A stretch of DNA of 64,000 bases from Mesorhizobium sp. PAMC28654 (lineage in GTDB: Bacteria; Pseudomonadota; Alphaproteobacteria; Rhizobiales; Rhizobiaceae): assembly GCF_020616515.1 (NCBI RefSeq), contig NZ_CP085135.1, positions 5,813,001-5,877,000 on the forward strand, given 5' to 3'. Position 1 is the first letter of the stretch. Each line of letters opens with the position of its first letter. The translations under genes were made by a program, and so were the position numbers. Of this stretch, positions 1-64,000 are shown piece after piece. The notes beneath the pieces are model-generated. The model made no database searches and was not told the DNA's origin. It saw nothing but the letters and a program-made list of their open reading frames with translations.

Positions 1-767
1 CAATGGCGACAAACTCGCTGGAGGACAGCGGATCGCCGCCACAGGGTTAGCTTGAGGCCAAGGTCGGCGGCTTGCCGCATGATCAGGCCGGCCTCGGCAT
101 GATAGCCGCCAAAGTAGAGAACCTCCGTGCCGGCCTCTTTCAGGCGCGTGATCAGCGCCGAATAATCTTTCTCCCCGGCATTGATGCGGGCTTCCATCAC
201 GATGGGTTGGCCGGCCGCCGTCAGCGCGCTTTTCACTTCCGCCGCCAGCCCGGCGCCAAACGCCGACTTGTCGTCGATGATGGCGATCTTCCTGCCGAGG
301 AAATGTTTCAGAATGTACCGCGACGCCGTCGGCCCTTGCTGGTCGTCTCGTCCGCCGATGCGAAAGATCGACCTGAAACCGCGCTCGGTGATCTGCGGAT
401 TGGTCGACACCGTCAGGCTGACCACGCCGGATTCTTCGTAGACTTCCGAGGCTGGAAGGGTCGCTCCGGAGCAGAAATGTCCGTTCACGAAGGTGATGCC
501 ATCGGCAATCAGCTTGTTGGCTACGGACACAGCCTGTCGGGGGTCGCATGCATCGTCGGCAACGACGATCTCGATCTTCTCGCCACCAATTCCGCCATGG
601 GAATTGATGTCGTCGGCCGCCGCCGCTGCTCCAGCCTTCAACTGATCGCCAAAACTCGCATTGGGACCGGTCATCGGTCCGACGACGGCGATGCGAATGT
701 CCGCAAAGGCCGCCCCAGCGCTCAATGCAAGGACAGTTGTCGCCAGCAATATTGATCGAAAACGCAT
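1..767 (-). CDS. Branched-chain amino-acid-type ABC transporter substrate-binding protein (LivK family), 3' end outside window
   Basis: The minus-strand reading starts at ATG 767 with a Sec signal peptide (charged MRFR, hydrophobic stretch, cleavage near AAFA-D). It continues with the type I periplasmic-binding-protein pattern IAVVGPMTGPNASFGDQ, followed by a DDACDPRQAVSVANKL segment, as in LivK/LivJ. The protein would bind an amino acid or similar ligand in the periplasm for a Liv-type ABC importer whose other genes would lie to the left. Near position 41 the frame appears to slip: in the read frame the sequence turns into WRRSAVLQ, whereas skipping one base restores GGDPLSSSEFVAI, which is what this family has there. 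The gene lies 77 bp downstream of the cyclodeaminase gene on the same strand, so co-transcription is plausible. Family assignment is firm; ligand is unknown. Confidence 0.85.
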   Translation of the reverse strand, partial: MRFRSILLATTVLALSAGAAFADIRIAVVGPMTGPNASFGDQLKAGAAAAADDINSHGGIGGEKIEIVVADDACDPRQAVSVANKLIADGITFVNGHFCSGATLPASEVYEESGVVSLTVSTNPQITERGFRSIFRIGGRDDQQGPTASRYILKHFLGRKIAIIDDKSAFGAGLAAEVKSALTAAGQPIVMEARINAGEKDYSALITRLKEAGTEVLYFGGYHAEAGLIMRQAADLGLKLTLWRRSAVLQRVCRH

Positions 768-844
768 TGGATTCTCCTCCGGCTCATGGTTAAGGGATGG
801 CAACAGGGCCGGACGCAGCCGGCGATGAAGCGAGACTTGACAGT

Positions 845-1852
845 TCAGAGCACCACGATCTGCCCGGCCTTTTGCGCGCGGGCGCGGCTGTAGGCGATGT
901 GCGCGGCGACCATGTCCTCCATGGCGATGCCCATCGCCTTGTAGACGGTGATCTCATCCGCCGTTTGCCGCCCGGCCTTGCGACCGATCAGCATGTCTCC
1001 GAGCAGCGTGGCTTCGCGGGGATCGATGCCGGCGAGTTCCGCGCAGCCAACCGGCGGCGCCTTGAACGCTTCCGTGGTTTCGACGAACAGCCGCGCGATC
1101 AAGATCAGCTCCGGCGGCAGTTCGCCCTGGGGCGGGGCATAGCCGACCGAGGAAACATGCGTGCCTTGCCTGATCCATTCAGCGTCGATGACGGGCATGT
1201 AGGAATGGCTGGCCAGGCACACGACGTCGGAGGTCCTGACCGCCGCCTCGATATCCCGGACAGCCACGGCGCGGGGGGCCAGCCGGGCCAGTTTCTCGGC
1301 GTCTTCATAGTGAAGCGAAGCGATGCGGATCTCGTCGAAGTCACGGACAAGCGGCAGGAGGCGCAGGTGCTCCCGACCCTGCACGCCCGCGCCGACAAGG
1401 GTAACGGTGCGCGCATCCTGGCGGGCGAGTTCCCGCACCGACAGAACCGCCGAAGCGGCCGTTCGAATGCCAGTGATGTATGTCCCGTCCATGATGCAGA
1501 GCGGAGCGCCCGTTGCCGGGTCGAAGAGGTTGATCAGCGCCAGGTGGTTCGGCAGATCAATCTCGAGATTGGCCTCGAAGACATTGACGATCTTGACCGC
1601 GATGTTCATGCCTTCCTGCCAGGCAGGCATCGACAGCGAGAAGCCTTTTCCCGGCACCGTGATTTCCGGCCTGTCCGGCGATTGGACCCTGCCATCGGCG
1701 ATGGCGCGAAAACCCTCGGCAAGACCGTCGATCAGCAGGTTGAGATCGAGCAGCCGCACGACGTCCTGTTCGCTGAGGACAAGGACATCCAGGTTGCCCT
1801 TGGCGATCTCAGCCGCGCTTTTCCGCAGCTCGGTTGCGCTTGATATGTTCAT
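845..1852 (-). CDS. Ornithine cyclodeaminase / mu-crystallin family protein
   Basis: A 335-residue NAD(P)-dependent enzyme of the ornithine cyclodeaminase/mu-crystallin fold. It has the dimer/substrate region with GTYITGIRTAASAVLSVREL followed by a Rossmann dinucleotide motif GAGVQG at residues 154-159. Family members deaminate or reduce cyclic imino acids (ornithine to proline, ketimine reduction, alanine dehydrogenase), and the true substrate cannot be told from sequence. The start at 1852 is chosen because GGAG lies just upstream in the context ctggagtgaaggc-ATG; a longer form starting at 1948 would run into the regulatory region. It is divergent from the LysR gene at 1967 and precedes a LivK-like gene, which suggests an amino-acid catabolic unit controlled by that regulator. 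Confidence 0.85.
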   Translation of the reverse strand: MNISSATELRKSAAEIAKGNLDVLVLSEQDVVRLLDLNLLIDGLAEGFRAIADGRVQSPDRPEITVPGKGFSLSMPAWQEGMNIAVKIVNVFEANLEIDLPNHLALINLFDPATGAPLCIMDGTYITGIRTAASAVLSVRELARQDARTVTLVGAGVQGREHLRLLPLVRDFDEIRIASLHYEDAEKLARLAPRAVAVRDIEAAVRTSDVVCLASHSYMPVIDAEWIRQGTHVSSVGYAPPQGELPPELILIARLFVETTEAFKAPPVGCAELAGIDPREATLLGDMLIGRKAGRQTADEITVYKAMGIAMEDMVAAHIAYSRARAQKAGQIVVL

Positions 1853-1966
1853 GCCTTCACTCCAGTGCACGGCAGGTCGTCCTGCTGTTGTAGAGTCAGA
1901 CAAAATCATTTGGCTGATCAAGGAAAACGACTTTATTTGTACCTGCATGATTTCAAGTTATGGTTG

Positions 1967-2857
1967 ATGATGCGCCGCAAACTGCCATCCCTGTCCGCGC
2001 TCCGCACGTTCGAGGCCCTTGCCCGCACGTTGAGCTTCACGAAAGCCGCCGCCGAGCTCGGTGTGACGCAGGCAGCGGTGAGCCGCCAGATCAAGAATCT
2101 CGAGACGGAACTGGCGGTCGAGCTGGTCTCACGCAAATCGGGCAAGAACAGCCTGACGGACGCCGGTGATCTTCTGTTCGGCGGCGTCTACAAGGCCTTC
2201 GACACAATGGAAGCCGTCATCGACCGCATCACCGACAGCGGCGGCCGCGAAATCCTGAATGTCAGCGTGGCGCCGTATTTTTCATCTCAATGGCTGACGC
2301 CCAGATTGATGACGTTTGTCCAGCAGCATCCGGAGATCGACCTGCGTCTGCACCACTCCTACCACCCTGCCGATCACCGCAGGGAGAACATCGATATCGG
2401 CATCAACTGGGGATCGGGTGTCTGGCCGGGCGCCGAAAAGACCAAGGTGCTCGACGGCGCCCTGGTGCCCGTCGCAAGCCCCGCATTCGCGGCAAGTGTC
2501 AGCGGTGCGCTAACGCCGCGCAGTCTGGTTGACCAGCCACTGTTCTACGAGTTCGACCTGCAGCATTGGCGGCTCTGGTTCGAGACGCAGGGCGTGACGG
2601 CGCCGGCGATGCTGAAGGCGCAACGGTTGAGCGATTCCCACGCCTTGCGCCGAGCCGCCATCGACGGGCACGGGATAGCGCTCTTCTTCGCTTCGCTCAT
2701 CGAGGAGGATGTTGTCGCGGGGCGCCTGGTGCGCCTTTTCGAGGACGCGGTGCATGTCGGGTACGACTACTACCTGAATTATTCCCGAGACGCCGAACTG
2801 CCGAGAAAGGCAAAGGCGTTCCGGCGCTTCATCCTGGCCGAGAGCGGCGTTTCATAG
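1967..2857 (+). CDS. LysR-family transcriptional regulator (GcvA-like)
   Basis: A 296-residue LysR-type regulator. The N-terminal winged helix-turn-helix reads LPSLSALRTFEALARTLSFT followed by KAAAELGVTQAAVSRQIKNLE, the pattern of the GcvA/AmpR branch. The rest is a periplasmic-binding-like effector domain. Two adjacent ATG codons (1967 and 1970) are possible starts; an in-frame extension upstream to 1865 is unlikely because it covers the divergent promoter region. It is transcribed away from the ornithine-cyclodeaminase-family gene, with 114 bp between the two starts, so it probably controls that gene and itself. The effector is unknown. Confidence 0.88.
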   Translation: MMRRKLPSLSALRTFEALARTLSFTKAAAELGVTQAAVSRQIKNLETELAVELVSRKSGKNSLTDAGDLLFGGVYKAFDTMEAVIDRITDSGGREILNVSVAPYFSSQWLTPRLMTFVQQHPEIDLRLHHSYHPADHRRENIDIGINWGSGVWPGAEKTKVLDGALVPVASPAFAASVSGALTPRSLVDQPLFYEFDLQHWRLWFETQGVTAPAMLKAQRLSDSHALRRAAIDGHGIALFFASLIEEDVVAGRLVRLFEDAVHVGYDYYLNYSRDAELPRKAKAFRRFILAESGVS

Positions 2858-2975
2858 GCGGCCGCGCAGATTTGCCATGCGGGCAGGCCCCGGGAGCGGG
2901 CGACGCCAGAGCGGACGAATTGATTCCGGATTCGGTGCCATCCCGCTGTTGCGGCGTGATTTTTCGAGATCGTCC

Positions 2976-4142
2976 CTATTCGATGCGCACACCCTGTGCA
3001 TCGAGAAGCACGCACCCCTTGGGATCGAAGCCGACATCCACCGCTTCGCCCTCGCGCAGCGGCTGGCCGTCGATGAGCGTGTTGGCGCGCACCGGCGTGT
3101 TGCCGCCGATGTCGATCTCGTAGACGGCGTTGCCGCCGAGATAGGATGTCGAGACGATCCGCCCCACCAGCCGGTTGGCGATGGCGGCGGCGCCGACCAT
3201 CAGCTTTTGCGGGCGGATGACGACGGTCACGGCACTGCCAGTCGCAAGCGCTTTCGGTGAGGCGGCCCTGACCGTGTGTCCGGTGGCGAGCGCTATCGTT
3301 GCCACGCTGCCTTCCATGACGGTGACGCTGCCCGGCAGCATGTTGGCCTTGCCGAGGAAATTGGCGACGAAGGCGGTGGCCGGCCGATCGTAGACCTCGC
3401 CGGGCGTGCCGATCTGCTCGACCACGCCGGCATTCATCACCACGATGCGGTCAGACATGGACAGGGCTTCCTCCTGGTCATGCGTCACGAAAATCGCTGT
3501 GATCCCAGTCTCTTTCTGGATCTTCTTGATCTCGACGCGCATGTCCTCGCGCATGTTGGCGTCGAGCGCCGAGAGGGGCTCGTCCAACAGCAGCACTTCC
3601 GGTTCGAAGACGATGGCGCGGGCCAGCGCGATGCGCTGCTGCTGGCCGCCGGAAAGCTGCGACGGCAGCTTTTTCTCGCTGCCGGGAAGCCGCACCATCT
3701 CCAGTGCCTTGCCGACCCGCCTGACGATCTCGGCCTTTGGGACGTTGCGGTATTTCAGGCCGAAGGCGACGTTGTCGAAGACGTTCTTGTGCGGGAAAAG
3801 CGCGTAGTTCTGGAAGACCAGGCCGATGTTGCGCTTGTAGATCGGGATGTCGTCGACACGCTTGCCGCCGATCGAGATCAGGCCGCTTGAAATATCGACC
3901 AGGCCGGCGATCGAGCGCAGGATCGTCGTCTTGCCGCAGCCGGAGGGGCCGAGCAAGGTGACGAAGCTGCCCTTGTCGATCGCCAGCGAGAAATTCCGCA
4001 CCGCCGCGAACTTGCCGTAGAAGATGTCGATGTCGCGAAACTCGACCGCCGGCTTGCCCACCGGCTCAATGCCCTGGGCAAGCTCGCCGCGAGCAACCCC
4101 GGCCGCGACCGGCCGGGGTTCGTGGAGCTTGTCGTCATGCAC
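2976..4142 (-). CDS. ABC transporter ATP-binding protein, spermidine/putrescine (PotA) type
   Basis: A 388-residue ATPase that powers the importer encoded just upstream. Visible motifs are Walker A GPSGCGKT (65-72), signature LSGGQ (163-167), Walker B LLLDEP (184-189), D-loop SALD and H-loop His221. A C-terminal TOBE-type regulatory region follows from about residue 290, as in PotA and FbpC. The start overlaps the end of the solute-binding-protein gene by 8 bp, consistent with translational coupling as the last gene of the operon. An N-terminal extension of about 30 residues before the first beta strand is slightly longer than usual. The polyamine-like substrate is inferred from the binding-protein and permease families only. 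Confidence 0.9.
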   Translation of the reverse strand: MHDDKLHEPRPVAAGVARGELAQGIEPVGKPAVEFRDIDIFYGKFAAVRNFSLAIDKGSFVTLLGPSGCGKTTILRSIAGLVDISSGLISIGGKRVDDIPIYKRNIGLVFQNYALFPHKNVFDNVAFGLKYRNVPKAEIVRRVGKALEMVRLPGSEKKLPSQLSGGQQQRIALARAIVFEPEVLLLDEPLSALDANMREDMRVEIKKIQKETGITAIFVTHDQEEALSMSDRIVVMNAGVVEQIGTPGEVYDRPATAFVANFLGKANMLPGSVTVMEGSVATIALATGHTVRAASPKALATGSAVTVVIRPQKLMVGAAAIANRLVGRIVSTSYLGGNAVYEIDIGGNTPVRANTLIDGQPLREGEAVDVGFDPKGCVLLDAQGVRIE

Positions 4143-5277
4143 CTTTGGACACCCTGTCCCACTGCTTGTCCCAGGCGTCCTCGTTCTTTGCCCAGTAGAG
4201 CGGATCGGCGTAGGTCAGCGACTTCATCGTTCCGGTCGGATCGAAGGCGGGCAGGGCGGCGATCTTGTCGGTCAGCTTCACCTTGGTCGGGTCGAGAGAG
4301 GGCGGATAGTTCTGGCCCTCGGCCACCGCGATCGAGGTCGCCGGATCGAGCATGAAGTTGATCAGTTCCTCGCATTCGGCCATCGGCGAACCCTTGAGGA
4401 TCAGCATGTCCTCCATCCAGGCGTAGGAGCCGGCGGGGTCGAGATAGCCGATCGGCTGGCCCTGCTGCTGCAGGGCGGCGACGCGGCCCGACCAGGCGTC
4501 GGTGACGACGATCTCGTTTCTCGACAACAGGTCCATCAGTTCGGCGCCGGAGCTCCAGAACTTCTTGGCGAGGTCGCGCGTCTCGCGCACCTTGGCCCAG
4601 ACCGCATCCATGTCCTGGATGTTGTTGGGGTCCTGCTTGGTTTGCAGTGCGGCATACCAGACGCGGGTGGTCATGTCGGCGTAGCCGCCGATCTTGCCGG
4701 CATATTTCTTGTCGGTGAGCAGGTTTGCGCCCTTTTCCTTGGCTTCGTCGGCCGAGATCACCTTGGTGTTGTAGGCGATGCCGGTGGTGCCGTAGTCATA
4801 GGGCACGGCCGACAGCTTTGGCGTGATCTTGCGGAACGGATCGATCATGGCGGTCAGCACATTCGCCATGTTGGGGATGTTGGCCTCGTTGATCTCCGAG
4901 TTGAAGCCGGCATTGACGTATTTGATGTAGTAGTTGACGCCGGAGGAATGGATGACCTGGAAGTCGCCGGGCTTCGAGGTCTTGATCTTGGTGATGATCT
5001 CGTCCTCGTCGCCGAACGTGCCTTGCACGACCTTGATGCTGGATTTCGCCGTATAGGGCTGGAAGGCGTATTTATCGATCGCTTCCTGCACCACGCCGCC
5101 CCAGCCGTCGAAGCGCACTTCCGAGACCGCGGCCAGCGCGCGTCCCATCCAGGGCATGGACAATCCGGTGGCGGCGGCGGCCGCCGCCGTCAGCGTCAGG
5201 AACGAGCGTCGGCTGATATCGCCATTCGCGTAGCGGTCACTTAACCGCTCCAGTCTTTTACCGTTGGTCAGTTTCAT
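4135..5277 (-). CDS. Extracellular solute-binding protein, PotD/PotF family, Tat-exported
   Basis: A 380-residue periplasmic binding protein of the polyamine-type importer. The N-terminus carries a twin-arginine signal SRRSFLTLTAAAAAATG with Arg23-Arg24, followed by a hydrophobic stretch and an ALA cleavage region, so it is probably exported folded by Tat. The mature part resembles bacterial solute-binding family 8/PotD proteins (FDGWGGVVQEAIDKY, then YDYGTTGIAYNTK). It overlaps the permease gene by 20 bp upstream and the ATPase gene by 8 bp downstream, so all four genes form one tight operon. The ligand could be putrescine, spermidine or another small cationic compound; sequence alone does not decide. 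Confidence 0.88.
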   Translation of the reverse strand: MKLTNGKRLERLSDRYANGDISRRSFLTLTAAAAAATGLSMPWMGRALAAVSEVRFDGWGGVVQEAIDKYAFQPYTAKSSIKVVQGTFGDEDEIITKIKTSKPGDFQVIHSSGVNYYIKYVNAGFNSEINEANIPNMANVLTAMIDPFRKITPKLSAVPYDYGTTGIAYNTKVISADEAKEKGANLLTDKKYAGKIGGYADMTTRVWYAALQTKQDPNNIQDMDAVWAKVRETRDLAKKFWSSGAELMDLLSRNEIVVTDAWSGRVAALQQQGQPIGYLDPAGSYAWMEDMLILKGSPMAECEELINFMLDPATSIAVAEGQNYPPSLDPTKVKLTDKIAALPAFDPTGTMKSLTYADPLYWAKNEDAWDKQWDRVSKGA

Positions 5278-6136
5278 TGCAGTTCTCCCATTTACGTTGC
5301 TTTTTTCTGAACCGGGTGAGGCTTTGCAGGATGAGCCCGCCTATCAAGGGAATGCCGACCGTCACCAGGATCATGACGGTGCCCAGCGCATTCACCTCCG
5401 GGCTGATCGAGATCTTCAGCATGGACAGGATCTGCGTCGGCATGGTTTCGACGCCGGCCGGGCGCCAGAACAGGCTGGCCGCGGTGTTGTCGAAGGAGAT
5501 GGTGAAGGCGAGCAGCACGCTGGCGAGAACGGCGGGAATAAGCAGCGGCAGCGTGATCTCGCGGAAAGTCGACAGCCGCGACGCGCCGAGTGAAAGTGCT
5601 GCTTCCTCATAGGAGCGCTTGATGCCGACCATGCGCGCCTGCACGATCAGCACCACGTAGGGCAAGGTGAGCAGGATATGGCCGAGCACAAGCAGCGTCA
5701 TCGAGCGCGGCTGGTCGATCGACTTGATCATCACCAACAGGCCGACGCCGAGGATCGTCTCGGGCACGAGCGCGGGCAGGATGACCAGCGTGTTGATCAC
5801 CTGCTTGCCGGCGAATTCGAAGCGCACCAGCGCGAAGGCGGTCATGATGCCGATCAGCGTCGTCACCGCCGCCGTCACCAGGGCAATCCACATCGAGGTC
5901 TGGAAGGCGGCGAGCACTGGCTCGTTGGTCAACAGCTTGGCATACCAGCGCAGGCTGACGCCGGTCATGGGAAAGCCGCCGAACATGGAATCGTTGAAGG
6001 ACAAAACGATGGTGGCGATGATCGGCGCGAACATGAAGATATAGACGCAGACCGTAACGAAGCCGGTCAGCCGCCAGGCCCACCTGCCTTCGCGGTCGCG
6101 ATGCACGGCCGTCACGCGCCCGAATCCTTCATGCAC
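5258..6136 (-). CDS. ABC transporter permease, PotC type
   Basis: A 292-residue inner-membrane permease with about six hydrophobic segments. It has a binding-protein-dependent transport signature (EEAALSLGASRLSTFREITLPLL), the EAA loop that contacts the ATPase. The start is GTG at 6134-6136. It is the second permease of the pair typical of PotABCD systems, following the PotB-type gene by 9 bp. The start codon sits inside a 17-bp tandem duplication (6124-6157) that also contains the stop codon of the upstream gene. Without the duplication the two genes would overlap. Family call is secure. Confidence 0.88.
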   Translation of the reverse strand: MHEGFGRVTAVHRDREGRWAWRLTGFVTVCVYIFMFAPIIATIVLSFNDSMFGGFPMTGVSLRWYAKLLTNEPVLAAFQTSMWIALVTAAVTTLIGIMTAFALVRFEFAGKQVINTLVILPALVPETILGVGLLVMIKSIDQPRSMTLLVLGHILLTLPYVVLIVQARMVGIKRSYEEAALSLGASRLSTFREITLPLLIPAVLASVLLAFTISFDNTAASLFWRPAGVETMPTQILSMLKISISPEVNALGTVMILVTVGIPLIGGLILQSLTRFRKKQRKWENCNETDQR

Positions 6137-6157
6137 CCAGATCCTTCATGCACTCAG
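6124..6157. repeat. 17-bp tandem duplication at the permease/permease junction
   Basis: Two adjacent 17-bp copies (6124-6140 and 6141-6157) differ at one base. Each contains, on the minus strand, GTGCATGAAGGAT. One copy supplies the TGA stop of the PotB-type gene, the other the GTG start of the PotC-type gene. Collapsing the repeat would give a start/stop overlap, the usual arrangement in such operons. Confidence 0.8.
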
Positions 6158-7024
6158 CCCCTTCATGATCTGGGACAGGCCCATATAGCGGCTGTAGGCG
6201 GCCGCGACCGCGCCGAGCAGGACGAACAGGACGATGGACAGCGTCGCGCCCATCGGCCAGTTCAGCTGGCTCATGATGGTGTCGTAGATCAGATTGCCGA
6301 ACAGCGCGTCGCGGCTGCCGCCCAGAAGTTGCGGCGTCACATAACTGCCGGCGGCCAGCACGAAGCAGAGCAGCAGCCCGGCGCCCAGCCCAGGCAGCGA
6401 CAGCGGCAGCGTCACCTCGCGAAAAGCCTGGGCGCTGGTGCAGCCCATGGAGCGGGCGGCGGCGATCAGCGTGCGGTCGATGCTTTCGAGGCTGACATAG
6501 ACATTGAGGATCATGTAGGGCAGCAGGAAATGCAGCAGCCCCATGATGACGGCGCCCTCGGTGTAGAGCATGGGCAGCGGCTCGTTGATGACGCCAAGCT
6601 TGAGCAGCACGACATTGATCAGCCCCTGTTCGCCGAGGATATGGATCCAGGAGAAGGTGCGGATGGTGAAGCTGATCCAGAACGGCACGATCAGCAGCAG
6701 CAACAGCAGCCATTTGTGCCGGAAGGTCGTGGCCCAGATGAAATAGGCCGGGAAATAACCGACGACACCGCAGATCACCGCCGTGATGACGCCGACGCGC
6801 ACGGTCTTGAAAAGGAAGCCGTGATAGTAGCTGTCGGTGAGGAATTCCTTCCAGTTGTCGAAGGTCAGCGATGCCTGCTCGACGCCGGCCGTGACGAAGG
6901 TGAAGAAGGTGTACACTGTCATCATCAAGATCGGCAGCAGCAGGAGCAGGAGCAGCAACACCAGCGCCGGCGCGACAAGAGCCCAGGCCAATCGCTTGTC
7001 GTACAGTTTCCAGCCTTTGGTCAC
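6146..7024 (-). CDS. ABC transporter permease, PotB type
   Basis: A 292-residue inner-membrane permease and the first gene of the PotABCD-like operon. It begins with GTG at 7022-7024 and a charged N-terminus leading into a long Leu-rich membrane segment. Further hydrophobic segments surround the EAA-type loop AAARSMGCTSAQAFREVTLPL, which docks onto the ATPase. It forms a heterodimeric channel with the downstream PotC-type permease. No gene precedes it on this strand for more than 400 bp, so the operon promoter should lie between 7025 and about 7430. Confidence 0.88.
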   Translation of the reverse strand: MTKGWKLYDKRLAWALVAPALVLLLLLLLLPILMMTVYTFFTFVTAGVEQASLTFDNWKEFLTDSYYHGFLFKTVRVGVITAVICGVVGYFPAYFIWATTFRHKWLLLLLLIVPFWISFTIRTFSWIHILGEQGLINVVLLKLGVINEPLPMLYTEGAVIMGLLHFLLPYMILNVYVSLESIDRTLIAAARSMGCTSAQAFREVTLPLSLPGLGAGLLLCFVLAAGSYVTPQLLGGSRDALFGNLIYDTIMSQLNWPMGATLSIVLFVLLGAVAAAYSRYMGLSQIMKGLSA

Positions 7025-7433
7025 GATGGTCCAATCCGGCTATCTGTCTTGGATCGGCAAAGTTGCCGGCCCCCCAAAAGCCAGCTTCGACGATTGGCGT
7101 GCCGCTGTCCACCGTTTCGCGCATGGTGGCCTGCACAATTCCCGGGCAGGCACAAAGGGCATCAAAAGAGGGGAATTTGTTCACCACGCCGAAGCATTGG
7201 CGGGGGAGTTTGTACCGGCAGCGATGCTGTTCGGCTAAGCTTGCGTCCGTTCGGGCATTGCCGGATGTTGGTGGCGGGCTGTTGTACTTGCCAGCTTTCC
7301 GTGCCACGGCTGGGCCATAAAGATTATCAGTGACGGGCAGCTTATTTGATTAGACGCCGCTTATATTTTGCGGGCCAGTCAATCGGCACCCTCGGGAAAC
7401 CCGCCACTGAGTGCTGATTGCTGGAATTGACAG
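7025..7433. other. Intergenic region between divergent transcription units
   Basis: These 409 bp separate the PotB-type permease (leftward) from the ATP-grasp gene (rightward). They should hold both promoters. No convincing gene, hairpin terminator or operator palindrome was recognised; short open frames here lack ribosome-binding sites and family-like sequence. Confidence 0.5.
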
Positions 7434-8642
7434 ATGCTTCCCCAGTTAGAGATGGATGATCCTGTTTCCAGCCGGCCCGCCGGGGTGGTTATTCTTGGCG
7501 GGGCGCATGGCACGCTGGCGCTGGCCCGGAGCCTTGGCGCCCGGAAAGTGCCGGTATGGCTGGTCAGCTCCGACACGCCCCTGCCGCGCTTTTCGCGTTA
7601 TGCGCATAGAACGATTACCTGGCCTGGCCCCAGGGAAGAGGGTGCCATTGCCTTCCTGCTCGATATGGCGGCGACCCATGGTTTGCAGGGCTTTGTCCTG
7701 ATCCCTAGCGGGGATGCCGAAGTTCGTCTTGTGTCGCAGGCCATCGACCAATTGTCTGATGTATTCGACGTGGTGCTGCCGCCATGGGAGCGGTTGAAAT
7801 GGGTTTGCGAAAAGCCGCTGCTCTACCGTCGGGCGCGAGAACTGGGTATCGCCGTTCCGCTGACTTATGAGCTAGGCTCGCTTGAGCAGGCCGCCACCGC
7901 CGAACTCCGCTTTCCCGTCGTGCTCAAGCCGAACATGGGCGGGCGCAGCCGTTTTGCCCGCGCCAAGGCGGTTCTCGCCGACAACCAGGAAACTTTCCTG
8001 ACGGCCTTCAAATGGGCCGCCGGACAGGTCGGCGTCGAGAATGTCGTCGTCCAGGAAATGATACCGGGAGGCGGGGAGAGCCAGTTTTCCTATGCGGCGC
8101 TGTGGAACCAGGGCGCGCCGGTGGCGGAATTCACCGCGCGGCGTACGCGGCAGTTTCCCGTCGACTTCGGCTATACCAGCACGTTCGTCGAGATCGTCGA
8201 CGAGCTGCAATTGATCGAGGCCGCGCGCCGGCTTCTGCGATCGATCGGCCATCACGGGCTTGTGGAGGTCGAGTTCAAGCGCGATGCCCGCGACGGCTCG
8301 ATGAAGATACTCGATGTCAATCCACGGCCCTGGACATGGTTTGGCCTGTCCGCCGCCGCTGGCGTCGATCTTGGCGCCATGCTTTGGGCGGTCAGGTCGG
8401 GTGACAAGGTCGCGGCAGTCTCGGCGCGGCCGAACACATCCTGGATGTATCTGGTTCGCGATGTGGTGGCTGCGGGCAAGTTGATCTCGAGCGGCCGGCT
8501 GAACATCCCAGCCTATTTGCGCGCGTTCGGCTCGGTGCGGGCGTGGGCGACATTTTCAGCCGGCGATCCCGTGCCCGGTTTGATCGACATACCATTGACG
8601 GCATGGCGCGTGCTGACGCGGCGTATACTTCGCATCCGCTGA
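7434..8642 (+). CDS. ATP-grasp domain protein (carbamoyl-phosphate-synthase-like fold)
   Basis: A 402-residue cytosolic protein with an N-terminal Rossmann-like pre-ATP-grasp part (VVILGGAHGTLALARSLGA, residues about 18-36). The ATP-grasp core follows: KPNMGGRSRFARAKAV, VVVQEMIPGGGESQFSYAAL, and the metal/ATP-binding end VEVEFKRDARDGSMKILDVNPR. Such enzymes ligate a carboxylate to an amine or other nucleophile through an acyl phosphate; the substrates here are not predictable. A C-terminal extension of about 90 residues follows the core. The gene lies 158 bp upstream of a flavoprotein monooxygenase on the same strand, so the two may act on one small molecule. It is not a carbamoyl-phosphate synthase, which would be much larger. 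Confidence 0.82.
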   Translation: MLPQLEMDDPVSSRPAGVVILGGAHGTLALARSLGARKVPVWLVSSDTPLPRFSRYAHRTITWPGPREEGAIAFLLDMAATHGLQGFVLIPSGDAEVRLVSQAIDQLSDVFDVVLPPWERLKWVCEKPLLYRRARELGIAVPLTYELGSLEQAATAELRFPVVLKPNMGGRSRFARAKAVLADNQETFLTAFKWAAGQVGVENVVVQEMIPGGGESQFSYAALWNQGAPVAEFTARRTRQFPVDFGYTSTFVEIVDELQLIEAARRLLRSIGHHGLVEVEFKRDARDGSMKILDVNPRPWTWFGLSAAAGVDLGAMLWAVRSGDKVAAVSARPNTSWMYLVRDVVAAGKLISSGRLNIPAYLRAFGSVRAWATFSAGDPVPGLIDIPLTAWRVLTRRILRIR

Positions 8643-8800
8643 AACAATTAACCGACAGCGCCGGTTAATCTGCCAGCCTGCCCGCGGAACGCGGCGTATT
8701 TGCGCATTCTTAACCCGGCAACGTTTAGGACGGCGAGGCGCCTGACCGGCTGTTCAGCGGGGATCGGGCGTCTGAAAACAGACCCGCGAGACCTAAAGAC

Positions 8801-10006
8801 ATGATCGCTTCCAAGGCCAGGACCGATTGCGAGGTGGTGGTGATCGGCGCCGGGCCCTACGGGCTGGCCGTTTCTTCCGCGCTGAAGGCAGCTGGCGTCG
8901 AGACGCTCACCCTTGGTGGCGCGATGTCGTTCTGGCGCGACCACATGCCGGGGGGTATGCGGCTGCGCTCACCCTGGCACGCCACCTATATCGGTCACAC
9001 CAACGGTCCGCTGTCGCTGGACTCCTATGCAGAGGGACTTGGCATCTCGCCGGAGCAACCGTTGATGCTCGAGGACTTCGTCAAGTATGGACTGTGGATC
9101 CAGGCGCAAGCGGTTCCCGACCTCGACCCGCGCATGGTCGGCCGCGTCGAAACGGCTGACGGCGGGTTTCGCCTCGCTCTCGCCGATGGCGATGCCGTCC
9201 GTGCACGGCGCGTCGTCATCGCCACCGGTTTGATGAACCAGCAGATGATACCCACCGTCTTCAAGAGGCTGCCCGGCGAACTGGTCAGCCATGCCAGCGA
9301 GCATACCGGCTACGAGGCGTTTGCAGGCAAGCGGGTCGCCGTCATCGGGCGCGGGCAGAGCGCCTGTGAAACCGCCGTGTTCCTCAAGCAAAGCGGGGCC
9401 GATGTCGAGTTGGTGTGCCGTGGCGACATCCATTGGCTGGGCCACCGGGCGCTGTCGGGAAAACAGGCCTGGAGCTTGCGCGATTTCCTCTCGGAGCGCC
9501 TTGCGTCGCCCTCCAGGGTCGGGCCGTTCCCGATCTCCTGGCTGGTCGAGGTTCCCGGCTTCGTGCACCATTTTCCAGAGGCTGCCCGGGCTGGGCTCAA
9601 CAAGCGCAGCCTGGGCGCCGGTGCGACGGGCTGGCTGCGACCGGGTTTCGACGGGATCAGGGTCAATGCCGGCAGCAGGATCGTCAGCGCCGCCGCCAGG
9701 GATAATGGCATCGAACTGCGGTTCGAGAAGGACGTGACCACCTTCGACCATGTGTTCTTGGGTACGGGCTACGAGATCGATATCGCCAGGCTCGGATTGT
9801 TTTCGCCGGACATGCTCGCCACGATCGCGCGCCGGGGCGGAATGCCGATCCTGTCGTCGGGGCTCGAATCCAGCATTCCCGGCCTGCATTTCATCGGCGC
9901 CAGCGCCGTCGGCAGTTATGGCCCGCTGATGCGCTTCACCGCCGGCACCCCGTTCGCCGCGCGGACCGTCGCGCGTTTCGTCCGCAAGGCGAGGGGCAGG
10001 CGCTAG
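8801..10006 (+). CDS. FAD/NAD(P)-dependent oxidoreductase, flavin-monooxygenase-like
   Basis: A 401-residue flavoprotein. An FAD-binding Rossmann motif VVVIGAGPYG lies at residues 12-21, an NAD(P)-binding motif VAVIGRGQSA at 179-188, and an ATG-type strand VVIATG in between, the order seen in class B flavin monooxygenases and lysine/ornithine hydroxylase relatives. It lacks a clear FxGxxxHxxxW Baeyer-Villiger fingerprint, so the exact chemistry is open. It follows the ATP-grasp gene on the same strand. It could hydroxylate or oxidise the product or substrate of that ligase, but this is inference from position only. Confidence 0.82.
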   Translation: MIASKARTDCEVVVIGAGPYGLAVSSALKAAGVETLTLGGAMSFWRDHMPGGMRLRSPWHATYIGHTNGPLSLDSYAEGLGISPEQPLMLEDFVKYGLWIQAQAVPDLDPRMVGRVETADGGFRLALADGDAVRARRVVIATGLMNQQMIPTVFKRLPGELVSHASEHTGYEAFAGKRVAVIGRGQSACETAVFLKQSGADVELVCRGDIHWLGHRALSGKQAWSLRDFLSERLASPSRVGPFPISWLVEVPGFVHHFPEAARAGLNKRSLGAGATGWLRPGFDGIRVNAGSRIVSAAARDNGIELRFEKDVTTFDHVFLGTGYEIDIARLGLFSPDMLATIARRGGMPILSSGLESSIPGLHFIGASAVGSYGPLMRFTAGTPFAARTVARFVRKARGRR

Positions 10007-10014
10007 GCCAGCCG

Positions 10015-10380
10015 TTACGGCCTGTTGTCCGCGATGCGATCAATGGCGTCGATCAACCGTTTCCGCTCCTTGTTGATCCACTGACCATCCGAGTAGTTCT
10101 GGAGAAACGTCTCGACGAACTCGACAGGGTTCTCGCCGACGATCGCGCGGATCGGGGTTCCGTTCGCCGCGCTCTGTTCGAAGAGCTCGGCGAGGTCCTC
10201 CAGCATCGACACCAGTGTATCGCCGTTCGTAATCGCCCCGAAATACATCAGGTATCGGTTCAGCGCCTCGATCGCCGCGCGATAGTTCGGGGGAAGCTGT
10301 TCCGTGCGCGCCTTGTACTGCCAGTAGCGCTTCTTCTGCTCGATCGACCCTGTGACCTTCTCGATCCATCCAATGGCCAT
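10015..10380 (-). CDS. DUF1048 family protein
   Basis: A 121-residue soluble protein matching the DUF1048 pattern (MAIGWIEKVTGSIEQKKRYW near the start, then LPPNYRAAIEALNRYLMYFG and a GENPVEFVETFLQNY block). Members are small helical proteins usually encoded beside PadR-type regulators and often beside drug-efflux genes; their function is not established. Here the gene lies 2 bp downstream of the PadR gene on the same strand, so the pair is co-transcribed. No transporter gene is adjacent, unlike many other such loci. Confidence 0.8.
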   Translation of the reverse strand: MAIGWIEKVTGSIEQKKRYWQYKARTEQLPPNYRAAIEALNRYLMYFGAITNGDTLVSMLEDLAELFEQSAANGTPIRAIVGENPVEFVETFLQNYSDGQWINKERKRLIDAIDRIADNRP

Positions 10381-10382
10381 GT

Positions 10383-10712
10383 CTATTTCCTTTCCGTGTG
10401 AAGCTGTTCAAGCCGTTCCGCGAGGAAGTTCCACGTCCTCCAGAATTCTTCGAGATAGTCCCGTCCCTGAGCGTTGAGCGAATACACCTTGCGCGGCGGC
10501 CCCTTCTCGGAGGGGATCTTCTCCACGTCGACGAGGCCCTTTTGCTCGATCCTGACGAGCAGGGCGTAGACGGTGCCTTCGGCGATGTCCGAGAAGCCCT
10601 GGCTCCGCAACAGCGCCGTGATCTCGTAGCCATAGGCGCGCCGCGCGGACAGGATCGCGAGGATGATGCCCTCCAGCGTGCCCTTGAGCATTTCCGTCAT
10701 CTGCTTGCCCAT
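10383..10712 (-). CDS. PadR-family transcriptional regulator
   Basis: A small winged-helix repressor of about 109 residues. The PadR core is visible as LKGTLEGIILAILSARRAYG, then YEITALLRSQGFSDIAEGTV and YALLVRIEQKGLV, ending in the coiled dimerisation helix EEFWRTWNFLAERLEQLH. MGKQM at 10712 is preferred as start; an upstream in-frame ATG at 10727 would add five residues. Such regulators bind phenolic or drug-like ligands and repress nearby genes. The downstream partner encodes a DUF1048 protein. The upstream DNA (10740-10775) holds a direct repeat of ACATAG spaced by four bases, a possible operator. Confidence 0.85.
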   Translation of the reverse strand: MGKQMTEMLKGTLEGIILAILSARRAYGYEITALLRSQGFSDIAEGTVYALLVRIEQKGLVDVEKIPSEKGPPRKVYSLNAQGRDYLEEFWRTWNFLAERLEQLHTERK

Positions 10713-10744
10713 GGAGCATTTCCTCATGCTACTAAGTGTTGCTG

Positions 10745-10770
10745 ACTAGTGGTACATAGCATCACATAGT
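10745..10770. promoter_or_regulatory. Candidate operator upstream of the padR-DUF1048 pair
   Basis: An ACTAGT palindrome (10745-10750) is followed by two ACATAG copies (10754-10759 and 10764-10769). They lie 33-58 bp before the regulator's start codon. The position fits autoregulation, but the motif is not a clear match to a published PadR site. Confidence 0.3.
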
Positions 10771-10975
10771 AGTGGCGGTCAAGCTCCACGTGGCGAGTGG
10801 TTCGGTGGGATTGGGGTGTGCCCATTTGGGCAAGCCAATGAGGCCGTGACCGAACGCGTCGGCCAGCAGGGTGTCGGCAGCGTGGGGGGAACGCGGCAAG
10901 ATGACCGCGAGGTCGACGCCTGCGAGTTCTTCGCTCCGCGCCGCTCGGTGAATTTATCCGATCTTGAATCGCTGA

Positions 10976-11803
10976 TTAGTTCGCGACCCGGAACACAGCG
11001 TAATCAATGGTGCGCACCGCATCGAGGAAGCCGGGCATCGGCGGTACGGCAAGCTCGGTGAACATGCCGGTGTCGCGGATCGCTGGTCGTGCCCAATCGA
11101 TGGCGCGGTGGCTTGAGCTGCCGTAGACGATGAAACAATCGCGTGGATGCCGTGCGAGCGACGAGACGAGGTTTTTCAGCACGATCTCGAAGACGTCGCT
11201 GGAAAACGGATTGTAGAAATAAACGACCAGCGGCGTTTCGGGAAATTCATAAGCGGCGGCGTCAGCCTGGACGACGCTGAGCGCGCGGCATTTACGAGAC
11301 GCATCCCTGAAGCTGTTTATGTTTCTTTTGGCGATCTCGACGAGCTCGCGCGCGAACTCCACGCCGATGATGTTCTGGAACGGATAGCGTGAGGCCAGCA
11401 GAAGCGTGCGCGACTTTCCCGAGCCGATGTCGATGAACGTATGGTTCTGGAGATCATGGGGCAGGGACTTCATGATGAAGTCGAAGGATCTTGGCGAGGT
11501 GCAGACGGCTTCGTTGCCCTTGGCTCGGTGCGGGCCGACGACATCGAGTGCATCGAGCTGGATCGAACCGGCGGTGTCGACCCCGTGCCGGCGATCCCAT
11601 TTGCGGGCAAGATGGTCGGCAACGACATGACGCACATTGCGCAGGACAAAGCCGACGCTCGCACCCACCCCATGACGGCGAACCAGCCTGACCGGCTCCA
11701 ACAGGCCCTTTTGACGGACAAGCGCCCAGGCCCTGCCGAGGCGGCCGGACGATCGGTCTTCAACGCCATCCCGATCCAGACGACGCGTCTCGAGATTTGC
11801 CAT
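10976..11803 (-). CDS. Class I SAM-dependent methyltransferase (DOT1-like motif I)
   Basis: A 275-residue protein with an N-terminal segment of about 120 residues and a Rossmann methyltransferase domain. Motif I is FIDIGSGKSRTLLLA (DIGSGKS at 125-131), then IIGVEFARELVEIAKRNI with an acidic ribose-binding residue, and a motif-IV-like VVYFYNPFSSDVFEIVL. The GSGKS and NPF features recall DOT1-like and related protein methyltransferases, but the substrate is unknown. The start at 11803 is favoured by a GGAG sequence 9 bp upstream; an upstream in-frame start at 11935 would overlap the neighbouring divergent promoter. Flanked by unrelated genes, so context does not inform function. Confidence 0.75.
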   Translation of the reverse strand: MANLETRRLDRDGVEDRSSGRLGRAWALVRQKGLLEPVRLVRRHGVGASVGFVLRNVRHVVADHLARKWDRRHGVDTAGSIQLDALDVVGPHRAKGNEAVCTSPRSFDFIMKSLPHDLQNHTFIDIGSGKSRTLLLASRYPFQNIIGVEFARELVEIAKRNINSFRDASRKCRALSVVQADAAAYEFPETPLVVYFYNPFSSDVFEIVLKNLVSSLARHPRDCFIVYGSSSHRAIDWARPAIRDTGMFTELAVPPMPGFLDAVRTIDYAVFRVAN

Positions 11804-11963
11804 GCGACAGGCTCCGTCCCAGCCGGGTGAACATCGTCCGGGATAGATGCACCACCGCCGTTTAAGATTTCCTGACCAGCGCGCCGCGCCGCCTCTTTTG
11901 CGCCGCCAAGACTTGGTCTGATTGTGCTCTATCAATCGCCGGTCCGGATCGGAAGGATCTCAC

Positions 11964-12542
11964 ATGAAAGCTGTTGTCGTCGGTATTTTCTGCCTGCTGG
12001 CAACCGTGCTGTTAGCGCAGGCCAAAAGCGCCGGTACCGGCGGGCTGGCGGACGCAACCGTGGTGATCATACGCCATGGGGAAAAGCCGGACAGCGGCAC
12101 GGACCTGTCGCCCGCCGGGCAGGCGCATGCCGAGGCCTATGTCGGCTATTTCCAGCATCTGGTGCTGGACGGCGTGCCGTTTCGTCCGGATGTGCTGGTG
12201 GCGAGCGCCGATTCCAGGAACAGCGCGCGCGAGCGGCTGACGCTCACGCCGCTATCGCAGGCGCTGAAACTGCCGATCGACCAGAGGTTCGCCGACAAGG
12301 AGGTCAAACCGCTGTTCGAGGCGCTGGCCAGCGAAAGCCATGGCAAGTCCATCCTGATCGCCTGGCATCATGGCGAGCTGGCCAAACTCCTGCATGCCTT
12401 CGGTGCCGATCCCGACGCGCTGCTGCCCAACGGCAAATGGCCGGGCAGCGTCTTCAACTGGACGGTGGTGCTGCGCTACGACCATGCTGGCCAGCTCATT
12501 CCAGGCTCGGCGAAGATCATTCAGCAGGACCCGGCCAAGTAG
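11964..12542 (+). CDS. Exported histidine phosphatase (phosphoglycerate-mutase superfamily)
   Basis: A 192-residue protein with a signal peptide (MKAVVVGIFCLLATVLLAQA-K). A histidine-phosphatase domain follows: the catalytic RHGEK (IIRHGEKPDSGTDLSPAGQ) supplies the phospho-acceptor histidine, ASADSRNSARERLTLTPL carries the second arginine, and WHHGELAKLLHAFG the second histidine. It should act as a periplasmic phosphatase of unknown substrate. The start at ATG 11964 is supported by GGAAGGA seven bases upstream; an earlier in-frame ATG at 11922 is less likely. Transcribed alone between two leftward genes. Confidence 0.82.
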   Translation: MKAVVVGIFCLLATVLLAQAKSAGTGGLADATVVIIRHGEKPDSGTDLSPAGQAHAEAYVGYFQHLVLDGVPFRPDVLVASADSRNSARERLTLTPLSQALKLPIDQRFADKEVKPLFEALASESHGKSILIAWHHGELAKLLHAFGADPDALLPNGKWPGSVFNWTVVLRYDHAGQLIPGSAKIIQQDPAK

Positions 12543-12575
12543 AGACTGGAAGGTCGTCCATCAGGACGGATGGAC

Positions 12576-13562
12576 CTATGTTCCAACCCGGATGACAAGC
12601 TTTCCAAAATGCCGCGCGGCGCGCAGGCTCTCATAGGCGGCTTCGGCTTTCTCGAAGGGGAACACCTCATCGACCTGAGGCTTGATGCCCGTCGCGCACA
12701 GCGCCCTGAGTGCCGCCACCGATCCGACGTAGATGCCCTGCAGGGTGATCCGCTTGTTCAGGATGGCCCCCGTGTCGATCGGGCCGGCAAACCCGGTCAA
12801 CACACCCATCAGCGATATCCTGCCGCCATGCCGGGTCGCCTTCAGGGTGTCGTTGAGGGTCGCTGGACCGGCGACGTCGATCGCGAGGTCGACGCCCAGT
12901 CCGCCCGTCAGATCGAGGACCTCGCTGACCCAGTCCGGGCTGGTTCGGTAATTGACGACATGATCGGCACCGAGCGTGCGCGCACGTGCAAGCTTCTCGT
13001 CGGAACTCGAGGTGATGATGACGCGGGCGCCTGCCAGCTTGGCAAGCTGCAGCGCGAAAATCGATACGCCGCCCGTTCCAAGCAGGAGCACCGTTTCGCC
13101 CGGCTGGATCGGGCGTCGCTCGAACAGCGCCGACCATGCGGTGACGCCGGCACAGGGAAGCGCGGATGCCTCTTCGAATGTCATGGTTTCGGGAATGCGG
13201 ACCACCGCGTTGGCAGGCACCGCGATACGCTGCGCCAGGACGCCGTCGACGCTGGCGCCACCCAGCGAGGTCGCCTGTTTGGCGGCGGAGAATTCTCCCT
13301 CTATCCAGCCCGGCATGAAGCCTATGACGACCCGTTCGCCGATTTGGAAGCCTTGTACTCCAGCTCCAATCGCGGACACGACGCCGGCGCCATCGGATAG
13401 CGGAAGCACGCCCTTGTTGTTCTGGGCGACGATCAGATCGCGGTAGTTGAGAGACGCGGCCTTGATGTCGATCAGCAGTTCGTTCGCCCTGGCGACAGGG
13501 TCGGGGGCCGCGACCAGCGTGAGGGTTGGGTTGGTTTCGCCGGTAGTCCTGTAGCTCTGCAT
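12576..13562 (-). CDS. NAD(P)-dependent medium-chain alcohol dehydrogenase / quinone reductase family
   Basis: A 328-residue medium-chain dehydrogenase/reductase. It has the GroES-like N-terminal fold (ASLNYRDLIVAQNNKG, then PLSDGAGVV) and a nucleotide-binding motif GTGGVSIFALQLAKLAGA. The usual catalytic zinc cysteine is absent; the NYRD sequence at that position is typical of the zinc-independent branch related to quinone oxidoreductases. The start at 13562 is preferred, because a longer version to 13637 would run across the operator region of the divergent HxlR gene at 13646. Likely an electrophile- or quinone-responsive reductase, inferred from the HxlR neighbour. Confidence 0.85.
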   Translation of the reverse strand: MQSYRTTGETNPTLTLVAAPDPVARANELLIDIKAASLNYRDLIVAQNNKGVLPLSDGAGVVSAIGAGVQGFQIGERVVIGFMPGWIEGEFSAAKQATSLGGASVDGVLAQRIAVPANAVVRIPETMTFEEASALPCAGVTAWSALFERRPIQPGETVLLLGTGGVSIFALQLAKLAGARVIITSSSDEKLARARTLGADHVVNYRTSPDWVSEVLDLTGGLGVDLAIDVAGPATLNDTLKATRHGGRISLMGVLTGFAGPIDTGAILNKRITLQGIYVGSVAALRALCATGIKPQVDEVFPFEKAEAAYESLRAARHFGKLVIRVGT

Positions 13563-13639
13563 CACGCCAATCCTTGTTGCGGTGACGACGCATTTGGAGC
13601 ATTGTTCGATTAAGCGCAATACGTACAAATGGAGCATGT

Positions 13640-13657
13640 ACTATCATGAATGATAGT
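13640..13657. promoter_or_regulatory. 18-bp perfect palindrome over the hxlR start codon
   Basis: ACTATCAT-GA-ATGATAGT reads identically on both strands and covers the ATG (13646) of the HxlR-family gene. The position, between the divergent reductase and the regulator's own start, is that expected of an autoregulatory HxlR site, and ACTAT/ATAGT half-sites resemble those described for HxlR-type regulators such as YodB. Confidence 0.6.
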
Positions 13658-14002
13658 GTCGAAATCCGCCCTCGGCGGCGAAAGGCTGGCCGCACGGGCT
13701 GCGCCGTGGAGGCGACGCTGTCGGTCATGGGAGGGGTGTGGAAACCGGTGCTGCTGTTTCATCTGCTGGAAGGCAAGTTGCGCTTCAACGCGCTGTGCCG
13801 CCTGACGCCCTCGGCGACCGCCCGGATGATCACGCTTCAACTGCGGGAACTGGAAGCCGACGGCATCGTCAGCCGCACGATCTTTCCGGAAGTGCCGCCC
13901 AAGGTGGAATACGCGTTGACGGACCTTGGCCTGTCCCTTGCGCCGGTGCTCTTGAGCATGCGCGATTGGGGCAAGCAATTCCAGGAACTGGAGCCGTCCT
14001 GA
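13646..14002 (+). CDS. HxlR-family transcriptional regulator
   Basis: A 118-residue winged-helix regulator of the HxlR family. The conserved C(A)VEATLSVMGGVWKPVLLFHL is followed by LRFNALCRLTPSATARMITL and the wing LEADGIVSRTIFPEVPPKVEYALT. The N-terminal Cys20 lies where redox- or quinone-sensing members such as YodB and HypR carry their sensing cysteine. It is divergent from the medium-chain reductase gene 83 bp away and probably controls it. Its own start codon lies within a perfect palindrome. Confidence 0.88.
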   Translation: MNDSVEIRPRRRKAGRTGCAVEATLSVMGGVWKPVLLFHLLEGKLRFNALCRLTPSATARMITLQLRELEADGIVSRTIFPEVPPKVEYALTDLGLSLAPVLLSMRDWGKQFQELEPS

Positions 14003-14016
14003 CCTCTCGGCGGCGA

Positions 14017-15252
14017 TCATCCGGGTCTGGACGACGGCTCGCCTACCCAGTCAACCAGCAGAGCGACGATGCCGAAAGCCGCGCCGATCGCGCAGACCGC
14101 CGGCCAGCCCGCCCATGCCCAGGCGATGCCGGCCAGCATCGATCCAACGGCGCCGCCGATGAAGAAGATGCCGACGAAGAGGCCGTTGAGGCGACCGCGC
14201 GCCTTGGGCTGCAGCAGGTTGATGGCGCGGCGGCCGAGCGTCTGGTCGCCGGTGACGCCGATGTCGAGCAGCACGGCGCTGACGCCCATCATCACCAGCG
14301 GCCACCATGAGGCGCTGGCGTGGGCGGTGCCCGCCCATGTGGCGAGCGCCAGAGCCGCTATCAACACGAGATGGCAGGCGATCGTGGCGGATCGCGTCCA
14401 GCCCTGGTCGCCGGCGCGGCCGAACAGCGGCGTGACCGCGGCACCTCCCGCGCCAACCAGTGCGAACAGCGCAATGCCACGCTGGCCGAGGTCGAAGGGC
14501 GGCTGAGCGAGGCGCAGCGCCACCGAGGTCCAGAACAGGCTGAACGCGGCCATGACGAGGCTTGCGGTCAGCGCGCGGCGCCGCAACACCGGCTCGTCGC
14601 GCAACAACTGGATGAGCGAGGCGATCAGCGCTGTATATCCCGACTTCGCCGCCGGCTGTCGCCTCGGCAAGGTGAGGGCGAGCACGATGGTGAGCAGGGC
14701 AAGGGCGGCGGCGCTGACGCCGTAGAAGGCGCGCCAGCCCCAGGCGTCGGCGATGAAGCTGGCCAGTGGCCGCGCCAGCAGAATGCCGATCATCAGTCCG
14801 CTCATCACATCGCCGATGACGCGACCGTCCTGTCCGGGCGGCGCCATGGAAGCGGCGATGGGCACCAGGATCTGGATGGCCGAACAGGCCGCACCGAGGA
14901 CGAACAGGACGATGAGCAGCGAGGCGATGGTGGGCGCGAAAGCGGCGATGCCGGCCGCAAGAGCGGCCGTCAGGAGCATGCGCATGATCAGCGCGCGGTT
15001 CTCCGCGAGATCGGCCAGCGGCACCAGGAAGAACAGGCCGGCGGCATAGCCGAGCAGCGTAGCCATGGCGACCAGCCCGCCGCTCGCCGCATCCTCACCC
15101 AGCGACGGGCCGATCAGCCCGATAAGCGTCTGCGGCGCGAACAGGTTGGTGACGATGATGCCGACCGAGGCGGCAAACAGCAGCGTCTGCGGGCCGGTGA
15201 TGGTATCGGCGGGCAACCGCTCGGCCAATTGGCCGTCATTGGTGTTGGGCAT
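14017..15252 (-). CDS. Major facilitator superfamily transporter
   Basis: A 411-residue polytopic membrane protein with about twelve hydrophobic segments in two halves. The loop between segments 2 and 3 carries the MFS pattern in the form FLVPLADLAENRALIMRML. A cytoplasmic middle loop (LPRRQPAAKSGYTALIASL) separates the halves. It resembles drug- or metabolite-exporting MFS proteins of the YnfM/AraJ kind; the substrate is unknown. It is divergent from a LysR regulator (15345) with a palindrome in between, so that regulator probably controls it. It ends 14 bp from the convergent HxlR gene. Confidence 0.85.
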   Translation of the reverse strand: MPNTNDGQLAERLPADTITGPQTLLFAASVGIIVTNLFAPQTLIGLIGPSLGEDAASGGLVAMATLLGYAAGLFFLVPLADLAENRALIMRMLLTAALAAGIAAFAPTIASLLIVLFVLGAACSAIQILVPIAASMAPPGQDGRVIGDVMSGLMIGILLARPLASFIADAWGWRAFYGVSAAALALLTIVLALTLPRRQPAAKSGYTALIASLIQLLRDEPVLRRRALTASLVMAAFSLFWTSVALRLAQPPFDLGQRGIALFALVGAGGAAVTPLFGRAGDQGWTRSATIACHLVLIAALALATWAGTAHASASWWPLVMMGVSAVLLDIGVTGDQTLGRRAINLLQPKARGRLNGLFVGIFFIGGAVGSMLAGIAWAWAGWPAVCAIGAAFGIVALLVDWVGEPSSRPG

Positions 15253-15312
15253 GATAGTCCTCTTGCATATTGGGTTGGGACTTTATGCCGAGGAGTTATC
15301 ATGCTACAATTC

Positions 15313-15331
15313 AATCATTTCAATAATGATT
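15313..15331. promoter_or_regulatory. Inverted repeat between MFS gene and LysR gene
   Basis: AATCATT-TCAAT-AATGATT, perfect 7-bp arms with a 5-bp spacer, ends 13 bp before the LysR start codon. The size and place fit a LysR binding site that regulates the divergent MFS gene. Confidence 0.5.
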
Positions 15332-15344
15332 ATGCGAGATACGC

Positions 15345-16253
15345 ATGAATATCCATGACCTCGAAGCCTTCATCGCCGTGGTGGAAACCGGCTCGATCGT
15401 CGGCGCCTCGGCCAGGCTCAATCTCACCCAGCCCGGCGTCACCCGACGTATCCAGAATCTGGAGGACGGGCTGGCGACCACGCTGCTCGATCGCCAGTCG
15501 AAGCCGCTGAAGCCCACCGCTTCCGGGCGCCAGGCCTATGAGCATGGCCGGCGCGTGTTGCGTTCGCTTGAAGATCTGAAGGCCTGCGTGTCGCCGCAAG
15601 GCGAGTTGAGCGGCGAGTTCCGGCTGGGCATCATGCCCTATCTGTCGGATGCAGCACTGGCGCTGCCGCTCGACCGGCTGCGCGCCGCGTTTCCGCAACT
15701 CACCCTTCGTATCAGATCCGGTTGGTCGCCAAGGCTGGTGGAGCAGGTGGCGCGCAGCGAACTCGACGCGGTCGCGGTGTGCCTTGCCGATGGCGTCAAG
15801 CCGCCCGACGAGTTGGTAAGCGAGGATCTCGGCGTGCAGTCGGTGCTGCTGATCGCGGCACCCAGCCTCGGCGTGCCGAAGCCGGCGAGCCTTGCCGAAC
15901 TGTCTGGTTTTCCCTGGGTGATGAACGAGAATGGCTGTGGCTTCCGCGCCTTCATCCGCCAGACGCTGGAAGCGGCGCGGCTGCCCTTCCAGGTCGGGGT
16001 CGAGGCGCTGAGCGCGGACCTCAGAATGCCGCTGGTGGCGCGCGGCCACGGCATCGGCCTCGTCACGCCGGGGGCCTTCGCCAACAGTCCGTGGCGGGAT
16101 GCGGTGGAGATCATCGACTGCGCGGATTTCAAGCCGCGGGTGCGCGCCTGGATGCTGCATCGCCCGCCCGCCGGCCGGCTGAGCCGCCCGATCGCCCTGT
16201 TTCGCGACGCGCTGCTGGAGGGGTTGGAGATGCCGGTGCCGGTGATGTCGTAG
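15345..16253 (+). CDS. LysR-family transcriptional regulator
   Basis: A 302-residue LysR-type protein. The N-terminal helix-turn-helix reads MNIHDLEAFIAVVETGSIV, then GASARLNLTQPGVTRRIQNLE. A substrate-binding-like effector domain follows, with the ending VRAWMLHRPPAGRLSRPIAL typical of regulators next to exporter genes. It lies divergent from the MFS gene with a palindromic site between, suggesting that it activates or represses the exporter in response to its substrate. It is followed by 85 bp before a convergent gene. Confidence 0.87.
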   Translation: MNIHDLEAFIAVVETGSIVGASARLNLTQPGVTRRIQNLEDGLATTLLDRQSKPLKPTASGRQAYEHGRRVLRSLEDLKACVSPQGELSGEFRLGIMPYLSDAALALPLDRLRAAFPQLTLRIRSGWSPRLVEQVARSELDAVAVCLADGVKPPDELVSEDLGVQSVLLIAAPSLGVPKPASLAELSGFPWVMNENGCGFRAFIRQTLEAARLPFQVGVEALSADLRMPLVARGHGIGLVTPGAFANSPWRDAVEIIDCADFKPRVRAWMLHRPPAGRLSRPIALFRDALLEGLEMPVPVMS

Positions 16254-16338
16254 GCCCTTGTGGTCAGGAGAAGCCAGAGCCTTTGTGAATCCAATCATCC
16301 ACTTGGATGCGATCGCTCCCAATCTGATTTAAGGGCCG

Positions 16339-17283
16339 TCATCCCAGAATCGCATCCGGTCCGGCACCGCAGACGATGGCGCAGACGCGCTCGCCTTTCT
16401 TCACCTGCACCCGGCCCTCGGCCAGTGCTGCAATGGCGGCGGCGCCGCTGAGGTCGGCGGCGAGGCCCATTTCGAACCACAGGCTTTTGGCGGCGAGCAG
16501 CATCTCGTCGTCGTCGACCAGCACGATCTCATCGACCTTGTCGCGGACGATTTCGAAGATGCGGTCGTCGGTCTTGGCGCAGGCCATGGTCGCCACCGAG
16601 GTCGTCACCTTGTCCAACGCCACATTGCGGCCGGCTTCGAGCGCGCGCAAAAGCACCGGCGAGCCCGCCGCCTCGATGCCGACGACGCGCGCATGCGGCG
16701 CCAGCGCCTTGATCGCGGTTGCCACGCCACTGACCAGCCCGCCGCCGCCCATGGCGACCAGCACCGTGGTGACATCGGGCATCTGGTCGAGGATTTCGAG
16801 CCCGACCGTGCCTTGTCCGGCGACCACGGCCGGGTCCGCGAAAGGGTGGAAATAGACAGCGCCGGTCTCGCTGACGAAGGCCTGCGCCGCCTCGTTGGAT
16901 TCATGCCAGGCCGATCCGACGATGCGGGTGGCCGCACCCCAGGCCCGCAGCTTCTCGATCTTGGCCGGTGAAGCGTTGGTCGGCAGGAAGATGGTGGTCG
17001 GCACGCCGGCCATGAAGCCCGCGCGTGCGGTGGCGATGCCGTGGTTACCGCCGGACGCGGTGACAATGCCGCGCGTCAGCGCGGCGCGGTCGAGCGACAA
17101 GAGTTTGTTGGTGGCGCCGCGTGCCTTTAACGATCCGGTGACCTGCAGCAGTTCCAGCTTGAGCATCAGGTCGACGCCACCGGCCAGCGGCGTCTTCAGA
17201 TTGCCGGCGGCGATCATCGGCGTGCGCCTGACATTGCCCTCGATGCGGGCGGCAGCAGTGCGGATGTCGTCGAGCGCAATCAC
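16339..17283 (-). CDS. PLP-dependent threonine/serine dehydratase-family enzyme (EutB-like)
   Basis: A 314-residue fold-type II PLP enzyme. Lys53 in VTGSLKARGA would form the Schiff base, SGGNHG (77-82) and GGGGL (179-183) bind the cofactor, and VCGAGPDAI near the end completes the fold. There is no C-terminal ACT domain, so it is a catabolic-type dehydratase. Relatives named EutB occur in hydroxyectoine degradation. It overlaps the upstream deacylase gene by 4 bp and belongs to the leftward operon with an amino-acid-type ABC importer. Such enzymes release a reactive enamine, which fits the Rid-domain protein encoded nearby. Substrate is inferred, not shown. Confidence 0.82.
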   Translation of the reverse strand: MIALDDIRTAAARIEGNVRRTPMIAAGNLKTPLAGGVDLMLKLELLQVTGSLKARGATNKLLSLDRAALTRGIVTASGGNHGIATARAGFMAGVPTTIFLPTNASPAKIEKLRAWGAATRIVGSAWHESNEAAQAFVSETGAVYFHPFADPAVVAGQGTVGLEILDQMPDVTTVLVAMGGGGLVSGVATAIKALAPHARVVGIEAAGSPVLLRALEAGRNVALDKVTTSVATMACAKTDDRIFEIVRDKVDEIVLVDDDEMLLAAKSLWFEMGLAADLSGAAAIAALAEGRVQVKKGERVCAIVCGAGPDAILG

Positions 17284-18296
17284 GCCAGTTCTCCTTCATA
17301 GCGGGTGGCGACGGTGACGCAGCAATTGCCGACGACGACACGGCCGGGCTGGCGGCGGCCATAGACGATGCCGTCCGACAGATAGCGCACGGTTTCGGGC
17401 GTGCGGCCGGGATCGGCCAGATTGTGGATGCGGCCGGCGTCCTCGCCGGCATGCACCTCGGCGCCCAGCGCATGGAACGGCTCGAACACGCCGTCCGTCG
17501 TGGCCAGCACATAGCCGTCATGGCCGGGAATACGCAGGATGTTTTCCGGGCGCGCGGCAGGTGGCTTGCCGGTCGGCGGCAGCACGCCGAGATGGCTGAG
17601 CACATTGCGCACCCCCTTGCGGCAGATGCCGAGCGCATCGAGCGAGACGGTGCCGGCGCCCGCCATCTCGGTGCCGACCGTGGTCAGTCCGGCCCGCACC
17701 GACGTGGCTGTCGAGGTGCGCGGCTCGCCGAGATTGTCGATGACGACGGTGAGCGGCGCGTCGAAGGCCAGCACCGCTTCCATGTTGCGCTTGCGGTGGG
17801 CGGCGTCGGGCGCCGGCTCGATGATGGCGCTGGGCAGGATGTTGAGCGAGGAGCCGCCGGAGTGCAGATCGACATAGGCATGGCCGAGCGGCATGACGAT
17901 GTCGCTGACATAGGCCGAGATCTGCTGGGTGATGGTGCCCGCCGGGTCGCCTGGAAAGGTGCGGTTGAGGTTCAGCCCGTCGACCGGCGAGGTGCGGCGG
18001 CCGGCCAGCACGGCGGGCAGATTGATCGCCGGCAGGAAGATGATGCGGCCGCTGACCATGCCGGGGTCGAGTTCGCGGATGAGTTCGCCAAGCGTAATCG
18101 GCCCCTCATATTCGTCACCATGGTTGCCCGCCTGCAGGATGACGGTCGGCCCGTTGCCATTGCCGATCACGGCAATCGGGATGCGGGTCGCGCCCCAGGC
18201 GTCGTCATGCGGCGAATGCGGGATGTCGACGAAGCCGATCTGCTTGCCGGAGCGGTCGAAGTCGATGGTGGTGCGGGCGGTGGACATGCGGGCCAT
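17280..18296 (-). CDS. Succinylglutamate desuccinylase/aspartoacylase-family deacylase (DoeB/EutE-like)
   Basis: A 338-residue zinc hydrolase of the AstE/AspA (M14-like) family. The zinc site is visible as GNHGDEYEG (His59, Glu62) and YVDLHSGG (His145); NLNRTFPG at 109-116 is the family's substrate loop. The closest remembered relatives are N-alpha-acetyl-diaminobutyrate deacetylases (DoeB, EutE) of ectoine breakdown, which share the DAWGA(T/V), GNHGDEYEGP and RTSPVDGLNLNR patterns. It overlaps the EutB-like gene by 4 bp. It would remove an acyl group from a diamino acid or a similar compound taken up by the adjacent transporter. Confidence 0.8.
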   Translation of the reverse strand: MARMSTARTTIDFDRSGKQIGFVDIPHSPHDDAWGATRIPIAVIGNGNGPTVILQAGNHGDEYEGPITLGELIRELDPGMVSGRIIFLPAINLPAVLAGRRTSPVDGLNLNRTFPGDPAGTITQQISAYVSDIVMPLGHAYVDLHSGGSSLNILPSAIIEPAPDAAHRKRNMEAVLAFDAPLTVVIDNLGEPRTSTATSVRAGLTTVGTEMAGAGTVSLDALGICRKGVRNVLSHLGVLPPTGKPPAARPENILRIPGHDGYVLATTDGVFEPFHALGAEVHAGEDAGRIHNLADPGRTPETVRYLSDGIVYGRRQPGRVVVGNCCVTVATRYEGELA

Positions 18297-18378
18297 GTTT
18301 CTCTTTGAAACTCTTGCGGAGATGGGAGGTGGGCGATGGAGGGCGGCGGGAGCGGAAAACCCCCGCCGTTGAAAAAGG

Positions 18379-19167
18379 TCAGATTGGCGGCAGGCTCGGC
18401 AGGGTGGTGCCGATCCATTTTTGCGACAGTGCCGAGAGCGAGCCGTCGAGCAAGCCGAGATGGATGTAGGTGTCGAGCCAGCGCAGCAGCTCGGGGCTGC
18501 CCTGCTGGATGCCGATGTAGCAGGGCGAGAACTGCAGGATGAATTTCGGCTTCAGCTGCACCTTGGGGTCCTTGTCCATCAGGTCCTTGGCGACGACGTC
18601 GGCGGTGGCAAGCAACTGTGCCTGGCCGGAGGTGAAGGCGGCGGCGGCGGTGGCGTCATCGTCGAAGCGCACGATCTTGGCGTTGGGTGCTGCCTTGGTC
18701 AGCTCAAGGTCCTGCGTCGTGCCGCGAGCCACGGCGACGGTCTCGTCCTTGAGGTCGGCGGGGCTTTTCAGCGCGATGCTGTCGGGGCCGAAGACGCCGA
18801 TCGAAAGTGCCGCATAGGGCGAGGTGAAGGCGATCTGCAGCGCGCGTTCCGGCGTCGCGCCCATGGCGGCGATGACGATGTCGAGGCGGTCGGTGACGAG
18901 ATAGGGCACGCGGTTGGCGCCGGTGATCTGCTGCAACTCCAGCTTGACGCCCAGCGCTTCGGCGATCTTCCTGGCCATGTCGACATCAAGGCCGACCGGC
19001 TCGTTCTTGGCGTCGACCGAACCGAAGGGCGGCACGTCGATGGGAACGCCGATGCGCACCGTGCCGGCGGAGAGGATTTTCTGCAGGTCGGCCGCCCGGG
19101 CCGGCATCGCCGAGACTGCGCCGGCCAGGAGCACGGCTGTGACGATCCTGGTAAGATGCTTGAACAT
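18379..19167 (-). CDS. Amino-acid-type ABC transporter substrate-binding protein (family 3)
   Basis: A 262-residue periplasmic binding protein with a signal peptide (MFKHLTRIVTAVLLAGAVSA, cleavage near ARA-A). The family 3 pattern follows: VRIGVPIDVPPFGSVDAKNE, then GLDVDMARKIAEALGVKLEL and the DIVIAAMGATPERALQIAF block. It delivers a polar amino acid or amino-acid-like compound to the permeases encoded just upstream in the same leftward operon. In EhuB of ectoine uptake the fold is the same, but the aromatic ligand cage cannot be checked here. Confidence 0.88.
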   Translation of the reverse strand: MFKHLTRIVTAVLLAGAVSAMPARAADLQKILSAGTVRIGVPIDVPPFGSVDAKNEPVGLDVDMARKIAEALGVKLELQQITGANRVPYLVTDRLDIVIAAMGATPERALQIAFTSPYAALSIGVFGPDSIALKSPADLKDETVAVARGTTQDLELTKAAPNAKIVRFDDDATAAAAFTSGQAQLLATADVVAKDLMDKDPKVQLKPKFILQFSPCYIGIQQGSPELLRWLDTYIHLGLLDGSLSALSQKWIGTTLPSLPPI

Positions 19168-19201
19168 GGAACTTCCCCTTTTTCTGGTTGGACTTCTTTT
19201 C

Positions 19202-19933
19202 CTAGTGAAGGACGGCGTTCAGGAAGCTCCTGAGTTCGGCCGTACGAGGCTCGAGCAAGGTCTCACGCGCAGGCCCATCCTCGTGGATGCGGCCTTCGTG
19301 CATGAAGATCACGCGGTCGGCGACGTTCTTTGCAAAGTTCATCTCGTGGGTGACGAGCATCATGGTCATGCCTTCGCTGGCGACACTTTCGAGCACGCGC
19401 AGCACCTCGCCTACGAGTTCGGGGTCGAGCGCGGAGGTGATCTCGTCGAACAGCATCAGGGTCGGCTGCATGGCCAGCGAGCGCGCGATGGCGACGCGCT
19501 GCTGCTGGCCGCCCGACAATTCGTCGGGATAGGCAAGCAGCTTGTCGGCGAGGCCGACCTTGGTCACCACGGCGCGGGCGACTTCGCGGGCGGCCGGCGT
19601 GTCGAGCTTGCGCACCAGCTTCAGCGCCAGCATGACATTGCGCTCGACATTGAGATGCGGGAACAGATTGTAGCTCTGGAACACCATGCCGGCGCGCTGG
19701 CGCAGAAGGTTGAGGTCTGCCTTGGGCGCGGTGACGTCGATGCCGTCGACGACGATGCGGCCGGCCTGCACCTTCTCCAGCCCGTTGATACAGCGAAGCA
19801 TGGTCGACTTGCCCGAGCCCGAGCGGCCGATGATGGCGACGATCTCGTCCTTTTCCATGGTGAGCGAGATGCCCTTCAGCACCTCGACGGCGCCGAAGCG
19901 CTTGCGAATATCGGCGATTTCAACGAGCGACAT
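19202..19933 (-). CDS. ABC transporter ATP-binding protein, polar amino acid type
   Basis: A 243-residue ATPase with Walker A GRSGSGKS at 36-43, Q-loop VFQSYNLFPHLNVERNV, signature LSGGQQQRVAIARSLAM, Walker B LMLFDEITSALDPE and H-loop VTHEMNFAKNVADRV, as in GlnQ/HisP. It powers uptake through the two permeases whose genes precede it, and overlaps the nearer one by 14 bp. With the binding protein it makes a complete four-gene importer of the EhuABCD/polar amino acid class. Confidence 0.92.
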   Translation of the reverse strand: MSLVEIADIRKRFGAVEVLKGISLTMEKDEIVAIIGRSGSGKSTMLRCINGLEKVQAGRIVVDGIDVTAPKADLNLLRQRAGMVFQSYNLFPHLNVERNVMLALKLVRKLDTPAAREVARAVVTKVGLADKLLAYPDELSGGQQQRVAIARSLAMQPTLMLFDEITSALDPELVGEVLRVLESVASEGMTMMLVTHEMNFAKNVADRVIFMHEGRIHEDGPARETLLEPRTAELRSFLNAVLH

Positions 19934-20570
19934 GAAGTCTCCTTTCCAGCACGCGGGCGAGCTGGGAGAGGGAAAAGCAGATGACGAAATAGATGGCGGC
20001 GGCGGTGAGATAGACCGGCAGCGGGGCGAAGGTCGCGCCGCTGATGATCTGGCTGGCGCGGGTCAGCTCGACGAAGCCGACCAGCGCGGTGAGCGAGGTG
20101 TTCTTCACCAGCTGGACCAGGAAGCCGACGGTGGGCGCGACCGAGATGCGGATCGCCTGCGGCAGCACGACATGGCTGAGCCGCTGCGCATAGGTGAGGC
20201 CAAGGGCGGCACCTGCCTCCCATTGCCGCTGCGACACCGATTGCAGGCTGCCGCGCCAGATCTCGCCGAAGAAGGCCGAAGCGTAGATCGAGAGCGACAG
20301 CGCCGCCGCCGTCCAGGCACTGACCGAGAGCCCGACGAGCGGCAGGGCGAAGAAGAAGACGAAGAGCTGGCCGAGCAGTGGCGTGCCCTGGATCAGATTG
20401 ATCCAGGCGATGGCCAGCCAGTTGAACGGCCTGAACGGGATGACGCGCAGCACGGCGACGACGACGCCAAGAAGCCCGCCGCCGACCGTGGCGGTGAGTG
20501 CCAGCAGCAGCGTCCAGCGCGCCGCCTCGATGAGGTAGACGATGTCGGCGCCGGCGAATTCGCGGATCAT
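19920..20570 (-). CDS. Amino-acid ABC transporter permease (HisM/GlnP family)
   Basis: A 216-residue inner-membrane permease with about five hydrophobic segments. The N-terminal half carries the His/Glu/Gln/Arg permease pattern (LLLALTATVGGGLLGVVVAV). The EAA loop SVSQRQWEAGAALGLTYAQR, followed by LSHVVLPQAIR, contacts the ATPase. It overlaps both neighbours (4 bp with the upstream permease, 14 bp with the ATPase gene), consistent with coupled translation. Confidence 0.9.
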   Translation of the reverse strand: MIREFAGADIVYLIEAARWTLLLALTATVGGGLLGVVVAVLRVIPFRPFNWLAIAWINLIQGTPLLGQLFVFFFALPLVGLSVSAWTAAALSLSIYASAFFGEIWRGSLQSVSQRQWEAGAALGLTYAQRLSHVVLPQAIRISVAPTVGFLVQLVKNTSLTALVGFVELTRASQIISGATFAPLPVYLTAAAIYFVICFSLSQLARVLERRLHVAR

Positions 20571-21238
20571 CGGCGCGGCCTCCGGACGAAGACCAGCCAG
20601 TAGATGCCGGCGAAGAAGGCGCGGAAGCCCAGCGTCAGCACGAGATAGGAAATGGTGATCAGCGTGTAGGTCTCGAAGGAGCGATAGGTGCGCGAGTCGA
20701 TGAAGGCGGCCTGGTGGAACAGCTCGGTGGCGCCGATCGAGGAGACGACGCTGGTGGTCAGCATGATCAGCACGAACTGGCTGGCCAGCGCCGGGTAGAT
20801 GGTCTTGACCGCCTGGAACAGCACGACATGGCGAAAGGTCTGGCCGGCGGTGAGGCCGAGCGAGCGGCCGGCCTCGACCTGGCTCTGGCGCACGGATTCG
20901 AAGCCGGCGCGCAGGATTTCCGCGCCATAGGCGCCCATGTTGATCGAGAGCGCGATGAGAGCCGCGGTGTTGGCGCCTAGCCTGATGCCGATCGAGGGCA
21001 GGCCGAAGAAAACGATGAACAGCTGCACCAGCAGCGGCGTGTTGCGCAGCGCCTCTACATAGACGCGGGCGCAGGCGCGCAGCGGCATCAGCGGGCTGAT
21101 CGAGGCCATGGCCACCACAAGGCCGATGGCCAGCCCGCAGATCATGGTGATGACCGAGAACTGCAGGGTCAAGAGCACGCCTTGCACGATCTCCGGTATA
21201 TAGCGCAGCAGGATGTCAAATTTGAAATTATAGCTCAT
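20567..21238 (-). CDS. Amino-acid ABC transporter permease (HisQ/GlnP family)
   Basis: A 223-residue inner-membrane permease and the first gene of the leftward importer operon. The start at ATG 21238 (MSYNFKFDILLRYIPEIVQG) is preferred: this is how family members begin, and a longer frame to 21307 would reach into the palindrome-bearing promoter region. The permease loop SVRQSQVEAGRSLGLTAGQT and FRHVVLFQAVK are clear. It pairs with the second permease to form the channel. Confidence 0.9.
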   Translation of the reverse strand: MSYNFKFDILLRYIPEIVQGVLLTLQFSVITMICGLAIGLVVAMASISPLMPLRACARVYVEALRNTPLLVQLFIVFFGLPSIGIRLGANTAALIALSINMGAYGAEILRAGFESVRQSQVEAGRSLGLTAGQTFRHVVLFQAVKTIYPALASQFVLIMLTTSVVSSIGATELFHQAAFIDSRTYRSFETYTLITISYLVLTLGFRAFFAGIYWLVFVRRPRR

Positions 21239-21305
21239 GGATGCAGAGCGCCCCTTATGCAACCGAGCGGAGATCGCTATTTTCCGCGCGGATTTGCTGG
21301 ACATC

Positions 21306-21315
21306 ACGCTAGCGT
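21306..21315. promoter_or_regulatory. 10-bp perfect palindrome upstream of importer operon
   Basis: ACGCTAGCGT reads the same on both strands. It lies 68 bp upstream of the first permease gene and 12 bp from the second palindrome, between the divergent importer operon and iclR-type gene. A possible operator or promoter-overlapping site. Confidence 0.35.
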
Positions 21316-21326
21316 CGCTTCATATG

Positions 21327-21341
21327 TGACGTCAAGCGTCA
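21327..21341. promoter_or_regulatory. Inverted repeat just upstream of the IclR-type gene
   Basis: TGACG-TCAAG-CGTCA has perfect 5-bp arms. With flanking bases (ATATGTGACG against the complement of CGTCATCTAT) eight of ten positions pair. It ends 4 bp before the IclR start codon, so it is well placed for autoregulation and for control of the divergent importer operon. Confidence 0.55.
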
Positions 21342-21344
21342 TCT

Positions 21345-22121
21345 ATGAAACGGATGCAAATGACGGACGACAAGCTCAACTACAGTGCGCCGGCCCTGGA
21401 AAAGGGGCTGGATATCCTCGAATTGCTGGCCAATGCCGGCCAGTCCATGGGCACGCGCCAGATCGCCGAGGAGCTGGGACGGTCGAAGAACGAGATCTTC
21501 CGCATGGTCCATGTGCTGCTGGCGCGCGGCTACATCCAGCGCGACGAGAGCGGCGAGGGGCTGATGCTGTCGAACAAGCTATTCGGGCTCGGCATGCAGA
21601 CGGCGCGCGCCCGCGACCTGGTCAGCACGGCGGCACCCATCGTCGAGCGCTTCGCCGAGGAGGTGCACCAGGCGGCGCATCTGGTCGTCGCGCATCGCGG
21701 CGAGACGGTCATCATCGCGGCCGCATCGGGCGGCGCGGACATGAACTTCTCGCTCAAGCTCGGCTATCGCCGGCCGCTGGCCGACGCCCATTCCGGCCTT
21801 GTGCTGATGGCGTTCCAGCCCAAGCCGGTACGCGACAAGATGATCGCCGAATGCCTGATGCTGATGCGCGAGCCGCCGGACCAGACGACGCTTGCCGCCG
21901 AGCTCGACGCGGTGCGCGAACGCGGCGCCATCATCCATGAGAGCCGCGACATCATCGGCGTGACCGATGTGGTCTGCCCGATCATCGCCGGCGACGGCCG
22001 CGCGGTGGCCTGCGTGACGGTGGCGGCGGTCAGCCGGCGCAGTGCCGCGCCCAATTTCGAGGCCATGCTGGCGCGGCTGAAACTTGCCTGCGCCGAGATC
22101 GCCCATGAGCTGGGCGGGTAG
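21345..22121 (+). CDS. IclR-family transcriptional regulator
   Basis: A 258-residue regulator. The N-terminal winged helix includes ALEKGLDILELLANAGQSMG and TRQIAEELGRSKNEIFRMVH. The C-terminal IclR effector domain includes LVVAHRGETVIIAAASGG, GYRRPLADAHSGLVLMAF and the conserved end VTVAAVSRR. It is divergent from the importer/dehydratase/deacylase operon and convergent, 6 bp apart, with the DoeA-like hydrolase gene, so it probably senses the pathway's substrate. ATG codons at 21354 and 21360 are alternative starts; no strong ribosome-binding site decides. Ectoine clusters usually use EnuR instead, which is a notable difference. Confidence 0.88.
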   Translation: MKRMQMTDDKLNYSAPALEKGLDILELLANAGQSMGTRQIAEELGRSKNEIFRMVHVLLARGYIQRDESGEGLMLSNKLFGLGMQTARARDLVSTAAPIVERFAEEVHQAAHLVVAHRGETVIIAAASGGADMNFSLKLGYRRPLADAHSGLVLMAFQPKPVRDKMIAECLMLMREPPDQTTLAAELDAVRERGAIIHESRDIIGVTDVVCPIIAGDGRAVACVTVAAVSRRSAAPNFEAMLARLKLACAEIAHELGG

Positions 22122-22127
22122 GCCGAT

Positions 22128-23285
22128 TCAACCCGCAACGATGATGTCGCGCGGTGTTTTCGCCAGCACTTCGGCACCTGTCGGCGTTACCAGCACATTG
22201 TCGATGATGCGGGCGCCAAGCCCCTCGGCGCCGATGAAGACGGGCGGCTCGATGGTGACGACCATGCCGGCCTTCAGCACATGCGGGCTGTCGCCGATCA
22301 TGTGCAGCGGCTCGGCCCAGCTCGGCGGAAAGCCCGGTCCCAGCGCATAGCCCGATGTGTGGACACGATGGGGTTCGAGCCCGGCCTCGCCAATGACGGC
22401 GCGTGCTGCCTGGTGCGGCACGGTTGCGGGCACGCCGTCGCGGATAACGGCGATCATGGCATCGCTGGCGCGCAGCACGATGTCATGCAGCTCCACCATG
22501 CGTGGCGTCGGCTTTCCAAGCGCGAAATTGCGGCCGATGGTGGCGGTGTAGCGGTTGAAGGTGGCGCCGAATTCGATGTTGCCGAAATCGCCGGGTTCAA
22601 GCCGGCGCGCGGTTGGCGCGCCATGGCTGTAGGCCGAGCGCGGGCCGGAGACGAGGTTGATCGGGCTGGCGGCGATGCCGCTGCCGTTGCGCAGCAAGGT
22701 CTCGTGGATGCCGCCGGCCAGCGCCAGTTCCGATGCACCCGCCGCCAGTTCGCCGGCGAAACGCTGCATGCCGAGGTCGGCGAGGTAGGCCGCGTGCCGG
22801 ATGTAGCTGATCTCGGCCGGCGACTTCACCAGCTTCAGCCCGGCGATCAGTTCTGTGGCCTCGATGAGCAGGGCATCGCCGATGAGTGCGCGAAGGCCGA
22901 GATAATGATGCGGGTGGAGGTAGTAGGCGGGCACTTCGAGGCCGACGCGCCTACCCAGCACGCCGTGGCGCCGCGCCACGCCGGCAAAGGCGGCCACCGG
23001 ATCCTCGTTCTCGCCGCCGCCATGGCCATGCACTTCGCCGGCAGCTGAGTCCGTTTCGAATTCATGCACTTCGCCCTGGCGGGTGAGCACGACGAGCGGC
23101 TCGTCGCGCGCGCCGACCAGCAGGCACTGGAATTCCTGGTAGCTCTTGGCGTCGCTGCCGGTCAGCCAGTGGATGGAGCCAGGGTGGACGGCGATCAGCC
23201 AGTCGAGGCCGACAGCGGCCATGGCGTCGCGGACGCGCGCCAGCCGGTCGGCGAACTCGACTGCGGTGAAATCGTGTTTCGACAT
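22128..23285 (-). CDS. M24/creatinase-fold hydrolase resembling ectoine hydrolase DoeA/EutD
   Basis: A 385-residue pita-bread-fold protein with an N-terminal creatinase domain (EFADRLARVRDAMAAVGLDW, then WLTGSDAKSYQEFQCLLV) and a C-terminal M24 domain. The M24 metal ligands are not conserved: where aminopeptidases have two aspartates this protein has FGNIEFGATFNRYTATIGRN. The GYALGPGFPPSWAEPLHM segment matches the GYSIGIAYPPDW region of DoeA. It is therefore likely a metal-free amide or amidine hydrolase like creatinase and DoeA. Its ATG overlaps the stop of the Rid gene in TGATG, so the two are translationally coupled. The exact substrate is inferred from neighbours. Confidence 0.72.
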   Translation of the reverse strand: MSKHDFTAVEFADRLARVRDAMAAVGLDWLIAVHPGSIHWLTGSDAKSYQEFQCLLVGARDEPLVVLTRQGEVHEFETDSAAGEVHGHGGGENEDPVAAFAGVARRHGVLGRRVGLEVPAYYLHPHHYLGLRALIGDALLIEATELIAGLKLVKSPAEISYIRHAAYLADLGMQRFAGELAAGASELALAGGIHETLLRNGSGIAASPINLVSGPRSAYSHGAPTARRLEPGDFGNIEFGATFNRYTATIGRNFALGKPTPRMVELHDIVLRASDAMIAVIRDGVPATVPHQAARAVIGEAGLEPHRVHTSGYALGPGFPPSWAEPLHMIGDSPHVLKAGMVVTIEPPVFIGAEGLGARIIDNVLVTPTGAEVLAKTPRDIIVAG

Positions 23286-24493
23286 CAGTCCCGCGTCACC
23301 GCCATCGCCTCGATCTCGACCAGCAGGTTCTCGAAGGCAAAGCCGGCGACGCGGATGGCGGTCACCGCCGGGCCGGGTTCGGGGTAGAATTCGCGCTGCA
23401 CGCGGGCGATGGTCGCGCGGGTCGCCTCTATCTCGGCCCAACTGCCCTCGGCATGGTAGTAGATATAGAGCTTGGCCACGTCGCTCTCGTCGAGCCCGCC
23501 CTCGGCCAGCGTGCGGCGAATGAATTCGAAGACGTTGCGGGTCTGCGTCTCCATGTCGTCGCCGACGGCCTGCGCCTTGTTGTCGGCCGAGATCTGGCCG
23601 CCAATGAAGGCGAGCTTGCCGATCTTCCAGCCTTGCGTGAACTGGGTGTTGGGAATGCTCCAATCCCAATGGTTGGCCGGCTGCAGCCGCTGCTTGTCGT
23701 CGCCGAGCATGCCGATGCCCTCGACCTGGATCAGCTCGTTGGCATTGCCCATGCCCTGGATGCGCAGGCCGGCACCCGCCGCCGAGGGAACCGCCATGTA
23801 GCGGCGGCGCACATTGGTCATCTTCTCCCAATAGTCGGTGACCTCGCGGCCCTCGCCGAAGAAGCGGAAATAGGTGTTCTGGCGCATCAGGCTGCTGCGG
23901 TCGCCGCCGCCGGCACGCAGCATCGTGTCGAGGTTGCGAAAAGCCTCCTCGGTCTGCACCTCGATGTCGCCGATCCCCAGCACATTGCCCTCGGCATCGA
24001 GCGAGCGCTGGCCGCCGATGAACAGCAGGTCGCCAACCTTCCAGCCATGGACGAAGGGCAGCTTCTTGCGCCAGCGCCAGTGGCCGGGCGGGTCGAGCAA
24101 CTCGCGCCTGCCGCCGGTCACCACCCAGGCGTCGACCATCAGCAGCGCGCCCTCCCGGTCGAGGCCGCAGCGGATTTCCGTGGTGGTAGGGCCGGGGGCC
24201 TTGTAATAACGCGCGCGCACGGAATCGAGCTCGTCGAGGAAGGCGCTGGTGGCATCGGCCTCGCAGCTGAAATAGACGTTGTGCTTGACCACATCGGCCA
24301 TGCCGGCGCCAACCCGGGTGACAAGTGCCGCCAGCCGCTCGAAGATGACGCGGGCCTGTCCCGCAATGTCGGCGGCCACAATGTCGCCGTTCGCGTCCGT
24401 CGCCATTATCCCGCCGACGAAGATCAGATCGCCGGCGCGGACGGCCTGTGGCGCCGAGCCCTCGACATCCCTGAATATCCGCAGTCCCACCAT
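23285..24493 (-). CDS. Protein of three tandem RidA/YjgF-like domains
   Basis: A 402-residue protein containing three Rid-fold units at about residues 13-126, 145-263 and 286-400. Each begins with a G(D/K)LxFxGG strand (GDLIFVGGIM, GDLLFIGGQR, GKLAFIGGQI). The last ends in LVEIEAMAV as in RidA. Single Rid proteins are about 130 residues and form trimers, so this looks like a covalent trimer. The arginine that binds the carboxylate in active RidA (PAR-T) is replaced in all three (PTT, SAA, PAV), so classic imine deaminase activity is doubtful. A strong ribosome-binding site (AGGGAGGGGAG) precedes the ATG. It is coupled to the DoeA-like gene and divergent from the TetR gene. Confidence 0.82.
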   Translation of the reverse strand: MVGLRIFRDVEGSAPQAVRAGDLIFVGGIMATDANGDIVAADIAGQARVIFERLAALVTRVGAGMADVVKHNVYFSCEADATSAFLDELDSVRARYYKAPGPTTTEIRCGLDREGALLMVDAWVVTGGRRELLDPPGHWRWRKKLPFVHGWKVGDLLFIGGQRSLDAEGNVLGIGDIEVQTEEAFRNLDTMLRAGGGDRSSLMRQNTYFRFFGEGREVTDYWEKMTNVRRRYMAVPSAAGAGLRIQGMGNANELIQVEGIGMLGDDKQRLQPANHWDWSIPNTQFTQGWKIGKLAFIGGQISADNKAQAVGDDMETQTRNVFEFIRRTLAEGGLDESDVAKLYIYYHAEGSWAEIEATRATIARVQREFYPEPGPAVTAIRVAGFAFENLLVEIEAMAVTRD

Positions 24494-24607
24494 ACTCCCC
24501 TCCCTGATTTTGATACTTACTTACCTGCAAGTCAGTTTGTCGTCAAATGCTGGGGACGCCGCAAAGCTTCGGCGTCCAAGGCGAACACATTTGGCTATGA
24601 TGCAGGC

Positions 24608-25219
24608 ATGGACGAGATCGATACGAGACAGGCGATCAAGGATACGGCGCTGGAGCTTCTGGTGCGGCACGGCTATCGCGGCATCAGTTTTGGCGACATT
24701 TCAGTGGCGCTAGGCACGACGCGCGCCAATATCCACTACCATTTCGGCAACAAGCAGGCGCTGGTCGACGAGGTGCTGGGCGACTACATGCAGGCGACGC
24801 TGAGCGGCTTGCGCGCTGTCTGGTCGGCGGAGGGGGCAAACTTCTCCGATCAGGTCGAGGCTATGATCGCCTACAGCCGCGCCCGCTTCCGCCACTTCAA
24901 TCCGGCCGGCACGGAAGGGCACAGCTGGAGCCTGATCTCCAGGCTGCGGCAGGATGCCGATCTTCTGGGGGACCGTGGCCGCCAGATGCTCAGCCATTTC
25001 GGCGTCGAGCTGTCGACGCTGTTTGCCGAGGCGTTGTCATCGGCTGGCCGGCGCGGCGAGCTTGCTGATAACGTCGTGCCCGCCGACGCGGCGCTGCTGT
25101 TCGCTGTTATCGCCGACAATGCCGCGCCGATCACGCTTGCCGAAGGCGGTTTTGAGCGGCTTGAACGAACCTATCGCAGCCTGCGGCAGATGATGTTACC
25201 GAAGATGTTAAGCCTATGA
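24608..25219 (+). CDS. TetR-family transcriptional regulator
   Basis: A 203-residue regulator. The TetR helix-turn-helix is clear: RQAIKDTALELLVRHGYRGI, then SFGDISVALGTTRANIHYHF and NKQALVDEVL. The C-terminal two-thirds is the variable ligand domain. It is divergent from the Rid/DoeA-like gene pair with 114 bp between starts and is likely its repressor. The intervening DNA has ACTTACTTACC...GCAAGT elements that could be the operator. ATG 24608 is the first start that matches the family. Confidence 0.87.
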   Translation: MDEIDTRQAIKDTALELLVRHGYRGISFGDISVALGTTRANIHYHFGNKQALVDEVLGDYMQATLSGLRAVWSAEGANFSDQVEAMIAYSRARFRHFNPAGTEGHSWSLISRLRQDADLLGDRGRQMLSHFGVELSTLFAEALSSAGRRGELADNVVPADAALLFAVIADNAAPITLAEGGFERLERTYRSLRQMMLPKMLSL

Positions 25220-25413
25220 TGCTGGATTAAGGGCGACATTCTGCACGGTGGTGCGGGGAGATTAGGTGTCTTGCACTCACGCTCAGGATCATCCAAATTG
25301 AACGTTTTGCGTTAGCCAACTTGCCGATACTCTACTTTAGCAACCAGCGCTCGCTGTGGCGTTTGGGTTTGGCTACGAAGTAGCTAGGCAGTGCTTTCAA
25401 ATGGGCATTATAG

Positions 25414-25857
25414 ATGTATATCATTCAAGGAAAGTATCGTATCGAGCTGCTTATTGCCCTGTTTTTAGCCGCCGTGGGATGTTTACTTTCAATAATCTTC
25501 AGAAATAGTCTGCAAAAATATGGGATTGACTACATTTACGTCTGCTGCGCCTTGATGGATCTTATTTATATATTCTCTTTATTCAAAATAATGTGCGAAC
25601 CGGATAGCGATTTTTCGCGAAAAACCAAGGAGATGTCACCTGACATTTTTCAGCCTTCTAGAGTTTTACTATTTTCAATTCTGTTCATATTCGTCTTTTG
25701 TTCCGTGTATTGGATAGGACGACCATGGATGGACTATAGGCCGTACTGGCATATTTTCGCATGGATGGGAATTCTGTTTGTTTTTTCCCTGAGTTGTATT
25801 TTCTTTCAAGAAAAATGGCTAACTGAGGAAGAGAATTTCTATGGCCGAACCATTTGA
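25414..25857 (+). CDS. Hypothetical membrane protein, AT-rich
   Basis: A 147-residue protein with about four hydrophobic segments (near residues 10-28, 38-58, 83-101 and 114-131), so probably an inner-membrane protein. Its family is not recognised. Base composition is clearly more AT-rich than its surroundings, and codon choice (many ATA, TTA, AGA-type codons) differs from neighbours, pointing to acquisition from elsewhere. It overlaps the following small gene by 17 bp, so the two form a unit. That partner is interrupted by an insertion element. Confidence 0.6.
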   Translation: MYIIQGKYRIELLIALFLAAVGCLLSIIFRNSLQKYGIDYIYVCCALMDLIYIFSLFKIMCEPDSDFSRKTKEMSPDIFQPSRVLLFSILFIFVFCSVYWIGRPWMDYRPYWHIFAWMGILFVFSLSCIFFQEKWLTEEENFYGRTI

Positions 25858-26050
25858 CTACGTCTTGAATTTCCCTGGGAAGCCGAGTCTAAAGTTTGAC
25901 GGCTATACGGGCAAATTGAGCTCCGATCTGAACGAGGCCGATTCATTATTCTGGGTCAATGAGATATCTGGCGCCTTTAAAGCTATTGCGGCGGCGTTTC
26001 CATTGGTATCAAAAGCGACTGATGTGTCGGCAATTATGCACTTGAGTTAG
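25841..26050 (+). pseudogene. Small hypothetical gene, 3' end displaced by IS1595-family insertion
   Basis: The frame starts MAEPFDYVLNFPGKPSLKFD and runs for 60 codons of native sequence up to 26020, then through the duplicated target and into the element's terminal repeat. There it ends after AIMHLS, giving 69 residues. Removing the element and one copy of the 8-bp duplication restores an uninterrupted frame (DVSQGIVKTINYVAAFS and a TGA at 28470-28472) of 82 residues. The original product is not recognised; it may be a soluble partner of the membrane protein encoded by the overlapping upstream gene. Whether the truncated form works is unknown. Confidence 0.65.
26021..26028. repeat. Left 8-bp target-site duplication of the IS1595-family element
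   Basis: GATGTGTC lies directly outside the left terminal repeat and recurs exactly at 28404-28411 outside the right terminal repeat. Eight bases is the duplication length of the IS1595 family. Confidence 0.9.
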
Positions 26051-26052
26051 CA
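26029..26052 (+). repeat. Left terminal inverted repeat of the IS1595-family element
   Basis: Twenty-four bases identical to the reverse complement of 28380-28403. They begin GGCAATT, and identity stops at base 25 (C here, G at the other end). Confidence 0.93.
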
Positions 26053-26053
26053 C

Positions 26054-26242
26054 ATGTCAGATGATACAGAATTGGCCGACAGGCCGGCACTAGAATCAAA
26101 CGAAATCGAAGTCACGCCCGAGATGATTGACGCTGGCGCGCGACTTCTTTCCGATATGTTTTCTGAAGCGAATGATTGGCTTACCCGCCAAAGGGTAGAG
26201 GGAATTTATCGCGAGATGGCTTCTCAAGCGCCCGAGAGATAA
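26054..26242 (+). CDS. Passenger ORF 1: 62-residue acidic protein
   Basis: Starts one base after the left terminal repeat and encodes 62 residues (EIEVTPEMIDAGARLLSDMF in the middle). It is predicted mostly helical and acidic. The VTPEMIDAG pattern occurs in many small proteobacterial and phage proteins of unknown role. It overlaps the convergent passenger ORF 2 by 62 bp. No function can be assigned. Confidence 0.5.
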   Translation: MSDDTELADRPALESNEIEVTPEMIDAGARLLSDMFSEANDWLTRQRVEGIYREMASQAPER

Positions 26243-26807
26243 TCCGGCCGGCTAAAGTTGCTGCCGGACTATTCAGGCGAAGAAATTCGTCGCCGAAATA
26301 GTCGACATCTAGAGATGACATGCAATAGGTAGGCCAGTTCGCTAGATCGCGTTCCTTGAACGAAGCGTATGAAGGATAGAGCGCGTAGGCGTAGTCCAAT
26401 GCCATAGCATCAACCCATTGTTTCGGGATGTAGTGGTCCACAACACCGTGCGCGATGTCATTCCTTCGAGCCGAGAAACAGGTGGCGTTCGTGAGTATGA
26501 TTTTGAATTCGCTTTGCAACTCGTCGTCGGGGAATTCCGCGAAATAAGCCTCCGTCGCGGCGCGCAACATTTGGGCTCTGCCTTCAAAAGTCCGGACAGC
26601 CACATATGCGCGGCTGGCGGCTTGGGTCGCCCCGCCAGTGACGAACGCCGAAAAGAGGATCGCGAGAATGCCTTCGTACCGCTCCCATCGTGACAAGGCG
26701 CTTCCAACGGAGGTATATACCGCCTCAGGCGATGGGTCGCCCTTTTCCGCCCAGGGTCTCCTGTCCCATGCCGCGAGCGGCTTAGGCGGTGGCATTTTCT
26801 TTGGCAT
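26181..26807 (-). CDS. Passenger ORF 2: 208-residue hypothetical protein
   Basis: Starting at MPKKMPPPKPLAAWD (26807), it encodes 208 residues; a start at 26822 would add five more. The middle holds a predicted helical bundle (SRWERYEGILAILFSAFV, later FSARRNDIAHGVVDHYIP). The RNDIAHG motif is of the kind found in HEPN-like or DUF-type helical proteins, where R-x(4-6)-H can be catalytic in RNases. That comparison is tentative. It is divergent from passenger ORF 3 and convergent with ORF 1 inside the element. Confidence 0.55.
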   Translation of the reverse strand: MPKKMPPPKPLAAWDRRPWAEKGDPSPEAVYTSVGSALSRWERYEGILAILFSAFVTGGATQAASRAYVAVRTFEGRAQMLRAATEAYFAEFPDDELQSEFKIILTNATCFSARRNDIAHGVVDHYIPKQWVDAMALDYAYALYPSYASFKERDLANWPTYCMSSLDVDYFGDEFLRLNSPAATLAGRIISRALEKPSRDKFPLPFGG

Positions 26808-26821
26808 GAGGTGTCCTCCCA

Positions 26822-26986
26822 TTGATCGATGATGAAAAAACTCTGAGTGACGTTGAAATTGCGGAACGTGAAAAGAAGGCGCTCAAGAGCCTTCTTGCAA
26901 CGCCACCGCAACCTAAGACGAAGCCGCAGAATGACGCGAGTCCGAAAAAGCGCGGTCGGCCGCCGAAGGGCGACCCAAAATCATGA
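26822..26986 (+). CDS. Passenger ORF 3: 54-residue basic protein with AT-hook-like tail, TTG start
   Basis: A TTG start at 26822 with GAGG nine bases upstream opens a 54-codon frame. The product begins IDDEKTLSDVEIAEREKKAL and ends in KKRGRPPKGDPKS. The RGRP core is that of an AT-hook DNA-binding motif. Similar short proteins accompany IS1595-type transposases in rhizobia as far as I recall, which suggests a transposition accessory or regulator. It overlaps the convergent ORF 4 by 6 bp. Its small size and unusual start make it easy to miss. Confidence 0.55.
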   Translation: MIDDEKTLSDVEIAEREKKALKSLLATPPQPKTKPQNDASPKKRGRPPKGDPKS

Positions 26987-27358
26987 CACGTGTTTCGCGA
27001 CAGAAAGTAGGCCGTAAATGGCAATGGAAATTGTGGCTATCGCGCTGATGATCGATATCACAATGGCGATAGTCGCCCTTTTGTTTGCACTTTCGGCGGC
27101 CTCTGCGGTCCGGGAAGCAGCGTCAGCCGCCCGGGAAGCTTCAGATGCAGCGTCTCGGGCAATTGCGTTGGCTTCAGCCTGGGATGCCAAGGTAGCGTCT
27201 CTCAACGCCGCTTCCTGATCCAGCCGTTTCGATTCCAGCCACTCTCTGGCAAAGCGCACATTCTCTTCGCCGTATATGTGGGTAGCCAAGTTCTGGCGCA
27301 CGGCTCTTTCGCCAAGCTTCTCAAATTCTTTCCAGCGGATTTCGACAAACTCGTTCAT
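26981..27358 (-). CDS. Passenger ORF 4: coiled-coil protein with C-terminal membrane anchor
   Basis: A 125-residue protein. The N-terminal half is soluble (MNEFVEIRWKEFEKLGERAV). The middle is an Ala-rich coiled coil (AIARDAASEASRAADAASRT), and the C-terminus is one hydrophobic helix (ATIAIVISIISAIATISIAI) that would anchor it in the membrane. No family was recognised. It lies upstream of nothing on its strand within the element and shares the transposase's direction, 54 bp downstream of it. Confidence 0.6.
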   Translation of the reverse strand: MNEFVEIRWKEFEKLGERAVRQNLATHIYGEENVRFAREWLESKRLDQEAALRDATLASQAEANAIARDAASEASRAADAASRTAEAAESANKRATIAIVISIISAIATISIAIYGLLSVAKHVS

Positions 27359-27412
27359 GAGATCGGCCCCTTTGTTTTCTTTCGCCTCCGCAAAAAGCGT
27401 TTTGCCTTTTGC

Positions 27413-28354
27413 TTAGGCGTGACCGGCTTCACGAGGCTGTCGATAAGTCAGCCGCTTGCCTTCTGCACCCTTGAGGGCTTTGGCGGCGCGCTCTGCGTCC
27501 TCGACGCCAAGACCCGAACGGTAGTTGTACCTGAAATCGAATTCGCTCAAGTACCTGTGGAGGTGGGCTTCGCTTACCGAATGATAGACGCCGTTAATGC
27601 CGCGCTTGAGGATCGAAAAGAAATTCTCGGCGGTGTTGATATGCATGAAGCCACCAAGGCGAGCGTACTCGTTAGCGGAATGGTTCACGGTGCCATGGCT
27701 GGCGTATTCTTTGCCAAGGCGTGGGTAGACCGCGCTTTCGTCCGTCATCAATGCGCTGGCTCGGTCGGCGGTCGTTACGATGATCGGGCGCACGGTATCG
27801 GCGGTGACGTTCGCAACATGGAAAGATGCAACGCGACCGTCGCGCTCGACCAGCGACAGAACGGCTTTCTTCGGTGCCGGTTCGCGGTGCGCACGGTTCT
27901 TGGCCTTGCCGCCGACATAGGCCTCGTCGGCTTCCACAACCTTGTTCTTGCCGCCAAGACCGCCAGCGGGAAGGTCTTCGCGCATTGCTTCACGGATGCG
28001 ATGCGCGAGGAACCATGCAGAGCGATAGGAGCCGATGCCAAGATTGCGCATCAACTGATGGGCGCTGATACCTTTCTTGCTGGACGCAATGAGGTGTATC
28101 GCGAGCAGCCACTTATGCAGCGGAATATGCGAGCGCTCCATAACGGTGCCTGTGCGGCAAGTGAACTTGCCCCGGCAATCGTTGCAAAGGAACATGCCAG
28201 CCTGCGTCTTGCCCGCCATGCGATGGACGCTCAAGCCGCCGCAAAGCGGGCAAGAGGCACCATTCGGCCAGCGCGAGGCTTCGATATGCTCGCGGGCTGC
28301 ATCTTCGTCATGAAAGCGGGCTTCGGAAAGGCTGGTCATTGCGGTGTTCTCCAA
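27413..28354 (-). CDS. IS1595-family transposase (ISXO2-like DDE domain)
   Basis: A 313-residue transposase (or 308 from the second Met at 28339). An N-terminal zinc ribbon has CPLCGG and CNDCRGKF. The ISXO2-like DDE domain follows: VEADEAYVGGKAKNR gives the first acidic residue, MTDESAVYPRLGK the second and NTAENFFSILKRGINGVYH the third. Length and domain order are normal, so it looks intact. It should excise or copy the element bounded by the 24-bp repeats at 26029 and 28403. Confidence 0.92.
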   Translation of the reverse strand: MENTAMTSLSEARFHDEDAAREHIEASRWPNGASCPLCGGLSVHRMAGKTQAGMFLCNDCRGKFTCRTGTVMERSHIPLHKWLLAIHLIASSKKGISAHQLMRNLGIGSYRSAWFLAHRIREAMREDLPAGGLGGKNKVVEADEAYVGGKAKNRAHREPAPKKAVLSLVERDGRVASFHVANVTADTVRPIIVTTADRASALMTDESAVYPRLGKEYASHGTVNHSANEYARLGGFMHINTAENFFSILKRGINGVYHSVSEAHLHRYLSEFDFRYNYRSGLGVEDAERAAKALKGAEGKRLTYRQPREAGHA

Positions 28355-28379
28355 TGACCAGAATATAGCGAACCTAGGC

Positions 28380-28403
28380 TGCTAACTCAAGTGCATAATT
28401 GCC
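28380..28403 (-). repeat. Right terminal inverted repeat of the IS1595-family element
   Basis: Perfect reverse complement of 26029-26052. Followed directly by the second GATGTGTC target copy at 28404-28411. Confidence 0.93.
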
Positions 28404-28472
28404 GATGTGTCGCAAGGTATCGTAAAAACCATCAATTACGTTGCGGCTTTTTCGAGAACCGGTCCTGACTGA
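28404..28472 (+). pseudogene. Displaced 3' end of the small gene starting at 25841
   Basis: From the right target copy the native frame continues as DVSQGIVKTINYVAAFSRTG and two more codons, to TGA at 28470-28472. It joins in frame to 25841-26020 once the element and one target copy are removed. Confidence 0.65.
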
Positions 28473-28498
28473 TTCAAGGCCCGGCTGCATCTGTTTGT

Positions 28499-29336
28499 TT
28501 ATCCTTTGCTAATTTCGTCGGCCTTAAGCCGCGCGCGAAACGCCGTGAGTTCGGCATCGGCAATTCCGGCGACTTCGGCATTGCCCGGATAGCTGCCGCC
28601 CGCGACCTCGTTGCGGAAGCCTGAGAGCGCTGCGACGCGGGCGTCGCGGACTGCCTTGTGGAGTGCTGCCAGATTGCCCCACGAGCGGGCATGGCGGGGC
28701 AGGCGGTCGCTCTCGCCACAAATGTCTGACGTGAACAGGAACATCACATCCGCCGCCGGACCGGAGCCCAGCGACACGGTGACCAGCCCGGTGCGGCGGT
28801 TGATCTCGGCCATCACGTCAGCCGGAATGATCTCGCATTCGACGGCGAAGGCGCCGGCATCTTCCAGTCGCCTGAACCGGTCCCACAGTTCCAGCGCTTC
28901 GTCGGCGGTCTTGCCAACGGCGCGGATGGCGCCGACCCAGGTGGATTTGCGCGGCACGAAGCCGAGGTGACCCATCACCGGGATCTGCTCATTGGCGAGC
29001 ATACGCACCGTATCATGGCCGCGCCCGGTGATGACAGCGTCGGCGCCCGAGGTGATCGCCGAGAAGGCGGTGCGCAGGATTTCATCCCGTCACCGCGTCG
29101 GCGAAGCCAAGCGCGGCCGTGACGAAGACGCGGCGCGATCCCTGGCGCACCGCAGCCACGTTGGCGGCGCGGCAGACGACCATCTCGATCCCCGCTGCTT
29201 CCGCCGCCGCTGCTTCGTCCGCCGTCTCGGCGGTCACCTGCGCGACGTGCCGGCCACTGCCTTTCAGCGCGCGCAGGCTGGCGACCGTGACCGAGCGTTC
29301 GACCTCGCGGCCGCCAAAGTCGAAGATGCGCGGCAT
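28499..29336 (-). pseudogene. Ketopantoate hydroxymethyltransferase (PanB)-like gene, frameshifted
   Basis: The N-terminal part (MPRIFDFGGREVERSVTVAS onwards) reads to a TGA at 29082-29084. The rest reads in another frame as DEILRTAFSAITSGADAVIT and onward through MLANEQIPVMGHLGFVPRKS and VGKTADEALELWDRF, as in PanB. Dropping one G from the GGG just before (29085-29087) fuses the frames into a 278-residue protein of normal length. PanB transfers a hydroxymethyl group to 2-oxoisovalerate; a paralogue in a sugar operon probably acts on another oxo acid. The single-base change could be a real mutation or a sequencing error. It lies 1 bp after rbsD. Confidence 0.78.
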
Positions 29337-29337
29337 G

Positions 29338-29799
29338 TCAGCCCTTCAGCTTCTTCGCGTAATAGTCGGGCGCCACAACGCCGGGTTTGGAGAACCATGC
29401 GGGCACGTCGACGCCGGAATAGAGCAGGATGTTGCCCCATGGGTCGAAGGCGCCGGTGCGCACGATGACCTTGGCCTTCCTGGCCATCTCGCCCAGGATG
29501 GTCTCGTGCGTCGTGGTCTCGAAATCGGCGTCGGGAAACAGCCGCTTCAGCTTCTCCAATAGCGGTGCATTGTGCACCGGCAGCGTGTCGGCATAGCCGA
29601 CGCGCTCGGCGATCAGGTTGGCGGCGATGGGGCCGAGCACGGTTTCCAGGTCGGGCACGTCGGGCGAGATGGCGAGGTCGATGCGCCAGGCGCTCGACGG
29701 GATCGGAAAGCCCGCGTCGCAGACGATCATCAGGTCGCCATGGCCCATCGAGGCGATGGCGTGCGACAGTTCGGCGTTGAGCAGCCGGTTGCGGTTCAT
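29338..29799 (-). CDS. rbsD: RbsD/FucU-family sugar mutarotase (D-ribose pyranase-like)
   Basis: A 153-residue protein beginning MNRNRLLNAELSHAIASMGH. The catalytic His and GDLMIVCDAGFPIP segment follow, and PWGNILLYSGV lies near the end, the RbsD/FucU pattern. It interconverts pyranose forms of a sugar for the adjoining kinase. ATG 29799 is chosen since GGAAGGA lies just upstream; a start at 29814 is possible. It overlaps the ribokinase gene by 4 bp. Length (usual 130-150) is normal. Confidence 0.88.
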   Translation of the reverse strand: MNRNRLLNAELSHAIASMGHGDLMIVCDAGFPIPSSAWRIDLAISPDVPDLETVLGPIAANLIAERVGYADTLPVHNAPLLEKLKRLFPDADFETTTHETILGEMARKAKVIVRTGAFDPWGNILLYSGVDVPAWFSKPGVVAPDYYAKKLKG

Positions 29800-30761
29800 G
29801 TCGATTCCTTCCAAGTTGTCGTGAGGGCTTGCGCGAACAGCGCATCAGCCTGCGCGCGCTCGGGGAGGCCGGGGATGACGCCAAGCCGGGTGCAGGCGAT
29901 GGCGCCGCAGACGACGCCGAAGCGCACCGCGTCGACGATGTCGCGGCCTTCCGCCAGCGCGACCGCGAAGCCGGAGTTGAACGCATCGCCAGCGCCGGTC
30001 GTGTCGACCACTTCCACCGGCACGGCGGGCACCATGATGTCGAGATCATCGGTCAGGATCAGCGCGCCGCTGCGGCCGAGCGTCACCACCACGTTGCGCA
30101 CGCCCCGGCGGCGCAGTTCGCCTGCCAGTTCGCGCGAGGAGCGGGGATCGTCGGCGGGCAGGCCGAGCAGGATGCGCAGTTCGCTCTCGTTGGGCGTCAG
30201 ATAGTCGACATTGGCGAAGATCGTGTCGGGCAGCTGGCGCGCCGGTGCGGGATTGAGAATGGTGCGGGCGCCGTGCTTGCGGCCAAGCTCCATGGCGCGG
30301 GCAGCGGCGGCGATCGGCACTTCGAGCACGGTCATCACCACATCGCTCTGCGCGATGCGCAGTTCGGCGGTGTCGACGACTGCTGCGTCCATCAGCTCGT
30401 TGGCGCCCATGTCGAGGATGATGAAGTTCTCGCCCTTGTCGTTGAGGATGATGAAGCCGACGCCGGTGGCGCGTTCCGTCCGCGTCGTGACAAGGCTCGC
30501 ATCGACGCCCTCGGCGGCATAGAGGTCGGTGGCGATGCCGGCCAGCTTGTCGGTGCCGATGATGGCGACCAGCGAGGAACTGGCGCCAAGCCGGGAGGTC
30601 GCCACCGCCTGGTTCGAGCCCTTGCCGCCGGCGCCCATGTCGAAATCGGTGCCGAGCATGGTCTCGCCGAAGATGGGAAGCTTCGGCGCCCGCATGGTCA
30701 GGCCAACAGCGAAGCTGCCGACGATGGTAATTCTTGGTGCGGTCTTGGGATTGCTCATCAA
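29796..30761 (-). CDS. rbsK: Ribokinase-family carbohydrate kinase
   Basis: A 321-residue PfkB-family kinase. The N-terminal signature GAGGKGSNQAVATSRLGA and C-terminal DTTGAGDAFNSGFAVALAEG carry the substrate and ATP/anion-hole residues, with the catalytic Asp in GAGD. In between are FIILDMGANELMD and LNPAPARQLPDTIFANVDYL with NESE. It phosphorylates the imported sugar, probably ribose or a similar pentose. It sits between the ABC ATPase (8 bp) and rbsD (4-bp overlap), as in many ribose operons. Confidence 0.9.
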   Translation of the reverse strand: MMSNPKTAPRITIVGSFAVGLTMRAPKLPIFGETMLGTDFDMGAGGKGSNQAVATSRLGASSSLVAIIGTDKLAGIATDLYAAEGVDASLVTTRTERATGVGFIILNDKGENFIILDMGANELMDAAVVDTAELRIAQSDVVMTVLEVPIAAAARAMELGRKHGARTILNPAPARQLPDTIFANVDYLTPNESELRILLGLPADDPRSSRELAGELRRRGVRNVVVTLGRSGALILTDDLDIMVPAVPVEVVDTTGAGDAFNSGFAVALAEGRDIVDAVRFGVVCGAIACTRLGVIPGLPERAQADALFAQALTTTWKEST

Positions 30762-30769
30762 TGCCTCGT

Positions 30770-32287
30770 TCAGGACGCCATGGCGCGCGCCAGGATCGCT
30801 TCCTCGTTGATGCCGGCTCCGGTCAGTTCGCCGGAAACGCGGCCGTTGCGCAGCACCAGAACGCGTTCGGCGTTCATGATCAATTCGGGGATCTCCGACG
30901 AGATCATCACCACCGCAACGCCTTCGCCGGCGATGCCGCGCAGGATGGCGTAGATCTCGGCCTTGGCGCCGACATCGACGCCGCGCGTCGGTTCGTGCAG
31001 GACAAGCACGCGCGGATTGGTGACGAGGCTGCGGCCGAGGATGATCTTCTGCTGGTTACCGCCCGACAGCGTACCCAGCTTCTGGCCGAGATGTGAAATG
31101 CGCGCATCGAGCCTGGCGACCTGCGCGCGCGCCTCGCGGCGCACGGCGGCACGCCGCATGAAGCCGGCCATGGAGAAACGCGGCAGCGAGGCCGAGACGA
31201 CATTGTTGGCGACGCTCATCGTCAACAGCGCGCCGGCGCCGCGCCGGTCGGCCGGCACCAGCGCCATGCCATTGCGGATCGAGGCTTGAGGGTCGGCGGC
31301 GCGCAATTCCTTGCCGTCTATGGTGACGCGGCCACGGCGAGCGCACAGGCCGAACAGGGCTTCGCCCAGCATGTCCTTGCCGGAATCCGGCAGGCCGCCA
31401 ATGCCGAGGATTTCTCCGGCGCGGGCGCCGAAACTCAGTTCGTCCAGCCCCGGCGCTGTCAGCTTTTCGACGGAGAGAACGACGGGCGCTTCGTGAGAAC
31501 GCGCGTCGGCCTGCAGCGACCACTGCGCCGCCGTGTCGAGGTCGCGGCCGACCATGGCGCGGATCAGCCGGTCTTCCGACAGGCCGTCATTGTCCATGGT
31601 CTCGATGGTGCGGCCGTCGCGCATCACGGTGATGCGGTCGGCAAGGTCGAGCACTTCCTTGAGATGATGCGAGACGTAGATGACGGTGACGCCCTCGCTT
31701 CGCAATTGTTTTACGATCTCGAACAGCCGTTCGCTCTCGCGCTTGGAGAGCGCGGAATTGGGTTCGTCGAGCACCAGCACGCGGGCGCGCTGGCGGATGG
31801 CGCCGGCGATCTCGACCAGTTGCATCTCGGCCACCGACAGGCGCGAGACCTTGGTGTCGGGATCGAGCGAGCCCATGCCAAGCCGGCTGAGCGCCGCGCG
31901 CGCCTCGCGACGCATCTGGTCGCGCGGCACGAAGGACATCGCCGAGCGCGCCGCCATGTCGGACATCATGATGTTTTCGGCGATGGTCAGCGTCGGGCAG
32001 AGCGCCAGTTCCTGGTACACCACGGTGATGCCCGCGGCGCGGCTGGCCAGCGGCGAGGCGATTGTGGCCGGCTTGCCATCGATGCGGATCTCGCCGCCAT
32101 CGGGTTGCAGGTCGCCGGCAAGGATGTTCATCAGCGTCGACTTGCCGGCGCCGTTCTCGCCGATGACGGCATGCACTTCGCCGGCGCGGAAGCCGACGGA
32201 AATGCGGTCGAGCGCGAGCACGCCGGGGAACCGCTTGATCAGTCCGGAAATCTCGACGATGGGGGCAGGGGTCTGTTGTTCTGTCAT
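30770..32287 (-). CDS. Sugar ABC transporter ATP-binding protein (RbsA type, two nucleotide-binding domains)
   Basis: A 505-residue protein made of two ABC domains. The first has Walker A GENGAGKS, signature LSVAEMQLVEIAGA and Walker B VLVLDEPNSALSKRE. The second has a degenerate Walker A (GGLPDSGKDML) but an intact signature LSGGNQQKIILGRSL and VLVLHEPTRGVDVGAKAEIY. This one-active, one-degenerate layout is normal for RbsA/XylG/MglA proteins. The start at 32287 (MTEQQTPAPIVEI) is preferred over a frame open to 32434, which would overlap the intergenic region. It powers sugar uptake with the preceding binding protein and permease. Confidence 0.92.
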   Translation of the reverse strand: MTEQQTPAPIVEISGLIKRFPGVLALDRISVGFRAGEVHAVIGENGAGKSTLMNILAGDLQPDGGEIRIDGKPATIASPLASRAAGITVVYQELALCPTLTIAENIMMSDMAARSAMSFVPRDQMRREARAALSRLGMGSLDPDTKVSRLSVAEMQLVEIAGAIRQRARVLVLDEPNSALSKRESERLFEIVKQLRSEGVTVIYVSHHLKEVLDLADRITVMRDGRTIETMDNDGLSEDRLIRAMVGRDLDTAAQWSLQADARSHEAPVVLSVEKLTAPGLDELSFGARAGEILGIGGLPDSGKDMLGEALFGLCARRGRVTIDGKELRAADPQASIRNGMALVPADRRGAGALLTMSVANNVVSASLPRFSMAGFMRRAAVRREARAQVARLDARISHLGQKLGTLSGGNQQKIILGRSLVTNPRVLVLHEPTRGVDVGAKAEIYAILRGIAGEGVAVVMISSEIPELIMNAERVLVLRNGRVSGELTGAGINEEAILARAMAS

Positions 32288-32369
32288 TGGCTGGCTTGTT
32301 TGGGGCTCGCTGTCTGGTGCAAGCGGCCGCCGGTCCACGGGGGAACCGGCGGCCGTGCTGAGCTGGCTG

Positions 32370-33341
32370 TTACTTCTTCTTGGCGACCTCGGCGATGTTT
32401 TCCTTGGTGTAGACGCCGACGCCGGTGTCGACATTGTCGATCGGCTGGCCCTTGAGGAATTTCACCAGCAGGTCGACGGCGGCAAAGCCCTGCTTTTCCG
32501 GCGCCTGGTCGATCGTGGCGTCGACATTGCCGTCCTGCACCAGCTGAACCGTCTGGTCGAGCAGGTCGAAGCCGACGACCTTGACCTTGTCGGCGGCCTT
32601 GTTGCGCTCCACCCAGGTGCCGGCGGCCGGCGTCGAGCAGCATTCCAGCGACAGAATGCCGGAGATCGACGGGTTGGCGAGCATGGCGTTCTCGATCGCC
32701 GAATAGATTTTCTGCGGGTCGGTGCCGGTGTTAAGCGTCGAGACCACCTCGATGCCGGGCTCGGCCTTCAGTGCCTCGCGCGCGCCCTTTTCACGGTCGA
32801 GCGACCACTGGGCGGCGGCGTCAATCGTGGTGATCATCACCTTGCCCTTGCCGCCCAGCACCTTGGAGATCAGATTGCCGGCCTCGCGGCCGGACTGGAC
32901 GAGGTCCTGGCCAGCGAAGGCGAGCCGCTTGCTCTCGGGGTTGTCGGTATTGAAGGTGACGACCGGGATGCCGGCGGCGATGACGCGGTCGATCACCGGC
33001 GCCAGCGCGTCGGTCGAGACCGACGAGATCGCCAGGCCGTCCATCTTGCCCATCAGCGTCTCGATCTCCGAGATCTGGCCGTCTGCATCGGCGCCGACCG
33101 GGCCGATGAACTGGGCGCCGACCTTGTCGTCCTTGGCGGCGCGCTCGACGCCGGCCTTCATGAAGGGCGCGAACTCGTTGGAGACGTCATGGTAGGAAAC
33201 GTAGATGTCGAGCGGCTGGCCGGCGTCGATCTTGGCCTTGATGCGCGGCGCCAGCGCGAAGTCCGCGAGCTTGGATTCGGCATGCGCCGAGAGCGGCAAC
33301 AGGCCGATTGCGGCGGCGAGAATGACGTGTCTGATGTTCAT
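32370..33341 (-). CDS. Sugar-binding periplasmic protein (RbsB type)
   Basis: A 323-residue binding protein with a signal peptide (MNIRHVILAAAIGLLPLSAHA-E). A type I periplasmic-binding fold follows (LDIYVSYHDVSNEFAPFMKA, then SSVSTDALAPVIDRVIAAGI and TFNTDNPES). It resembles the sugar-binding family 4 (RbsB and relatives). The ligand is presumably a pentose or modified sugar, given the ribokinase and RbsD genes. It is flanked by the permease (45 bp upstream) and the ATPase gene (82 bp downstream) on the same strand. Confidence 0.9.
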   Translation of the reverse strand: MNIRHVILAAAIGLLPLSAHAESKLADFALAPRIKAKIDAGQPLDIYVSYHDVSNEFAPFMKAGVERAAKDDKVGAQFIGPVGADADGQISEIETLMGKMDGLAISSVSTDALAPVIDRVIAAGIPVVTFNTDNPESKRLAFAGQDLVQSGREAGNLISKVLGGKGKVMITTIDAAAQWSLDREKGAREALKAEPGIEVVSTLNTGTDPQKIYSAIENAMLANPSISGILSLECCSTPAAGTWVERNKAADKVKVVGFDLLDQTVQLVQDGNVDATIDQAPEKQGFAAVDLLVKFLKGQPIDNVDTGVGVYTKENIAEVAKKK

Positions 33342-33386
33342 GGATAGTCCTCCCTTTTTGGTTCTGGTTGCTTAGGTTTTCTGGAG

Positions 33387-34409
33387 TTAGCCCGTGCGGC
33401 GCGTGCTCCATTTGTCGATGCCGACCGCGATGATGATGACCAGGCCGATCATCAGTTCCTGCACGAAGGGCGACACGCCCATCAGCACCAGGCCGTTGCG
33501 CATGACGCCGATGATGAGCACGCCGAGGATGGTGCCGAGGATGGTGCCTTCGCCGCCCGACAGCGAGGCGCCGCCGACGATGGTGGCAGCGATGACGTCG
33601 AGTTCGAGGCCGACGCCGGTGCGTCCGGCCTGGCCGCTGGGCAGGAAAGCCATGGAGAGAATGCCGGCGAAGGCGGCAAGCAGGCCCATCAGGATGAAGG
33701 CCGAGATCTTGACCTTGTTGACGGAAATGCCGGAAACGCGCGCGGCCTTGGCGCTGCCGCCGACGGCGTAGACGCGGAAGCCGAAATTGGAGAAGGACAG
33801 CACCAGCCAGGCGAGCACGGCGATGATGACGAAGAACACCAACTGCATGGGGATGATGCTGAACAGATAGCCCTGGCCCATGAAGGAGAAGGTCTGCAGC
33901 ACTTCCGGCAGCGCGCCGTTGCGCAGATTGACCGTCACCGGCTGGCCGTTGGTCAGGATGAGGGCGGCGCCCCGCACGATGGAGAGCATGCCGAGGGTGG
34001 CGATCAGCGAGGGCAGGCGGCCATAGGTGGAGAGCACGCCGTTGATGAGGCCGATGGCGACGCCGGTGAGCAGGCCGGCGCCGATGGCCGGCAGCAGCGC
34101 CCAGCCGGCGATGATCAGCATGCCGGTGGCAAGGCCGGAAAACGCGTATGTCGAGCCGACGGACAGGTCGACCTCGCCCGCGATCAGCACGAACGTCATG
34201 CCGACCGCCATGATCCCGAGCAGGGAAATCTGGCGCCCGACGTTGAGCAGGTTCAGCGATGTCAGGAATCCATCGGTGGCGAAGGACAGGAACAGGCAAA
34301 GCACGAGCAGGGCGATGAAAACACCTGCCTCGCGCGCCCGCAACAGCCGCGCCATCGTGAATCGGTCCGTGGCTGGCGCGCGCGCGCCGGTCCTGACCGC
34401 ATGGGCCAT
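33387..34409 (-). CDS. Sugar ABC transporter permease (RbsC type)
   Basis: A 340-residue inner-membrane protein with about eight to ten hydrophobic segments. The RbsC-family patterns are visible: LLNVGRQISLLGIMAVGMTF with VLIAGEVDLSVGS, and a C-terminal GGASLSGGEGTILGTILGVL. It is the first gene of the leftward sugar operon (permease, binding protein, ATPase, kinase, mutarotase, PanB-like). No regulator lies immediately upstream; the AraC-type gene at 35585 is a candidate. Confidence 0.9.
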   Translation of the reverse strand: MAHAVRTGARAPATDRFTMARLLRAREAGVFIALLVLCLFLSFATDGFLTSLNLLNVGRQISLLGIMAVGMTFVLIAGEVDLSVGSTYAFSGLATGMLIIAGWALLPAIGAGLLTGVAIGLINGVLSTYGRLPSLIATLGMLSIVRGAALILTNGQPVTVNLRNGALPEVLQTFSFMGQGYLFSIIPMQLVFFVIIAVLAWLVLSFSNFGFRVYAVGGSAKAARVSGISVNKVKISAFILMGLLAAFAGILSMAFLPSGQAGRTGVGLELDVIAATIVGGASLSGGEGTILGTILGVLIIGVMRNGLVLMGVSPFVQELMIGLVIIIAVGIDKWSTRRTG

Positions 34410-34557
34410 ACAGTATCCTCCCTCAGCGTGACCCGCCGGTCCTCACCAGCGCCGCCACTCCTTCGTTTCATCGACCGGAGCTGAGCTCTCGGCCCGGCCG
34501 ATGTATGTGAACCCCTGGATCCCGAAGTGATTCAGGATCGGGCCCTATCTCCCTGTT

Positions 34558-34607
34558 CGGCCATGATCTTTCGAGAAGCCGGATGCGGCTTTCTACAATC
34601 ATGGCCG
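34558..34607. repeat. Nested palindromic intergenic repeat, RIME-like
   Basis: Outer arms CGGCCATGAT (34558-34567) and ATCATGGCCG (34598-34607) are perfect complements. Inside them AAGCCG-GATG-CGGCTT (34576-34591) forms a second stem. The layout resembles rhizobial intergenic mosaic/palindromic repeats that begin CATGATCTTT. It lies between the sugar permease gene and the dioxygenase gene, where it may also end transcription of the latter. The rest of the 236-bp gap shows no gene. Confidence 0.6.
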
Positions 34608-34645
34608 GAGCGTGGGCGTTGCCGCCCATGCCCGTATTCGTCGCT

Positions 34646-35410
34646 TTAGGACGCCTTGCGGAACGTGCCGGCCGGCACCTTGCGCATCTCGTCGAAATTT
34701 CCGTAGTCGCGGACCTTCTTGAACGGCGCGTTCTCGACGGCGTTGTAGGAGCAGATGTAGCCCCAGCGATACGTGTCGGAACGGTTGGCGTCGGAGCGGT
34801 GCAGCAGGTTGCCGTCGAAGATCAGCGCGTCGCCGGCTTCCATCTCGACATAGATGTGCTCGTAGCGCTTCAGCGCGGCGTCGAGATGTTCCTGCTCGAC
34901 ATTGGTCTGGTCGTTCTCGCGGATATGGTTGAGGCGGCCAAGCTTGTGCGTGCCCTTCAGCACCTGCAGGCAGCCATTCTCGCGGGTCGCCTTGTCGAGC
35001 GCGACATAGATGCTCATCATCTCCGGCGCCAGGCAGCCGTAATTGTACCAGTAGCCGAAATCCTGGTGCCATTCCCAGGCGCCGCCCTCATTGGGCTGCT
35101 TCATCGTCATCTTGTGGCTGTAGAGGTAGATCGGCTTGCCGACGGCGTCCTCCGCCAGATCGACCATGCGCTCGTCGCGCGCCAGCAGCCCGTATTTGTC
35201 GTCCTCGGCCTTGGTCCACATCTTGAGAAGGGTGGTCTTGCCCTCCTTGTCGCCCTTGGCCATCACGGCGCCGCTCTTGTTTTCTTCCTCGAGCTGCTTG
35301 CGGGCGTGATCGCGGAAGTCCTCCACCTCCGGCACGCTGAGCAGACCCCGGCGGATGATGTATCCGTCTCGAGCGTAGATCTCCGCTTCATTCCTGGTCA
35401 TCGCGAGCAT
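34646..35410 (-). CDS. Phytanoyl-CoA dioxygenase (PhyH)-family Fe(II)/2-oxoglutarate oxygenase
   Basis: A 254-residue oxygenase. The facial triad is His115 and Asp117 in WEWHQDFGYW and His204 in NLLHRSDANRS, with Arg210 placed to bind 2-oxoglutarate. Bacterial members hydroxylate varied small molecules such as ectoine, phosphonates and quaternary amines, so the substrate is open. ATG 35410 is chosen because GGAGG lies 11 bp upstream and the family starts here; frames open further upstream would run into the AraC promoter. It is divergent from the AraC-family gene (174 bp between starts), which likely controls it. Confidence 0.85.
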   Translation of the reverse strand: MLAMTRNEAEIYARDGYIIRRGLLSVPEVEDFRDHARKQLEEENKSGAVMAKGDKEGKTTLLKMWTKAEDDKYGLLARDERMVDLAEDAVGKPIYLYSHKMTMKQPNEGGAWEWHQDFGYWYNYGCLAPEMMSIYVALDKATRENGCLQVLKGTHKLGRLNHIRENDQTNVEQEHLDAALKRYEHIYVEMEAGDALIFDGNLLHRSDANRSDTYRWGYICSYNAVENAPFKKVRDYGNFDEMRKVPAGTFRKAS

Positions 35411-35584
35411 CGTCTTGCCTCCCTCCGCGAACGGGGCCGTCGCCGGCAAGGCGCCGCGAAAGCCCGAAAAATGGGGTTTCCGGCCATCTGTCCGCCGAAC
35501 GCCCCGGTCTGTTGAAAGCGACCATAGCGGCGTGCCCCAGCGAACAAAATGGACAGCAGGGCACTCGTTTTGTATAAAACGCGC

Positions 35585-36439
35585 ATGACGCCAAAGACGA
35601 CGGTTTTCGAGAGTTTCCACTATGTGCCGGTCCCCGGATGGACGCGCACGGCGTTCAGCGTGCTGCGTGCCGGCAAGGTGGCGGCGGCGCGCGATTACCG
35701 CATAGAACGGCCGGTCTACCCCGGCCAGGACATACTCTACTGCCTGTCGGGACGTGGCCATGTGGAGACGCTGGGGCAGCGGCTGGAGGTGCGGACGAAC
35801 CAGTTGGTCTGGATGGCCAACGAGGCGCCGCATGTGCATTCCGCCGATCCCAGCGACCCCTGGACGCTGCTGTGGTTCCGGCTGGACGGACCCGATCCGG
35901 CGATCCTGCGGCGCAAGCTGTTCGGCGAGGGCGCGTTGCGCACAATGTTCACGGAAACCACCAGCCCGGCGCCATGGTTCGAGCGGCTGTTTTCGGCATT
36001 GCGGCGGCGCGACGCCGGGCTCGACCTGCGGCTCAACCAGCTGGTCGCCGAATTCCTGCTGTTGGTCGACCGCGCCGTGAACGGCGCCGGCAATGACGAC
36101 CTGCCCAAGCCGCTGGCGTCAGCGCTCGACGCCATGCGGGCCGAGCCAGGCTTCGCCTGGACGGCTTCCGATCTCGCCGGCATCACCGGCCTCGGCGCCT
36201 CGCAGGTGCGGCGTCTCTTCCAGAAGCACCTGCGCACCAGCCCGCACCAATGGCTGATGCGCGAGCGGCTGATGCAGGCGCAGTCGATGCTGGTGCAAAG
36301 CGAGCAGCCGCTGGCCGAGGTGGCGGAAGCCTGCGGCTTCTGCGACGTCTATCACTTCGGCCGCGAGTTCAAACGCTCGGTAGGCATCTCGCCCGCCGCC
36401 TGGCGGCGAAGTGAACTGAGCGCGGCGCCGGGGCGGTAA
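35585..36439 (+). CDS. AraC-family transcriptional regulator
   Basis: A 284-residue regulator. The N-terminal half is a cupin-like sensing domain (DYRIERPVYPGQDILYCLSG, then QLVWMANEAPHVHSADPSDP). The C-terminal half has two AraC helix-turn-helix units (TASDLAGITGLGASQVRRLF and LAEVAEACGFCDVYHFGREF, then KRSVGISPAAWRR). ATG 35585 is preferred; an upstream in-frame ATG at 35549 lacks support. Divergent from the PhyH-family gene and likely its activator, possibly also acting on the sugar operon beyond. Confidence 0.87.
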   Translation: MTPKTTVFESFHYVPVPGWTRTAFSVLRAGKVAAARDYRIERPVYPGQDILYCLSGRGHVETLGQRLEVRTNQLVWMANEAPHVHSADPSDPWTLLWFRLDGPDPAILRRKLFGEGALRTMFTETTSPAPWFERLFSALRRRDAGLDLRLNQLVAEFLLLVDRAVNGAGNDDLPKPLASALDAMRAEPGFAWTASDLAGITGLGASQVRRLFQKHLRTSPHQWLMRERLMQAQSMLVQSEQPLAEVAEACGFCDVYHFGREFKRSVGISPAAWRRSELSAAPGR

Positions 36440-36595
36440 CTTGGGGGGAGGGGTTGTGCCTCTAGATATCTTGGCCGCAGGGATCGCAACCAGATGGCAT
36501 TCGCGCCCCGAAGATGTGAGAAAGACAAGTTGCCGGCAGTGAAATCAACTTTAACTTGTTGTTAAATTGTAATTCCGTGCCACCTAGCCTAAGCG

Positions 36596-36633
36596 ATTGC
36601 ATTCTTGCAATGTCTCCGCCAAGCTCCGGAGCT
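36596..36633. promoter_or_regulatory. Two short palindromes upstream of the HEPN-like gene
   Basis: ATTGCA-TTCT-TGCAAT (36596-36611) and AGCTCCGGAGCT (36622-36633) are both perfect and end 22 bp before the start codon at 36656. They may be operator sites or part of the promoter of this isolated gene. Confidence 0.35.
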
Positions 36634-36655
36634 AGTTCACTTCAATGGATCTCTA

Positions 36656-37168
36656 ATGAGTGCGCGCTTATCGACGGCTATTAAGATCGGGGAATCTGCA
36701 AAGGCGATTTTCCGAAAAACTCGGAGCTTTCCAAGTCGAGAATTCGGAGAGCATGCAGACCCGAGTGAACGCGAACACGTCGGTGTTGAGCCGATGCTGT
36801 TGGCGCTTTCGATGGAATTGGCACTCAAAGCGTGGTTCGTCTTCGACCACGACGATCCAATAGTTGCAAAGTCACATAATTTGATGAAGCTGTTTGATCG
36901 CCTTAAGCCCGAAAGCCAAGATAAACTCGCCGCAGAGTTCAAAAGATCAGTGGTCCCGTATCATCCCGATTTTTTCTACGTCGACTACAGCATTCAAGAC
37001 ATTCTGTATCAGAACCAAGATGCCTTCATCGACTGGCGCTACCTCCACGAGGCAAAGAAATCTATGAGGTTCGATCAGAGTGCTTTTGAGGCGACGCTCG
37101 AAATGGTGCTCCGCGAGTTCGAGAAGAGATATCGCATTGAGCGGGTGAAGCCGCTTTGGTCATCTTGA
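36656..37168 (+). CDS. Hypothetical HEPN-like helical protein
   Basis: A 170-residue protein from ATG 36656. LLALSMELALKAWFVFDHDD followed by HNLMKLFDRLKPES resembles the EL-LKA and H-L--LF pattern of HEPN-type domains found in toxin and RNA-processing proteins. The usual RX4-6H catalytic motif is not clear. Its composition is more AT-rich than its flanks and it stands alone between unrelated genes, which suggests horizontal acquisition. No antitoxin-like or nucleotidyltransferase partner was seen next to it. Function unknown. Confidence 0.55.
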   Translation: MSARLSTAIKIGESAKAIFRKTRSFPSREFGEHADPSEREHVGVEPMLLALSMELALKAWFVFDHDDPIVAKSHNLMKLFDRLKPESQDKLAAEFKRSVVPYHPDFFYVDYSIQDILYQNQDAFIDWRYLHEAKKSMRFDQSAFEATLEMVLREFEKRYRIERVKPLWSS

Positions 37169-37325
37169 ATGCGGTCGGGATCGGAGGTCTCGATGCGGCT
37201 CGCCCCGCTTCACGGGTTTCTCCGACGATATCGCCCTATGATTTCAGACGCATCACGACAAGAGCGCTTTCGGGTATCGGCTTGGACGAAACATCCGGAA
37301 GCGGCGGGCTGCTTGCTCGTCAGTG

Positions 37326-38384
37326 TCAATCACACTTGGCCGCCGTCGTCAGCGCCTGGGCGCGCGAAGGCTGGGGCAGGGCTGCGATCCTGCGAACGGC
37401 GGCATAGAACCTGGGATAATCGCCTCCGCACAATTCGTGCAGGCGAAGGAACGCCGGAACCTGTTCGCCGTAGACGGCGGTCGCGGCGAGCTTTGCGTTG
37501 TTGATGGGGCTGTCGAACCAGCCGTCATATCCCCGGTATCCCGCCCAGCGCCTGTCGCGCATGTGCCGGTAGCGCGCGCGCAGACTGTCTATCGCGGCTG
37601 CCTTCGCGGCCGCCATCTTCTCCGCGCTGCGGGGACTGCCATAGACCTGGCCCAACTCGTCGCGCGTTTTCGCCACCAGTGCCAGAAAATCCGCGCTGCG
37701 CTGGCGGTCGGCCTCATAGCGGCGCAACCCGGCGCGGTTTCCCGTGGCGCGCAGCCATTTCCTCGTGCCGCTGGTTTCGACGGAAACCGCGAACGCCTCG
37801 TTGAAGGCGGAATCGCCGTTCACATAGATCTTCTGATGCGCCAGCTCATGGAAGACGAGGCTGGCGATATAGGTGTCGTCCTGGCGCAGCATGGTGCTGA
37901 GCAGCGGGTCGCTGAACCAGCCCAGCGTCGAATAGGCGGTGACGCCCGACACATAGACGTCCAGCCCCTTTGCACGCAGTTCGGCGGCACTTTCGGCCGC
38001 GGCTTTCAGGGAAAAATAACCCCGGTAGGGGACGCAGCCGAAGACCGGAAAGCACCATGTCACCGGCGCGAGCGAGAATTGCGGCGCGGCGAAGACGGCA
38101 TAGGTCACATCGTCCCGGCCGACATCGACATAGGAGCGGTAGCTTGAGTTGTCGGGCAGCGCCAGCTCATCCGTGGCAAAGCGGCGTATGGCGCTGGCCG
38201 ATGTCAGCTTGGCCCGCAACGCCTTGGGCGTCGACGGATCGTTGATCAGCCCCCCGACATTCTTCCGCGCCGCCATGAGCTGCACCTGGCCCTCTATCGA
38301 CTGCGCGTAATAGGAAACGCTGGTGCAGCCGGTGAGGGCGGCAGCCAGGATGATGGCGGCGAGCAAGTGAAAGAAGCGCTTCAA
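37326..38384 (-). CDS. Lipoprotein aminopeptidase-like zinc protease (DUF2265-type)
   Basis: A 352-residue protein with a lipoprotein signal (MKRFFHLLAAIILAAALTGC; cysteine 20 would be lipidated). A metallopeptidase-like domain follows with HELAH (SLVFHELAHQKIYVNGDSAF, then NEAFAVSVE). The TAYSTLGWFSDPLLSTML region and length match the putative aminopeptidase family PF10023. It is probably anchored to the membrane facing the periplasm. It is transcribed alone; substrate unknown. Confidence 0.82.
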   Translation of the reverse strand: MKRFFHLLAAIILAAALTGCTSVSYYAQSIEGQVQLMAARKNVGGLINDPSTPKALRAKLTSASAIRRFATDELALPDNSSYRSYVDVGRDDVTYAVFAAPQFSLAPVTWCFPVFGCVPYRGYFSLKAAAESAAELRAKGLDVYVSGVTAYSTLGWFSDPLLSTMLRQDDTYIASLVFHELAHQKIYVNGDSAFNEAFAVSVETSGTRKWLRATGNRAGLRRYEADRQRSADFLALVAKTRDELGQVYGSPRSAEKMAAAKAAAIDSLRARYRHMRDRRWAGYRGYDGWFDSPINNAKLAATAVYGEQVPAFLRLHELCGGDYPRFYAAVRRIAALPQPSRAQALTTAAKCD

Positions 38385-38846
38385 AGGTTGGCCATCGCCG
38401 GCTCATCTCCCCACGGAGCAAGTGTCCGCATTTGCCCCAGTCCGAAACCAAGCCCAGTCTCAAACAGGCGCGCCGATTTTCGTCAAGAGCTGGTGGGGAG
38501 GGAGGCGTCGGCTTCGCGCCTCAAAACTGGCCATCGAATAGCTCGATGCTCGCCCCCGAAAGCAGACATGACTGTCAGCGGCCTAAAGGAACCTTGGGGA
38601 ATCAGAGTACTGCTGGCAGCACTGAATCGCCCGAGGCGTCGAAGAGGATGGCCTTGGCCGGGTCGGCGGCAGCCCGGCTTATCTCCGATAAGCAGCGCCT
38701 GGTCGCTATTGAGCATCGGAAGTCAAGGGGCCCCGATGCCAGTTCGCGTTGACGATCGTCTCGTTCCCGACCAACGGGCCGCGATCGTCGCTATGTCCAT
38801 AGCAGTCGACAACCAACACAACAGGGGAATGCGCGCAGTCGTCGAA
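38385..38846. other. Intergenic region without a convincing gene
   Basis: These 462 bp hold open frames on both strands, but none has a recognisable family pattern or ribosome-binding site. The left part should contain the promoter of the leftward lipoprotein gene, and the right part a hairpin that follows the permease gene. Confidence 0.45.
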
Positions 38847-38859
38847 CTATGCGCGCATT
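38828..38859 (-). terminator. Hairpin at the end of the permease gene
   Basis: AATGCGCGCA (38828-38837) and TGCGCGCATT (38850-38859) are perfect 10-bp complements around a 12-bp loop, overlapping the stop codon of the permease gene. There is no clear T-run after it, so it may be a transcript-end stabiliser rather than a strong terminator. Confidence 0.4.
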
Positions 38860-39749
38860 GTTTCGCGTAGGGCGCTGCGACCGCGCAGCATAGGGAGTCC
38901 CAGCGTCACCAATACGAAGGCGGCCGTCACGACTTTTAGGTCGCTTGGCTGCAGTCCGAGCGACAGCGCCAGGGACACGAGCTGATAGTACACCACTGCA
39001 CCGACGACCGGCGCCAGCAACTGCCGGGTCACAGTTTGCCGTCCGGTGATCGTTTCGCCGATGACCAGGGAAGCAAGGCCATTGATGAGGATGCCGGTAC
39101 CCATGCCGACATCGGCATAGCCCTGCAACTGCACGATGAGCGCGCCGCCTAAGGCGGTCAGGCCCGAGGCGACACCCAATCCAACGATTGTGTATGTCCA
39201 GATGCTGATACCGAGCGATGGCGCCAGCTCCGGATTGATGCCGATGACGCGCAGCGCCGCTCCCGCTTGCGTGGCCAGATACCAGCGCAGTGCGACCAGG
39301 GCCACCACGATCAGCACGGCGAAAGTGGCGACCTGCAGCCGGACGTCGGTGAGGATGGCCGGGTTGATGTGCATGAAGACGTTGTCGGTGTTGAACAAGG
39401 CGATGTTCGAGCGGCCGAGGACGCGCATATTCACGCTGTAGAGCGCAGTGAAGACCAGGATGCCTGCCAGCAGCGAATTGATGCGAAAACGCAGATGCAC
39501 CAGCGCGGTTGCCGCGCCGGCCCCGACACCGGCGAGCATCGCGATAACGGTTGCGAACAGCGGCGGATATCCCGTCAGCAAAAGTGTGGCGCAGACGCAG
39601 CCGCCGAGCGGAAACGCACCTTCGCTGGTCAGGTCCGGAAAGCTCAGCAACCGGAACGGGATCATGATGCCGAGCACCAGGAACGAATAGATGAGGCTTT
39701 GCGACAGCGTCACCGGCACGAGATTGAGATAGGCGTGGATCACGTCCAT
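38847..39749 (-). CDS. ABC transporter permease, COG4120 (TrpX-type system)
   Basis: A 300-residue inner-membrane permease with about eight hydrophobic segments, related to branched-chain amino acid permeases but of the shorter COG4120 group (PFRLLSFPDLTSEGAFPLGG near the start, NPELAPSLGISIWTYTIVGL later). It partners the COG1101-type ATPase and the COG2984-type binding protein encoded directly upstream. Such systems import tryptophan, tyrosine or unknown ligands. It is the last gene of the leftward operon that begins with a dipeptidase. Confidence 0.86.
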   Translation of the reverse strand: MDVIHAYLNLVPVTLSQSLIYSFLVLGIMIPFRLLSFPDLTSEGAFPLGGCVCATLLLTGYPPLFATVIAMLAGVGAGAATALVHLRFRINSLLAGILVFTALYSVNMRVLGRSNIALFNTDNVFMHINPAILTDVRLQVATFAVLIVVALVALRWYLATQAGAALRVIGINPELAPSLGISIWTYTIVGLGVASGLTALGGALIVQLQGYADVGMGTGILINGLASLVIGETITGRQTVTRQLLAPVVGAVVYYQLVSLALSLGLQPSDLKVVTAAFVLVTLGLPMLRGRSALRETMRA

Positions 39750-39752
39750 GGG

Positions 39753-40565
39753 TCAGGTTCCGAGCAGCATGCGGTCGTTTTCGATTCTGAACTTTTCGAT
39801 GAGATCGGCAGGCGTGAGCGTTGTCTTCTCTGTGCCGCCGATGTCGTCGCGGATGCGGCCGGCGTCCATCATGACCAGCCGATTGCCGGTCTCGATCGCC
39901 TGGCGCATGTTGTGGGTGACCATCAAAGTGGTGAGCGACTGCTCGGCGACGATCCGCAAGGTCGTCGCCATGATCAGGTCGGCGGTGCGGGGGTCCAAAG
40001 CCGCCGTATGCTCATCGAGCAACAGCAGCGAGGGGCGCGACAATGATGCCATGATCAGGGACAGGGCTTGGCGTTGCCCGCCGGAGAGCTGGGCTACCGG
40101 TGTCGACAGCCGGTCTTCCATGCCGAGCGACAGGCCTGCGAGCAACGTCCGGTAGCGGTCGCGCTTGGCGCCGTCGAGATGGCGCGCAAAGCCCCTGCGT
40201 TGCCCGCGTTGCTCGGCCAGGGCCAGGTTTTCTTCGATGGTCATGGCCGCCGCGGTACCAATCATTGGATCCTGGAACACACGCGAGATCATGCCCGCCC
40301 GGCGATGTGCGGCAAGGCGGGTAATGTCTTGACCGTCCAGGACGATCGAGCCGCCTTCAGGCTCGATCGCGCCCGCGATGGTGTTGAGCAGCGTCGATTT
40401 GCCGGCGCCGTTCGAGCCGATGATCACGATGAAGTCGCCGCGATTCAGCGCCAGATCCACCCCGTCGAGCGCCGGCCGTGCGCTGGCAAGGCCGGCATTG
40501 AAGGTTTTGCGTAAGCCCGTGCAGACGAGCAGGGGCATGCACATCGCTATCACTTGAGCAGCCAT
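39753..40565 (-). CDS. ABC transporter ATP-binding protein, COG1101 type
   Basis: A 270-residue ATPase. Walker A is GSNGAGKST, signature AQLSGGQRQALSLIMASL, Walker B LLLLDEHTAALDPRTADLIM (glutamate then histidine where most have DEP, typical of COG1101), H-loop MVTHNMRQAIETGNR. ATG 40565 has AAGGA six bases upstream and overlaps the binding-protein gene by 16 bp; starts at 40544 or 40538 remain possible. It powers the COG2984/4120 importer. Confidence 0.88.
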   Translation of the reverse strand: MAAQVIAMCMPLLVCTGLRKTFNAGLASARPALDGVDLALNRGDFIVIIGSNGAGKSTLLNTIAGAIEPEGGSIVLDGQDITRLAAHRRAGMISRVFQDPMIGTAAAMTIEENLALAEQRGQRRGFARHLDGAKRDRYRTLLAGLSLGMEDRLSTPVAQLSGGQRQALSLIMASLSRPSLLLLDEHTAALDPRTADLIMATTLRIVAEQSLTTLMVTHNMRQAIETGNRLVMMDAGRIRDDIGGTEKTTLTPADLIEKFRIENDRMLLGT

Positions 40566-41521
40566 GGGCTGTCCTTGAGTGCTTCCGGAACCGTCAGGCC
40601 TACGGCTGCAAGTCCCTTCGGGCTGACATAGGCGTCGAAATCGTCACCTTTGGGAACATAGGGCGCGATGTCGGCCGGCTTTTCGCCCTTGAGAATTCGG
40701 TCGGCGATATCGGCGGCATGCTCGCCATTCTTGCGATAGGAGATGGCGTGGAAGCCGGCGAGCTGGTCCTTGAGGTCGGGAGCGTAGACCGAGTTGAACA
40801 GCGGCAGTTTGATCCGCTGCGCCACCTGCGCCACGACCGGTACCGAGGTCTGCACAACGTTGGACTGGATGAGGAAGATGGCGTCTACCTGTCCGGCGAA
40901 GGTCTGGACACGCTGGGGCAGGTCGTTGGGATTGTCGACCGGCACGCCGACGACCTCGATCCCGGCCTTGGCCGCCGCCTTCCGGATCAGCTCCATATTG
41001 GAGGTGTCGTTGTCTTCGCCCGGATTGAACAGGGTTCCGACCTTCTTGACCCCCGGCAACACCTTCTTGAGGTAGTCGAAGGAGGCATCGAAATCGGGCA
41101 GCATGGACGCACCGGTACTCCAGGCCGAACCGTGCTGCCAATCCGGCACGATGCCTGCCACGACCGGGTCGACGACCGCGCCGAACACGACTGGGATCGA
41201 CTTGTCGGTGATGCCGCGCACCGCTGCCTGGTTGAGCCCGGTGGTGATGGCGAGGATAAGCGCCGGATGCTTGGCCTCCACCTGCTGCAGTATCTGCGGA
41301 ACGAGGCTTCGGTCGAAATTGGCGTGCTGGAAGCCGTAGGTGACGTCCTTGCCTTCGACATAGCCCAGTTCGGTCATCCGGGCCTTGAAGCCTTCGGCGA
41401 CCTGGTTGAGCGCGGGGTGTTCGCCGAAGCTGGCGATTTCGATCAGTTTCGGGTCGGCATGGGCAAGGCCATGCCCCGCTGTGGCCAAGACTGCCGCAAG
41501 CAGCCACTTCATCAATTTCAC
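40550..41521 (-). CDS. ABC transporter substrate-binding protein, COG2984 / ABC_sub_bind family
   Basis: A 323-residue periplasmic protein with a signal peptide (MKLMKWLLAAVLATAGHGLAHA-D). The COG2984 fold follows: MTELGYVEGKDVTYGFQHAN, ALILAITTGLNQAAVRGITD and the IPVVFGAVVDPVVAGIV block typical of TrpX-like binding proteins. The ligand is not known; the preceding dipeptidase gene suggests a peptide-derived or aromatic amino-acid ligand. It lies 21 bp after the dipeptidase gene and overlaps the ATPase gene by 16 bp. Confidence 0.87.
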   Translation of the reverse strand: MKLMKWLLAAVLATAGHGLAHADPKLIEIASFGEHPALNQVAEGFKARMTELGYVEGKDVTYGFQHANFDRSLVPQILQQVEAKHPALILAITTGLNQAAVRGITDKSIPVVFGAVVDPVVAGIVPDWQHGSAWSTGASMLPDFDASFDYLKKVLPGVKKVGTLFNPGEDNDTSNMELIRKAAAKAGIEVVGVPVDNPNDLPQRVQTFAGQVDAIFLIQSNVVQTSVPVVAQVAQRIKLPLFNSVYAPDLKDQLAGFHAISYRKNGEHAADIADRILKGEKPADIAPYVPKGDDFDAYVSPKGLAAVGLTVPEALKDSPWLLK

Positions 41522-41542
41522 GACGCGCTCCTTAGGTTGGGT

Positions 41543-42550
41543 TTACACGGTGGACGGACGCCAGTTCTGTTCGGCGACCCGCAGGAAATTCTCGCCCAGC
41601 ACGCCAAGGATGGCGGCTTCCGAATAGCCATGGCGTTCGAGGGCTTCGACGATCTCGGGCAGGACCTCCGGCTTGACGTCGGCCCAGGGCGGGCGCGGAT
41701 AGCCGCGCAACGCCATCATCGGACCGGAGTCGTAAAGCTTGGTCATGAAGGGCTGATAGAAAACGGTGTCGAGGCCGAGGCCGACATGTTCAGGCCCTAC
41801 GAGCTGGGCAACGTAATCGATATGACGCATCAGGGCTGAAACGTCCGAACGGTTGTCGTCGGTCAGGAAAGCACCGATGGAGTTGATGCCGACCACGCCG
41901 CCGCGCCGGGCAAGCGCCTTGATCTGGACGTCGTCGATGTTGCGCTCGTGGTTCTTCAGCGCGCGGACGCTCGAATGGGAAAATACCACAGGCTTTTCCG
42001 ACAGTTCGATGATGTCGAGCGACGTGTTGATGCCGGCGTGGCTTGCGTCGAGCATCATGCCGACGCGGTTCGCTTCGGCCACGAAAGCGCGGCCAAGCAT
42101 CGAGAGACCGGCGTCCGACGGCTCGTGGCAGCCGTCGCCAAGCGGGTTGCGGATGTTGTAGGCCACAATCATCCAGCGGATGCCGAGCCGGTACCAGCTA
42201 TCGATCATGGCGGGCTCATGGGCGGCTGGGCCGGCGCCCTGCAGGTGGAAGCCTATCGCCATCTTGCCCGACTGCTTGGCGGCGCGAATATCGGCCACGG
42301 ATTCGACGAACTGGAAGTCGTGAGCGCGCTGCTCGAACCAGCGCCGTTGCTGGGAGAGATGGCGGAGTGTGGGCTCCGGTCTGTCCCAATCCGCGCCGAT
42401 GGTCAGTGAGAGGAAGGAGAAGCCGGCGTCCCGATAGCGGACAAGCATGTCCGGACCTTCATCAAGACATTCGGGAGTCCAGCCCACCGCACTTTCCCAG
42501 ACGACCGCCTTGTCGATGAGGTTTCTGGCTGAAACTGTCACTTCGTCCAC
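41543..42550 (-). CDS. Membrane dipeptidase (peptidase family M19)
   Basis: A 335-residue zinc enzyme of the renal dipeptidase family. FHLQGAGPAAHEPAMIDSWY and NPLGDGCHEPSDAGLSMLGR correspond to family blocks, DASHAGINTSLDIIELS carries the zinc-binding histidine, VFSHSSVRAL another, and HVGLGLDTVF the catalytic region. Members cleave dipeptides, including D-residue or dehydro forms, and some act on small lactones or amides. There is no signal peptide, so it is likely cytosolic. First gene of the operon with the COG2984-type importer and divergent from the LysR gene at 42661. Confidence 0.85.
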   Translation of the reverse strand: MDEVTVSARNLIDKAVVWESAVGWTPECLDEGPDMLVRYRDAGFSFLSLTIGADWDRPEPTLRHLSQQRRWFEQRAHDFQFVESVADIRAAKQSGKMAIGFHLQGAGPAAHEPAMIDSWYRLGIRWMIVAYNIRNPLGDGCHEPSDAGLSMLGRAFVAEANRVGMMLDASHAGINTSLDIIELSEKPVVFSHSSVRALKNHERNIDDVQIKALARRGGVVGINSIGAFLTDDNRSDVSALMRHIDYVAQLVGPEHVGLGLDTVFYQPFMTKLYDSGPMMALRGYPRPPWADVKPEVLPEIVEALERHGYSEAAILGVLGENFLRVAEQNWRPSTV

Positions 42551-42626
42551 ACCCGATGAGCATTGAAGTTCATGGCGTCAGCTAATCGGCAATCTCGTTG
42601 TTGCGCTATTGTCGGGAATGGGTTTG

Positions 42627-42648
42627 ATTGTTTCATACTTGAAACAAT
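42627..42648. promoter_or_regulatory. 22-bp perfect inverted repeat between dipeptidase and LysR genes
   Basis: ATTGTTTCA and TGAAACAAT are perfect 9-bp arms around TACT. The repeat ends 12 bp before the LysR start and about 76 bp from the dipeptidase start, the expected position of a LysR operator controlling the divergent operon. Confidence 0.6.
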
Positions 42649-42660
42649 TTAGGCCCAGTC

Positions 42661-43593
42661 ATGCCGACCGCACCCGACCCATTCGATCTGATGATTTTTG
42701 CGCGTGTTGCAGAGACGGGAAGCTTCAGCGCCGCGGCCGAACGGCTTGGCCTGCCGAAGTCGACCGTGTCCCGGCGCATCTCCGTTCTCGAGAGCCAACT
42801 CGGCGAGCGCCTGCTTCAACGCACCACACGCCGCAATTTCCTGACCGAGATGGGCCAGCGCATCCTCATTCCGGCCGAACAGATCATCCATGAGGTGGAT
42901 GCCGTCATGGCGGTCGCCGAACACCGGCAGGTGACGCCCTCGGGACGGCTGCGCGTGTCCGTCCCTGGCGACCTGGCCGCGATCTCGCTCGCTCCGATGC
43001 TGGCGGATTTCAGCAAGGCCTACAGCGAAATCCAGCTCGAACTCGACCTGTCGCCTCGCTATGTCGACGTGATCGGCGACGGCTTCGATCTCGCCATCCG
43101 GATCGGCGGGGAAACCCAGGATCTTCAGTTGACCACACGACATCTGGTCGACCTTGGTATCGGTCTTTACGCGTCGCCGCTTTACACGGACCATGCCGGG
43201 GTACCCGACACGCCAGAGGCACTGGCACGGCACGACGTCCTCGTGCTGCTCGCCGACGGCCTTCCGGTGAGCTGGTTGCTGAACAGGGACGCTCTTTCGG
43301 TTCCGGTCGACATGTCGGGTCGTCGGGTATCGGCGAATTCCTATGAACTGCTCTTCCGCCTAGCCCGGTCGGGCGCGGGCATCACCGCGATGCCGGACCT
43401 TTTCGCGCGGCCTTATCTCGCTACCGGGGAACTCATCCGCATCCTGCCTGAATGGCGGTTGCCTCCGGCCATGGTGCGCGCCGTCTTCCCGAGCAGGCAG
43501 CTTATGCCGCGCAAGACACGGGTTTTCATCGACGCGTTGCTCGGCCATCTCAAGCCGCGCCCGTTGAGGTCGGCACAGTCGCTGTCACCTTAG
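42661..43593 (+). CDS. LysR-family transcriptional regulator
   Basis: A 310-residue LysR-type protein of the CrgA/AaeR-like branch. The helix-turn-helix reads FARVAETGSFSAAAERLGLP then KSTVSRRISVLESQLGERLL. The effector domain has LSPRYVDVIGDGFDLAIRIG and ends VRAVFPSRQLMPRKTRVFID, both typical. It is divergent from the dipeptidase/importer operon, and a strong palindrome lies between. It most likely regulates that operon. Confidence 0.88.
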   Translation: MPTAPDPFDLMIFARVAETGSFSAAAERLGLPKSTVSRRISVLESQLGERLLQRTTRRNFLTEMGQRILIPAEQIIHEVDAVMAVAEHRQVTPSGRLRVSVPGDLAAISLAPMLADFSKAYSEIQLELDLSPRYVDVIGDGFDLAIRIGGETQDLQLTTRHLVDLGIGLYASPLYTDHAGVPDTPEALARHDVLVLLADGLPVSWLLNRDALSVPVDMSGRRVSANSYELLFRLARSGAGITAMPDLFARPYLATGELIRILPEWRLPPAMVRAVFPSRQLMPRKTRVFIDALLGHLKPRPLRSAQSLSP

Positions 43594-44060
43594 CCGGGTA
43601 TTGGGCGGTGGCGTAGGACTGGGTTGCGGGGCTTGCAGCCATCTCAGGCGCGATCCAATTCGTGCAGCGCAGCCGTCAGCCCAGCGCCACAAACCGAAGC
43701 TGAAGTTGGAGTGGTGGAATGTCCGGTTAAGATGCGTCTGTCCACCCGATCGGGCGAACGATCGAAGAACTCTTGTGGGGCCGGTAGCTGCCGGTCCGCT
43801 CTCGGGCGGGTTCGTCAGAAAGCGGTCGTTCCCCTCTCGGCCCCGTTCCAGCCGTCAAGCGTCCGGCCGGCAAGAGCGCCGCTAAACTTGGTCGTCAAAG
43901 CCGCGTTCGCCGATCTGCTCTCCGCATTGAGCGAGCTCCGATTGCCGCGGCACTCGTAACTCGTCTCACCGTGCCCGCCCTATACCCTCGACTGGCCGGG
44001 GGGCTCTCGTGCCGGCGCCGAGCCGGAGCACTATCCGGCGGACAAGGACGCCAGGGGCGG
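43594..44060. other. Intergenic region without a convincing gene
   Basis: This 467-bp gap lies between the convergent LysR and Rieske oxygenase genes. Short frames exist on both strands, but none shows a family pattern, and codon use is irregular. It may hold gene debris or non-coding repeats; nothing specific can be claimed. Confidence 0.45.
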
Positions 44061-45122
44061 TCACAGCCCCAGTGCCGCAGCGACCCGTTCCTGGAAATAC
44101 TGCACTCCCCGCTCATGCCGCCCCGAGAGCGGGCCGGAGCTATAGGCCCCTGCGGCATAGTTGCGATGCGTATCGGCGCAGATGGTGTAGTCCTCGCGTA
44201 CCACGGCCAGAGTGCCTTGCACAGATTTCGCCCTGCTCTCGGATGCTTCAGCAGCGATATCGGCAAAGAAGAAATGGTAATGCTGGTCCGTGTGATGCGG
44301 TGAGGTCGGATTGATCCGGCTAACGTTCATGCCGCCATCGAAAAGCGACAGCGTCCAGTTCGGCCACATCCAAAGCCATTTGCCGCGATAGAATAGACCG
44401 TCTTTCGGCGGTGCGGTCATCCGGACATAACCGGGATGGGCGGTGGTCTGGAAAGCTTCGAAGTCGATGGCAGCGTAGAACGAGGGATGCGTGCCAGGGA
44501 TGTGGTAGCCTTCGACGAAATTGTCGGTGTAGATCTTCCAGTTCGCCGCAAAGCTGACAGTGGCCTGATCGGTGGCGGCATAGGTCTCCAACGGCTCGTC
44601 CGCCAGTTCGGCGGGCAGAGAGCCAAGTTGATCCAGAAGACTCTCCTTCGGGTCAAGTGCCGCGAAGAGCAGCCCGCGCCATTCGGACAACTGCACCGTC
44701 TCCAGCGGCCAGTCTTCGGCGATGATCGAGGGATCCTTGCCATACCATGGAGCCTGCACCAGCCGTCCGGTGTCGGCAAAGGACCATTTGTGATAGGGAC
44801 AAACGATCAGCCCACATTTGCCCGCGCCATCGGCCAGAAGTTTCGCCCCCCGGTGGCGGCAGACATTCTTAAATCCGCGCAAGGTCCCGTCCCGGCCCCG
44901 GATGGCGAAGATCGGCGTGCCGGCGATGTCGATGGCAAGGTATTGACCGGACGTTGCGACCGAGGCGACAGGCCCCATGAACTGCCAGGTGTGCGCGAAG
45001 ATGTTGCGCCGTTCCTGCTGCCAGATATCATCGCGGACATAAAGCGACGGGTCCAAGTTCAGGTATTGCACGGGCGGAGTGTCGAGTGGCGGGTGGTCGC
45101 GTCGCAAGGTATCTGGCATCAT
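44061..45122 (-). CDS. Rieske [2Fe-2S] aromatic-ring-hydroxylating oxygenase, alpha subunit
   Basis: A 353-residue oxygenase. The Rieske cluster ligands are Cys88 and His90 (NVCRHRGAKLL) and Cys108 and His111 (CPYHKWSF). The mononuclear iron site is His207 and His212 in NFVEGYHIPGTHPS, with an acidic residue in VREDYTI. The size and single-component look match the group acting on quaternary amines, such as carnitine or stachydrine demethylases, as well as aromatic dioxygenases. No reductase or ferredoxin gene is adjacent, so its electron donor must be encoded elsewhere. It is followed on the left by a gap and preceded by a decayed gene. Confidence 0.85.
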   Translation of the reverse strand: MMPDTLRRDHPPLDTPPVQYLNLDPSLYVRDDIWQQERRNIFAHTWQFMGPVASVATSGQYLAIDIAGTPIFAIRGRDGTLRGFKNVCRHRGAKLLADGAGKCGLIVCPYHKWSFADTGRLVQAPWYGKDPSIIAEDWPLETVQLSEWRGLLFAALDPKESLLDQLGSLPAELADEPLETYAATDQATVSFAANWKIYTDNFVEGYHIPGTHPSFYAAIDFEAFQTTAHPGYVRMTAPPKDGLFYRGKWLWMWPNWTLSLFDGGMNVSRINPTSPHHTDQHYHFFFADIAAEASESRAKSVQGTLAVVREDYTICADTHRNYAAGAYSSGPLSGRHERGVQYFQERVAAALGL

Positions 45123-45268
45123 AGGCTAACCTCCAGTTGCGGCAATCCTGTCGCAAGCGGGGCGACGTCGCAAGGGAATTGGCTCTGCCGCGCACAGCCT
45201 GCAAGCTTGGTGCAATTTTGCTCTAACGCAGATTTGCTGGAGTTGCGGTTCATTTCCAGTTCGCCGGC

Positions 45269-45440
45269 CTAGTTGTCGACCGCGATCAACACGTCGGATG
45301 CCTTAAACGCAGCACAGGTTCCAGGCCGACTTCGAGCTCAGTTCGTCGTCCGCCTGATGAACGGCCGGTATCAGAACGGTGCGGTTCGCTCGCGAACGAC
45401 GAGGATGGGTCGTCAGCTGACGAGGCAAACTTTGCCCGAT
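45269..45440 (-). pseudogene. Decayed Mop (molybdate-binding, TOBE-type) domain gene
   Basis: On the minus strand, fragments of a molbindin-type domain can be read in sequence but in different frames: GKVCLVS (about 45415-45435), then HQADDEL, ELEVGLEP, and finally GTCAAFKASDVLIAVDN ending at a TAG (45269-45271). The last part is a very typical Mop C-terminus (FKASDVLIAV). At least two frameshifts and a stop separate them, so this is gene debris rather than a working gene. The rest of the 520-bp gap (45123-45642) shows no other gene. Confidence 0.5.
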
Positions 45441-45642
45441 GACTGTGAACTCGAACGGCAGCTTACCGACGAGCGCTTCCTAGAAGCAGACCGTCCGGAT
45501 ACGGCCCCATTCCGGACTGAGCGGGGCGCTCGAAAGTCCGCGCTGAAACACACATCGCGGACTACAGGAATGCCTGCACCCAGCGGCGCGGCGATTTGCG
45601 CGCGGCACCGCGCCAGGTCTTCGGCCAAGTCCTGTTATCGAC

Positions 45643-46812
45643 CTACCCGGCGATGGCTGCCTGCAGGATGGTCCGCAGCTTCTCGCGGTCGAGCTTGATG
45701 GGGTTGCCGCCGGCGCTGGGGTCGGTCTCGCCCATCGTGGCGACGCGGTCTTCGTCGATGTCGGTCAGGCCGATGCCCGGCAGCGTGTTGGGGATGTTCA
45801 GGCGCTTGCGCAGGTCGACGATCCAGTCGACCACGGCCCGCGCATCATGGGTCGGCAGGTCGAGGAAGCGCGCGAGCAGCGCCAGCTTTTCCTGCAGCAC
45901 CGGCGCGTTGAACTCCACGACATAGGGCATCAGCACGGCGTTGAGCAGGCCGTGATGGGTGTCGTAGAGGGCGCCGAGCGGGTGGGCGAGCGCGTGGATC
46001 GCGCCAAGACCCTTCTGCAGGGCGACGCAGCCCATGCCGGACGCGATCAGCATCTGCGCGCGGGCTTCGATGTTCTTGCCATCCTCGGCGGCGAGGGGAA
46101 GCCAGGTCTTGATCAGCTGCAAGGCATTGAGCGCGATGCCTTCGGCCATGGGATGGAAGCTCGGCGCGCAAAAGGCTTCGAGCGCGTGCGACAGCGCGTC
46201 CATGCCGGTGGCGGCGGTGATGTGGGCGGGCAGGCCGGTGGTCAGCTCCGGGTCCATCAGCACGACGTCCGGCATCATGCGCGGGTGGAAGACGATGACC
46301 TTGCGCTTCTCCTGCTCGTTGGTGATGACCGAGGCGCGGCCGAGCTCGGAGCCGGTGCCGGCGGTCGTCGGTATGGCGATGGCGGGGATGAGACGGGACG
46401 TGTCGGCGCGCTTCCAGTTGTCGCCGATGTCCTCGAGATCCCACATGGCGATGGATTGCGCCGCCATCAGCGCGATCGCCTTGGCGGCGTCGAGCGCGCT
46501 GCCGCCGCCGATGGCGATGACGAGATCGTGCTGGCCGAGCTTCAGGAAGGCAACGCCGTCTTCGACATTGCCGCCGGTCGGGTTCGGCTTGACGTTGTGG
46601 AAGAAGCCGGCGTCCAGCCCGCCGGCCTTCAGCACTTCCAGGGTTCGCTGCACGGGGAAAAGCGACTTCAGGCCATGGTCGGTGACGACCAGCGGCCGCT
46701 TGGCGCCGAGCTCACGCACGATGTCAGCCAGTTCGCCGATGCGGCCATTGCCGAAGCGCACGGAGGTCGGGAAGCTCCAGTTGGCGGAGACGGCCGGGGT
46801 GAATGCGGTCAT
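45643..46812 (-). CDS. Iron-containing (group III) alcohol dehydrogenase
   Basis: A 389-residue enzyme of the Fe-ADH family. The NAD-binding GGGSALDAAKAIALM, the middle PTTAGTGSELGRASVITNEQ and the metal-binding HALAHPLGALYDTHHGLLNA with several histidines are present. It reduces an aldehyde or oxidises an alcohol, probably one derived from amine catabolism, since it is the last gene of the polyamine-type operon running from 53497. It follows the permease gene by 36 bp. Substrate unknown. Confidence 0.9.
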   Translation of the reverse strand: MTAFTPAVSANWSFPTSVRFGNGRIGELADIVRELGAKRPLVVTDHGLKSLFPVQRTLEVLKAGGLDAGFFHNVKPNPTGGNVEDGVAFLKLGQHDLVIAIGGGSALDAAKAIALMAAQSIAMWDLEDIGDNWKRADTSRLIPAIAIPTTAGTGSELGRASVITNEQEKRKVIVFHPRMMPDVVLMDPELTTGLPAHITAATGMDALSHALEAFCAPSFHPMAEGIALNALQLIKTWLPLAAEDGKNIEARAQMLIASGMGCVALQKGLGAIHALAHPLGALYDTHHGLLNAVLMPYVVEFNAPVLQEKLALLARFLDLPTHDARAVVDWIVDLRKRLNIPNTLPGIGLTDIDEDRVATMGETDPSAGGNPIKLDREKLRTILQAAIAG

Positions 46813-46848
46813 GGGATCATTACCTTGGATTGGCTTGTGGATTGGAAA

Positions 46849-47679
46849 TCAGGCTGTCGCCAGCTTCTGTCGCTTGAGCGCCCGGCGTCGCAGGAAATCG
46901 GCCAGGAACACCAGGATGAGCGCCGGGATGAAGTTGAGCGTGGCCAGCGCCGGATAGATCGGCGAGGAGCCGACGGCGATGCCGCTGTAGACGAAGATCG
47001 GCAGAGTGCGCGCCGTGCCCGCCAGCGAGTAGGAGACGTAGAAATTTCCCCAGGAGAGCAGGAAGGCGAAGGTCGCGGCGGAGAGGATGCCGGGCCACAG
47101 CAGCGGGAAGGTGATCTCGCGAAATACTTCCCAGCCGGTGGCGCCGGCGTCGCGCGCGGCGTCCTCCAGCGTCTCGTCGAAGCCATGGACCTGAACGGCC
47201 ACGATCACCAGCGCGAAGGGGGTGATGTAGACGATGTGGCCGATGATCACGGTGGCGAGGCCGGTCGAGAAGCCCAGCCAGTTGCCGAGCACCGAGAACC
47301 ACAGCAGCATCACCACGCCGAGCAGCAGCTGCGGGAACAACAGCGGCAGGAAGCTGATGGCCCGAAAAATGTTCTGGAAGCGGAAGCGATAGCGGATCCA
47401 GGCCACGGCGCCGGCCGAGCCGAGCACGGTGGCGAAGATCGTCGAGATGGCGGCGACGATCGCCGAATTGGCGACCGCCGGCAGGAAGTCGGGCTTGCGG
47501 AACAGTTCGCCGTACCATTCGAGCGAAAACCCTTCGATAGGGAAGGTCAGCACCCGGCTGCTGGTGAAGGAAAACACCACCAGCGTCAGGATTGGCACGT
47601 AGAAGAAGAGGATCAGCAGTGCCACGGTGCCGACGAGGAAGACGTCGACGAACCTGTCCTTCAGCCGTTCCGGGATCAT
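46849..47679 (-). CDS. ABC transporter permease, PotC type
   Basis: A 276-residue inner-membrane permease with about six hydrophobic segments. The EAA-type loop DAARDAGATGWEVFREITFP followed by LLWPGIL is clear. ATG 47679 forms an ATGA overlap with the stop of the preceding permease gene, which fixes the start; longer frames are spurious. It is the second channel subunit of the polyamine-type importer encoded around 46.8-52.1 kb. Confidence 0.88.
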   Translation of the reverse strand: MIPERLKDRFVDVFLVGTVALLILFFYVPILTLVVFSFTSSRVLTFPIEGFSLEWYGELFRKPDFLPAVANSAIVAAISTIFATVLGSAGAVAWIRYRFRFQNIFRAISFLPLLFPQLLLGVVMLLWFSVLGNWLGFSTGLATVIIGHIVYITPFALVIVAVQVHGFDETLEDAARDAGATGWEVFREITFPLLWPGILSAATFAFLLSWGNFYVSYSLAGTARTLPIFVYSGIAVGSSPIYPALATLNFIPALILVFLADFLRRRALKRQKLATA

Positions 47680-48548
47680 TGGACAGCCCTCCCGCGATTG
47701 CCGCGCATCAGCACGGCGGCGGCGAGCGCCAGCGACAGGGCGCCGATGACGATCAGCACCAAGGTCAGCGCCGCGCCCAGCGGCCAGTTGACCCGTGTCT
47801 CGAAACTCTGGCGGATCAGCTCCGAAGCCAGGGGCGCGGTGCCGCCGCCCAGGACCTTGGGCTCGAGGAAGGCGCCGAGGCTGAGCACGAAGACCAGCAC
47901 CGCGCCGCAATAGAGGCCGGGGCGGGCCAACGGCAGCGTTACCTCGAAGAAGGCGCGCAGCCGCGATGCGCCGGAATCATAGGCGGCGAGAACGAGGTCG
48001 CGGTCGATGCGCGCCAGCGACAGGTAGATGGTGAACATCGGATAGACGACCAGGCCATAGACCATGCCGATCATCGTGCCGGTCGGCGTGAACAGGAGGT
48101 TGAGCGCTTCCGGACCGAGGCCCAGATGCGCCAGCAGCCAGTTGGCGACGCCGCTCTTGTCCAGCACCAGGATCCAGCCGAAGGTCTTCAGCACCGCGTC
48201 GGTCAGGAAGGCGAAGATGATCAGGATCTGGATCTGCGCATTGTAGGCCCGGAGCCTGGTCGCCAGCGCATAGGCGGCGGGAAAGGCGATGAGCACGCAG
48301 ACGACCACGCAGACCAGCGCCATGGCGACGGTGCGCGCCATGATCGTCCAGTAATGCGGCTTTGAGAACACCTCGGTCCAGATTTTCAGGTCCCAGGTCC
48401 AGGACAGGCGGTAGAATTGCGTCGTCTGGAACGACAGCACCACCGTCATCACCAGCGGAATGATGAAGAACAAAAGCATGACGATGGTGAGCGGCGCCAC
48501 CGTTGCCACCAGAACCGGATCACCCCAGCGCTTGCTATCGGTTCGCAC
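47676..48548 (-). CDS. ABC transporter permease, PotB type
   Basis: A 290-residue inner-membrane permease. It begins with a charged N-terminus leading to a hydrophobic segment (VLVATVAPLTIVMLLFFIIP) and has the EAA-type loop LAAYDSGASRLRAFFEVTLP. It follows the ATPase gene by 3 bp on the same strand and overlaps the next permease by 4 bp. It looks intact, although the ATPase it depends on is split by an insertion element just upstream, so polarity or loss of function is likely. Confidence 0.88.
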   Translation of the reverse strand: MRTDSKRWGDPVLVATVAPLTIVMLLFFIIPLVMTVVLSFQTTQFYRLSWTWDLKIWTEVFSKPHYWTIMARTVAMALVCVVVCVLIAFPAAYALATRLRAYNAQIQILIIFAFLTDAVLKTFGWILVLDKSGVANWLLAHLGLGPEALNLLFTPTGTMIGMVYGLVVYPMFTIYLSLARIDRDLVLAAYDSGASRLRAFFEVTLPLARPGLYCGAVLVFVLSLGAFLEPKVLGGGTAPLASELIRQSFETRVNWPLGAALTLVLIVIGALSLALAAAVLMRGNRGRAVQ

Positions 48549-48551
48549 GGC

Positions 48552-49098
48552 TCACTCCGAAAGCAGGAAGCAGCGGGTGGGATGGAAGCCGATCCGCACG
48601 CTGTCGGAGACTTTTGCGGGCAGTTCGAGCGAGCCGGCGAGATCCATGACCACAGCCTTGTCGAGGCCCGGCACGCGCACGCGATACTGCGTCGAAGCGC
48701 CCTTGATGAAATATTCCTCGACAGTGCCGTTCAGCACCCATTCGCCGGGCTCGGCCGCGCCGGTGACGAAGCGTATGGTTTCGGGGCGAACGAGCAGGGC
48801 TGTCTGGTTGCTGCCGAGGAAAGGGGAGACCTGCTCCCATGCGATCGCCGCGGCGTCGTCGCCTATGAGCGGGGAGGTGACCTTGGCCTCCTTGTCATCG
48901 CGTGAGACGGCGACCGGCAGGAAATTGGTTTCGCCGATGAAGCCGGCGACGAACATGTTGGCCGGCCGGTAATAGATGTCCGAGGGCGTGCCGAGTTGCA
49001 CGACTTCGCCGGCGCGCATGACGCAGATGCGGTCGGCCAGCATCATGGCTTCTTCCAAATCATGGGTGACGAGGACGAAGCTGGTGCCGAGTTCGCGG
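48552..49098 (-). pseudogene. 3' fragment of PotA-type ATPase gene, split by IS3-family element
   Basis: Reading leftward from the element's edge, the frame gives HRELGTSFVLVTHDLEEAMM, with the H-loop, then LADRICVMRAGEVVQLGTPS and a TOBE-like C-terminus ending RCFLLSE. It joins in frame with the 5' fragment at 50336-50901 when the element and one CGG copy are removed. Together they make a normal-length PotA-type ATPase of about 370 residues. As it stands the ATP-binding half and the switch/H-loop half are separated. Confidence 0.88.
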
Positions 49099-49150
49099 TG
49101 GACTTGCCCCGAAAAAGTGGAGAGTTTCCTTCTGATGAAAGGCGACCTCG

Positions 49151-49444
49151 ATGACGAAACAGAGACAGTTTACGGATGCGTTCAAGGCGGAGGCGGTTGG
49201 CCTTGTGCGAACGAGCGGTCGGACGAAGCGGCAGATCGCGGAGGATCTTGGTGTTGGTTTCTCGACGCTGACGCGATGGATGGGTCGGCAGCTGGATCGT
49301 GAGATGGGCGATCCTGGGCGTCCGCCTGATGCTGATGTCGCCGCTGAATTGAAACGGCTGCGGCGGGAGAATGAAATCCTTCGGCAGGAGCGGGATATCT
49401 TGAAACGGGCGACGGCTTTTTTCGTCAAGGAGGGAAGTCGGTGA
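49151..49444 (+). CDS. IS3-family OrfA (helix-turn-helix protein)
   Basis: A 97-residue protein with the Tnp_HTH pattern (MTKQRQFTDAFKAEAVGLVR, then RTKRQIAEDLGVGFSTLTRW) followed by a leucine zipper (ELKRLRRENEILRQERDILK). It binds the element's ends. Near its 3' end lies T-TTT-TTC (49417-49423). A minus-one slip there enters the frame of orfB, which is open from that point, so an OrfAB fusion transposase is possible. Confidence 0.92.
   Translation: MTKQRQFTDAFKAEAVGLVRTSGRTKRQIAEDLGVGFSTLTRWMGRQLDREMGDPGRPPDADVAAELKRLRRENEILRQERDILKRATAFFVKEGSR
49417..49423 (+). promoter_or_regulatory. Candidate minus-one frameshift site in orfA
   Basis: TTTTTTC is a slippery heptamer in the right phase (T TTT TTC relative to orfA). 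After a minus-one slip, the frame is open through to orfB at 49441 and beyond. No stem-loop or pseudoknot was worked out downstream. Confidence 0.5.
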
Positions 49445-50301
49445 GGTTCGCGCTCATCGACCAGGCGAAGAAGGATTTCCCTGTGGACCGTTTGTGCGCG
49501 ACGCTGGGTGTCAGCCCGAGCGGCTACTTTGCCTGGGGGCGCCGGCCGGCGTGCCGCCGGCAGCGCGACGACATGATAATGCTGGCGCATGTGCGATCGT
49601 CGTTCGCGCTGTCGAACGGAACCTATGGTAGCCCGCGCATGACGCGGGAACTGCAAGACAATGGCTTTGCCATTGGCCGGCGACGAACGGCGCGTCTGAT
49701 GCGGGAGAATGGCCTCCAGGCAAGACAGAAGCGGCGGTTCAAGCGCACGACGGACAGCGAACACGCCTTTCCGGTTGCCCCCAATGTCATCGACCAGGAT
49801 TTTGCCGCCACTGGTCCCAACCAGAAATGGGGTGCCGACATCTCCTACATCTGGACGCGGGAGGGCTGGTTGTACCTTGCTGTCGTCATCGATCTGTTTG
49901 CCCGCAAGGTCGTTGGCTGGGCTGCTGGCAACCGGCTACACCGCAGCCTGGCTCTGGCAGCGCTCAACAAGGCGTTCGTCATGCGGCAGCCGGAACCCGG
50001 CCTCATTCACCACTCCGACCGCGGCAGCCAATATTGTTCTATCGACTACCAAGCCGAATTGCGTGCCGCCGGCGTCATCATCTCAATGTCAGGCAAGGGC
50101 AATTGCTTTGATAACGCCATGGTCGAAACATTCTTCAAGACGCTGAAAACTGAACTGATCTGGCGCACCTCTTTCCTTACCCGCGCCGATGCCCAAGCCG
50201 CCATTGCCCGATATATCGACGGCTTCTACAATCCCATCCGGCGGCATTCCGCGCTCGACTACATCAGCCCGATGCAGTTCGAGCGAAACGCCGCCGAATG
50301 A
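49441..50301 (+). CDS. IS3-family OrfB (DDE integrase domain)
   Basis: A 286-residue transposase part from GTG 49441, overlapping the stop of orfA in GTGA. The HTH_21-type region ([20 protein letters not shown]) precedes the rve integrase core: [20 protein letters not shown], then [19 protein letters not shown] and [17 protein letters not shown], giving the D, D and E of the catalytic triad. It appears intact. It works as OrfAB after frameshifting or with separate OrfA. Confidence 0.93.
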
Positions 50302-50335
50302 GCAACCCGCTCTCCACTTTACCGAAGCAAGTCCA

Positions 50336-50901
50336 CGGTGCAGCTTCTTCAACTCGGCCTGCAGCGATTTCTTCAGCTTGGCGTCGAGCGCGCTCATCGG
50401 TTCGTCGAGCAGCAGCACGCTGGGGCGCGAGATCAGCGCGCGGGCCAGCGCCACGCGCTGCTGCTCGCCGCCGGAAAGCTGGACGGGGTAGCGCGTCAGG
50501 TACTCGCGCTTCAGATGCATGAGATCGAGCATGGCTGATATGCGCCGGTCCATCTCCGCCTTGGCGACCTTCTGCAGCTTGAGCGGAAAGCCGATATTGT
50601 CCGACACGGTCTTGTGCGGGAACAGCGCCAGCTTCTGGAACACCATGCGTGTCGGCCGCTTGGCCGCCGGTACGCCTTGCATGTTATCGCCCTGGATTTC
50701 CAGCACGCCGGCGGTCGGGTCCTCGAAGCCGGCGAGGATCTTCAGGAGCGTGGTCTTGCCGCAGCCGGACGGGCCGACCAGCGCCACGAATTCGCCCGCG
50801 CCGATGTCGAGCGACACGCCGTGCAGGGCTCGCATGGAGCCATAATCCTTGACGATGCCAGATGCATTGATGATTGGCGCGTTGATGATTGCGGTTGTCA
50901 A
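50336..50901 (-). pseudogene. 5' fragment of PotA-type ATPase gene, split by IS3-family element
   Basis: The frame contains GIVKDYGSMRALHGVSLDIG, Walker A GPSGCGKT, Q-loop VFQKLALFPHKTVSDNIGFP, signature [17 protein letters not shown] and Walker [18 protein letters not shown], ending at the element after ELKKLHR. Downstream, it reads into the insertion sequence ([11 protein letters not shown]). No ATG precedes the family start; TTG at 50901 is the likely initiator, with the G-rich AGGGCGGGCGAG just upstream. The fragment lacks the H-loop and could not hydrolyse ATP in a normal cycle. Confidence 0.85.
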
Positions 50902-50977
50902 AACTCGCCCGCCCTGAATGTGGGTGAAATGATCATGGAGCCCGCGCGCCGGAACGCGCGGGCCTTGAGGGCAACGC

Positions 50978-52117
50978 TTAGCGCGCGGCCAGTTCTTCCT
51001 GCCAGATCGCCAGCATGTCGTCGATGTTCGGCGCGACCGTGTGGAAATGGCTGTTGTCCCAGGCCGTCCACATATAGTCCATCTGCAGCGCCTTCTTTTC
51101 CGCGTCGGAAAACAGCGCTTCGGCCTTGGCATTCGGCACGAGATTGCAGGTCGCCTCGGTGATCGACAGTTGCTTGGCCACTTCCGGGGAGACGATGTAT
51201 TTCAGGAAGTCGGCGGCGACCTTGGAGTCGCGGCCGTTTTCGATCAGGCCCGTCGCCTCCATCCAGATGATGCCTTGCTTGAGGCCGTTCCTGGGCTCGG
51301 GCACGATCGACTGGATGTAGTCGTGGCCCTTCATGCGCAGCGACGAGGTGGCGTAGGTGCCGCCGCCGATCAGCGCCCGGAACGAGCCGTCGATCAGGCC
51401 CTTCTGGGCGATCGCCAGGTCGGCGACGATGGCGCGGGTGTTCTTGAAGGCCGCGCGCAGAACCTTGCGCACTTCGTCGAGCGCTGCCTGGTCGAGCGGA
51501 ACATAGGGGTCGACGCCGGCATAAAGCGCCAGCGGCATGATCGGCCAATCACCCCAGTCGAGCAGGCAGATCTTGTCCTTGTAGGCGGCATCGAACACCG
51601 GCGCGTAGCTCGACCAAGTCTCCAACTTGTCGAACTTGGTGTTGACCGTCGGTCCGACCCAGCCCCAGCGGGTCGGCAGTCCGGTCGCCTTGCCTTCGAA
51701 CTGCAGCGGCGTGAACGGCGCGCGGAACTGCGGGTAGAATTCGGCGTACTGGTCGGCGAAATCCTTGTCGTCGATGTAGCGGCAGATGCCCGCCGGCCCC
51801 ATTCGCGCGATCCACGGGCTGTCGGACGAAACGAGGTCGAAATCCTTCGACGCACCGGCGGCGAGCTTGGCGAAGCCGCCAGCGGAATCGGTGATCAGGT
51901 CGACGGAAATGGAAACGTCCTTCTGCTTCTGGAACGGGTCCAGGATGGACGGCGCGTTGTAGCCTTCCCAGCACATGTAGCTGAGGCTTTCGGCGGCGGA
52001 TGCGCCCTTCGGCATGCCTAGGATGCCCGCGCCGGCGGCCGCCAATCCAAGGCCGCCCATGCCCTTCAGCACGGCGCGGCGATCAACGCCCACGGTGCCT
52101 GATGTCTGCTTTTTCAT
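50978..52117 (-). CDS. Extracellular solute-binding protein, PotD type, probable Tat export
   Basis: A 379-residue binding protein. The N-terminus has a twin-arginine motif DRRAVLKGMGGLGLAAAGAG followed by a hydrophobic stretch and an AxA cleavage region. The mature part (YMCWEGYNAPSILDPFQKQK, then GWVGPTVNTKFDKLETWSSY) matches polyamine-type binding proteins. It would bind a small amine or related compound for the permeases encoded at 46.8-48.5 kb. It lies between the glutamine-synthetase-like gene (40 bp) and the split ATPase gene (76 bp). Confidence 0.88.
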   Translation of the reverse strand: MKKQTSGTVGVDRRAVLKGMGGLGLAAAGAGILGMPKGASAAESLSYMCWEGYNAPSILDPFQKQKDVSISVDLITDSAGGFAKLAAGASKDFDLVSSDSPWIARMGPAGICRYIDDKDFADQYAEFYPQFRAPFTPLQFEGKATGLPTRWGWVGPTVNTKFDKLETWSSYAPVFDAAYKDKICLLDWGDWPIMPLALYAGVDPYVPLDQAALDEVRKVLRAAFKNTRAIVADLAIAQKGLIDGSFRALIGGGTYATSSLRMKGHDYIQSIVPEPRNGLKQGIIWMEATGLIENGRDSKVAADFLKYIVSPEVAKQLSITEATCNLVPNAKAEALFSDAEKKALQMDYMWTAWDNSHFHTVAPNIDDMLAIWQEELAAR

Positions 52118-52157
52118 TTGCTTGCTCCCTTTCTGTTTATCAGCCCAAAACTCCCGA

Positions 52158-53497
52158 TCAGACGATGCCGAGGTACCGCCTGATCTCCCATTCGCTTACC
52201 TGTTTCTGGTACTCGCCGAATTCGAAGCGTCGCCCGGTGACGAAGCTGTCGATGAAGTCGTCGCCAAAGATCTCGCGGGCGACGGCGCTTGCGTTGAGCC
52301 GTTCCGTTGCCTGGCCGAGATCGGAGGGACGGCCTCCGGCGAGGGCGTCGCGGCATAGAAGTTTTCGCCGCTGCCGGCCGGCGGCTCGATCTCGTTGCGG
52401 ATGCCGTAAAGGCCGGCGCCGATGCAGAGCGCCAGCGCCAGATAGGGATTGGCGTCGGCCGAGGGCACGCGAAATTCGACGCGGGTGGATTCCTGCTCGT
52501 CATTGATGACGCGCACCGCCGCCGTGCGGTTCTGGACGCCCCAATTGGCTGAAGTCGGCGCCCAGGCGCCGGGCACCAGCCGCTTGTAGGCGTTGACGGT
52601 GTGGGCGCACATCGCCAGCAGTTCGGGCATCAGCGCCACCAGGCCGCCGATGAAATGGCGGCCGAGCCGGCTGATGCCGTCCGGCGCGTCGGGATCGGCG
52701 AACACCGCATTCCCGGCCCTGTCGCGCATCGAGACATGCAGGTGCCCGGACTGGCCGGGCAGCGCCGGCGAGAGTTTTGACATGAAGCCGGCGGTCAGGT
52801 CGTGGCGGGAGAAGTAGCCTTTGGCGAAATTCTTGAACAAAGCCGCATCGTCGGGGGATTTCAGGCCCTTGGCGTAAGTGAGCGGTGCCTCGAAACAGCC
52901 GGGGCCGAGCTCGGTGTGGATGGCGTCGAGGCCGATCCCCATCGTCGTCATGGTGTCGTGCAGGCCCTGCAGGAGGTCACCATGGATGGCTGATGTCTGC
53001 AGCGAATAGGTGCGGTTGCCCTGCGCGAAATAGGTGAGGTCGCGATACTCCTTGGCGCGCAGGCTTTCGGGCGTCTCGTCGAACAGGAAGAACTCGTATT
53101 CGAACGCCGAGAATACGTCGAAGCCCAGTTCCGCGGCCTCGGCAATCAGCCTCTGGCAAAGATTGCGCGGCGAGCGCTTGCCGAAATCGCCGGAGAAATC
53201 GGCGATGCAGAGCGCTGCATCGTCGGCGAACGGATATTTGCGCAGGCTCGCGGCATCGAGGAAGGCCGGGCGGTCGATGAAGGCGCCGTCGATGAAGGTC
53301 TTCTCGGCGATGTCCCAGAAATACAGGACCTCGCAGAACGGATAGCCGTTGGCGGCCAGCTTGACCGCCTTGTCGGCGGAGACCAGCTTGTCGCGAAATT
53401 CGCCGGCTGGGTCCATCATGCCGATATGCACGGCCCTGGCACCAAGCTTTTCCAGGCCCGCCGCGAAGGTCGCGCCGGCTTCATTGACTGTCGACAT
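52158..53497 (-). pseudogene. Glutamine-synthetase-family gamma-glutamyl-amine ligase (PuuA-like), frameshifted
   Basis: From ATG 53497 the frame shows the GS family blocks: FEYEFFLFDETPES, GQSGHLHVSMRDRAGNAVF (catalytic His), APTSANWGVQNRTAAVRV, and VEFRVPSADANPYLALAL. At about 52350 it slips: the following residues become SPEAVPPISARQ, while another frame continues correctly as LAGGRPSDLGQATERLNASA and finally EWEIRRYLGIV with a stop at 52158-52160. Restoring one lost G joins them into a 446-residue protein of normal length. PuuA-type enzymes gamma-glutamylate putrescine or similar amines, fitting the operon. Divergent from the LuxR-type gene. Confidence 0.82.
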
Positions 53498-53639
53498 ATA
53501 GGCCCGCCCCAGTATTTTCGCCCTGAGGCTAGGCTTGGGCTTCACGCAACAAAATATCCCGTTAGGGACAGACGGGCAGGAAAATTGGTATGGCCGTGAG
53601 CAGGCCCGCAACGTGCGGCCAGAGGAAGGGAGGATCGCG

Positions 53640-54428
53640 GTGACGACAGGCTTCGCGCCATGGAACAGGAAGATTGCCGCGGCAATCCAGGAGGTCGGCA
53701 CGCCGGACTTCCCGCAGCGCATCGAGGAGGCGCTGAAGGCGGTCATCGACCTCGATATCGTGATGATCTTCGCCTATTCCGGCACGGAAAAGCCTGTTTG
53801 CCTCTACCACAATATCGATCCCGCGCGGGCGGCGGTCGTCATCACCGCCTATGCGAACGGACCCTACCTGCTCGACCCCTTCTATCGGGCGGCGACGGAC
53901 CCGAAGGCCATCGGTGTCAGGCAGCTGAGAAGAATGGCGCCGGACCAGTTCTACAGTTCCGAATATTTCCGCAGGCACTACGGCCTGACCAAAATCCGCG
54001 ACGAGGTCGGCATCGTCTGCCGCCCAGTGGGAAGTGCTGCCATCGTCGTCAGCTTCACCAGGCCGATGGAGTCGCCCGCCTTCGGGCGGCGCGACCTCAA
54101 GATCATCCATGACGCCGAACCCGTGATCCGCCTTTTGATCGAACGCAACTGGAGCAACGCCCGGCTCGGCACCAGCGAGATCGATGCCGAACCGGTCGAT
54201 CCGATGAACGCGACGCTGAACAGGATGACGGGCGGCGTGCTGACGCCGCGTGAAATCGAGATCACCTCGCTGATCCTGCGCGGACATTCAAGCGCGGCCA
54301 TCGCCGACGCGCTGAACATCGCCGAGGGAACGGTGAAGAATCACCGCAAGAACATTCACCAGAAGCTCAGGATCTCCAGCCAGTCCGAGCTGTTCTCGAT
54401 GTTCATTTTCCACCTGTCGAAGCAATGA
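53640..54428 (+). CDS. LuxR-family regulator with C-terminal GerE-type HTH
   Basis: A 262-residue protein from GTG 53640, chosen because GGAAGGGAGG lies just upstream; an ATG at 53535 would add 35 unusual residues and overlap the divergent promoter. The N-terminal 180 residues form an unassigned sensing domain (PYLLDPFYRAATDPKAIG). The C-terminus is a LuxR helix-turn-helix (LTPREIEITSLILRGHSSAA, then IADALNIAEGTVKNHRKNIH). No LuxI gene is nearby and the sensing part is not a clear acyl-homoserine-lactone domain. It is likely the regulator of the divergent glutamine-synthetase/importer operon. Confidence 0.82.
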   Translation: MTTGFAPWNRKIAAAIQEVGTPDFPQRIEEALKAVIDLDIVMIFAYSGTEKPVCLYHNIDPARAAVVITAYANGPYLLDPFYRAATDPKAIGVRQLRRMAPDQFYSSEYFRRHYGLTKIRDEVGIVCRPVGSAAIVVSFTRPMESPAFGRRDLKIIHDAEPVIRLLIERNWSNARLGTSEIDAEPVDPMNATLNRMTGGVLTPREIEITSLILRGHSSAAIADALNIAEGTVKNHRKNIHQKLRISSQSELFSMFIFHLSKQ

Positions 54429-54444
54429 TGGCCCGGTGTATCCG

Positions 54445-55155
54445 ATGAGCGATGACATGAAGATTAGCCGGCAAAAGTCGCCGATGGCGCTGACCGAGGA
54501 ACTGGTCGCCCGCACGCTGCGCGTCGTCGAGGATGCCGGGCCGACGCCGGGCATGATCCACATGACCGACGCCGATTATGTGCGCGTGCGCGACGAGGTG
54601 CTGGCCTCCGCGCCGCCAGGGCCGGCAAGGCTGTTCGCCTATGGTTCGCTGTTGTGGAATCCGGTTGGCGAAGTGCGGGGCGGCGAGAGGGCGGTGGCGA
54701 CGGGCTGGCACCGGTCGTTCTGCTTCACCGTCAAGCGCTACCGGGGCACGGTCGAGCAGCCCGGCCTGATGATGGCGCTCGATCGCGGCGGCCAGTGCCA
54801 GGGCATGGTGTTCGAGATCGCCGAGCCGCTGACTGATAATCTCGACGCGCTGCTGCGCCGCGAGATGACCATACTGCCCGCCGTCAACGTGCCGCGCTGG
54901 CTGCGGGTGAGGACGGAAGGCGGCGTGTCGCGTGCGCTGGGCTTCGTCGTCAATCCGGCCAGCCCGCGCTATGTCCGGCTGAACAAGCCGGCGATCGCAG
55001 CGACCCTGGCCCGAGCCGTTGGACATTGGGGCTCCGGCGCGCAATATCTGTTCGAGACCATCCGCCATCTGGAAGCCTGCGGCATCCGCGATCGCAATCT
55101 GTGGGAGTTGCAGGAACTGGTGGCGCAGGAGATCAGGCGGGGGCAGGGTGGCTGA
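54445..55155 (+). CDS. ChaC-like gamma-glutamylcyclotransferase
   Basis: A 236-residue protein from ATG 54445 (GTG 54436 is an alternative). The gamma-glutamylcyclotransferase fold begins with LFAYGSLLWNP, the substrate-binding YGSL motif. A catalytic-type glutamate probably lies in the RREMTIL segment that follows the LTDNLDALL helix. ChaC-type enzymes break glutathione into 5-oxoproline and Cys-Gly. It follows the LuxR gene by 16 bp, so may be read from the same promoter. Whether it is glutathione-specific is not determined. Confidence 0.85.
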   Translation: MSDDMKISRQKSPMALTEELVARTLRVVEDAGPTPGMIHMTDADYVRVRDEVLASAPPGPARLFAYGSLLWNPVGEVRGGERAVATGWHRSFCFTVKRYRGTVEQPGLMMALDRGGQCQGMVFEIAEPLTDNLDALLRREMTILPAVNVPRWLRVRTEGGVSRALGFVVNPASPRYVRLNKPAIAATLARAVGHWGSGAQYLFETIRHLEACGIRDRNLWELQELVAQEIRRGQGG

Positions 55156-55303
55156 GAACGCCGCCATAACCCAGGGTAAGCGGCCTATCCCCACCAATTC
55201 CTCGCAAGCCCATCCGCTCCTCAGTAAATATTAATCGCTTCCGCGCGATTGTGGCGTTGCCGCTCCAAGGAAGGCGGCGACAACAGAGCCTGGACATGCC
55301 CAT

Positions 55304-56383
55304 ATGCCGTACAGCCCCAAGGGTCCTGCGCGGCCGAACGCGTCGCGCTTGCGCGGTGGCGTGTCGGACGCGGCGGGCTCGCCCGAGCGCGCCCGCCGGC
55401 GTGATGCCGCCACCATCGCGCGGCTGAGGAGCGAACTGACCGCGCAGGCGGAGCTGATCCGCGAGCAGGGCGTTTCGCTGGCGCACAGCCGCAAGATCTT
55501 CGACCGCGCCTCAGCCGCCGCGCGCATTGGCGTGTGGGAATGCAGCCTGCCCGACGAGACGCTGCGCTGGACCGATGTCGTCTATGATCTGTTCGACCTG
55601 CCGCGCGGCACGGTGCCCGATCGCCAGCTGACACTGGCATGCTATCCGCCGGCTTCGCGCAAGGTGCTGGAGGCGATGCGCGGCCGCGCGATCGAGGAGC
55701 GCAGCGGCTTCACGCTCGACTGCGAAATTACCACCTTTGCCGGCCGCAGCCGCTGGATCCGCATCACCGCCACCGTCGAATGCGAGGACGGCGTGCCGGT
55801 GCGTATCTTCGGCATGAAGCAGGACATCACCGAGGAAAAGCTCCTGTCGGATCGCATGCGCTACCTGGCGGAATTCGACGTGATGACGGGGCTGGCCAAT
55901 CGCGGCCAGTTCCAGGCGCGCCTGGCGCAAGCTGATCAGGCGGGGCAGGGCACGGTCGGCGCGCTGCTGTTGATTGATCTCGACGGGTTCAAGGCGGTCA
56001 ACGACACGTTCGGCCATGTCGTCGGCGACGATTGCCTGAAGGAAGCGGCCGCGCGCCTCGGCGCGGTCTGCCAGGGAGCAGACCTGGTCGCCCGCGTCGG
56101 CGGCGACGAGTTCGCCGTTCTGCTCGGGCCCCATCTCGACCGTGGCGCGGTTTCCGGCCTGGCGCGCGGCATCATCGACGCCATGGGCGAGCCGGTGAGT
56201 GTCCGTGGCCAACCGCTCAAGCTCGGCGCCTCGGTCGGCGTCGCCTTTGTCGAGACGGGCGCGATATGCGACCTGTTCATGAAGGCCGACACCGCGCTCT
56301 ACGCCGCCAAGGCGGCCGGCCGCAACACGTTCCGGATCTTCAAGTCGGACACTCCGAAAGGTCGCCGCGCCGACGCAGCCTAA
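55304..56383 (+). CDS. Diguanylate cyclase (PAS-GGDEF)
   Basis: A 359-residue cytosolic protein. A coiled-coil N-terminus (about 35-70) leads to a PAS-like sensing domain (IGVWECSLPDETLRWTDVVY, about 73-175). The GGDEF domain (about 185-345) has the exact active site RVGGDEFAVLL, and the preceding GLANRGQFQARLAQ and LIDLDGFKAVNDTFGHVVGD are canonical, so it should make cyclic di-GMP. The inhibitory I-site (RxxD five residues before GGDEF) is replaced by QGAD, so product inhibition may be weak. No membrane segment. It stands alone. Confidence 0.9.
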   Translation: MPYSPKGPARPNASRLRGGVSDAAGSPERARRRDAATIARLRSELTAQAELIREQGVSLAHSRKIFDRASAAARIGVWECSLPDETLRWTDVVYDLFDLPRGTVPDRQLTLACYPPASRKVLEAMRGRAIEERSGFTLDCEITTFAGRSRWIRITATVECEDGVPVRIFGMKQDITEEKLLSDRMRYLAEFDVMTGLANRGQFQARLAQADQAGQGTVGALLLIDLDGFKAVNDTFGHVVGDDCLKEAAARLGAVCQGADLVARVGGDEFAVLLGPHLDRGAVSGLARGIIDAMGEPVSVRGQPLKLGASVGVAFVETGAICDLFMKADTALYAAKAAGRNTFRIFKSDTPKGRRADAA

Positions 56384-56491
56384 GGGCACGCTCCGGCATG
56401 CAATTTTCATTTGGCATGCAAGGCATTCGAGAAAAGGTGTTATGAAGATGTCCGGGCCTTTCCGGCCTTCTCCTGACATCCGAGGTCTTTC

Positions 56492-56695
56492 GTGCGTGAG
56501 CCATCGCTGCTGCCTGTCTTCGGAAAGCTCGGGCTGAAGACGCGGGTCGTCATGGCAGTGCCGGCCCGGCCGGGACAGATGGCCGACCGCATGCGCCAGC
56601 TTATGACGTCCCACGGAGCAATGGTGTTGAAGCTTTCCATCGTCGTCTGGACGGTCGTTGTCCTCGCCGCCGTGTTTTTCATTGTGCAGGGCTGA
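56492..56695 (+). CDS. Small single-pass membrane protein, hypothetical
   Basis: A 67-residue frame from GTG 56492 with a basic N-terminal half and a hydrophobic C-terminal helix (MVLKLSIVVWTVVVLAAVFF). A shorter start at ATG 56552 would keep the membrane part. No family was recognised and no clear ribosome-binding site favours either start. It lies between the cyclase gene and another small gene on the same strand. Confidence 0.4.
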   Translation: MREPSLLPVFGKLGLKTRVVMAVPARPGQMADRMRQLMTSHGAMVLKLSIVVWTVVVLAAVFFIVQG

Positions 56696-56728
56696 CCCTT
56701 CAAGGCCGAACCAACTGGAACTCCACCC

Positions 56729-56920
56729 ATGCCAAACCGCTACGCACTGCGCAGGGAGCAAGAGCACAGCTGGACCATCGTCGACGTCTTCACCGGCCAG
56801 CCCGCGGTGCTCAAGCATCGGGTCTTGGTCGGCATGAGCACACGCGATGCCGACGACATGGTCGTGCAGATGAATGTGCGGGATATAAAGCGGCGCGAAA
56901 AGGCCGATCGAAAGTCCTGA
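56729..56920 (+). CDS. Small hypothetical protein (63 residues)
   Basis: Begins MPNRYALRREQEHSWTIVDV and continues FTGQPAVLKHRVLVGMSTRD. Short proteins with this W(T/S)IVDVFTG-type pattern are common in rhizobia but have no assigned role. It is soluble and basic at its C-terminus. ATG 56729 is the only good start. It lies 33 bp after the small membrane-protein frame and upstream of another small gene. Confidence 0.6.
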   Translation: MPNRYALRREQEHSWTIVDVFTGQPAVLKHRVLVGMSTRDADDMVVQMNVRDIKRREKADRKS

Positions 56921-57017
56921 TCCCGTCATCAAGCCGCAAAACGTGCCGGCGATCCAGGCCGGCATTTTGTCGCCGGAAACAGCGCGTCGGCGTGAAACCA
57001 CCAACAGGAGGATTCCC

Positions 57018-57236
57018 GTGCGAGCGAGCCTGAAGGAAAAGATACTGGAGGTCTGCGATCGCAAAATCTCCGAGAAAGGCCCCGGCGTCGGCCTGTCGTT
57101 CTATGCGTTTTTCGCAAACAGGAATGACGATCCCGACCTTCTCATGGAAGCCGCGGAATGGTGGATACGAACCTGCAAATTCGACCATTTTGAAAAGGCC
57201 GTGAAGATACGGGCGATGGTCGAGGAGATGGATTGA
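57018..57236 (+). CDS. Small hypothetical protein (72 residues), GTG start
   Basis: A perfect AGGAGG lies seven bases before GTG 57018, which sets the start; in-frame ATG at 56943 lacks such support. The product begins RASLKEKILEVCDRKISEKG and ends KAVKIRAMVEEMD. It is soluble and predicted mostly helical. No family was recognised. Read in the same direction as the preceding small gene. Confidence 0.6.
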   Translation: MRASLKEKILEVCDRKISEKGPGVGLSFYAFFANRNDDPDLLMEAAEWWIRTCKFDHFEKAVKIRAMVEEMD

Positions 57237-57262
57237 TTTCACCCAGCTTCGGATGATGGAGA

Positions 57263-57772
57263 TCAGCGTTCGGGCGTTGGTCCCGCTTCCGCGGATGCGG
57301 CGGCGTCGTGGCATGGCGGCGCGTCGCTGCCGGCGCGCGCATTCTCGATGACGCGGTGAAGCAGCGCCGTCAGCGTCTCCACCTCGCTTTCGCTGAATCC
57401 GGCCAGCGCTTCGCTGTTGCCCCTGGCCAGTATGGCGCGGGCCGGCTCTATCCTGTCGATGGCGTGATCGCTGAGAGAAATCAGGCTGCTCCTGCCGTCG
57501 GCGGGGTCAGGGTCGCGGCGGATCAGGCCGTCGCGTTCCATGCGGGCGAGAAGCTGCGCCATGCTTGGCTGCTCGACGCCGGCGAGCCGCGTCAGCTCCT
57601 TCTGCGACAGGCGGGCACTATCCTTCAGCGCGACGAGCACCGGCAACTGGCTGACGCTGATGCCGAGCTCGCGGAACCGCGTGTCGGCGATGCGTGACAG
57701 GAAGCGCGCGGCGGTGGCGATGAGCATAGCGGGCATCGCCCGGGGCTGCCAGGACTCGGATGGGTCGGACAT
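57263..57772 (-). CDS. MarR-family transcriptional regulator
   Basis: A 169-residue MarR regulator. The winged helix reads LGISVSQLPVLVALKDSARL, then SQKELTRLAGVEQPSMAQLL and the wing ERDGLIRRDPDPADGRSSLI. It is divergent from the TetX-like flavoprotein gene at 57870, with palindromic AT-rich DNA in the 97 bp between, and most likely represses that gene and itself. The low-GC operator region contrasts with the high-GC gene. Confidence 0.88.
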   Translation of the reverse strand: MSDPSESWQPRAMPAMLIATAARFLSRIADTRFRELGISVSQLPVLVALKDSARLSQKELTRLAGVEQPSMAQLLARMERDGLIRRDPDPADGRSSLISLSDHAIDRIEPARAILARGNSEALAGFSESEVETLTALLHRVIENARAGSDAPPCHDAAASAEAGPTPER

Positions 57773-57786
57773 TTACATAGTTGCCT

Positions 57787-57846
57787 ATTTAAATTGCTGC
57801 CGGGATATTTACATTGGGTCCTATCTAGATATATAGAGCCCTATAT
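57787..57846. promoter_or_regulatory. AT-rich operator region with two palindromes (MarR/flavoprotein)
   Basis: ATTTAAAT (57787-57794) and ATATAG-AGCC-CTATAT (57831-57846), both perfect, lie between the divergent MarR and flavoprotein genes. The second is 24 bp before the GTG start of the flavoprotein. They are good MarR-site candidates. Confidence 0.5.
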
Positions 57847-57869
57847 AATTTCTAGCACAGGAGGCGACC

Positions 57870-59063
57870 GTGTCGCAACAACCCACGACCGAAACCCCCA
57901 AAATCGCAATCATTGGCGGCGGGCCGGGCGGCCTGACGCTGGCTCGCATCCTGCATATAAACGGCATCGCCTCGACGGTGTTCGAGCGCGACGAGCATGC
58001 GCTGGCGCGGCCGCAGGGCGGCTCGCTCGACATGCACGCCGATACCGGCATGCGGGCGCTGCGCCTTGCGGGCCTGGAGGATGCCTTTCGCAATGTCGCG
58101 CGCTACGAGGACCAGGACGGCAAGGTCTGCAGCCCAGATGGCAAACTGCTGTTTTCGGACTCCGATCCGGACGGCGAGCGGCCGGAAATCGATCGCACTC
58201 AGCTGCGCCAGCTGTTTCTCGACGCTTTGCCCGGGGGCACGGTACGCTGGGGACAGAAGGTTGAGGCCGTGCGGCCGCTGGCGGATGGCCGCTATGCCGT
58301 GTTCGCCAATGGTGGCGATGGGGGCGAAGCGGGCGAGCCGTTCGATCTTGTCGTCGGCGCCGATGGCGCGTGGTCGCGGGTGAGGCCGCTCGTCTCCGAT
58401 GCGGTGCCTTGCTATGAAGGCGTGATTTTCTGCGAACTCGGCATCGACGATGCCGATGCCCAGCATCCCGCGCTCGCGGCACTGGTCGGACATGGCAAGA
58501 TGTTCGCCAAGGGCAGGTCGCGGACACTGGTCGGCCAGCGCAGTTCCAATGCCCATATCCGTGTCTACGCGGCGTTGCGGGCGCCGGAGAGCGCGCTCAA
58601 GCTCGACACCGCCGATCCCGATCGCACCAGGCAGGAAATCGCCGGTCATTTCGCCGATTTCGCACCGGTATTGCGCGCCCTGATCACCGAGGCGAAGCTG
58701 CTGGCCATCAGGCCGATGTATGCGCTGCCAGTCGGCCATCGCTGGGCCAACCGGCCGGGCGTGACGCTGATCGGCGATGCCGCGCATCTGATGTCGCCCT
58801 TCGGCGGCGAGGGCGCCAACACGGCGATGGCTGACGGTGCGGACCTCGCCATGGCGCTGGCTGATGGCAACGACTGGCGCCAGGCGGTCGCCGACTATGA
58901 GGCGATCATGTTCCCGCGCGCCGAGGAGGCGGCTGATGGAGCGGCGGAAGGGCTGCGCGGAGGCGTGTCGGAAGACGCACCCGATCATATACTGGAGCAT
59001 GTGGCCGCCGCGCGGGAACGCGCCCATCCCGGCAATCGGGTGGATGACGGTGCTTCGGCCTGA
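57870..59063 (+). CDS. FAD-dependent monooxygenase (TetX-like, class A flavoprotein)
   Basis: A 397-residue aromatic-hydroxylase-fold flavoprotein. FAD-binding IAIIGGGPGGLTLARILH (residues 12-29), the DG motif LVVGADGAWSRVRPLV, and the C-terminal GD motif GVTLIGDAAHLMSPFGGEGA are all present, as in TetX and related monooxygenases. The start is GTG 57870 with AGGAGG eight bases upstream. Members hydroxylate aromatic compounds or antibiotics; which applies here is unknown. The MarR gene divergent from it suggests induction by a phenolic or drug-like ligand. Confidence 0.87.
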   Translation: MSQQPTTETPKIAIIGGGPGGLTLARILHINGIASTVFERDEHALARPQGGSLDMHADTGMRALRLAGLEDAFRNVARYEDQDGKVCSPDGKLLFSDSDPDGERPEIDRTQLRQLFLDALPGGTVRWGQKVEAVRPLADGRYAVFANGGDGGEAGEPFDLVVGADGAWSRVRPLVSDAVPCYEGVIFCELGIDDADAQHPALAALVGHGKMFAKGRSRTLVGQRSSNAHIRVYAALRAPESALKLDTADPDRTRQEIAGHFADFAPVLRALITEAKLLAIRPMYALPVGHRWANRPGVTLIGDAAHLMSPFGGEGANTAMADGADLAMALADGNDWRQAVADYEAIMFPRAEEAADGAAEGLRGGVSEDAPDHILEHVAAARERAHPGNRVDDGASA

Positions 59064-59073
59064 CAGGCCGAAC

Positions 59074-59577
59074 CTACGCCCCGGCCAGCGGATCATGCGG
59101 GTCCGCCGGAAGGTTGGTGAAATCGTCAGCGAATTTCCGCATCAGTCGCACCAGCTCGTCGATATCATGGGCGTCCCAGCTCTCGAAAATGCCGCGCCCG
59201 ATCCTGTCGCGCGCGGCATCGACGAGATCGGTCATCGCCTTGCCCTTGGGCGTGATGACGGCTTCGCGCACGCGCCGATCTGCGCCGGGCTTGCGCTCGG
59301 CGAGGCCAAGGCTTTCGAGCTTGGCCACCTGTCGGCTGACGGTGGTGTAGTCGCGGCCGACGCGATCGGCGAGGTCAACCACGCCGATCGGGCCGAAGCG
59401 CTCCACGCTCACCAGGAGTGGGAACAGCGCCCGATCCAGGCGGATGCCGGCCTCCCTGATCAGGAATTCATCGCGCTGCGGCTGGTTCATGATGCTGACA
59501 ATGTCGAGCACCGCGCCGTGCAGTTTCCGCAGTTGGTCACTAATATGTGTATTATGCACTGTTTTTCTTGACGTCAT
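59074..59577 (-). CDS. MarR-family transcriptional regulator
   Basis: A 167-residue MarR regulator from ATG 59577 (a start at 59634 would overlap the divergent gene's start). The HTH reads PLLVSVERFGPIGVVDLADR, then VGRDYTTVSRQVAKLESLGL and the wing ERKPGADRRVREAVITPKG. It is divergent from the zinc-type oxidoreductase gene at 59633 with a strong repeat between. A copy of that repeat overlaps its own first codons, so tight autoregulation is likely. Confidence 0.87.
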   Translation of the reverse strand: MTSRKTVHNTHISDQLRKLHGAVLDIVSIMNQPQRDEFLIREAGIRLDRALFPLLVSVERFGPIGVVDLADRVGRDYTTVSRQVAKLESLGLAERKPGADRRVREAVITPKGKAMTDLVDAARDRIGRGIFESWDAHDIDELVRLMRKFADDFTNLPADPHDPLAGA

Positions 59578-59610
59578 GATCCGCCTCGATATATGTGTAT
59601 TTAGCACATA
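59544..59610. promoter_or_regulatory. Duplicated MarR-type operator
   Basis: TATGTG-TATTTAG-CACATA (59592-59610) has perfect 6-bp arms. A second copy of the left part, TATGTGTATTATGCAC, starts at 59544 and lies within the MarR coding start. The two copies are 48 bp apart, roughly 4.5 helical turns. Confidence 0.6.
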
Positions 59611-59632
59611 AAAATTCAAAGGAAACCATCTC

Positions 59633-60586
59633 ATGAAAGCAGCAATCGTTCAGGGAGCCGGGCAACCGCCGGTCTATGGCGTGTTCAGCGATCCGGTTGC
59701 GGGCGAGGGCGAATGCATTGTTACCGTGACGGCCGCCGCCATCAGCCATGTCGTCAAGGGCCGGGCCTTCGGCGCGCACTACAGTTCGTCGGGAAAGTTT
59801 CCCTTTGTCGTCGGCATCGATGGCGTCGGGCGGCTGGAGGATGGCCGCCGTGTCTATTTCCTGATGCCATCAGCGCCCTTTGGCAGCATGGCCGAGAGGG
59901 CCGTGGTGCCGGTGAGCCGGTGCCTGCCGCTGCCCGATGCGCTTGACGATGTGACGGCGGCGGCGATCGCCAATCCCGGCATGTCATCTTGGGCGGCCTA
60001 CACCGAGCGGGCAAAATTCCGAGTGGGCGAAACCGTTGTTGTCAATGGTGCAACGGGAACGTCGGGCCGGCTGGCCATCCAGATCGCCCGGTATCTCGGA
60101 GCCGGCAAGGTCATTGCCGTCGCCCGCAACGCCGAGGCGCTGAAATCGCTGCCAGCCCTTGGCGCCGACGTGACCATTGCGCTGGGCGACGACGAGGCGG
60201 CATTGGATGCCGCCCTGAAAGAGCAGTTCGCTGAGGGAGTGGACGTGGTGATCGATTATCTGTGGGGTAAAAGTGCTGAACGCCTGATCGCCGCCGGTGC
60301 GCGCCATGGCAAGGGTGCGATGCCCATCCGCTATGTCCAGGTCGGCTCGATGAGCGCCGGCGACATCACCTTGCCAAGTGCGGCGTTGCGGTCCTCGGCG
60401 ATAGAGTTGATGGGCAGCGGCATCGGCAGCATTCCGCTTGAGCGCCTGGTCCAGGCCGTCGACGGTCTTCTGCAGGCCACCGTGCCCGGCGGTTTTCAGA
60501 TCGCGTCCACGGTCGTTCCGCTATCGCAGGTGGAACAGGCCTGGCCCAGGGACGACAGCACCCGGCGCACCGTGTTCACAATCTGA
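59633..60586 (+). CDS. Zinc-independent medium-chain oxidoreductase (quinone-reductase-like)
   Basis: A 317-residue medium-chain dehydrogenase/reductase. The N-terminal part (MKAAIVQGAGQPPVYGVFSD) and the nucleotide-binding motif VVVNGATGTSGRLAIQIARY are clear. The zinc ligands are missing, as in quinone oxidoreductases. It is divergent from the MarR gene and its likely target, perhaps for detoxifying an electrophile. Its end is followed by a repeated palindromic element before a convergent gene. Confidence 0.85.
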   Translation: MKAAIVQGAGQPPVYGVFSDPVAGEGECIVTVTAAAISHVVKGRAFGAHYSSSGKFPFVVGIDGVGRLEDGRRVYFLMPSAPFGSMAERAVVPVSRCLPLPDALDDVTAAAIANPGMSSWAAYTERAKFRVGETVVVNGATGTSGRLAIQIARYLGAGKVIAVARNAEALKSLPALGADVTIALGDDEAALDAALKEQFAEGVDVVIDYLWGKSAERLIAAGARHGKGAMPIRYVQVGSMSAGDITLPSAALRSSAIELMGSGIGSIPLERLVQAVDGLLQATVPGGFQIASTVVPLSQVEQAWPRDDSTRRTVFTI

Positions 60587-60617
60587 GCCAACCGGAATGC
60601 GATTGGCCGCGTCTAGC

Positions 60618-60709
60618 GCGGTTCATCGTTTCACGGAAACGCCGAACCGCTCTATCTCTTTGTTTTCACGCAATTCCGGACGGAAAACCGTTTCACACCC
60701 TGGAATTGC
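60618..60709. repeat. Rhizobial intergenic palindromic repeat (two hairpins)
   Basis: First hairpin (60618-60650): outer GCGGTTC/GAACCGC and inner CGTTTC/GAAACG pairs are perfect. Second (60670-60709): GCAATTCC and GGAATTGC arms around a 24-bp interior with CGGACGG and ACCG. The combined order is that of a repeat found many times in Mesorhizobium-type genomes as far as I recall. It fills the 124-bp gap between convergent genes and may act as a bidirectional terminator. Confidence 0.65.
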
Positions 60710-60710
60710 T

Positions 60711-61136
60711 CTATTCGCTGGCCACCTCGACGTGCCACCATTTCGGCCGTCCGCCCCTGAAAGAGTGGTAGGTGGGCATCAATTCCCTGGCGCCCGGCTT
60801 GTCGAAGACCCCCAGCAGCAAGGCAATGACGGGCTTGTCGTCAATGGCGCCGATCGTGCTGCCGCAGCCGGGACAAAAGGCGCGGCTTGAAAATTCTGAT
60901 GACCGGAAGACGGAGGGCATGCCGCCTGTCCCCGTCCAGGTCACGCTTTCGCTTGGGAATTCCACCCAGGCGGCGGTCAGGGCGCCGGTGTGGCGCTGGC
61001 ACATGCGGCAGGAACAGGTGTGCGGCGCGCCGGCCGGGCCGATCGCCTCGAAACGCACGGCGCCGCAAAGGCAGCCGCCCACATGGCGCCTGGGCTTTGC
61101 CGGTCGCGTCTTGATCGTTGCGGATGTCAATTCCAC
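60711..61136 (-). CDS. GFA (glutathione-dependent formaldehyde-activating-type) family protein
   Basis: A 141-residue zinc protein of the GFA family. The cysteine pattern is complete: GGCLCGAVRFEA, then CSCRMCQRHTGAL and FCPGCGSTI. Most members of this family have no confirmed formaldehyde activity, so the name is a fold label. It is transcribed leftward; the next gene upstream is the DUF1488 gene on the same strand. Confidence 0.88.
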   Translation of the reverse strand: MELTSATIKTRPAKPRRHVGGCLCGAVRFEAIGPAGAPHTCSCRMCQRHTGALTAAWVEFPSESVTWTGTGGMPSVFRSSEFSSRAFCPGCGSTIGAIDDKPVIALLLGVFDKPGARELMPTYHSFRGGRPKWWHVEVASE

Positions 61137-61185
61137 GGCCCCCTCAAGTTGTGCCGAGTGCTTAGCTCAAGGGGTCGATCGGGTT

Positions 61186-61452
61186 CTAGCCGAAATCGGC
61201 GGCCGTCAGCACGTACATGCTCTTGCGCGTACGGTCATAGGCCTTCGACGCCACATCGCGGATGGCGTTGCTCTCCGTGTCGAATGCGGCGAGGTAGCCG
61301 GCTTCGTTGGCCGCGGTTCCAGGCCGCATCTTCGACATGGCGTCGGCGGCGACCGAGAAGGAAATCTGGAACATGCCATCATGGCCGACGAAACGGATAC
61401 GCTTGCCGGCCTCGTCATAGCTGCGGCTGCGGTTGGGGAAGGTCAGGCTCAT
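61186..61452 (-). CDS. DUF1488 family protein
   Basis: An 88-residue protein matching DUF1488: starts MSLTFPNRSRSYDEAGKRIR, has VGHDGMFQISFSVAADAM and ends YVLTAADF. The family is widespread in Rhizobiales; the function is unknown. It overlaps the upstream small basic-protein gene by 4 bp. Confidence 0.85.
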   Translation of the reverse strand: MSLTFPNRSRSYDEAGKRIRFVGHDGMFQISFSVAADAMSKMRPGTAANEAGYLAAFDTESNAIRDVASKAYDRTRKSMYVLTAADFG

Positions 61453-61703
61453 GATTTTGCCTCCATCGCGGCGGCCTTCTTGGTCACCCGCTTCTTCTTC
61501 GGCGTTGGGTTCAAGGCTTCGGCGACGCGGTCGGCTTCTTCCTTGGCCAGGCGCAATTCCCTGAGTTTTGCCGTCTTGATGATGCGCAGCTTCGCTTCCG
61601 TCATATATTCGGCGGTCGCCTTGTTGCGCTCGGCCGTCTTCTTCTGCTTGTCCACGAAGCGGGCTTCAGCCTTTTCCATGATACTCGGATTGCCTTCGGC
61701 CAT
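61449..61703 (-). CDS. Small basic hypothetical protein
   Basis: An 84-residue, Lys/Ala-rich, predicted coiled helical protein (EKAEARFVDKQKKTAERNKA, ending TPKKKRVTKKAAAMEAKS). The basic C-terminus could bind nucleic acid. It overlaps the DUF1488 gene, suggesting a two-gene unit. It starts 167 bp from the CIRCE operator, divergent from groES. Confidence 0.65.
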   Translation of the reverse strand: MAEGNPSIMEKAEARFVDKQKKTAERNKATAEYMTEAKLRIIKTAKLRELRLAKEEADRVAEALNPTPKKKRVTKKAAAMEAKS

Positions 61704-61869
61704 TGGCTAAATCTCCCTTATGTTTGAAATTGTGAAACCGAACTTGTCCGATAAATAGGGACTCAGCGGAGAAAATTCAATTTTTACAATATTTAGCTTC
61801 CGGTAAATATCAGGAATCGGCCGGGTAAAATAATACTTTTGAATATTTGAATTCGGCCGGGAATAATTT

Positions 61870-61896
61870 TTGGCACTCCTATCTATCGAGTGCCAA
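61870..61896. promoter_or_regulatory. CIRCE operator (HrcA site) upstream of groES
   Basis: TTGGCACTC-N9-GAGTGCCAA is a perfect 9-bp inverted repeat with the 9-bp spacer of the CIRCE consensus (TTAGCACTC-N9-GAGTGCTAA). It ends 54 bp before the groES start and should bind the HrcA repressor, which controls heat-shock induction. The upstream DNA is AT-rich and contains two copies of TCGGCCGGG (61814 and 61853 region). Confidence 0.95.
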
Positions 61897-61950
61897 TGCG
61901 CCTATATATGGGGGCGTGGCCGCCTGTGCCGGCCCCAGAAAGAAGACCTC

Positions 61951-62265
61951 ATGAAATTTCGGCCACTCCACGACCGCGTCGTCATTCGTCGCGCTGAAGG
62001 TGATACCAAATCCAAGGGCGGCATCATCATCCCCGACAATGCCAAGGAAAAGCCGCAGGAAGGCGAAGTCATCGCCGTCGGTCCCGGTGCACGCGACGAA
62101 AATGGCGCGCTTGTTCCGCTCGACGTGAAGGCCGGCGACTTCATCCTGTTCGGCAAATGGTCGGGCACTGAAGTCAAGATCGACGGCGAGGACCTTCTGA
62201 TCATGAAGGAAGCCGACATCATGGGCATCATCGAGAAGACCGTCGAAGCCAAGAAGGCTGCCTAA
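61951..62265 (+). CDS. groES: Co-chaperonin GroES
   Basis: A 104-residue co-chaperonin. The family start [18 protein letters not shown], mobile loop [20 protein letters not shown] and the roof/strand block [20 protein letters not shown] are all standard. It caps the GroEL ring during folding. ATG 61951 is chosen by family length; AAGAAGA is the nearest ribosome-binding-like sequence. It is followed 89 bp later by groEL and preceded by a CIRCE site. Confidence 0.98.
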
Positions 62266-62273
62266 TCCTCTGA

Positions 62274-63986
<1,713 letters not shown>

Positions 63987-64000
63987 CCGGATTCAGGTGA

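Follow-up and report, generated by a model that had tools for sequence, protein, structure and literature searches.

Ten genes in the window (the whole 64,000-nucleotide stretch analysed here) may form a dedicated, substrate-inducible catabolic system that is separate from ectoine breakdown and follows the steps proposed below, a reading that we judge to have about an even chance of being right. Its substrate is probably an amino acid that bears a carboxylate and is N-substituted or cyclic. The cluster points to a second use of the ectoine-breakdown enzymes (metal-free M24 hydrolase, AstE-type deacetylase, PLP dehydratase and PAAT importer) on at least one further compound, in a soil bacterium that has ectoine genes as well. 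If so, "ectoine hydrolase" is probably the wrong name for this M24 clade. A description of this gene set was not found in the literature searched with the terms used; other wording may exist.

Organization of the cluster

The genes are arranged in two operons (Table 1): those for the triple-domain Rid protein (Rid3) and the M24 hydrolase adjoin a TetR gene, and those for the importer, deacylase (AstE) and dehydratase (DEH) adjoin an IclR gene. Every gene that the earlier note had named is present where it was placed, by gene position and Pfam family. DEH has a GTG start and overlaps the AstE gene by 4 bases (in the family scans it was taken from 17280, one codon short of that start), and Rid3 overlaps the start of M24 by 1 base. 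The start of permease 1 is our choice, the reading frame being open to 21307.

Table 1. Genes and putative regulatory sites of the cluster (window coordinates)
Feature	Position	Strand	Basis or reading
DEH, fold-type II PLP Ser/Thr dehydratase-like enzyme	16339..17283	-	PRK08246 288 bits (cut-off 331); Pfam PALP
AstE/DoeB-like N-acyl amino acid deacylase, zinc type by family	17280..18296	-	TIGR02994 283/403 bits; PF24827
SBP, periplasmic binding protein, polar amino acid type	18379..19167	-	curated models; Pfam SBP_bac_3
ABC importer ATPase	19202..19933	-	curated models; Pfam ABC_tran
ABC importer permease 2	19920..20570	-	curated models; Pfam BPD_transp_1
ABC importer permease 1	about 20567..21235	-	curated models; Pfam BPD_transp_1
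Conserved element, IclR/permease gap	21313..21336	-	conserved; possibly IclR-controlled promoter
IclR-family regulator, divergent from importer operon	21345..22121	+	Pfam HTH_IclR + IclR_C
M24-fold hydrolase without metal ligands, EutD/DoeA relative	22128..23285	-	Pfam Peptidase_M24 + Creatinase_N
Rid3, triple-domain Rid protein	23285..24493	-	Pfam Ribonuc_L-PSP, 3 stretches
Imperfect palindrome ACTTACTTACCTGCAAGTCAGT	24515..24536	.	probable TetR operator, predicted
TetR-family regulator, divergent from Rid3-M24	24608..25219	+	Pfam TetR_N

Both intergenic gaps hold a conserved site. The element between IclR and permease 1, possibly a promoter under IclR control, has a 19-base core that matches the genome once when up to 2 mismatches are allowed; the palindrome ACTTACTTACCTGCAAGTCAGT, the probable TetR operator, is likewise unique in the genome at that limit. 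Together with the importer and its binding protein, both sites open the substrate to direct tests.

Relation to ectoine breakdown

How close is the cluster to ectoine breakdown? It has in common with ehuABCD-eutABCDE (doeAB) a PAAT importer, a metal-free M24 protein, an AstE-family deacetylase and a Ser/Thr-dehydratase-like PLP enzyme, in the same order of logic. However, it has IclR and TetR regulators instead of EnuR, and the search of curated Doe/Eut/Ehu families that the earlier note had called for placed none of the ten gene products above a cut-off. As a control, the canonical ehu-eut locus elsewhere in the same genome passed with 8 of 8 scanned proteins. M24 scored 134 and 132 bits on the EutD/DoeA models (cut-offs 575 and 613; the genome's canonical EutD 819). 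AstE reached the score in Table 1 on the EutE/DoeB model, its only curated-model match (canonical EutE 640), and DEH 238 and 229 bits on two EutB models (cut-offs 413; canonical EutB 563). In the importer, the ATPase scored 256 bits on EhuA (cut-off 345), SBP 49 on EhuB (191), and the permeases at most 145 on EhuD (205) and 137 on EhuC (197). Since nothing in the cluster reaches a cut-off that the canonical locus passes throughout, it represents a separate, paralogous system, in agreement with the earlier suggestion of a distinct pathway. The partners said to be missing, EutA, EutC, DoeC/D and EnuR, were indeed absent from the ten genes scanned. "EutB-like" proved a loose description of the dehydratase, which belongs to the PALP family but falls short of EutB and has PRK08246 as its best model, itself below cut-off. 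The canonical hydroxyectoine route was not taken as the main reading, given that its locus lies elsewhere in the genome.

The M24 hydrolase

The places of the five metal ligands (Asp/Asp/His/Glu/Glu) read E238, T249, Y313, E346 and I361 in an alignment with 1pv9, so that four of five are changed. The protein lacks the five-ligand set of metal-dependent M24 peptidases (prolidase and aminopeptidase P) and has, like EutD and creatinase, lost ligands on the same fold, as judged from sequence and predicted model. In the tree, which has long branches, it belongs to a clade of its own beside EutD; the 43 rows of this clade come from 39 of the 80 relatives' loci, the window, L156 (two) and L158. The M24 alignment took 43 of 81 sequences (L025 and L091 were too short for the reference list), and E238, Y313, P320, P321, W323 and E325 are invariant in it. 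A GY...PPxWxE motif is common to M24 and EutD, with PPxWxE also in EutD 6twk. The predicted model (mean pLDDT 90.6, with PPxW in a low-confidence stretch, 317-324) has a Foldseek TM of 0.86 to EutD 6yo9 and 0.84 to creatinase 1kp0. By these predictions the enzyme is a metal-free M24 hydrolase related to EutD/DoeA, and both the metal-free and the DoeA/EutD-like assignments made earlier are borne out at the sequence level.

Creatinase (creatine amidinohydrolase) also uses the M24 fold metal-independently. The window protein is 18-22% identical to it in Foldseek alignments, and the creatinine pathway partners are absent from the window; a creatininase-family gene occurs in 9 of 80 relatives.

More tentatively, and with somewhat less than even confidence, we suggest that the M24 clade would represent a new metal-free hydrolase specificity, spanning, by record title, Hyphomicrobiales, Comamonadaceae, Planctomycetota and Verrucomicrobiota. 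It would head an undescribed pathway that degrades a cyclic or N-substituted amino acid common in the environment, and a new, non-RidA activity of the triple Rid protein would be coupled to it. Finding the M24 substrate would give a function to an unassigned hydrolase clade spread over several phyla.

Deacylase, binding protein and triple Rid protein

The catalytic domain of AstE, PF24827 (AstE_AspA_cat), scores 117.8 bits against a Pfam gathering score of 25, which places it among the AstE/AspA zinc deacylases. HGDE and HSGG motifs are present, and its solved-structure matches are 3cdx (269 bits) and DoeB 6twl (228 bits).

In the SBP alignment, the Arg that presumably binds the substrate carboxylate is kept, and the usual Asp, presumably the ligand of the alpha-amino group, is replaced by Ala, which favours the pathway proposed below; another Asp adjoins this position and may compensate for the loss, which weighs against it. 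The best solved match is 2yjp, which we take to be cysteine-binding. This led us to consider 2-aminothiazoline-4-carboxylate and related sulfur rings, on whose genes the literature searched yielded nothing usable; mycosporine-like amino acids were considered as a further possible substrate.

In the window Rid3, the RidA Arg (PAR motif, Arg105 in TdcF) is replaced by Thr, Gly and Val in domains 1-3; three of the 15 rows in the Rid alignment keep it in domain 1. This Arg is essential for imine hydrolysis by RidA, according to an excerpt of PMC4433059. The earlier proposal that the Rid protein handles the released enamine is therefore not supported: none of the three domains has the Arg, and Rid3 keeps company with M24. 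Three tandem Rid domains also make up 3x-RidA proteins such as EF_0115 (same excerpt); the window protein is without the RidA catalytic Arg in each domain.

Conservation across relatives

The best 80 of 84 M24 relatives were kept. Gene calls in the fetched loci came from a composition-based script, which makes names and starts there approximate; where a gene is named "by eye", the name rests on inspection. Eight of the 80 have the ten genes in the same order as the window, four named Mesorhizobium (L019, L020, L021 and L037; the Rid3 of L021, missed by the gene caller, was set by hand from a tblastn result) and four named Devosia (L028, L036, L040 and L055), whose M24 proteins are 64-70% identical to that of the window. 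Because of this recurrence, the cluster is not a chance assembly. In relatives it is only partly preserved, all six core parts being found in 10 of 80 loci; missing parts are partly due to short flanks, since only 43 of 80 loci have at least 8 kb on both sides.

An importer part is present in 62 of the 80 loci, either PAAT-type (36) or MFS (26) and never both. AstE is present in 24, drawn from several AstE lineages, and in none of the 26 with an MFS importer; an M20 peptidase lies near M24 in L048 and L059, and also in L156 and L157. The proposed logic of opening, deacylation and elimination is thus supported in outline, because M24 recurs with AstE proteins of differing lineage and now and then with an M20 peptidase. 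In contrast to the single cluster of the earlier note, the operons are two modules, since importer-AstE-dehydratase often occurs without M24 (with IclR, in 7 of 20 fetched AstE places). Relatives of AstE occur in 32 of 397 genomes of the order, those of M24 in 6 and those of Rid3 in 1; M24 and AstE are shared in 3 of the 6 M24 genomes versus the 32 of 397, or in 2 of 5 without the window's own genome (P = 0.05, a weak association).

Proposed pathway

The ABC importer would bring in a small carboxylated compound with a substituted alpha-nitrogen (ring, amidine or N-acyl), of which M24 would hydrolyse a C-N bond without metal, as EutD and creatinase do, to leave an N-acyl amino acid. AstE, with zinc, would remove the acyl group, and the PLP dehydratase would eliminate the beta-substituent (most likely OH) of the deacylated amino acid to form an enamine/imine, which would be converted to ammonia and a 2-oxo acid. 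Rid3 may act beside M24 on an intermediate, in a way other than the imine hydrolysis of an ordinary RidA. Control of Rid3-M24 would lie with TetR, and that of the importer-AstE-dehydratase operon with IclR.

Alternative readings

A serious rival, if an unlikely one, is that AstE and the dehydratase act on an N-acetylated amino-sugar acid or another polyhydroxy N-acyl amino acid, a cyclic or conjugated form of which is opened by M24. Several AstE relatives have sugar-type neighbours. In L147 these are a rhaM-family gene, Gfo/Idh and a binding protein of sugar type (L142 and L143 look similar by eye); L155 has Gfo/Idh and an RbsB-like binding protein, L153 has Gfo/Idh and DUF4432, and in L151 NanE and NagB-like genes lie nearby. 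Among the 80 M24 loci, the 26 MFS carriers have a D-galactonate transporter as nearest model, and 11 loci have an MR_MLE enzyme nearest to sugar-acid dehydratases (both below cut-off); Gfo/Idh occurs in L059 and L094 (Verrucomicrobiota by record title), and the xylose-isomerase-like gene of L059 recurs in L094. The ong pathway for GlcNAc1A in marine bacteria offers a precedent, with deacetylase, PLP deaminase and RidA (excerpt of PMC9537276); this chitin-oxidation pathway is treated as a rival and not as a system to which the cluster belongs. There, too, N-deacetylation precedes PLP-dependent deamination, and the RidA-family ongD is required for growth; in contrast to the window, a KDG kinase follows and OngD is a single 127-aa protein (same excerpt). 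OngB, moreover, has a D-aminoacylase-like fold and not that of AstE (excerpt of PMC12017989), whereas the window deacylase lacks that fold and is AstE_AspA_cat. On the other hand, the sugar-linked AstE proteins of L143, L147, L153 and L155 fall outside the window's 7-row AstE clade (in a quick-method tree of 30 rows that left out split or short genes such as L095), the importer in the window is of amino acid type, and no sugar enzyme is encoded within 16339-25219.

It is quite unlikely that two unrelated modules merely lie side by side, importer-AstE-DEH serving an N-acyl amino acid and Rid3-M24 another compound. Each module does occur without the other, Rid3-M24 being found without other scored parts in three loci (L067, L071 and L077, on contigs of 3.0-12.3 kb), and each module has its own regulator and conserved gap site. 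However, the recurring ten-gene order, the PAAT-type SBP genes in 36 of 80 M24 loci and the scatter of M24-linked AstE genes over several separate places in the AstE tree argue against this reading.

Peptide or amide scavenging, with M24 as a degenerate Xaa-Pro-type peptidase on N-acyl dipeptides, AstE uncapping and the dehydratase using Ser/Thr, seems improbable too. Prolidases are the best solved matches of M24 both by profile (a metal prolidase first, EutD fifth) and by fold (prolidases top the Foldseek list, EutD at rank 8), and in plasmid records relatives go under the name "Xaa-Pro peptidase family protein"; the rankings by profile and fold also count against the pathway proposed above. 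But the loss of four of five ligands, the EutD-type motif and the invariance of E238 and Y313 over 43 aligned rows speak against it.

Very unlikely, finally, is a rewired 5-hydroxyectoine route, in which M24 would yield N-acetyl-3-hydroxy-diaminobutyrate, AstE would deacetylate it and the dehydratase would remove water and ammonia. The chemistry fits, and EutD and EutE are described as yielding hydroxy-DABA, the precise EutABC steps being uncertain (excerpt of PMC8739950). Putative ectoine clusters that lack eutE, have two eutD homologues or have abgB are reported from other phyla (excerpt of PMC13188858), and therefore missing partners alone do not exclude ectoine. However, all 18 DoeA homologues in the doeAB set reach at least 48% identity to H. 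elongata DoeA (excerpt of PMC3187862). With a canonical ehu/eut locus already in the genome, the window M24 is 28% identical to its EutD and AstE 40% to its EutE. Of the EhuB cage residues, which we take to be E21, F24, Y60 and F80, SBP keeps only the Phe24 place in an alignment read by eye.

The cluster and its control regions

Each gene named in the earlier note is present in the cluster (ORFs and Pfam). The window (G000:C1:5813001-5877000, in a single-contig genome of 6.70 Mb) carries these genes as two minus-strand operons. One is Rid3-M24, the triple-domain Rid protein and the hydrolase, with a stop-start overlap of one base. The other is Perm1-Perm2-ATPase-SBP-AstE-DEH, the importer with its binding protein (SBP), the deacylase and the PLP dehydratase, with overlaps at Perm1/Perm2, Perm2/ATPase and AstE/DEH. 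TetR diverges from the first operon and IclR from the second.

Features of the window
Feature	Coordinates	Remarks
IclR/Perm1-gap element	21313-21336	CTTGACGTCACATATGAAGCGACG
M24	22128-23285	minus strand
Rid3	23285-24493	minus strand
TetR/Rid3-gap palindrome	24515-24536	imperfect, 22 bases
Low-GC stretch	25000-28400	GC down to 47-57%; directly beyond TetR
Transposase-like ORF	27413-28354	IS1595-type look (by eye)
Ribokinase-like and ribose-pyranase-like ORFs	29338-30761	by eye; no link to cluster

Both arms of the palindrome are found in 9 of 12 TetR/Rid3 gaps (window and 11 relatives); the gaps of relatives L036, L040 and L055 show one arm, the stretch being shortened by the chosen Rid3 start. 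At up to 2 mismatches it is the sole such site in the genome, and 100 shuffled versions of the window contained no match to its pattern. Variants of the IclR-gap element occur in all nine IclR/Perm1 gaps that could be cut out (three of the 12 loci gave no gap), and its 19-base core has one genome site at up to 2 mismatches. The two elements may be the sites of TetR and IclR themselves. The low-GC stretch and its transposase-like ORF possibly mark the edge of a mobile region.

Relation to the ectoine system

Is this an ectoine pathway? Of the two options in the earlier note, a distinct system or a rewired hydroxyectoine one, the curated-family search favors the former, since no window protein reaches a Doe, Eut or Ehu cut-off (NCBIfam). 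AstE matches the DoeB model as its sole family (283 bits against 403). M24 scores 134 against 575 and 132 against 613 with the EutD/DoeA models, DEH 238 and 229 against 413 (EutB; its best model is PRK08246, 288 against 331), SBP 49 against 191 (EhuB), the ATPase 256 against 345 and the permeases at most 145 against 205. A built-in control shows that the models work in this genome: at a second locus, at 2.47 Mb, all eight proteins scanned (EutE, EutD, EutC, EutB, EutA, EhuD, EhuB and the EhuR regulator) exceed their cut-offs, EhuA and EhuC there being known only as tblastn matches to the window's ATPase and permeases. Identity between the two loci is 28% for M24, 40% for AstE and 36% for DEH. 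The separation calls for some caution, because PMC13188858 describes putative ectoine clusters in other phyla that have no eutE; some of these carry abgB, and some have a pair of eutD homologues.

The M24 hydrolase

Aligned with 1pv9, the metal ligands Asp, Asp, His, Glu and Glu become E238, T249, Y313, E346 and I361 in M24. E238 and Y313 are invariant in 43 aligned M24 rows, and T249, E346 and I361 are at least 90% conserved, listed exceptions apart. The genome's EutD and two EutD-like paralogues, L103 and L100, likewise have Glu at ligand place one and Tyr at place three, while five aligned metal-type paralogues (L101, L099, L104, L105, L001) keep Asp/Asp/His. P320, P321, W323 and E325, invariant across the M24 rows, are also found in EutD. 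In a tree of 49 rows, the window's clade (43 rows, support 99/96) adjoins three EutD-like rows with joint support of 95/80, only three metal-type rows serving as outgroup; long branches leave the depth unsure. The closest named relatives of the window's M24 are from Mesorhizobium. The AlphaFold2 model (mean pLDDT 90.6, pTM 0.90; below 50 at residues 317-324, which contain the PPxW motif) retrieved prolidases first in Foldseek, then EutD 6yo9 at rank 8 (TM 0.86), with creatinase 1kp0 further down at rank 23 (TM 0.84). Together, ligand changes, tree, shared motif and Foldseek mark the protein as a predicted metal-free M24 that is related to EutD but distinct from it. The two EutD-like paralogues, also of the metal-free type, score 446 bits against the EutD cut-off of 613 (L103:369-1703) and 167 against 575 (L100:872-2011).

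The triple Rid protein

Proteins with three RidA domains are already known, and the Arg of RidA is required for imine hydrolysis, according to PMC4433059. At the RidA PAR place, Rid3 has PTT in domain 1 (PTR in 3 of 15 rows), AAG in domain 2 and PAV or PVV in domain 3, so that in the window the Arg place is Thr, Gly and Val. The proposal that the Rid protein handles the released enamine is thus unsupported as stated, although an enamine step may still belong to the pathway generally. The loss is particular to the triple protein, since single RidA-like proteins at L059 and L149 keep PAR. An Arg lies four positions past each place (residues 108, 244 and 381), kept in domains 2 and 3 in all 15 rows and in domain 1 in 12; judged from the alignment, it is possibly a relocated carboxylate binder. 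L067, L071 and L077, short contigs, have Rid3 and M24 without other scored parts, and Rid3 possibly has a different activity coupled to M24.

Conservation and modularity

At the best 80 of 84 M24 relatives from the genome_contigs scan, counting genes whose centres lie no more than 9 kb from that of M24, SBP is near 36, IclR 27, MFS 26, AstE 24, PAAT permease and ATPase 23 each, Rid3 (one set by hand) and DEH 15 each, SDR 12, TetR and MR_MLE 11 each, creatininase family 9, CnbZ 4, and class V PLP enzymes and Gfo/Idh 3 each. Rid3, permease, ATPase, SBP, AstE and DEH are all present at 10 loci, and at 8 all scored families are absent. MFS and PAAT parts never occur together, one or the other being present at 62 of the 80. 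That the importer type changes while M24 stays the same suggests an imported compound as the substrate on which M24 would act.

Other neighbors vary. The Comamonadaceae loci L033, L063 and L066 add a CnbZ-type protein and a creatininase-family gene; the L063 protein, the one scanned, scores 387 bits with the model for CnbZ, 2-amino-5-chloromuconate deaminase, above its cut-off of 220. In these loci a class V PLP enzyme occupies the position that DEH has in L056, and L059 (Verrucomicrobiota by record title) has such an enzyme near its PAR-bearing RidA-like protein and an M20 peptidase. L156 (G497) and L157 (G582) each have two M24 genes and an M20 peptidase, with luciferase-like/flavin monooxygenase-like, FMN reductase-like and LysR genes (by eye). 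Such neighbors could be different enzymes that do the same work as deacylase, PLP lyase and deaminase.

The idea of one cluster held for gene order, the window's ten-gene order recurring at 8 of the 80 loci, but only partly for staying together, since AstE-DEH-importer also occurs without M24. Across 397 genomes of the order, relatives were found in 6 for M24 (E <= 1e-90), 32 for AstE (E <= 1e-100) and 1 for Rid3 (E <= 1e-80); M24 and AstE co-occur in three (P = 0.008; with the window's genome left out, P = 0.05). The 32 genomes hold 34 AstE places, of which 20 were fetched. Among these 20, a DEH relative adjoins AstE in 15, and importer-AstE-DEH-IclR lacks M24 alongside in seven (L137-L141, L146, L148), the L146 genome having M24 elsewhere, at L158. 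L143, L147, L153 and L155 pair AstE-DEH with other importers, with Gfo/Idh oxidoreductases beside it in the scanned ones (L147, L153, L155); L142 resembles L143 and L147, its contig stopping before any DEH. In a quick-method AstE tree of 30 rows, the rows linked to M24 are scattered over several positions, one (L092) adjoining canonical EutE.

Substrate and pathway

In the simplest reading, the ABC importer would bring in the substrate, M24 would cleave a C-N bond by metal-free hydrolysis to give an N-acyl amino acid, AstE would deacylate this, and DEH would carry out beta-elimination. The binding protein was compared by eye in 28 sequences: that of the window, EhuB and a further 26 taken from 19 relatives. 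The Arg that binds the carboxylate is kept in all 28, and the Asp that usually holds the alpha-amino group is gone from 27, being retained only in the second, 27%-identical SBP of L026. The window and its close relatives have Ala instead, EhuB has Pro, and most of the rest have Asn. This pattern fits a carboxylate ligand with a substituted alpha-nitrogen; the loss might be compensated in the window's SBP by an Asp one residue on. The EhuB cage consists of E21, F24, Y60 and F80, and only the Phe24 place is kept.

A serious rival is an amino-sugar acid, in view of sugar-type neighbors in other lineages. The ong pathway for N-acetylglucosaminate, described in PMC9537276, combines a deacetylase and a PLP deaminase with a gene of the RidA family that is required; its deacetylase has a fold other than that of AstE (PMC12017989). 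The enzyme superfamilies and the logic are known and the clades are separate; the cluster's substrate is probably new. No paper describing this gene set was found in the literature searched, and two Mesorhizobium plasmid records hold relatives of M24, Rid3 and AstE that are 88-96% identical and bear only generic names.

These genes lie on the 494- and 461-kb plasmids of Mesorhizobium sp. B2-1-8 and B2-1-1 (L160, NZ_CP083953.1, and NZ_CP083955.1); the whole cluster was seen on pB2-1-8, where FMN reductase and M20 peptidase genes follow within about 3.5 kb. Plasmid p1 of Aminobacter niigataensis DMFA1 (L161, NZ_CP132959.1) has a 44%-identical M24. Near it lie another gene named as an Xaa-Pro peptidase, an amidohydrolase, flavin enzymes and an importer that carries the annotation EhuBCDA, which apparently links M24 proteins of this kind to Ehu importers.
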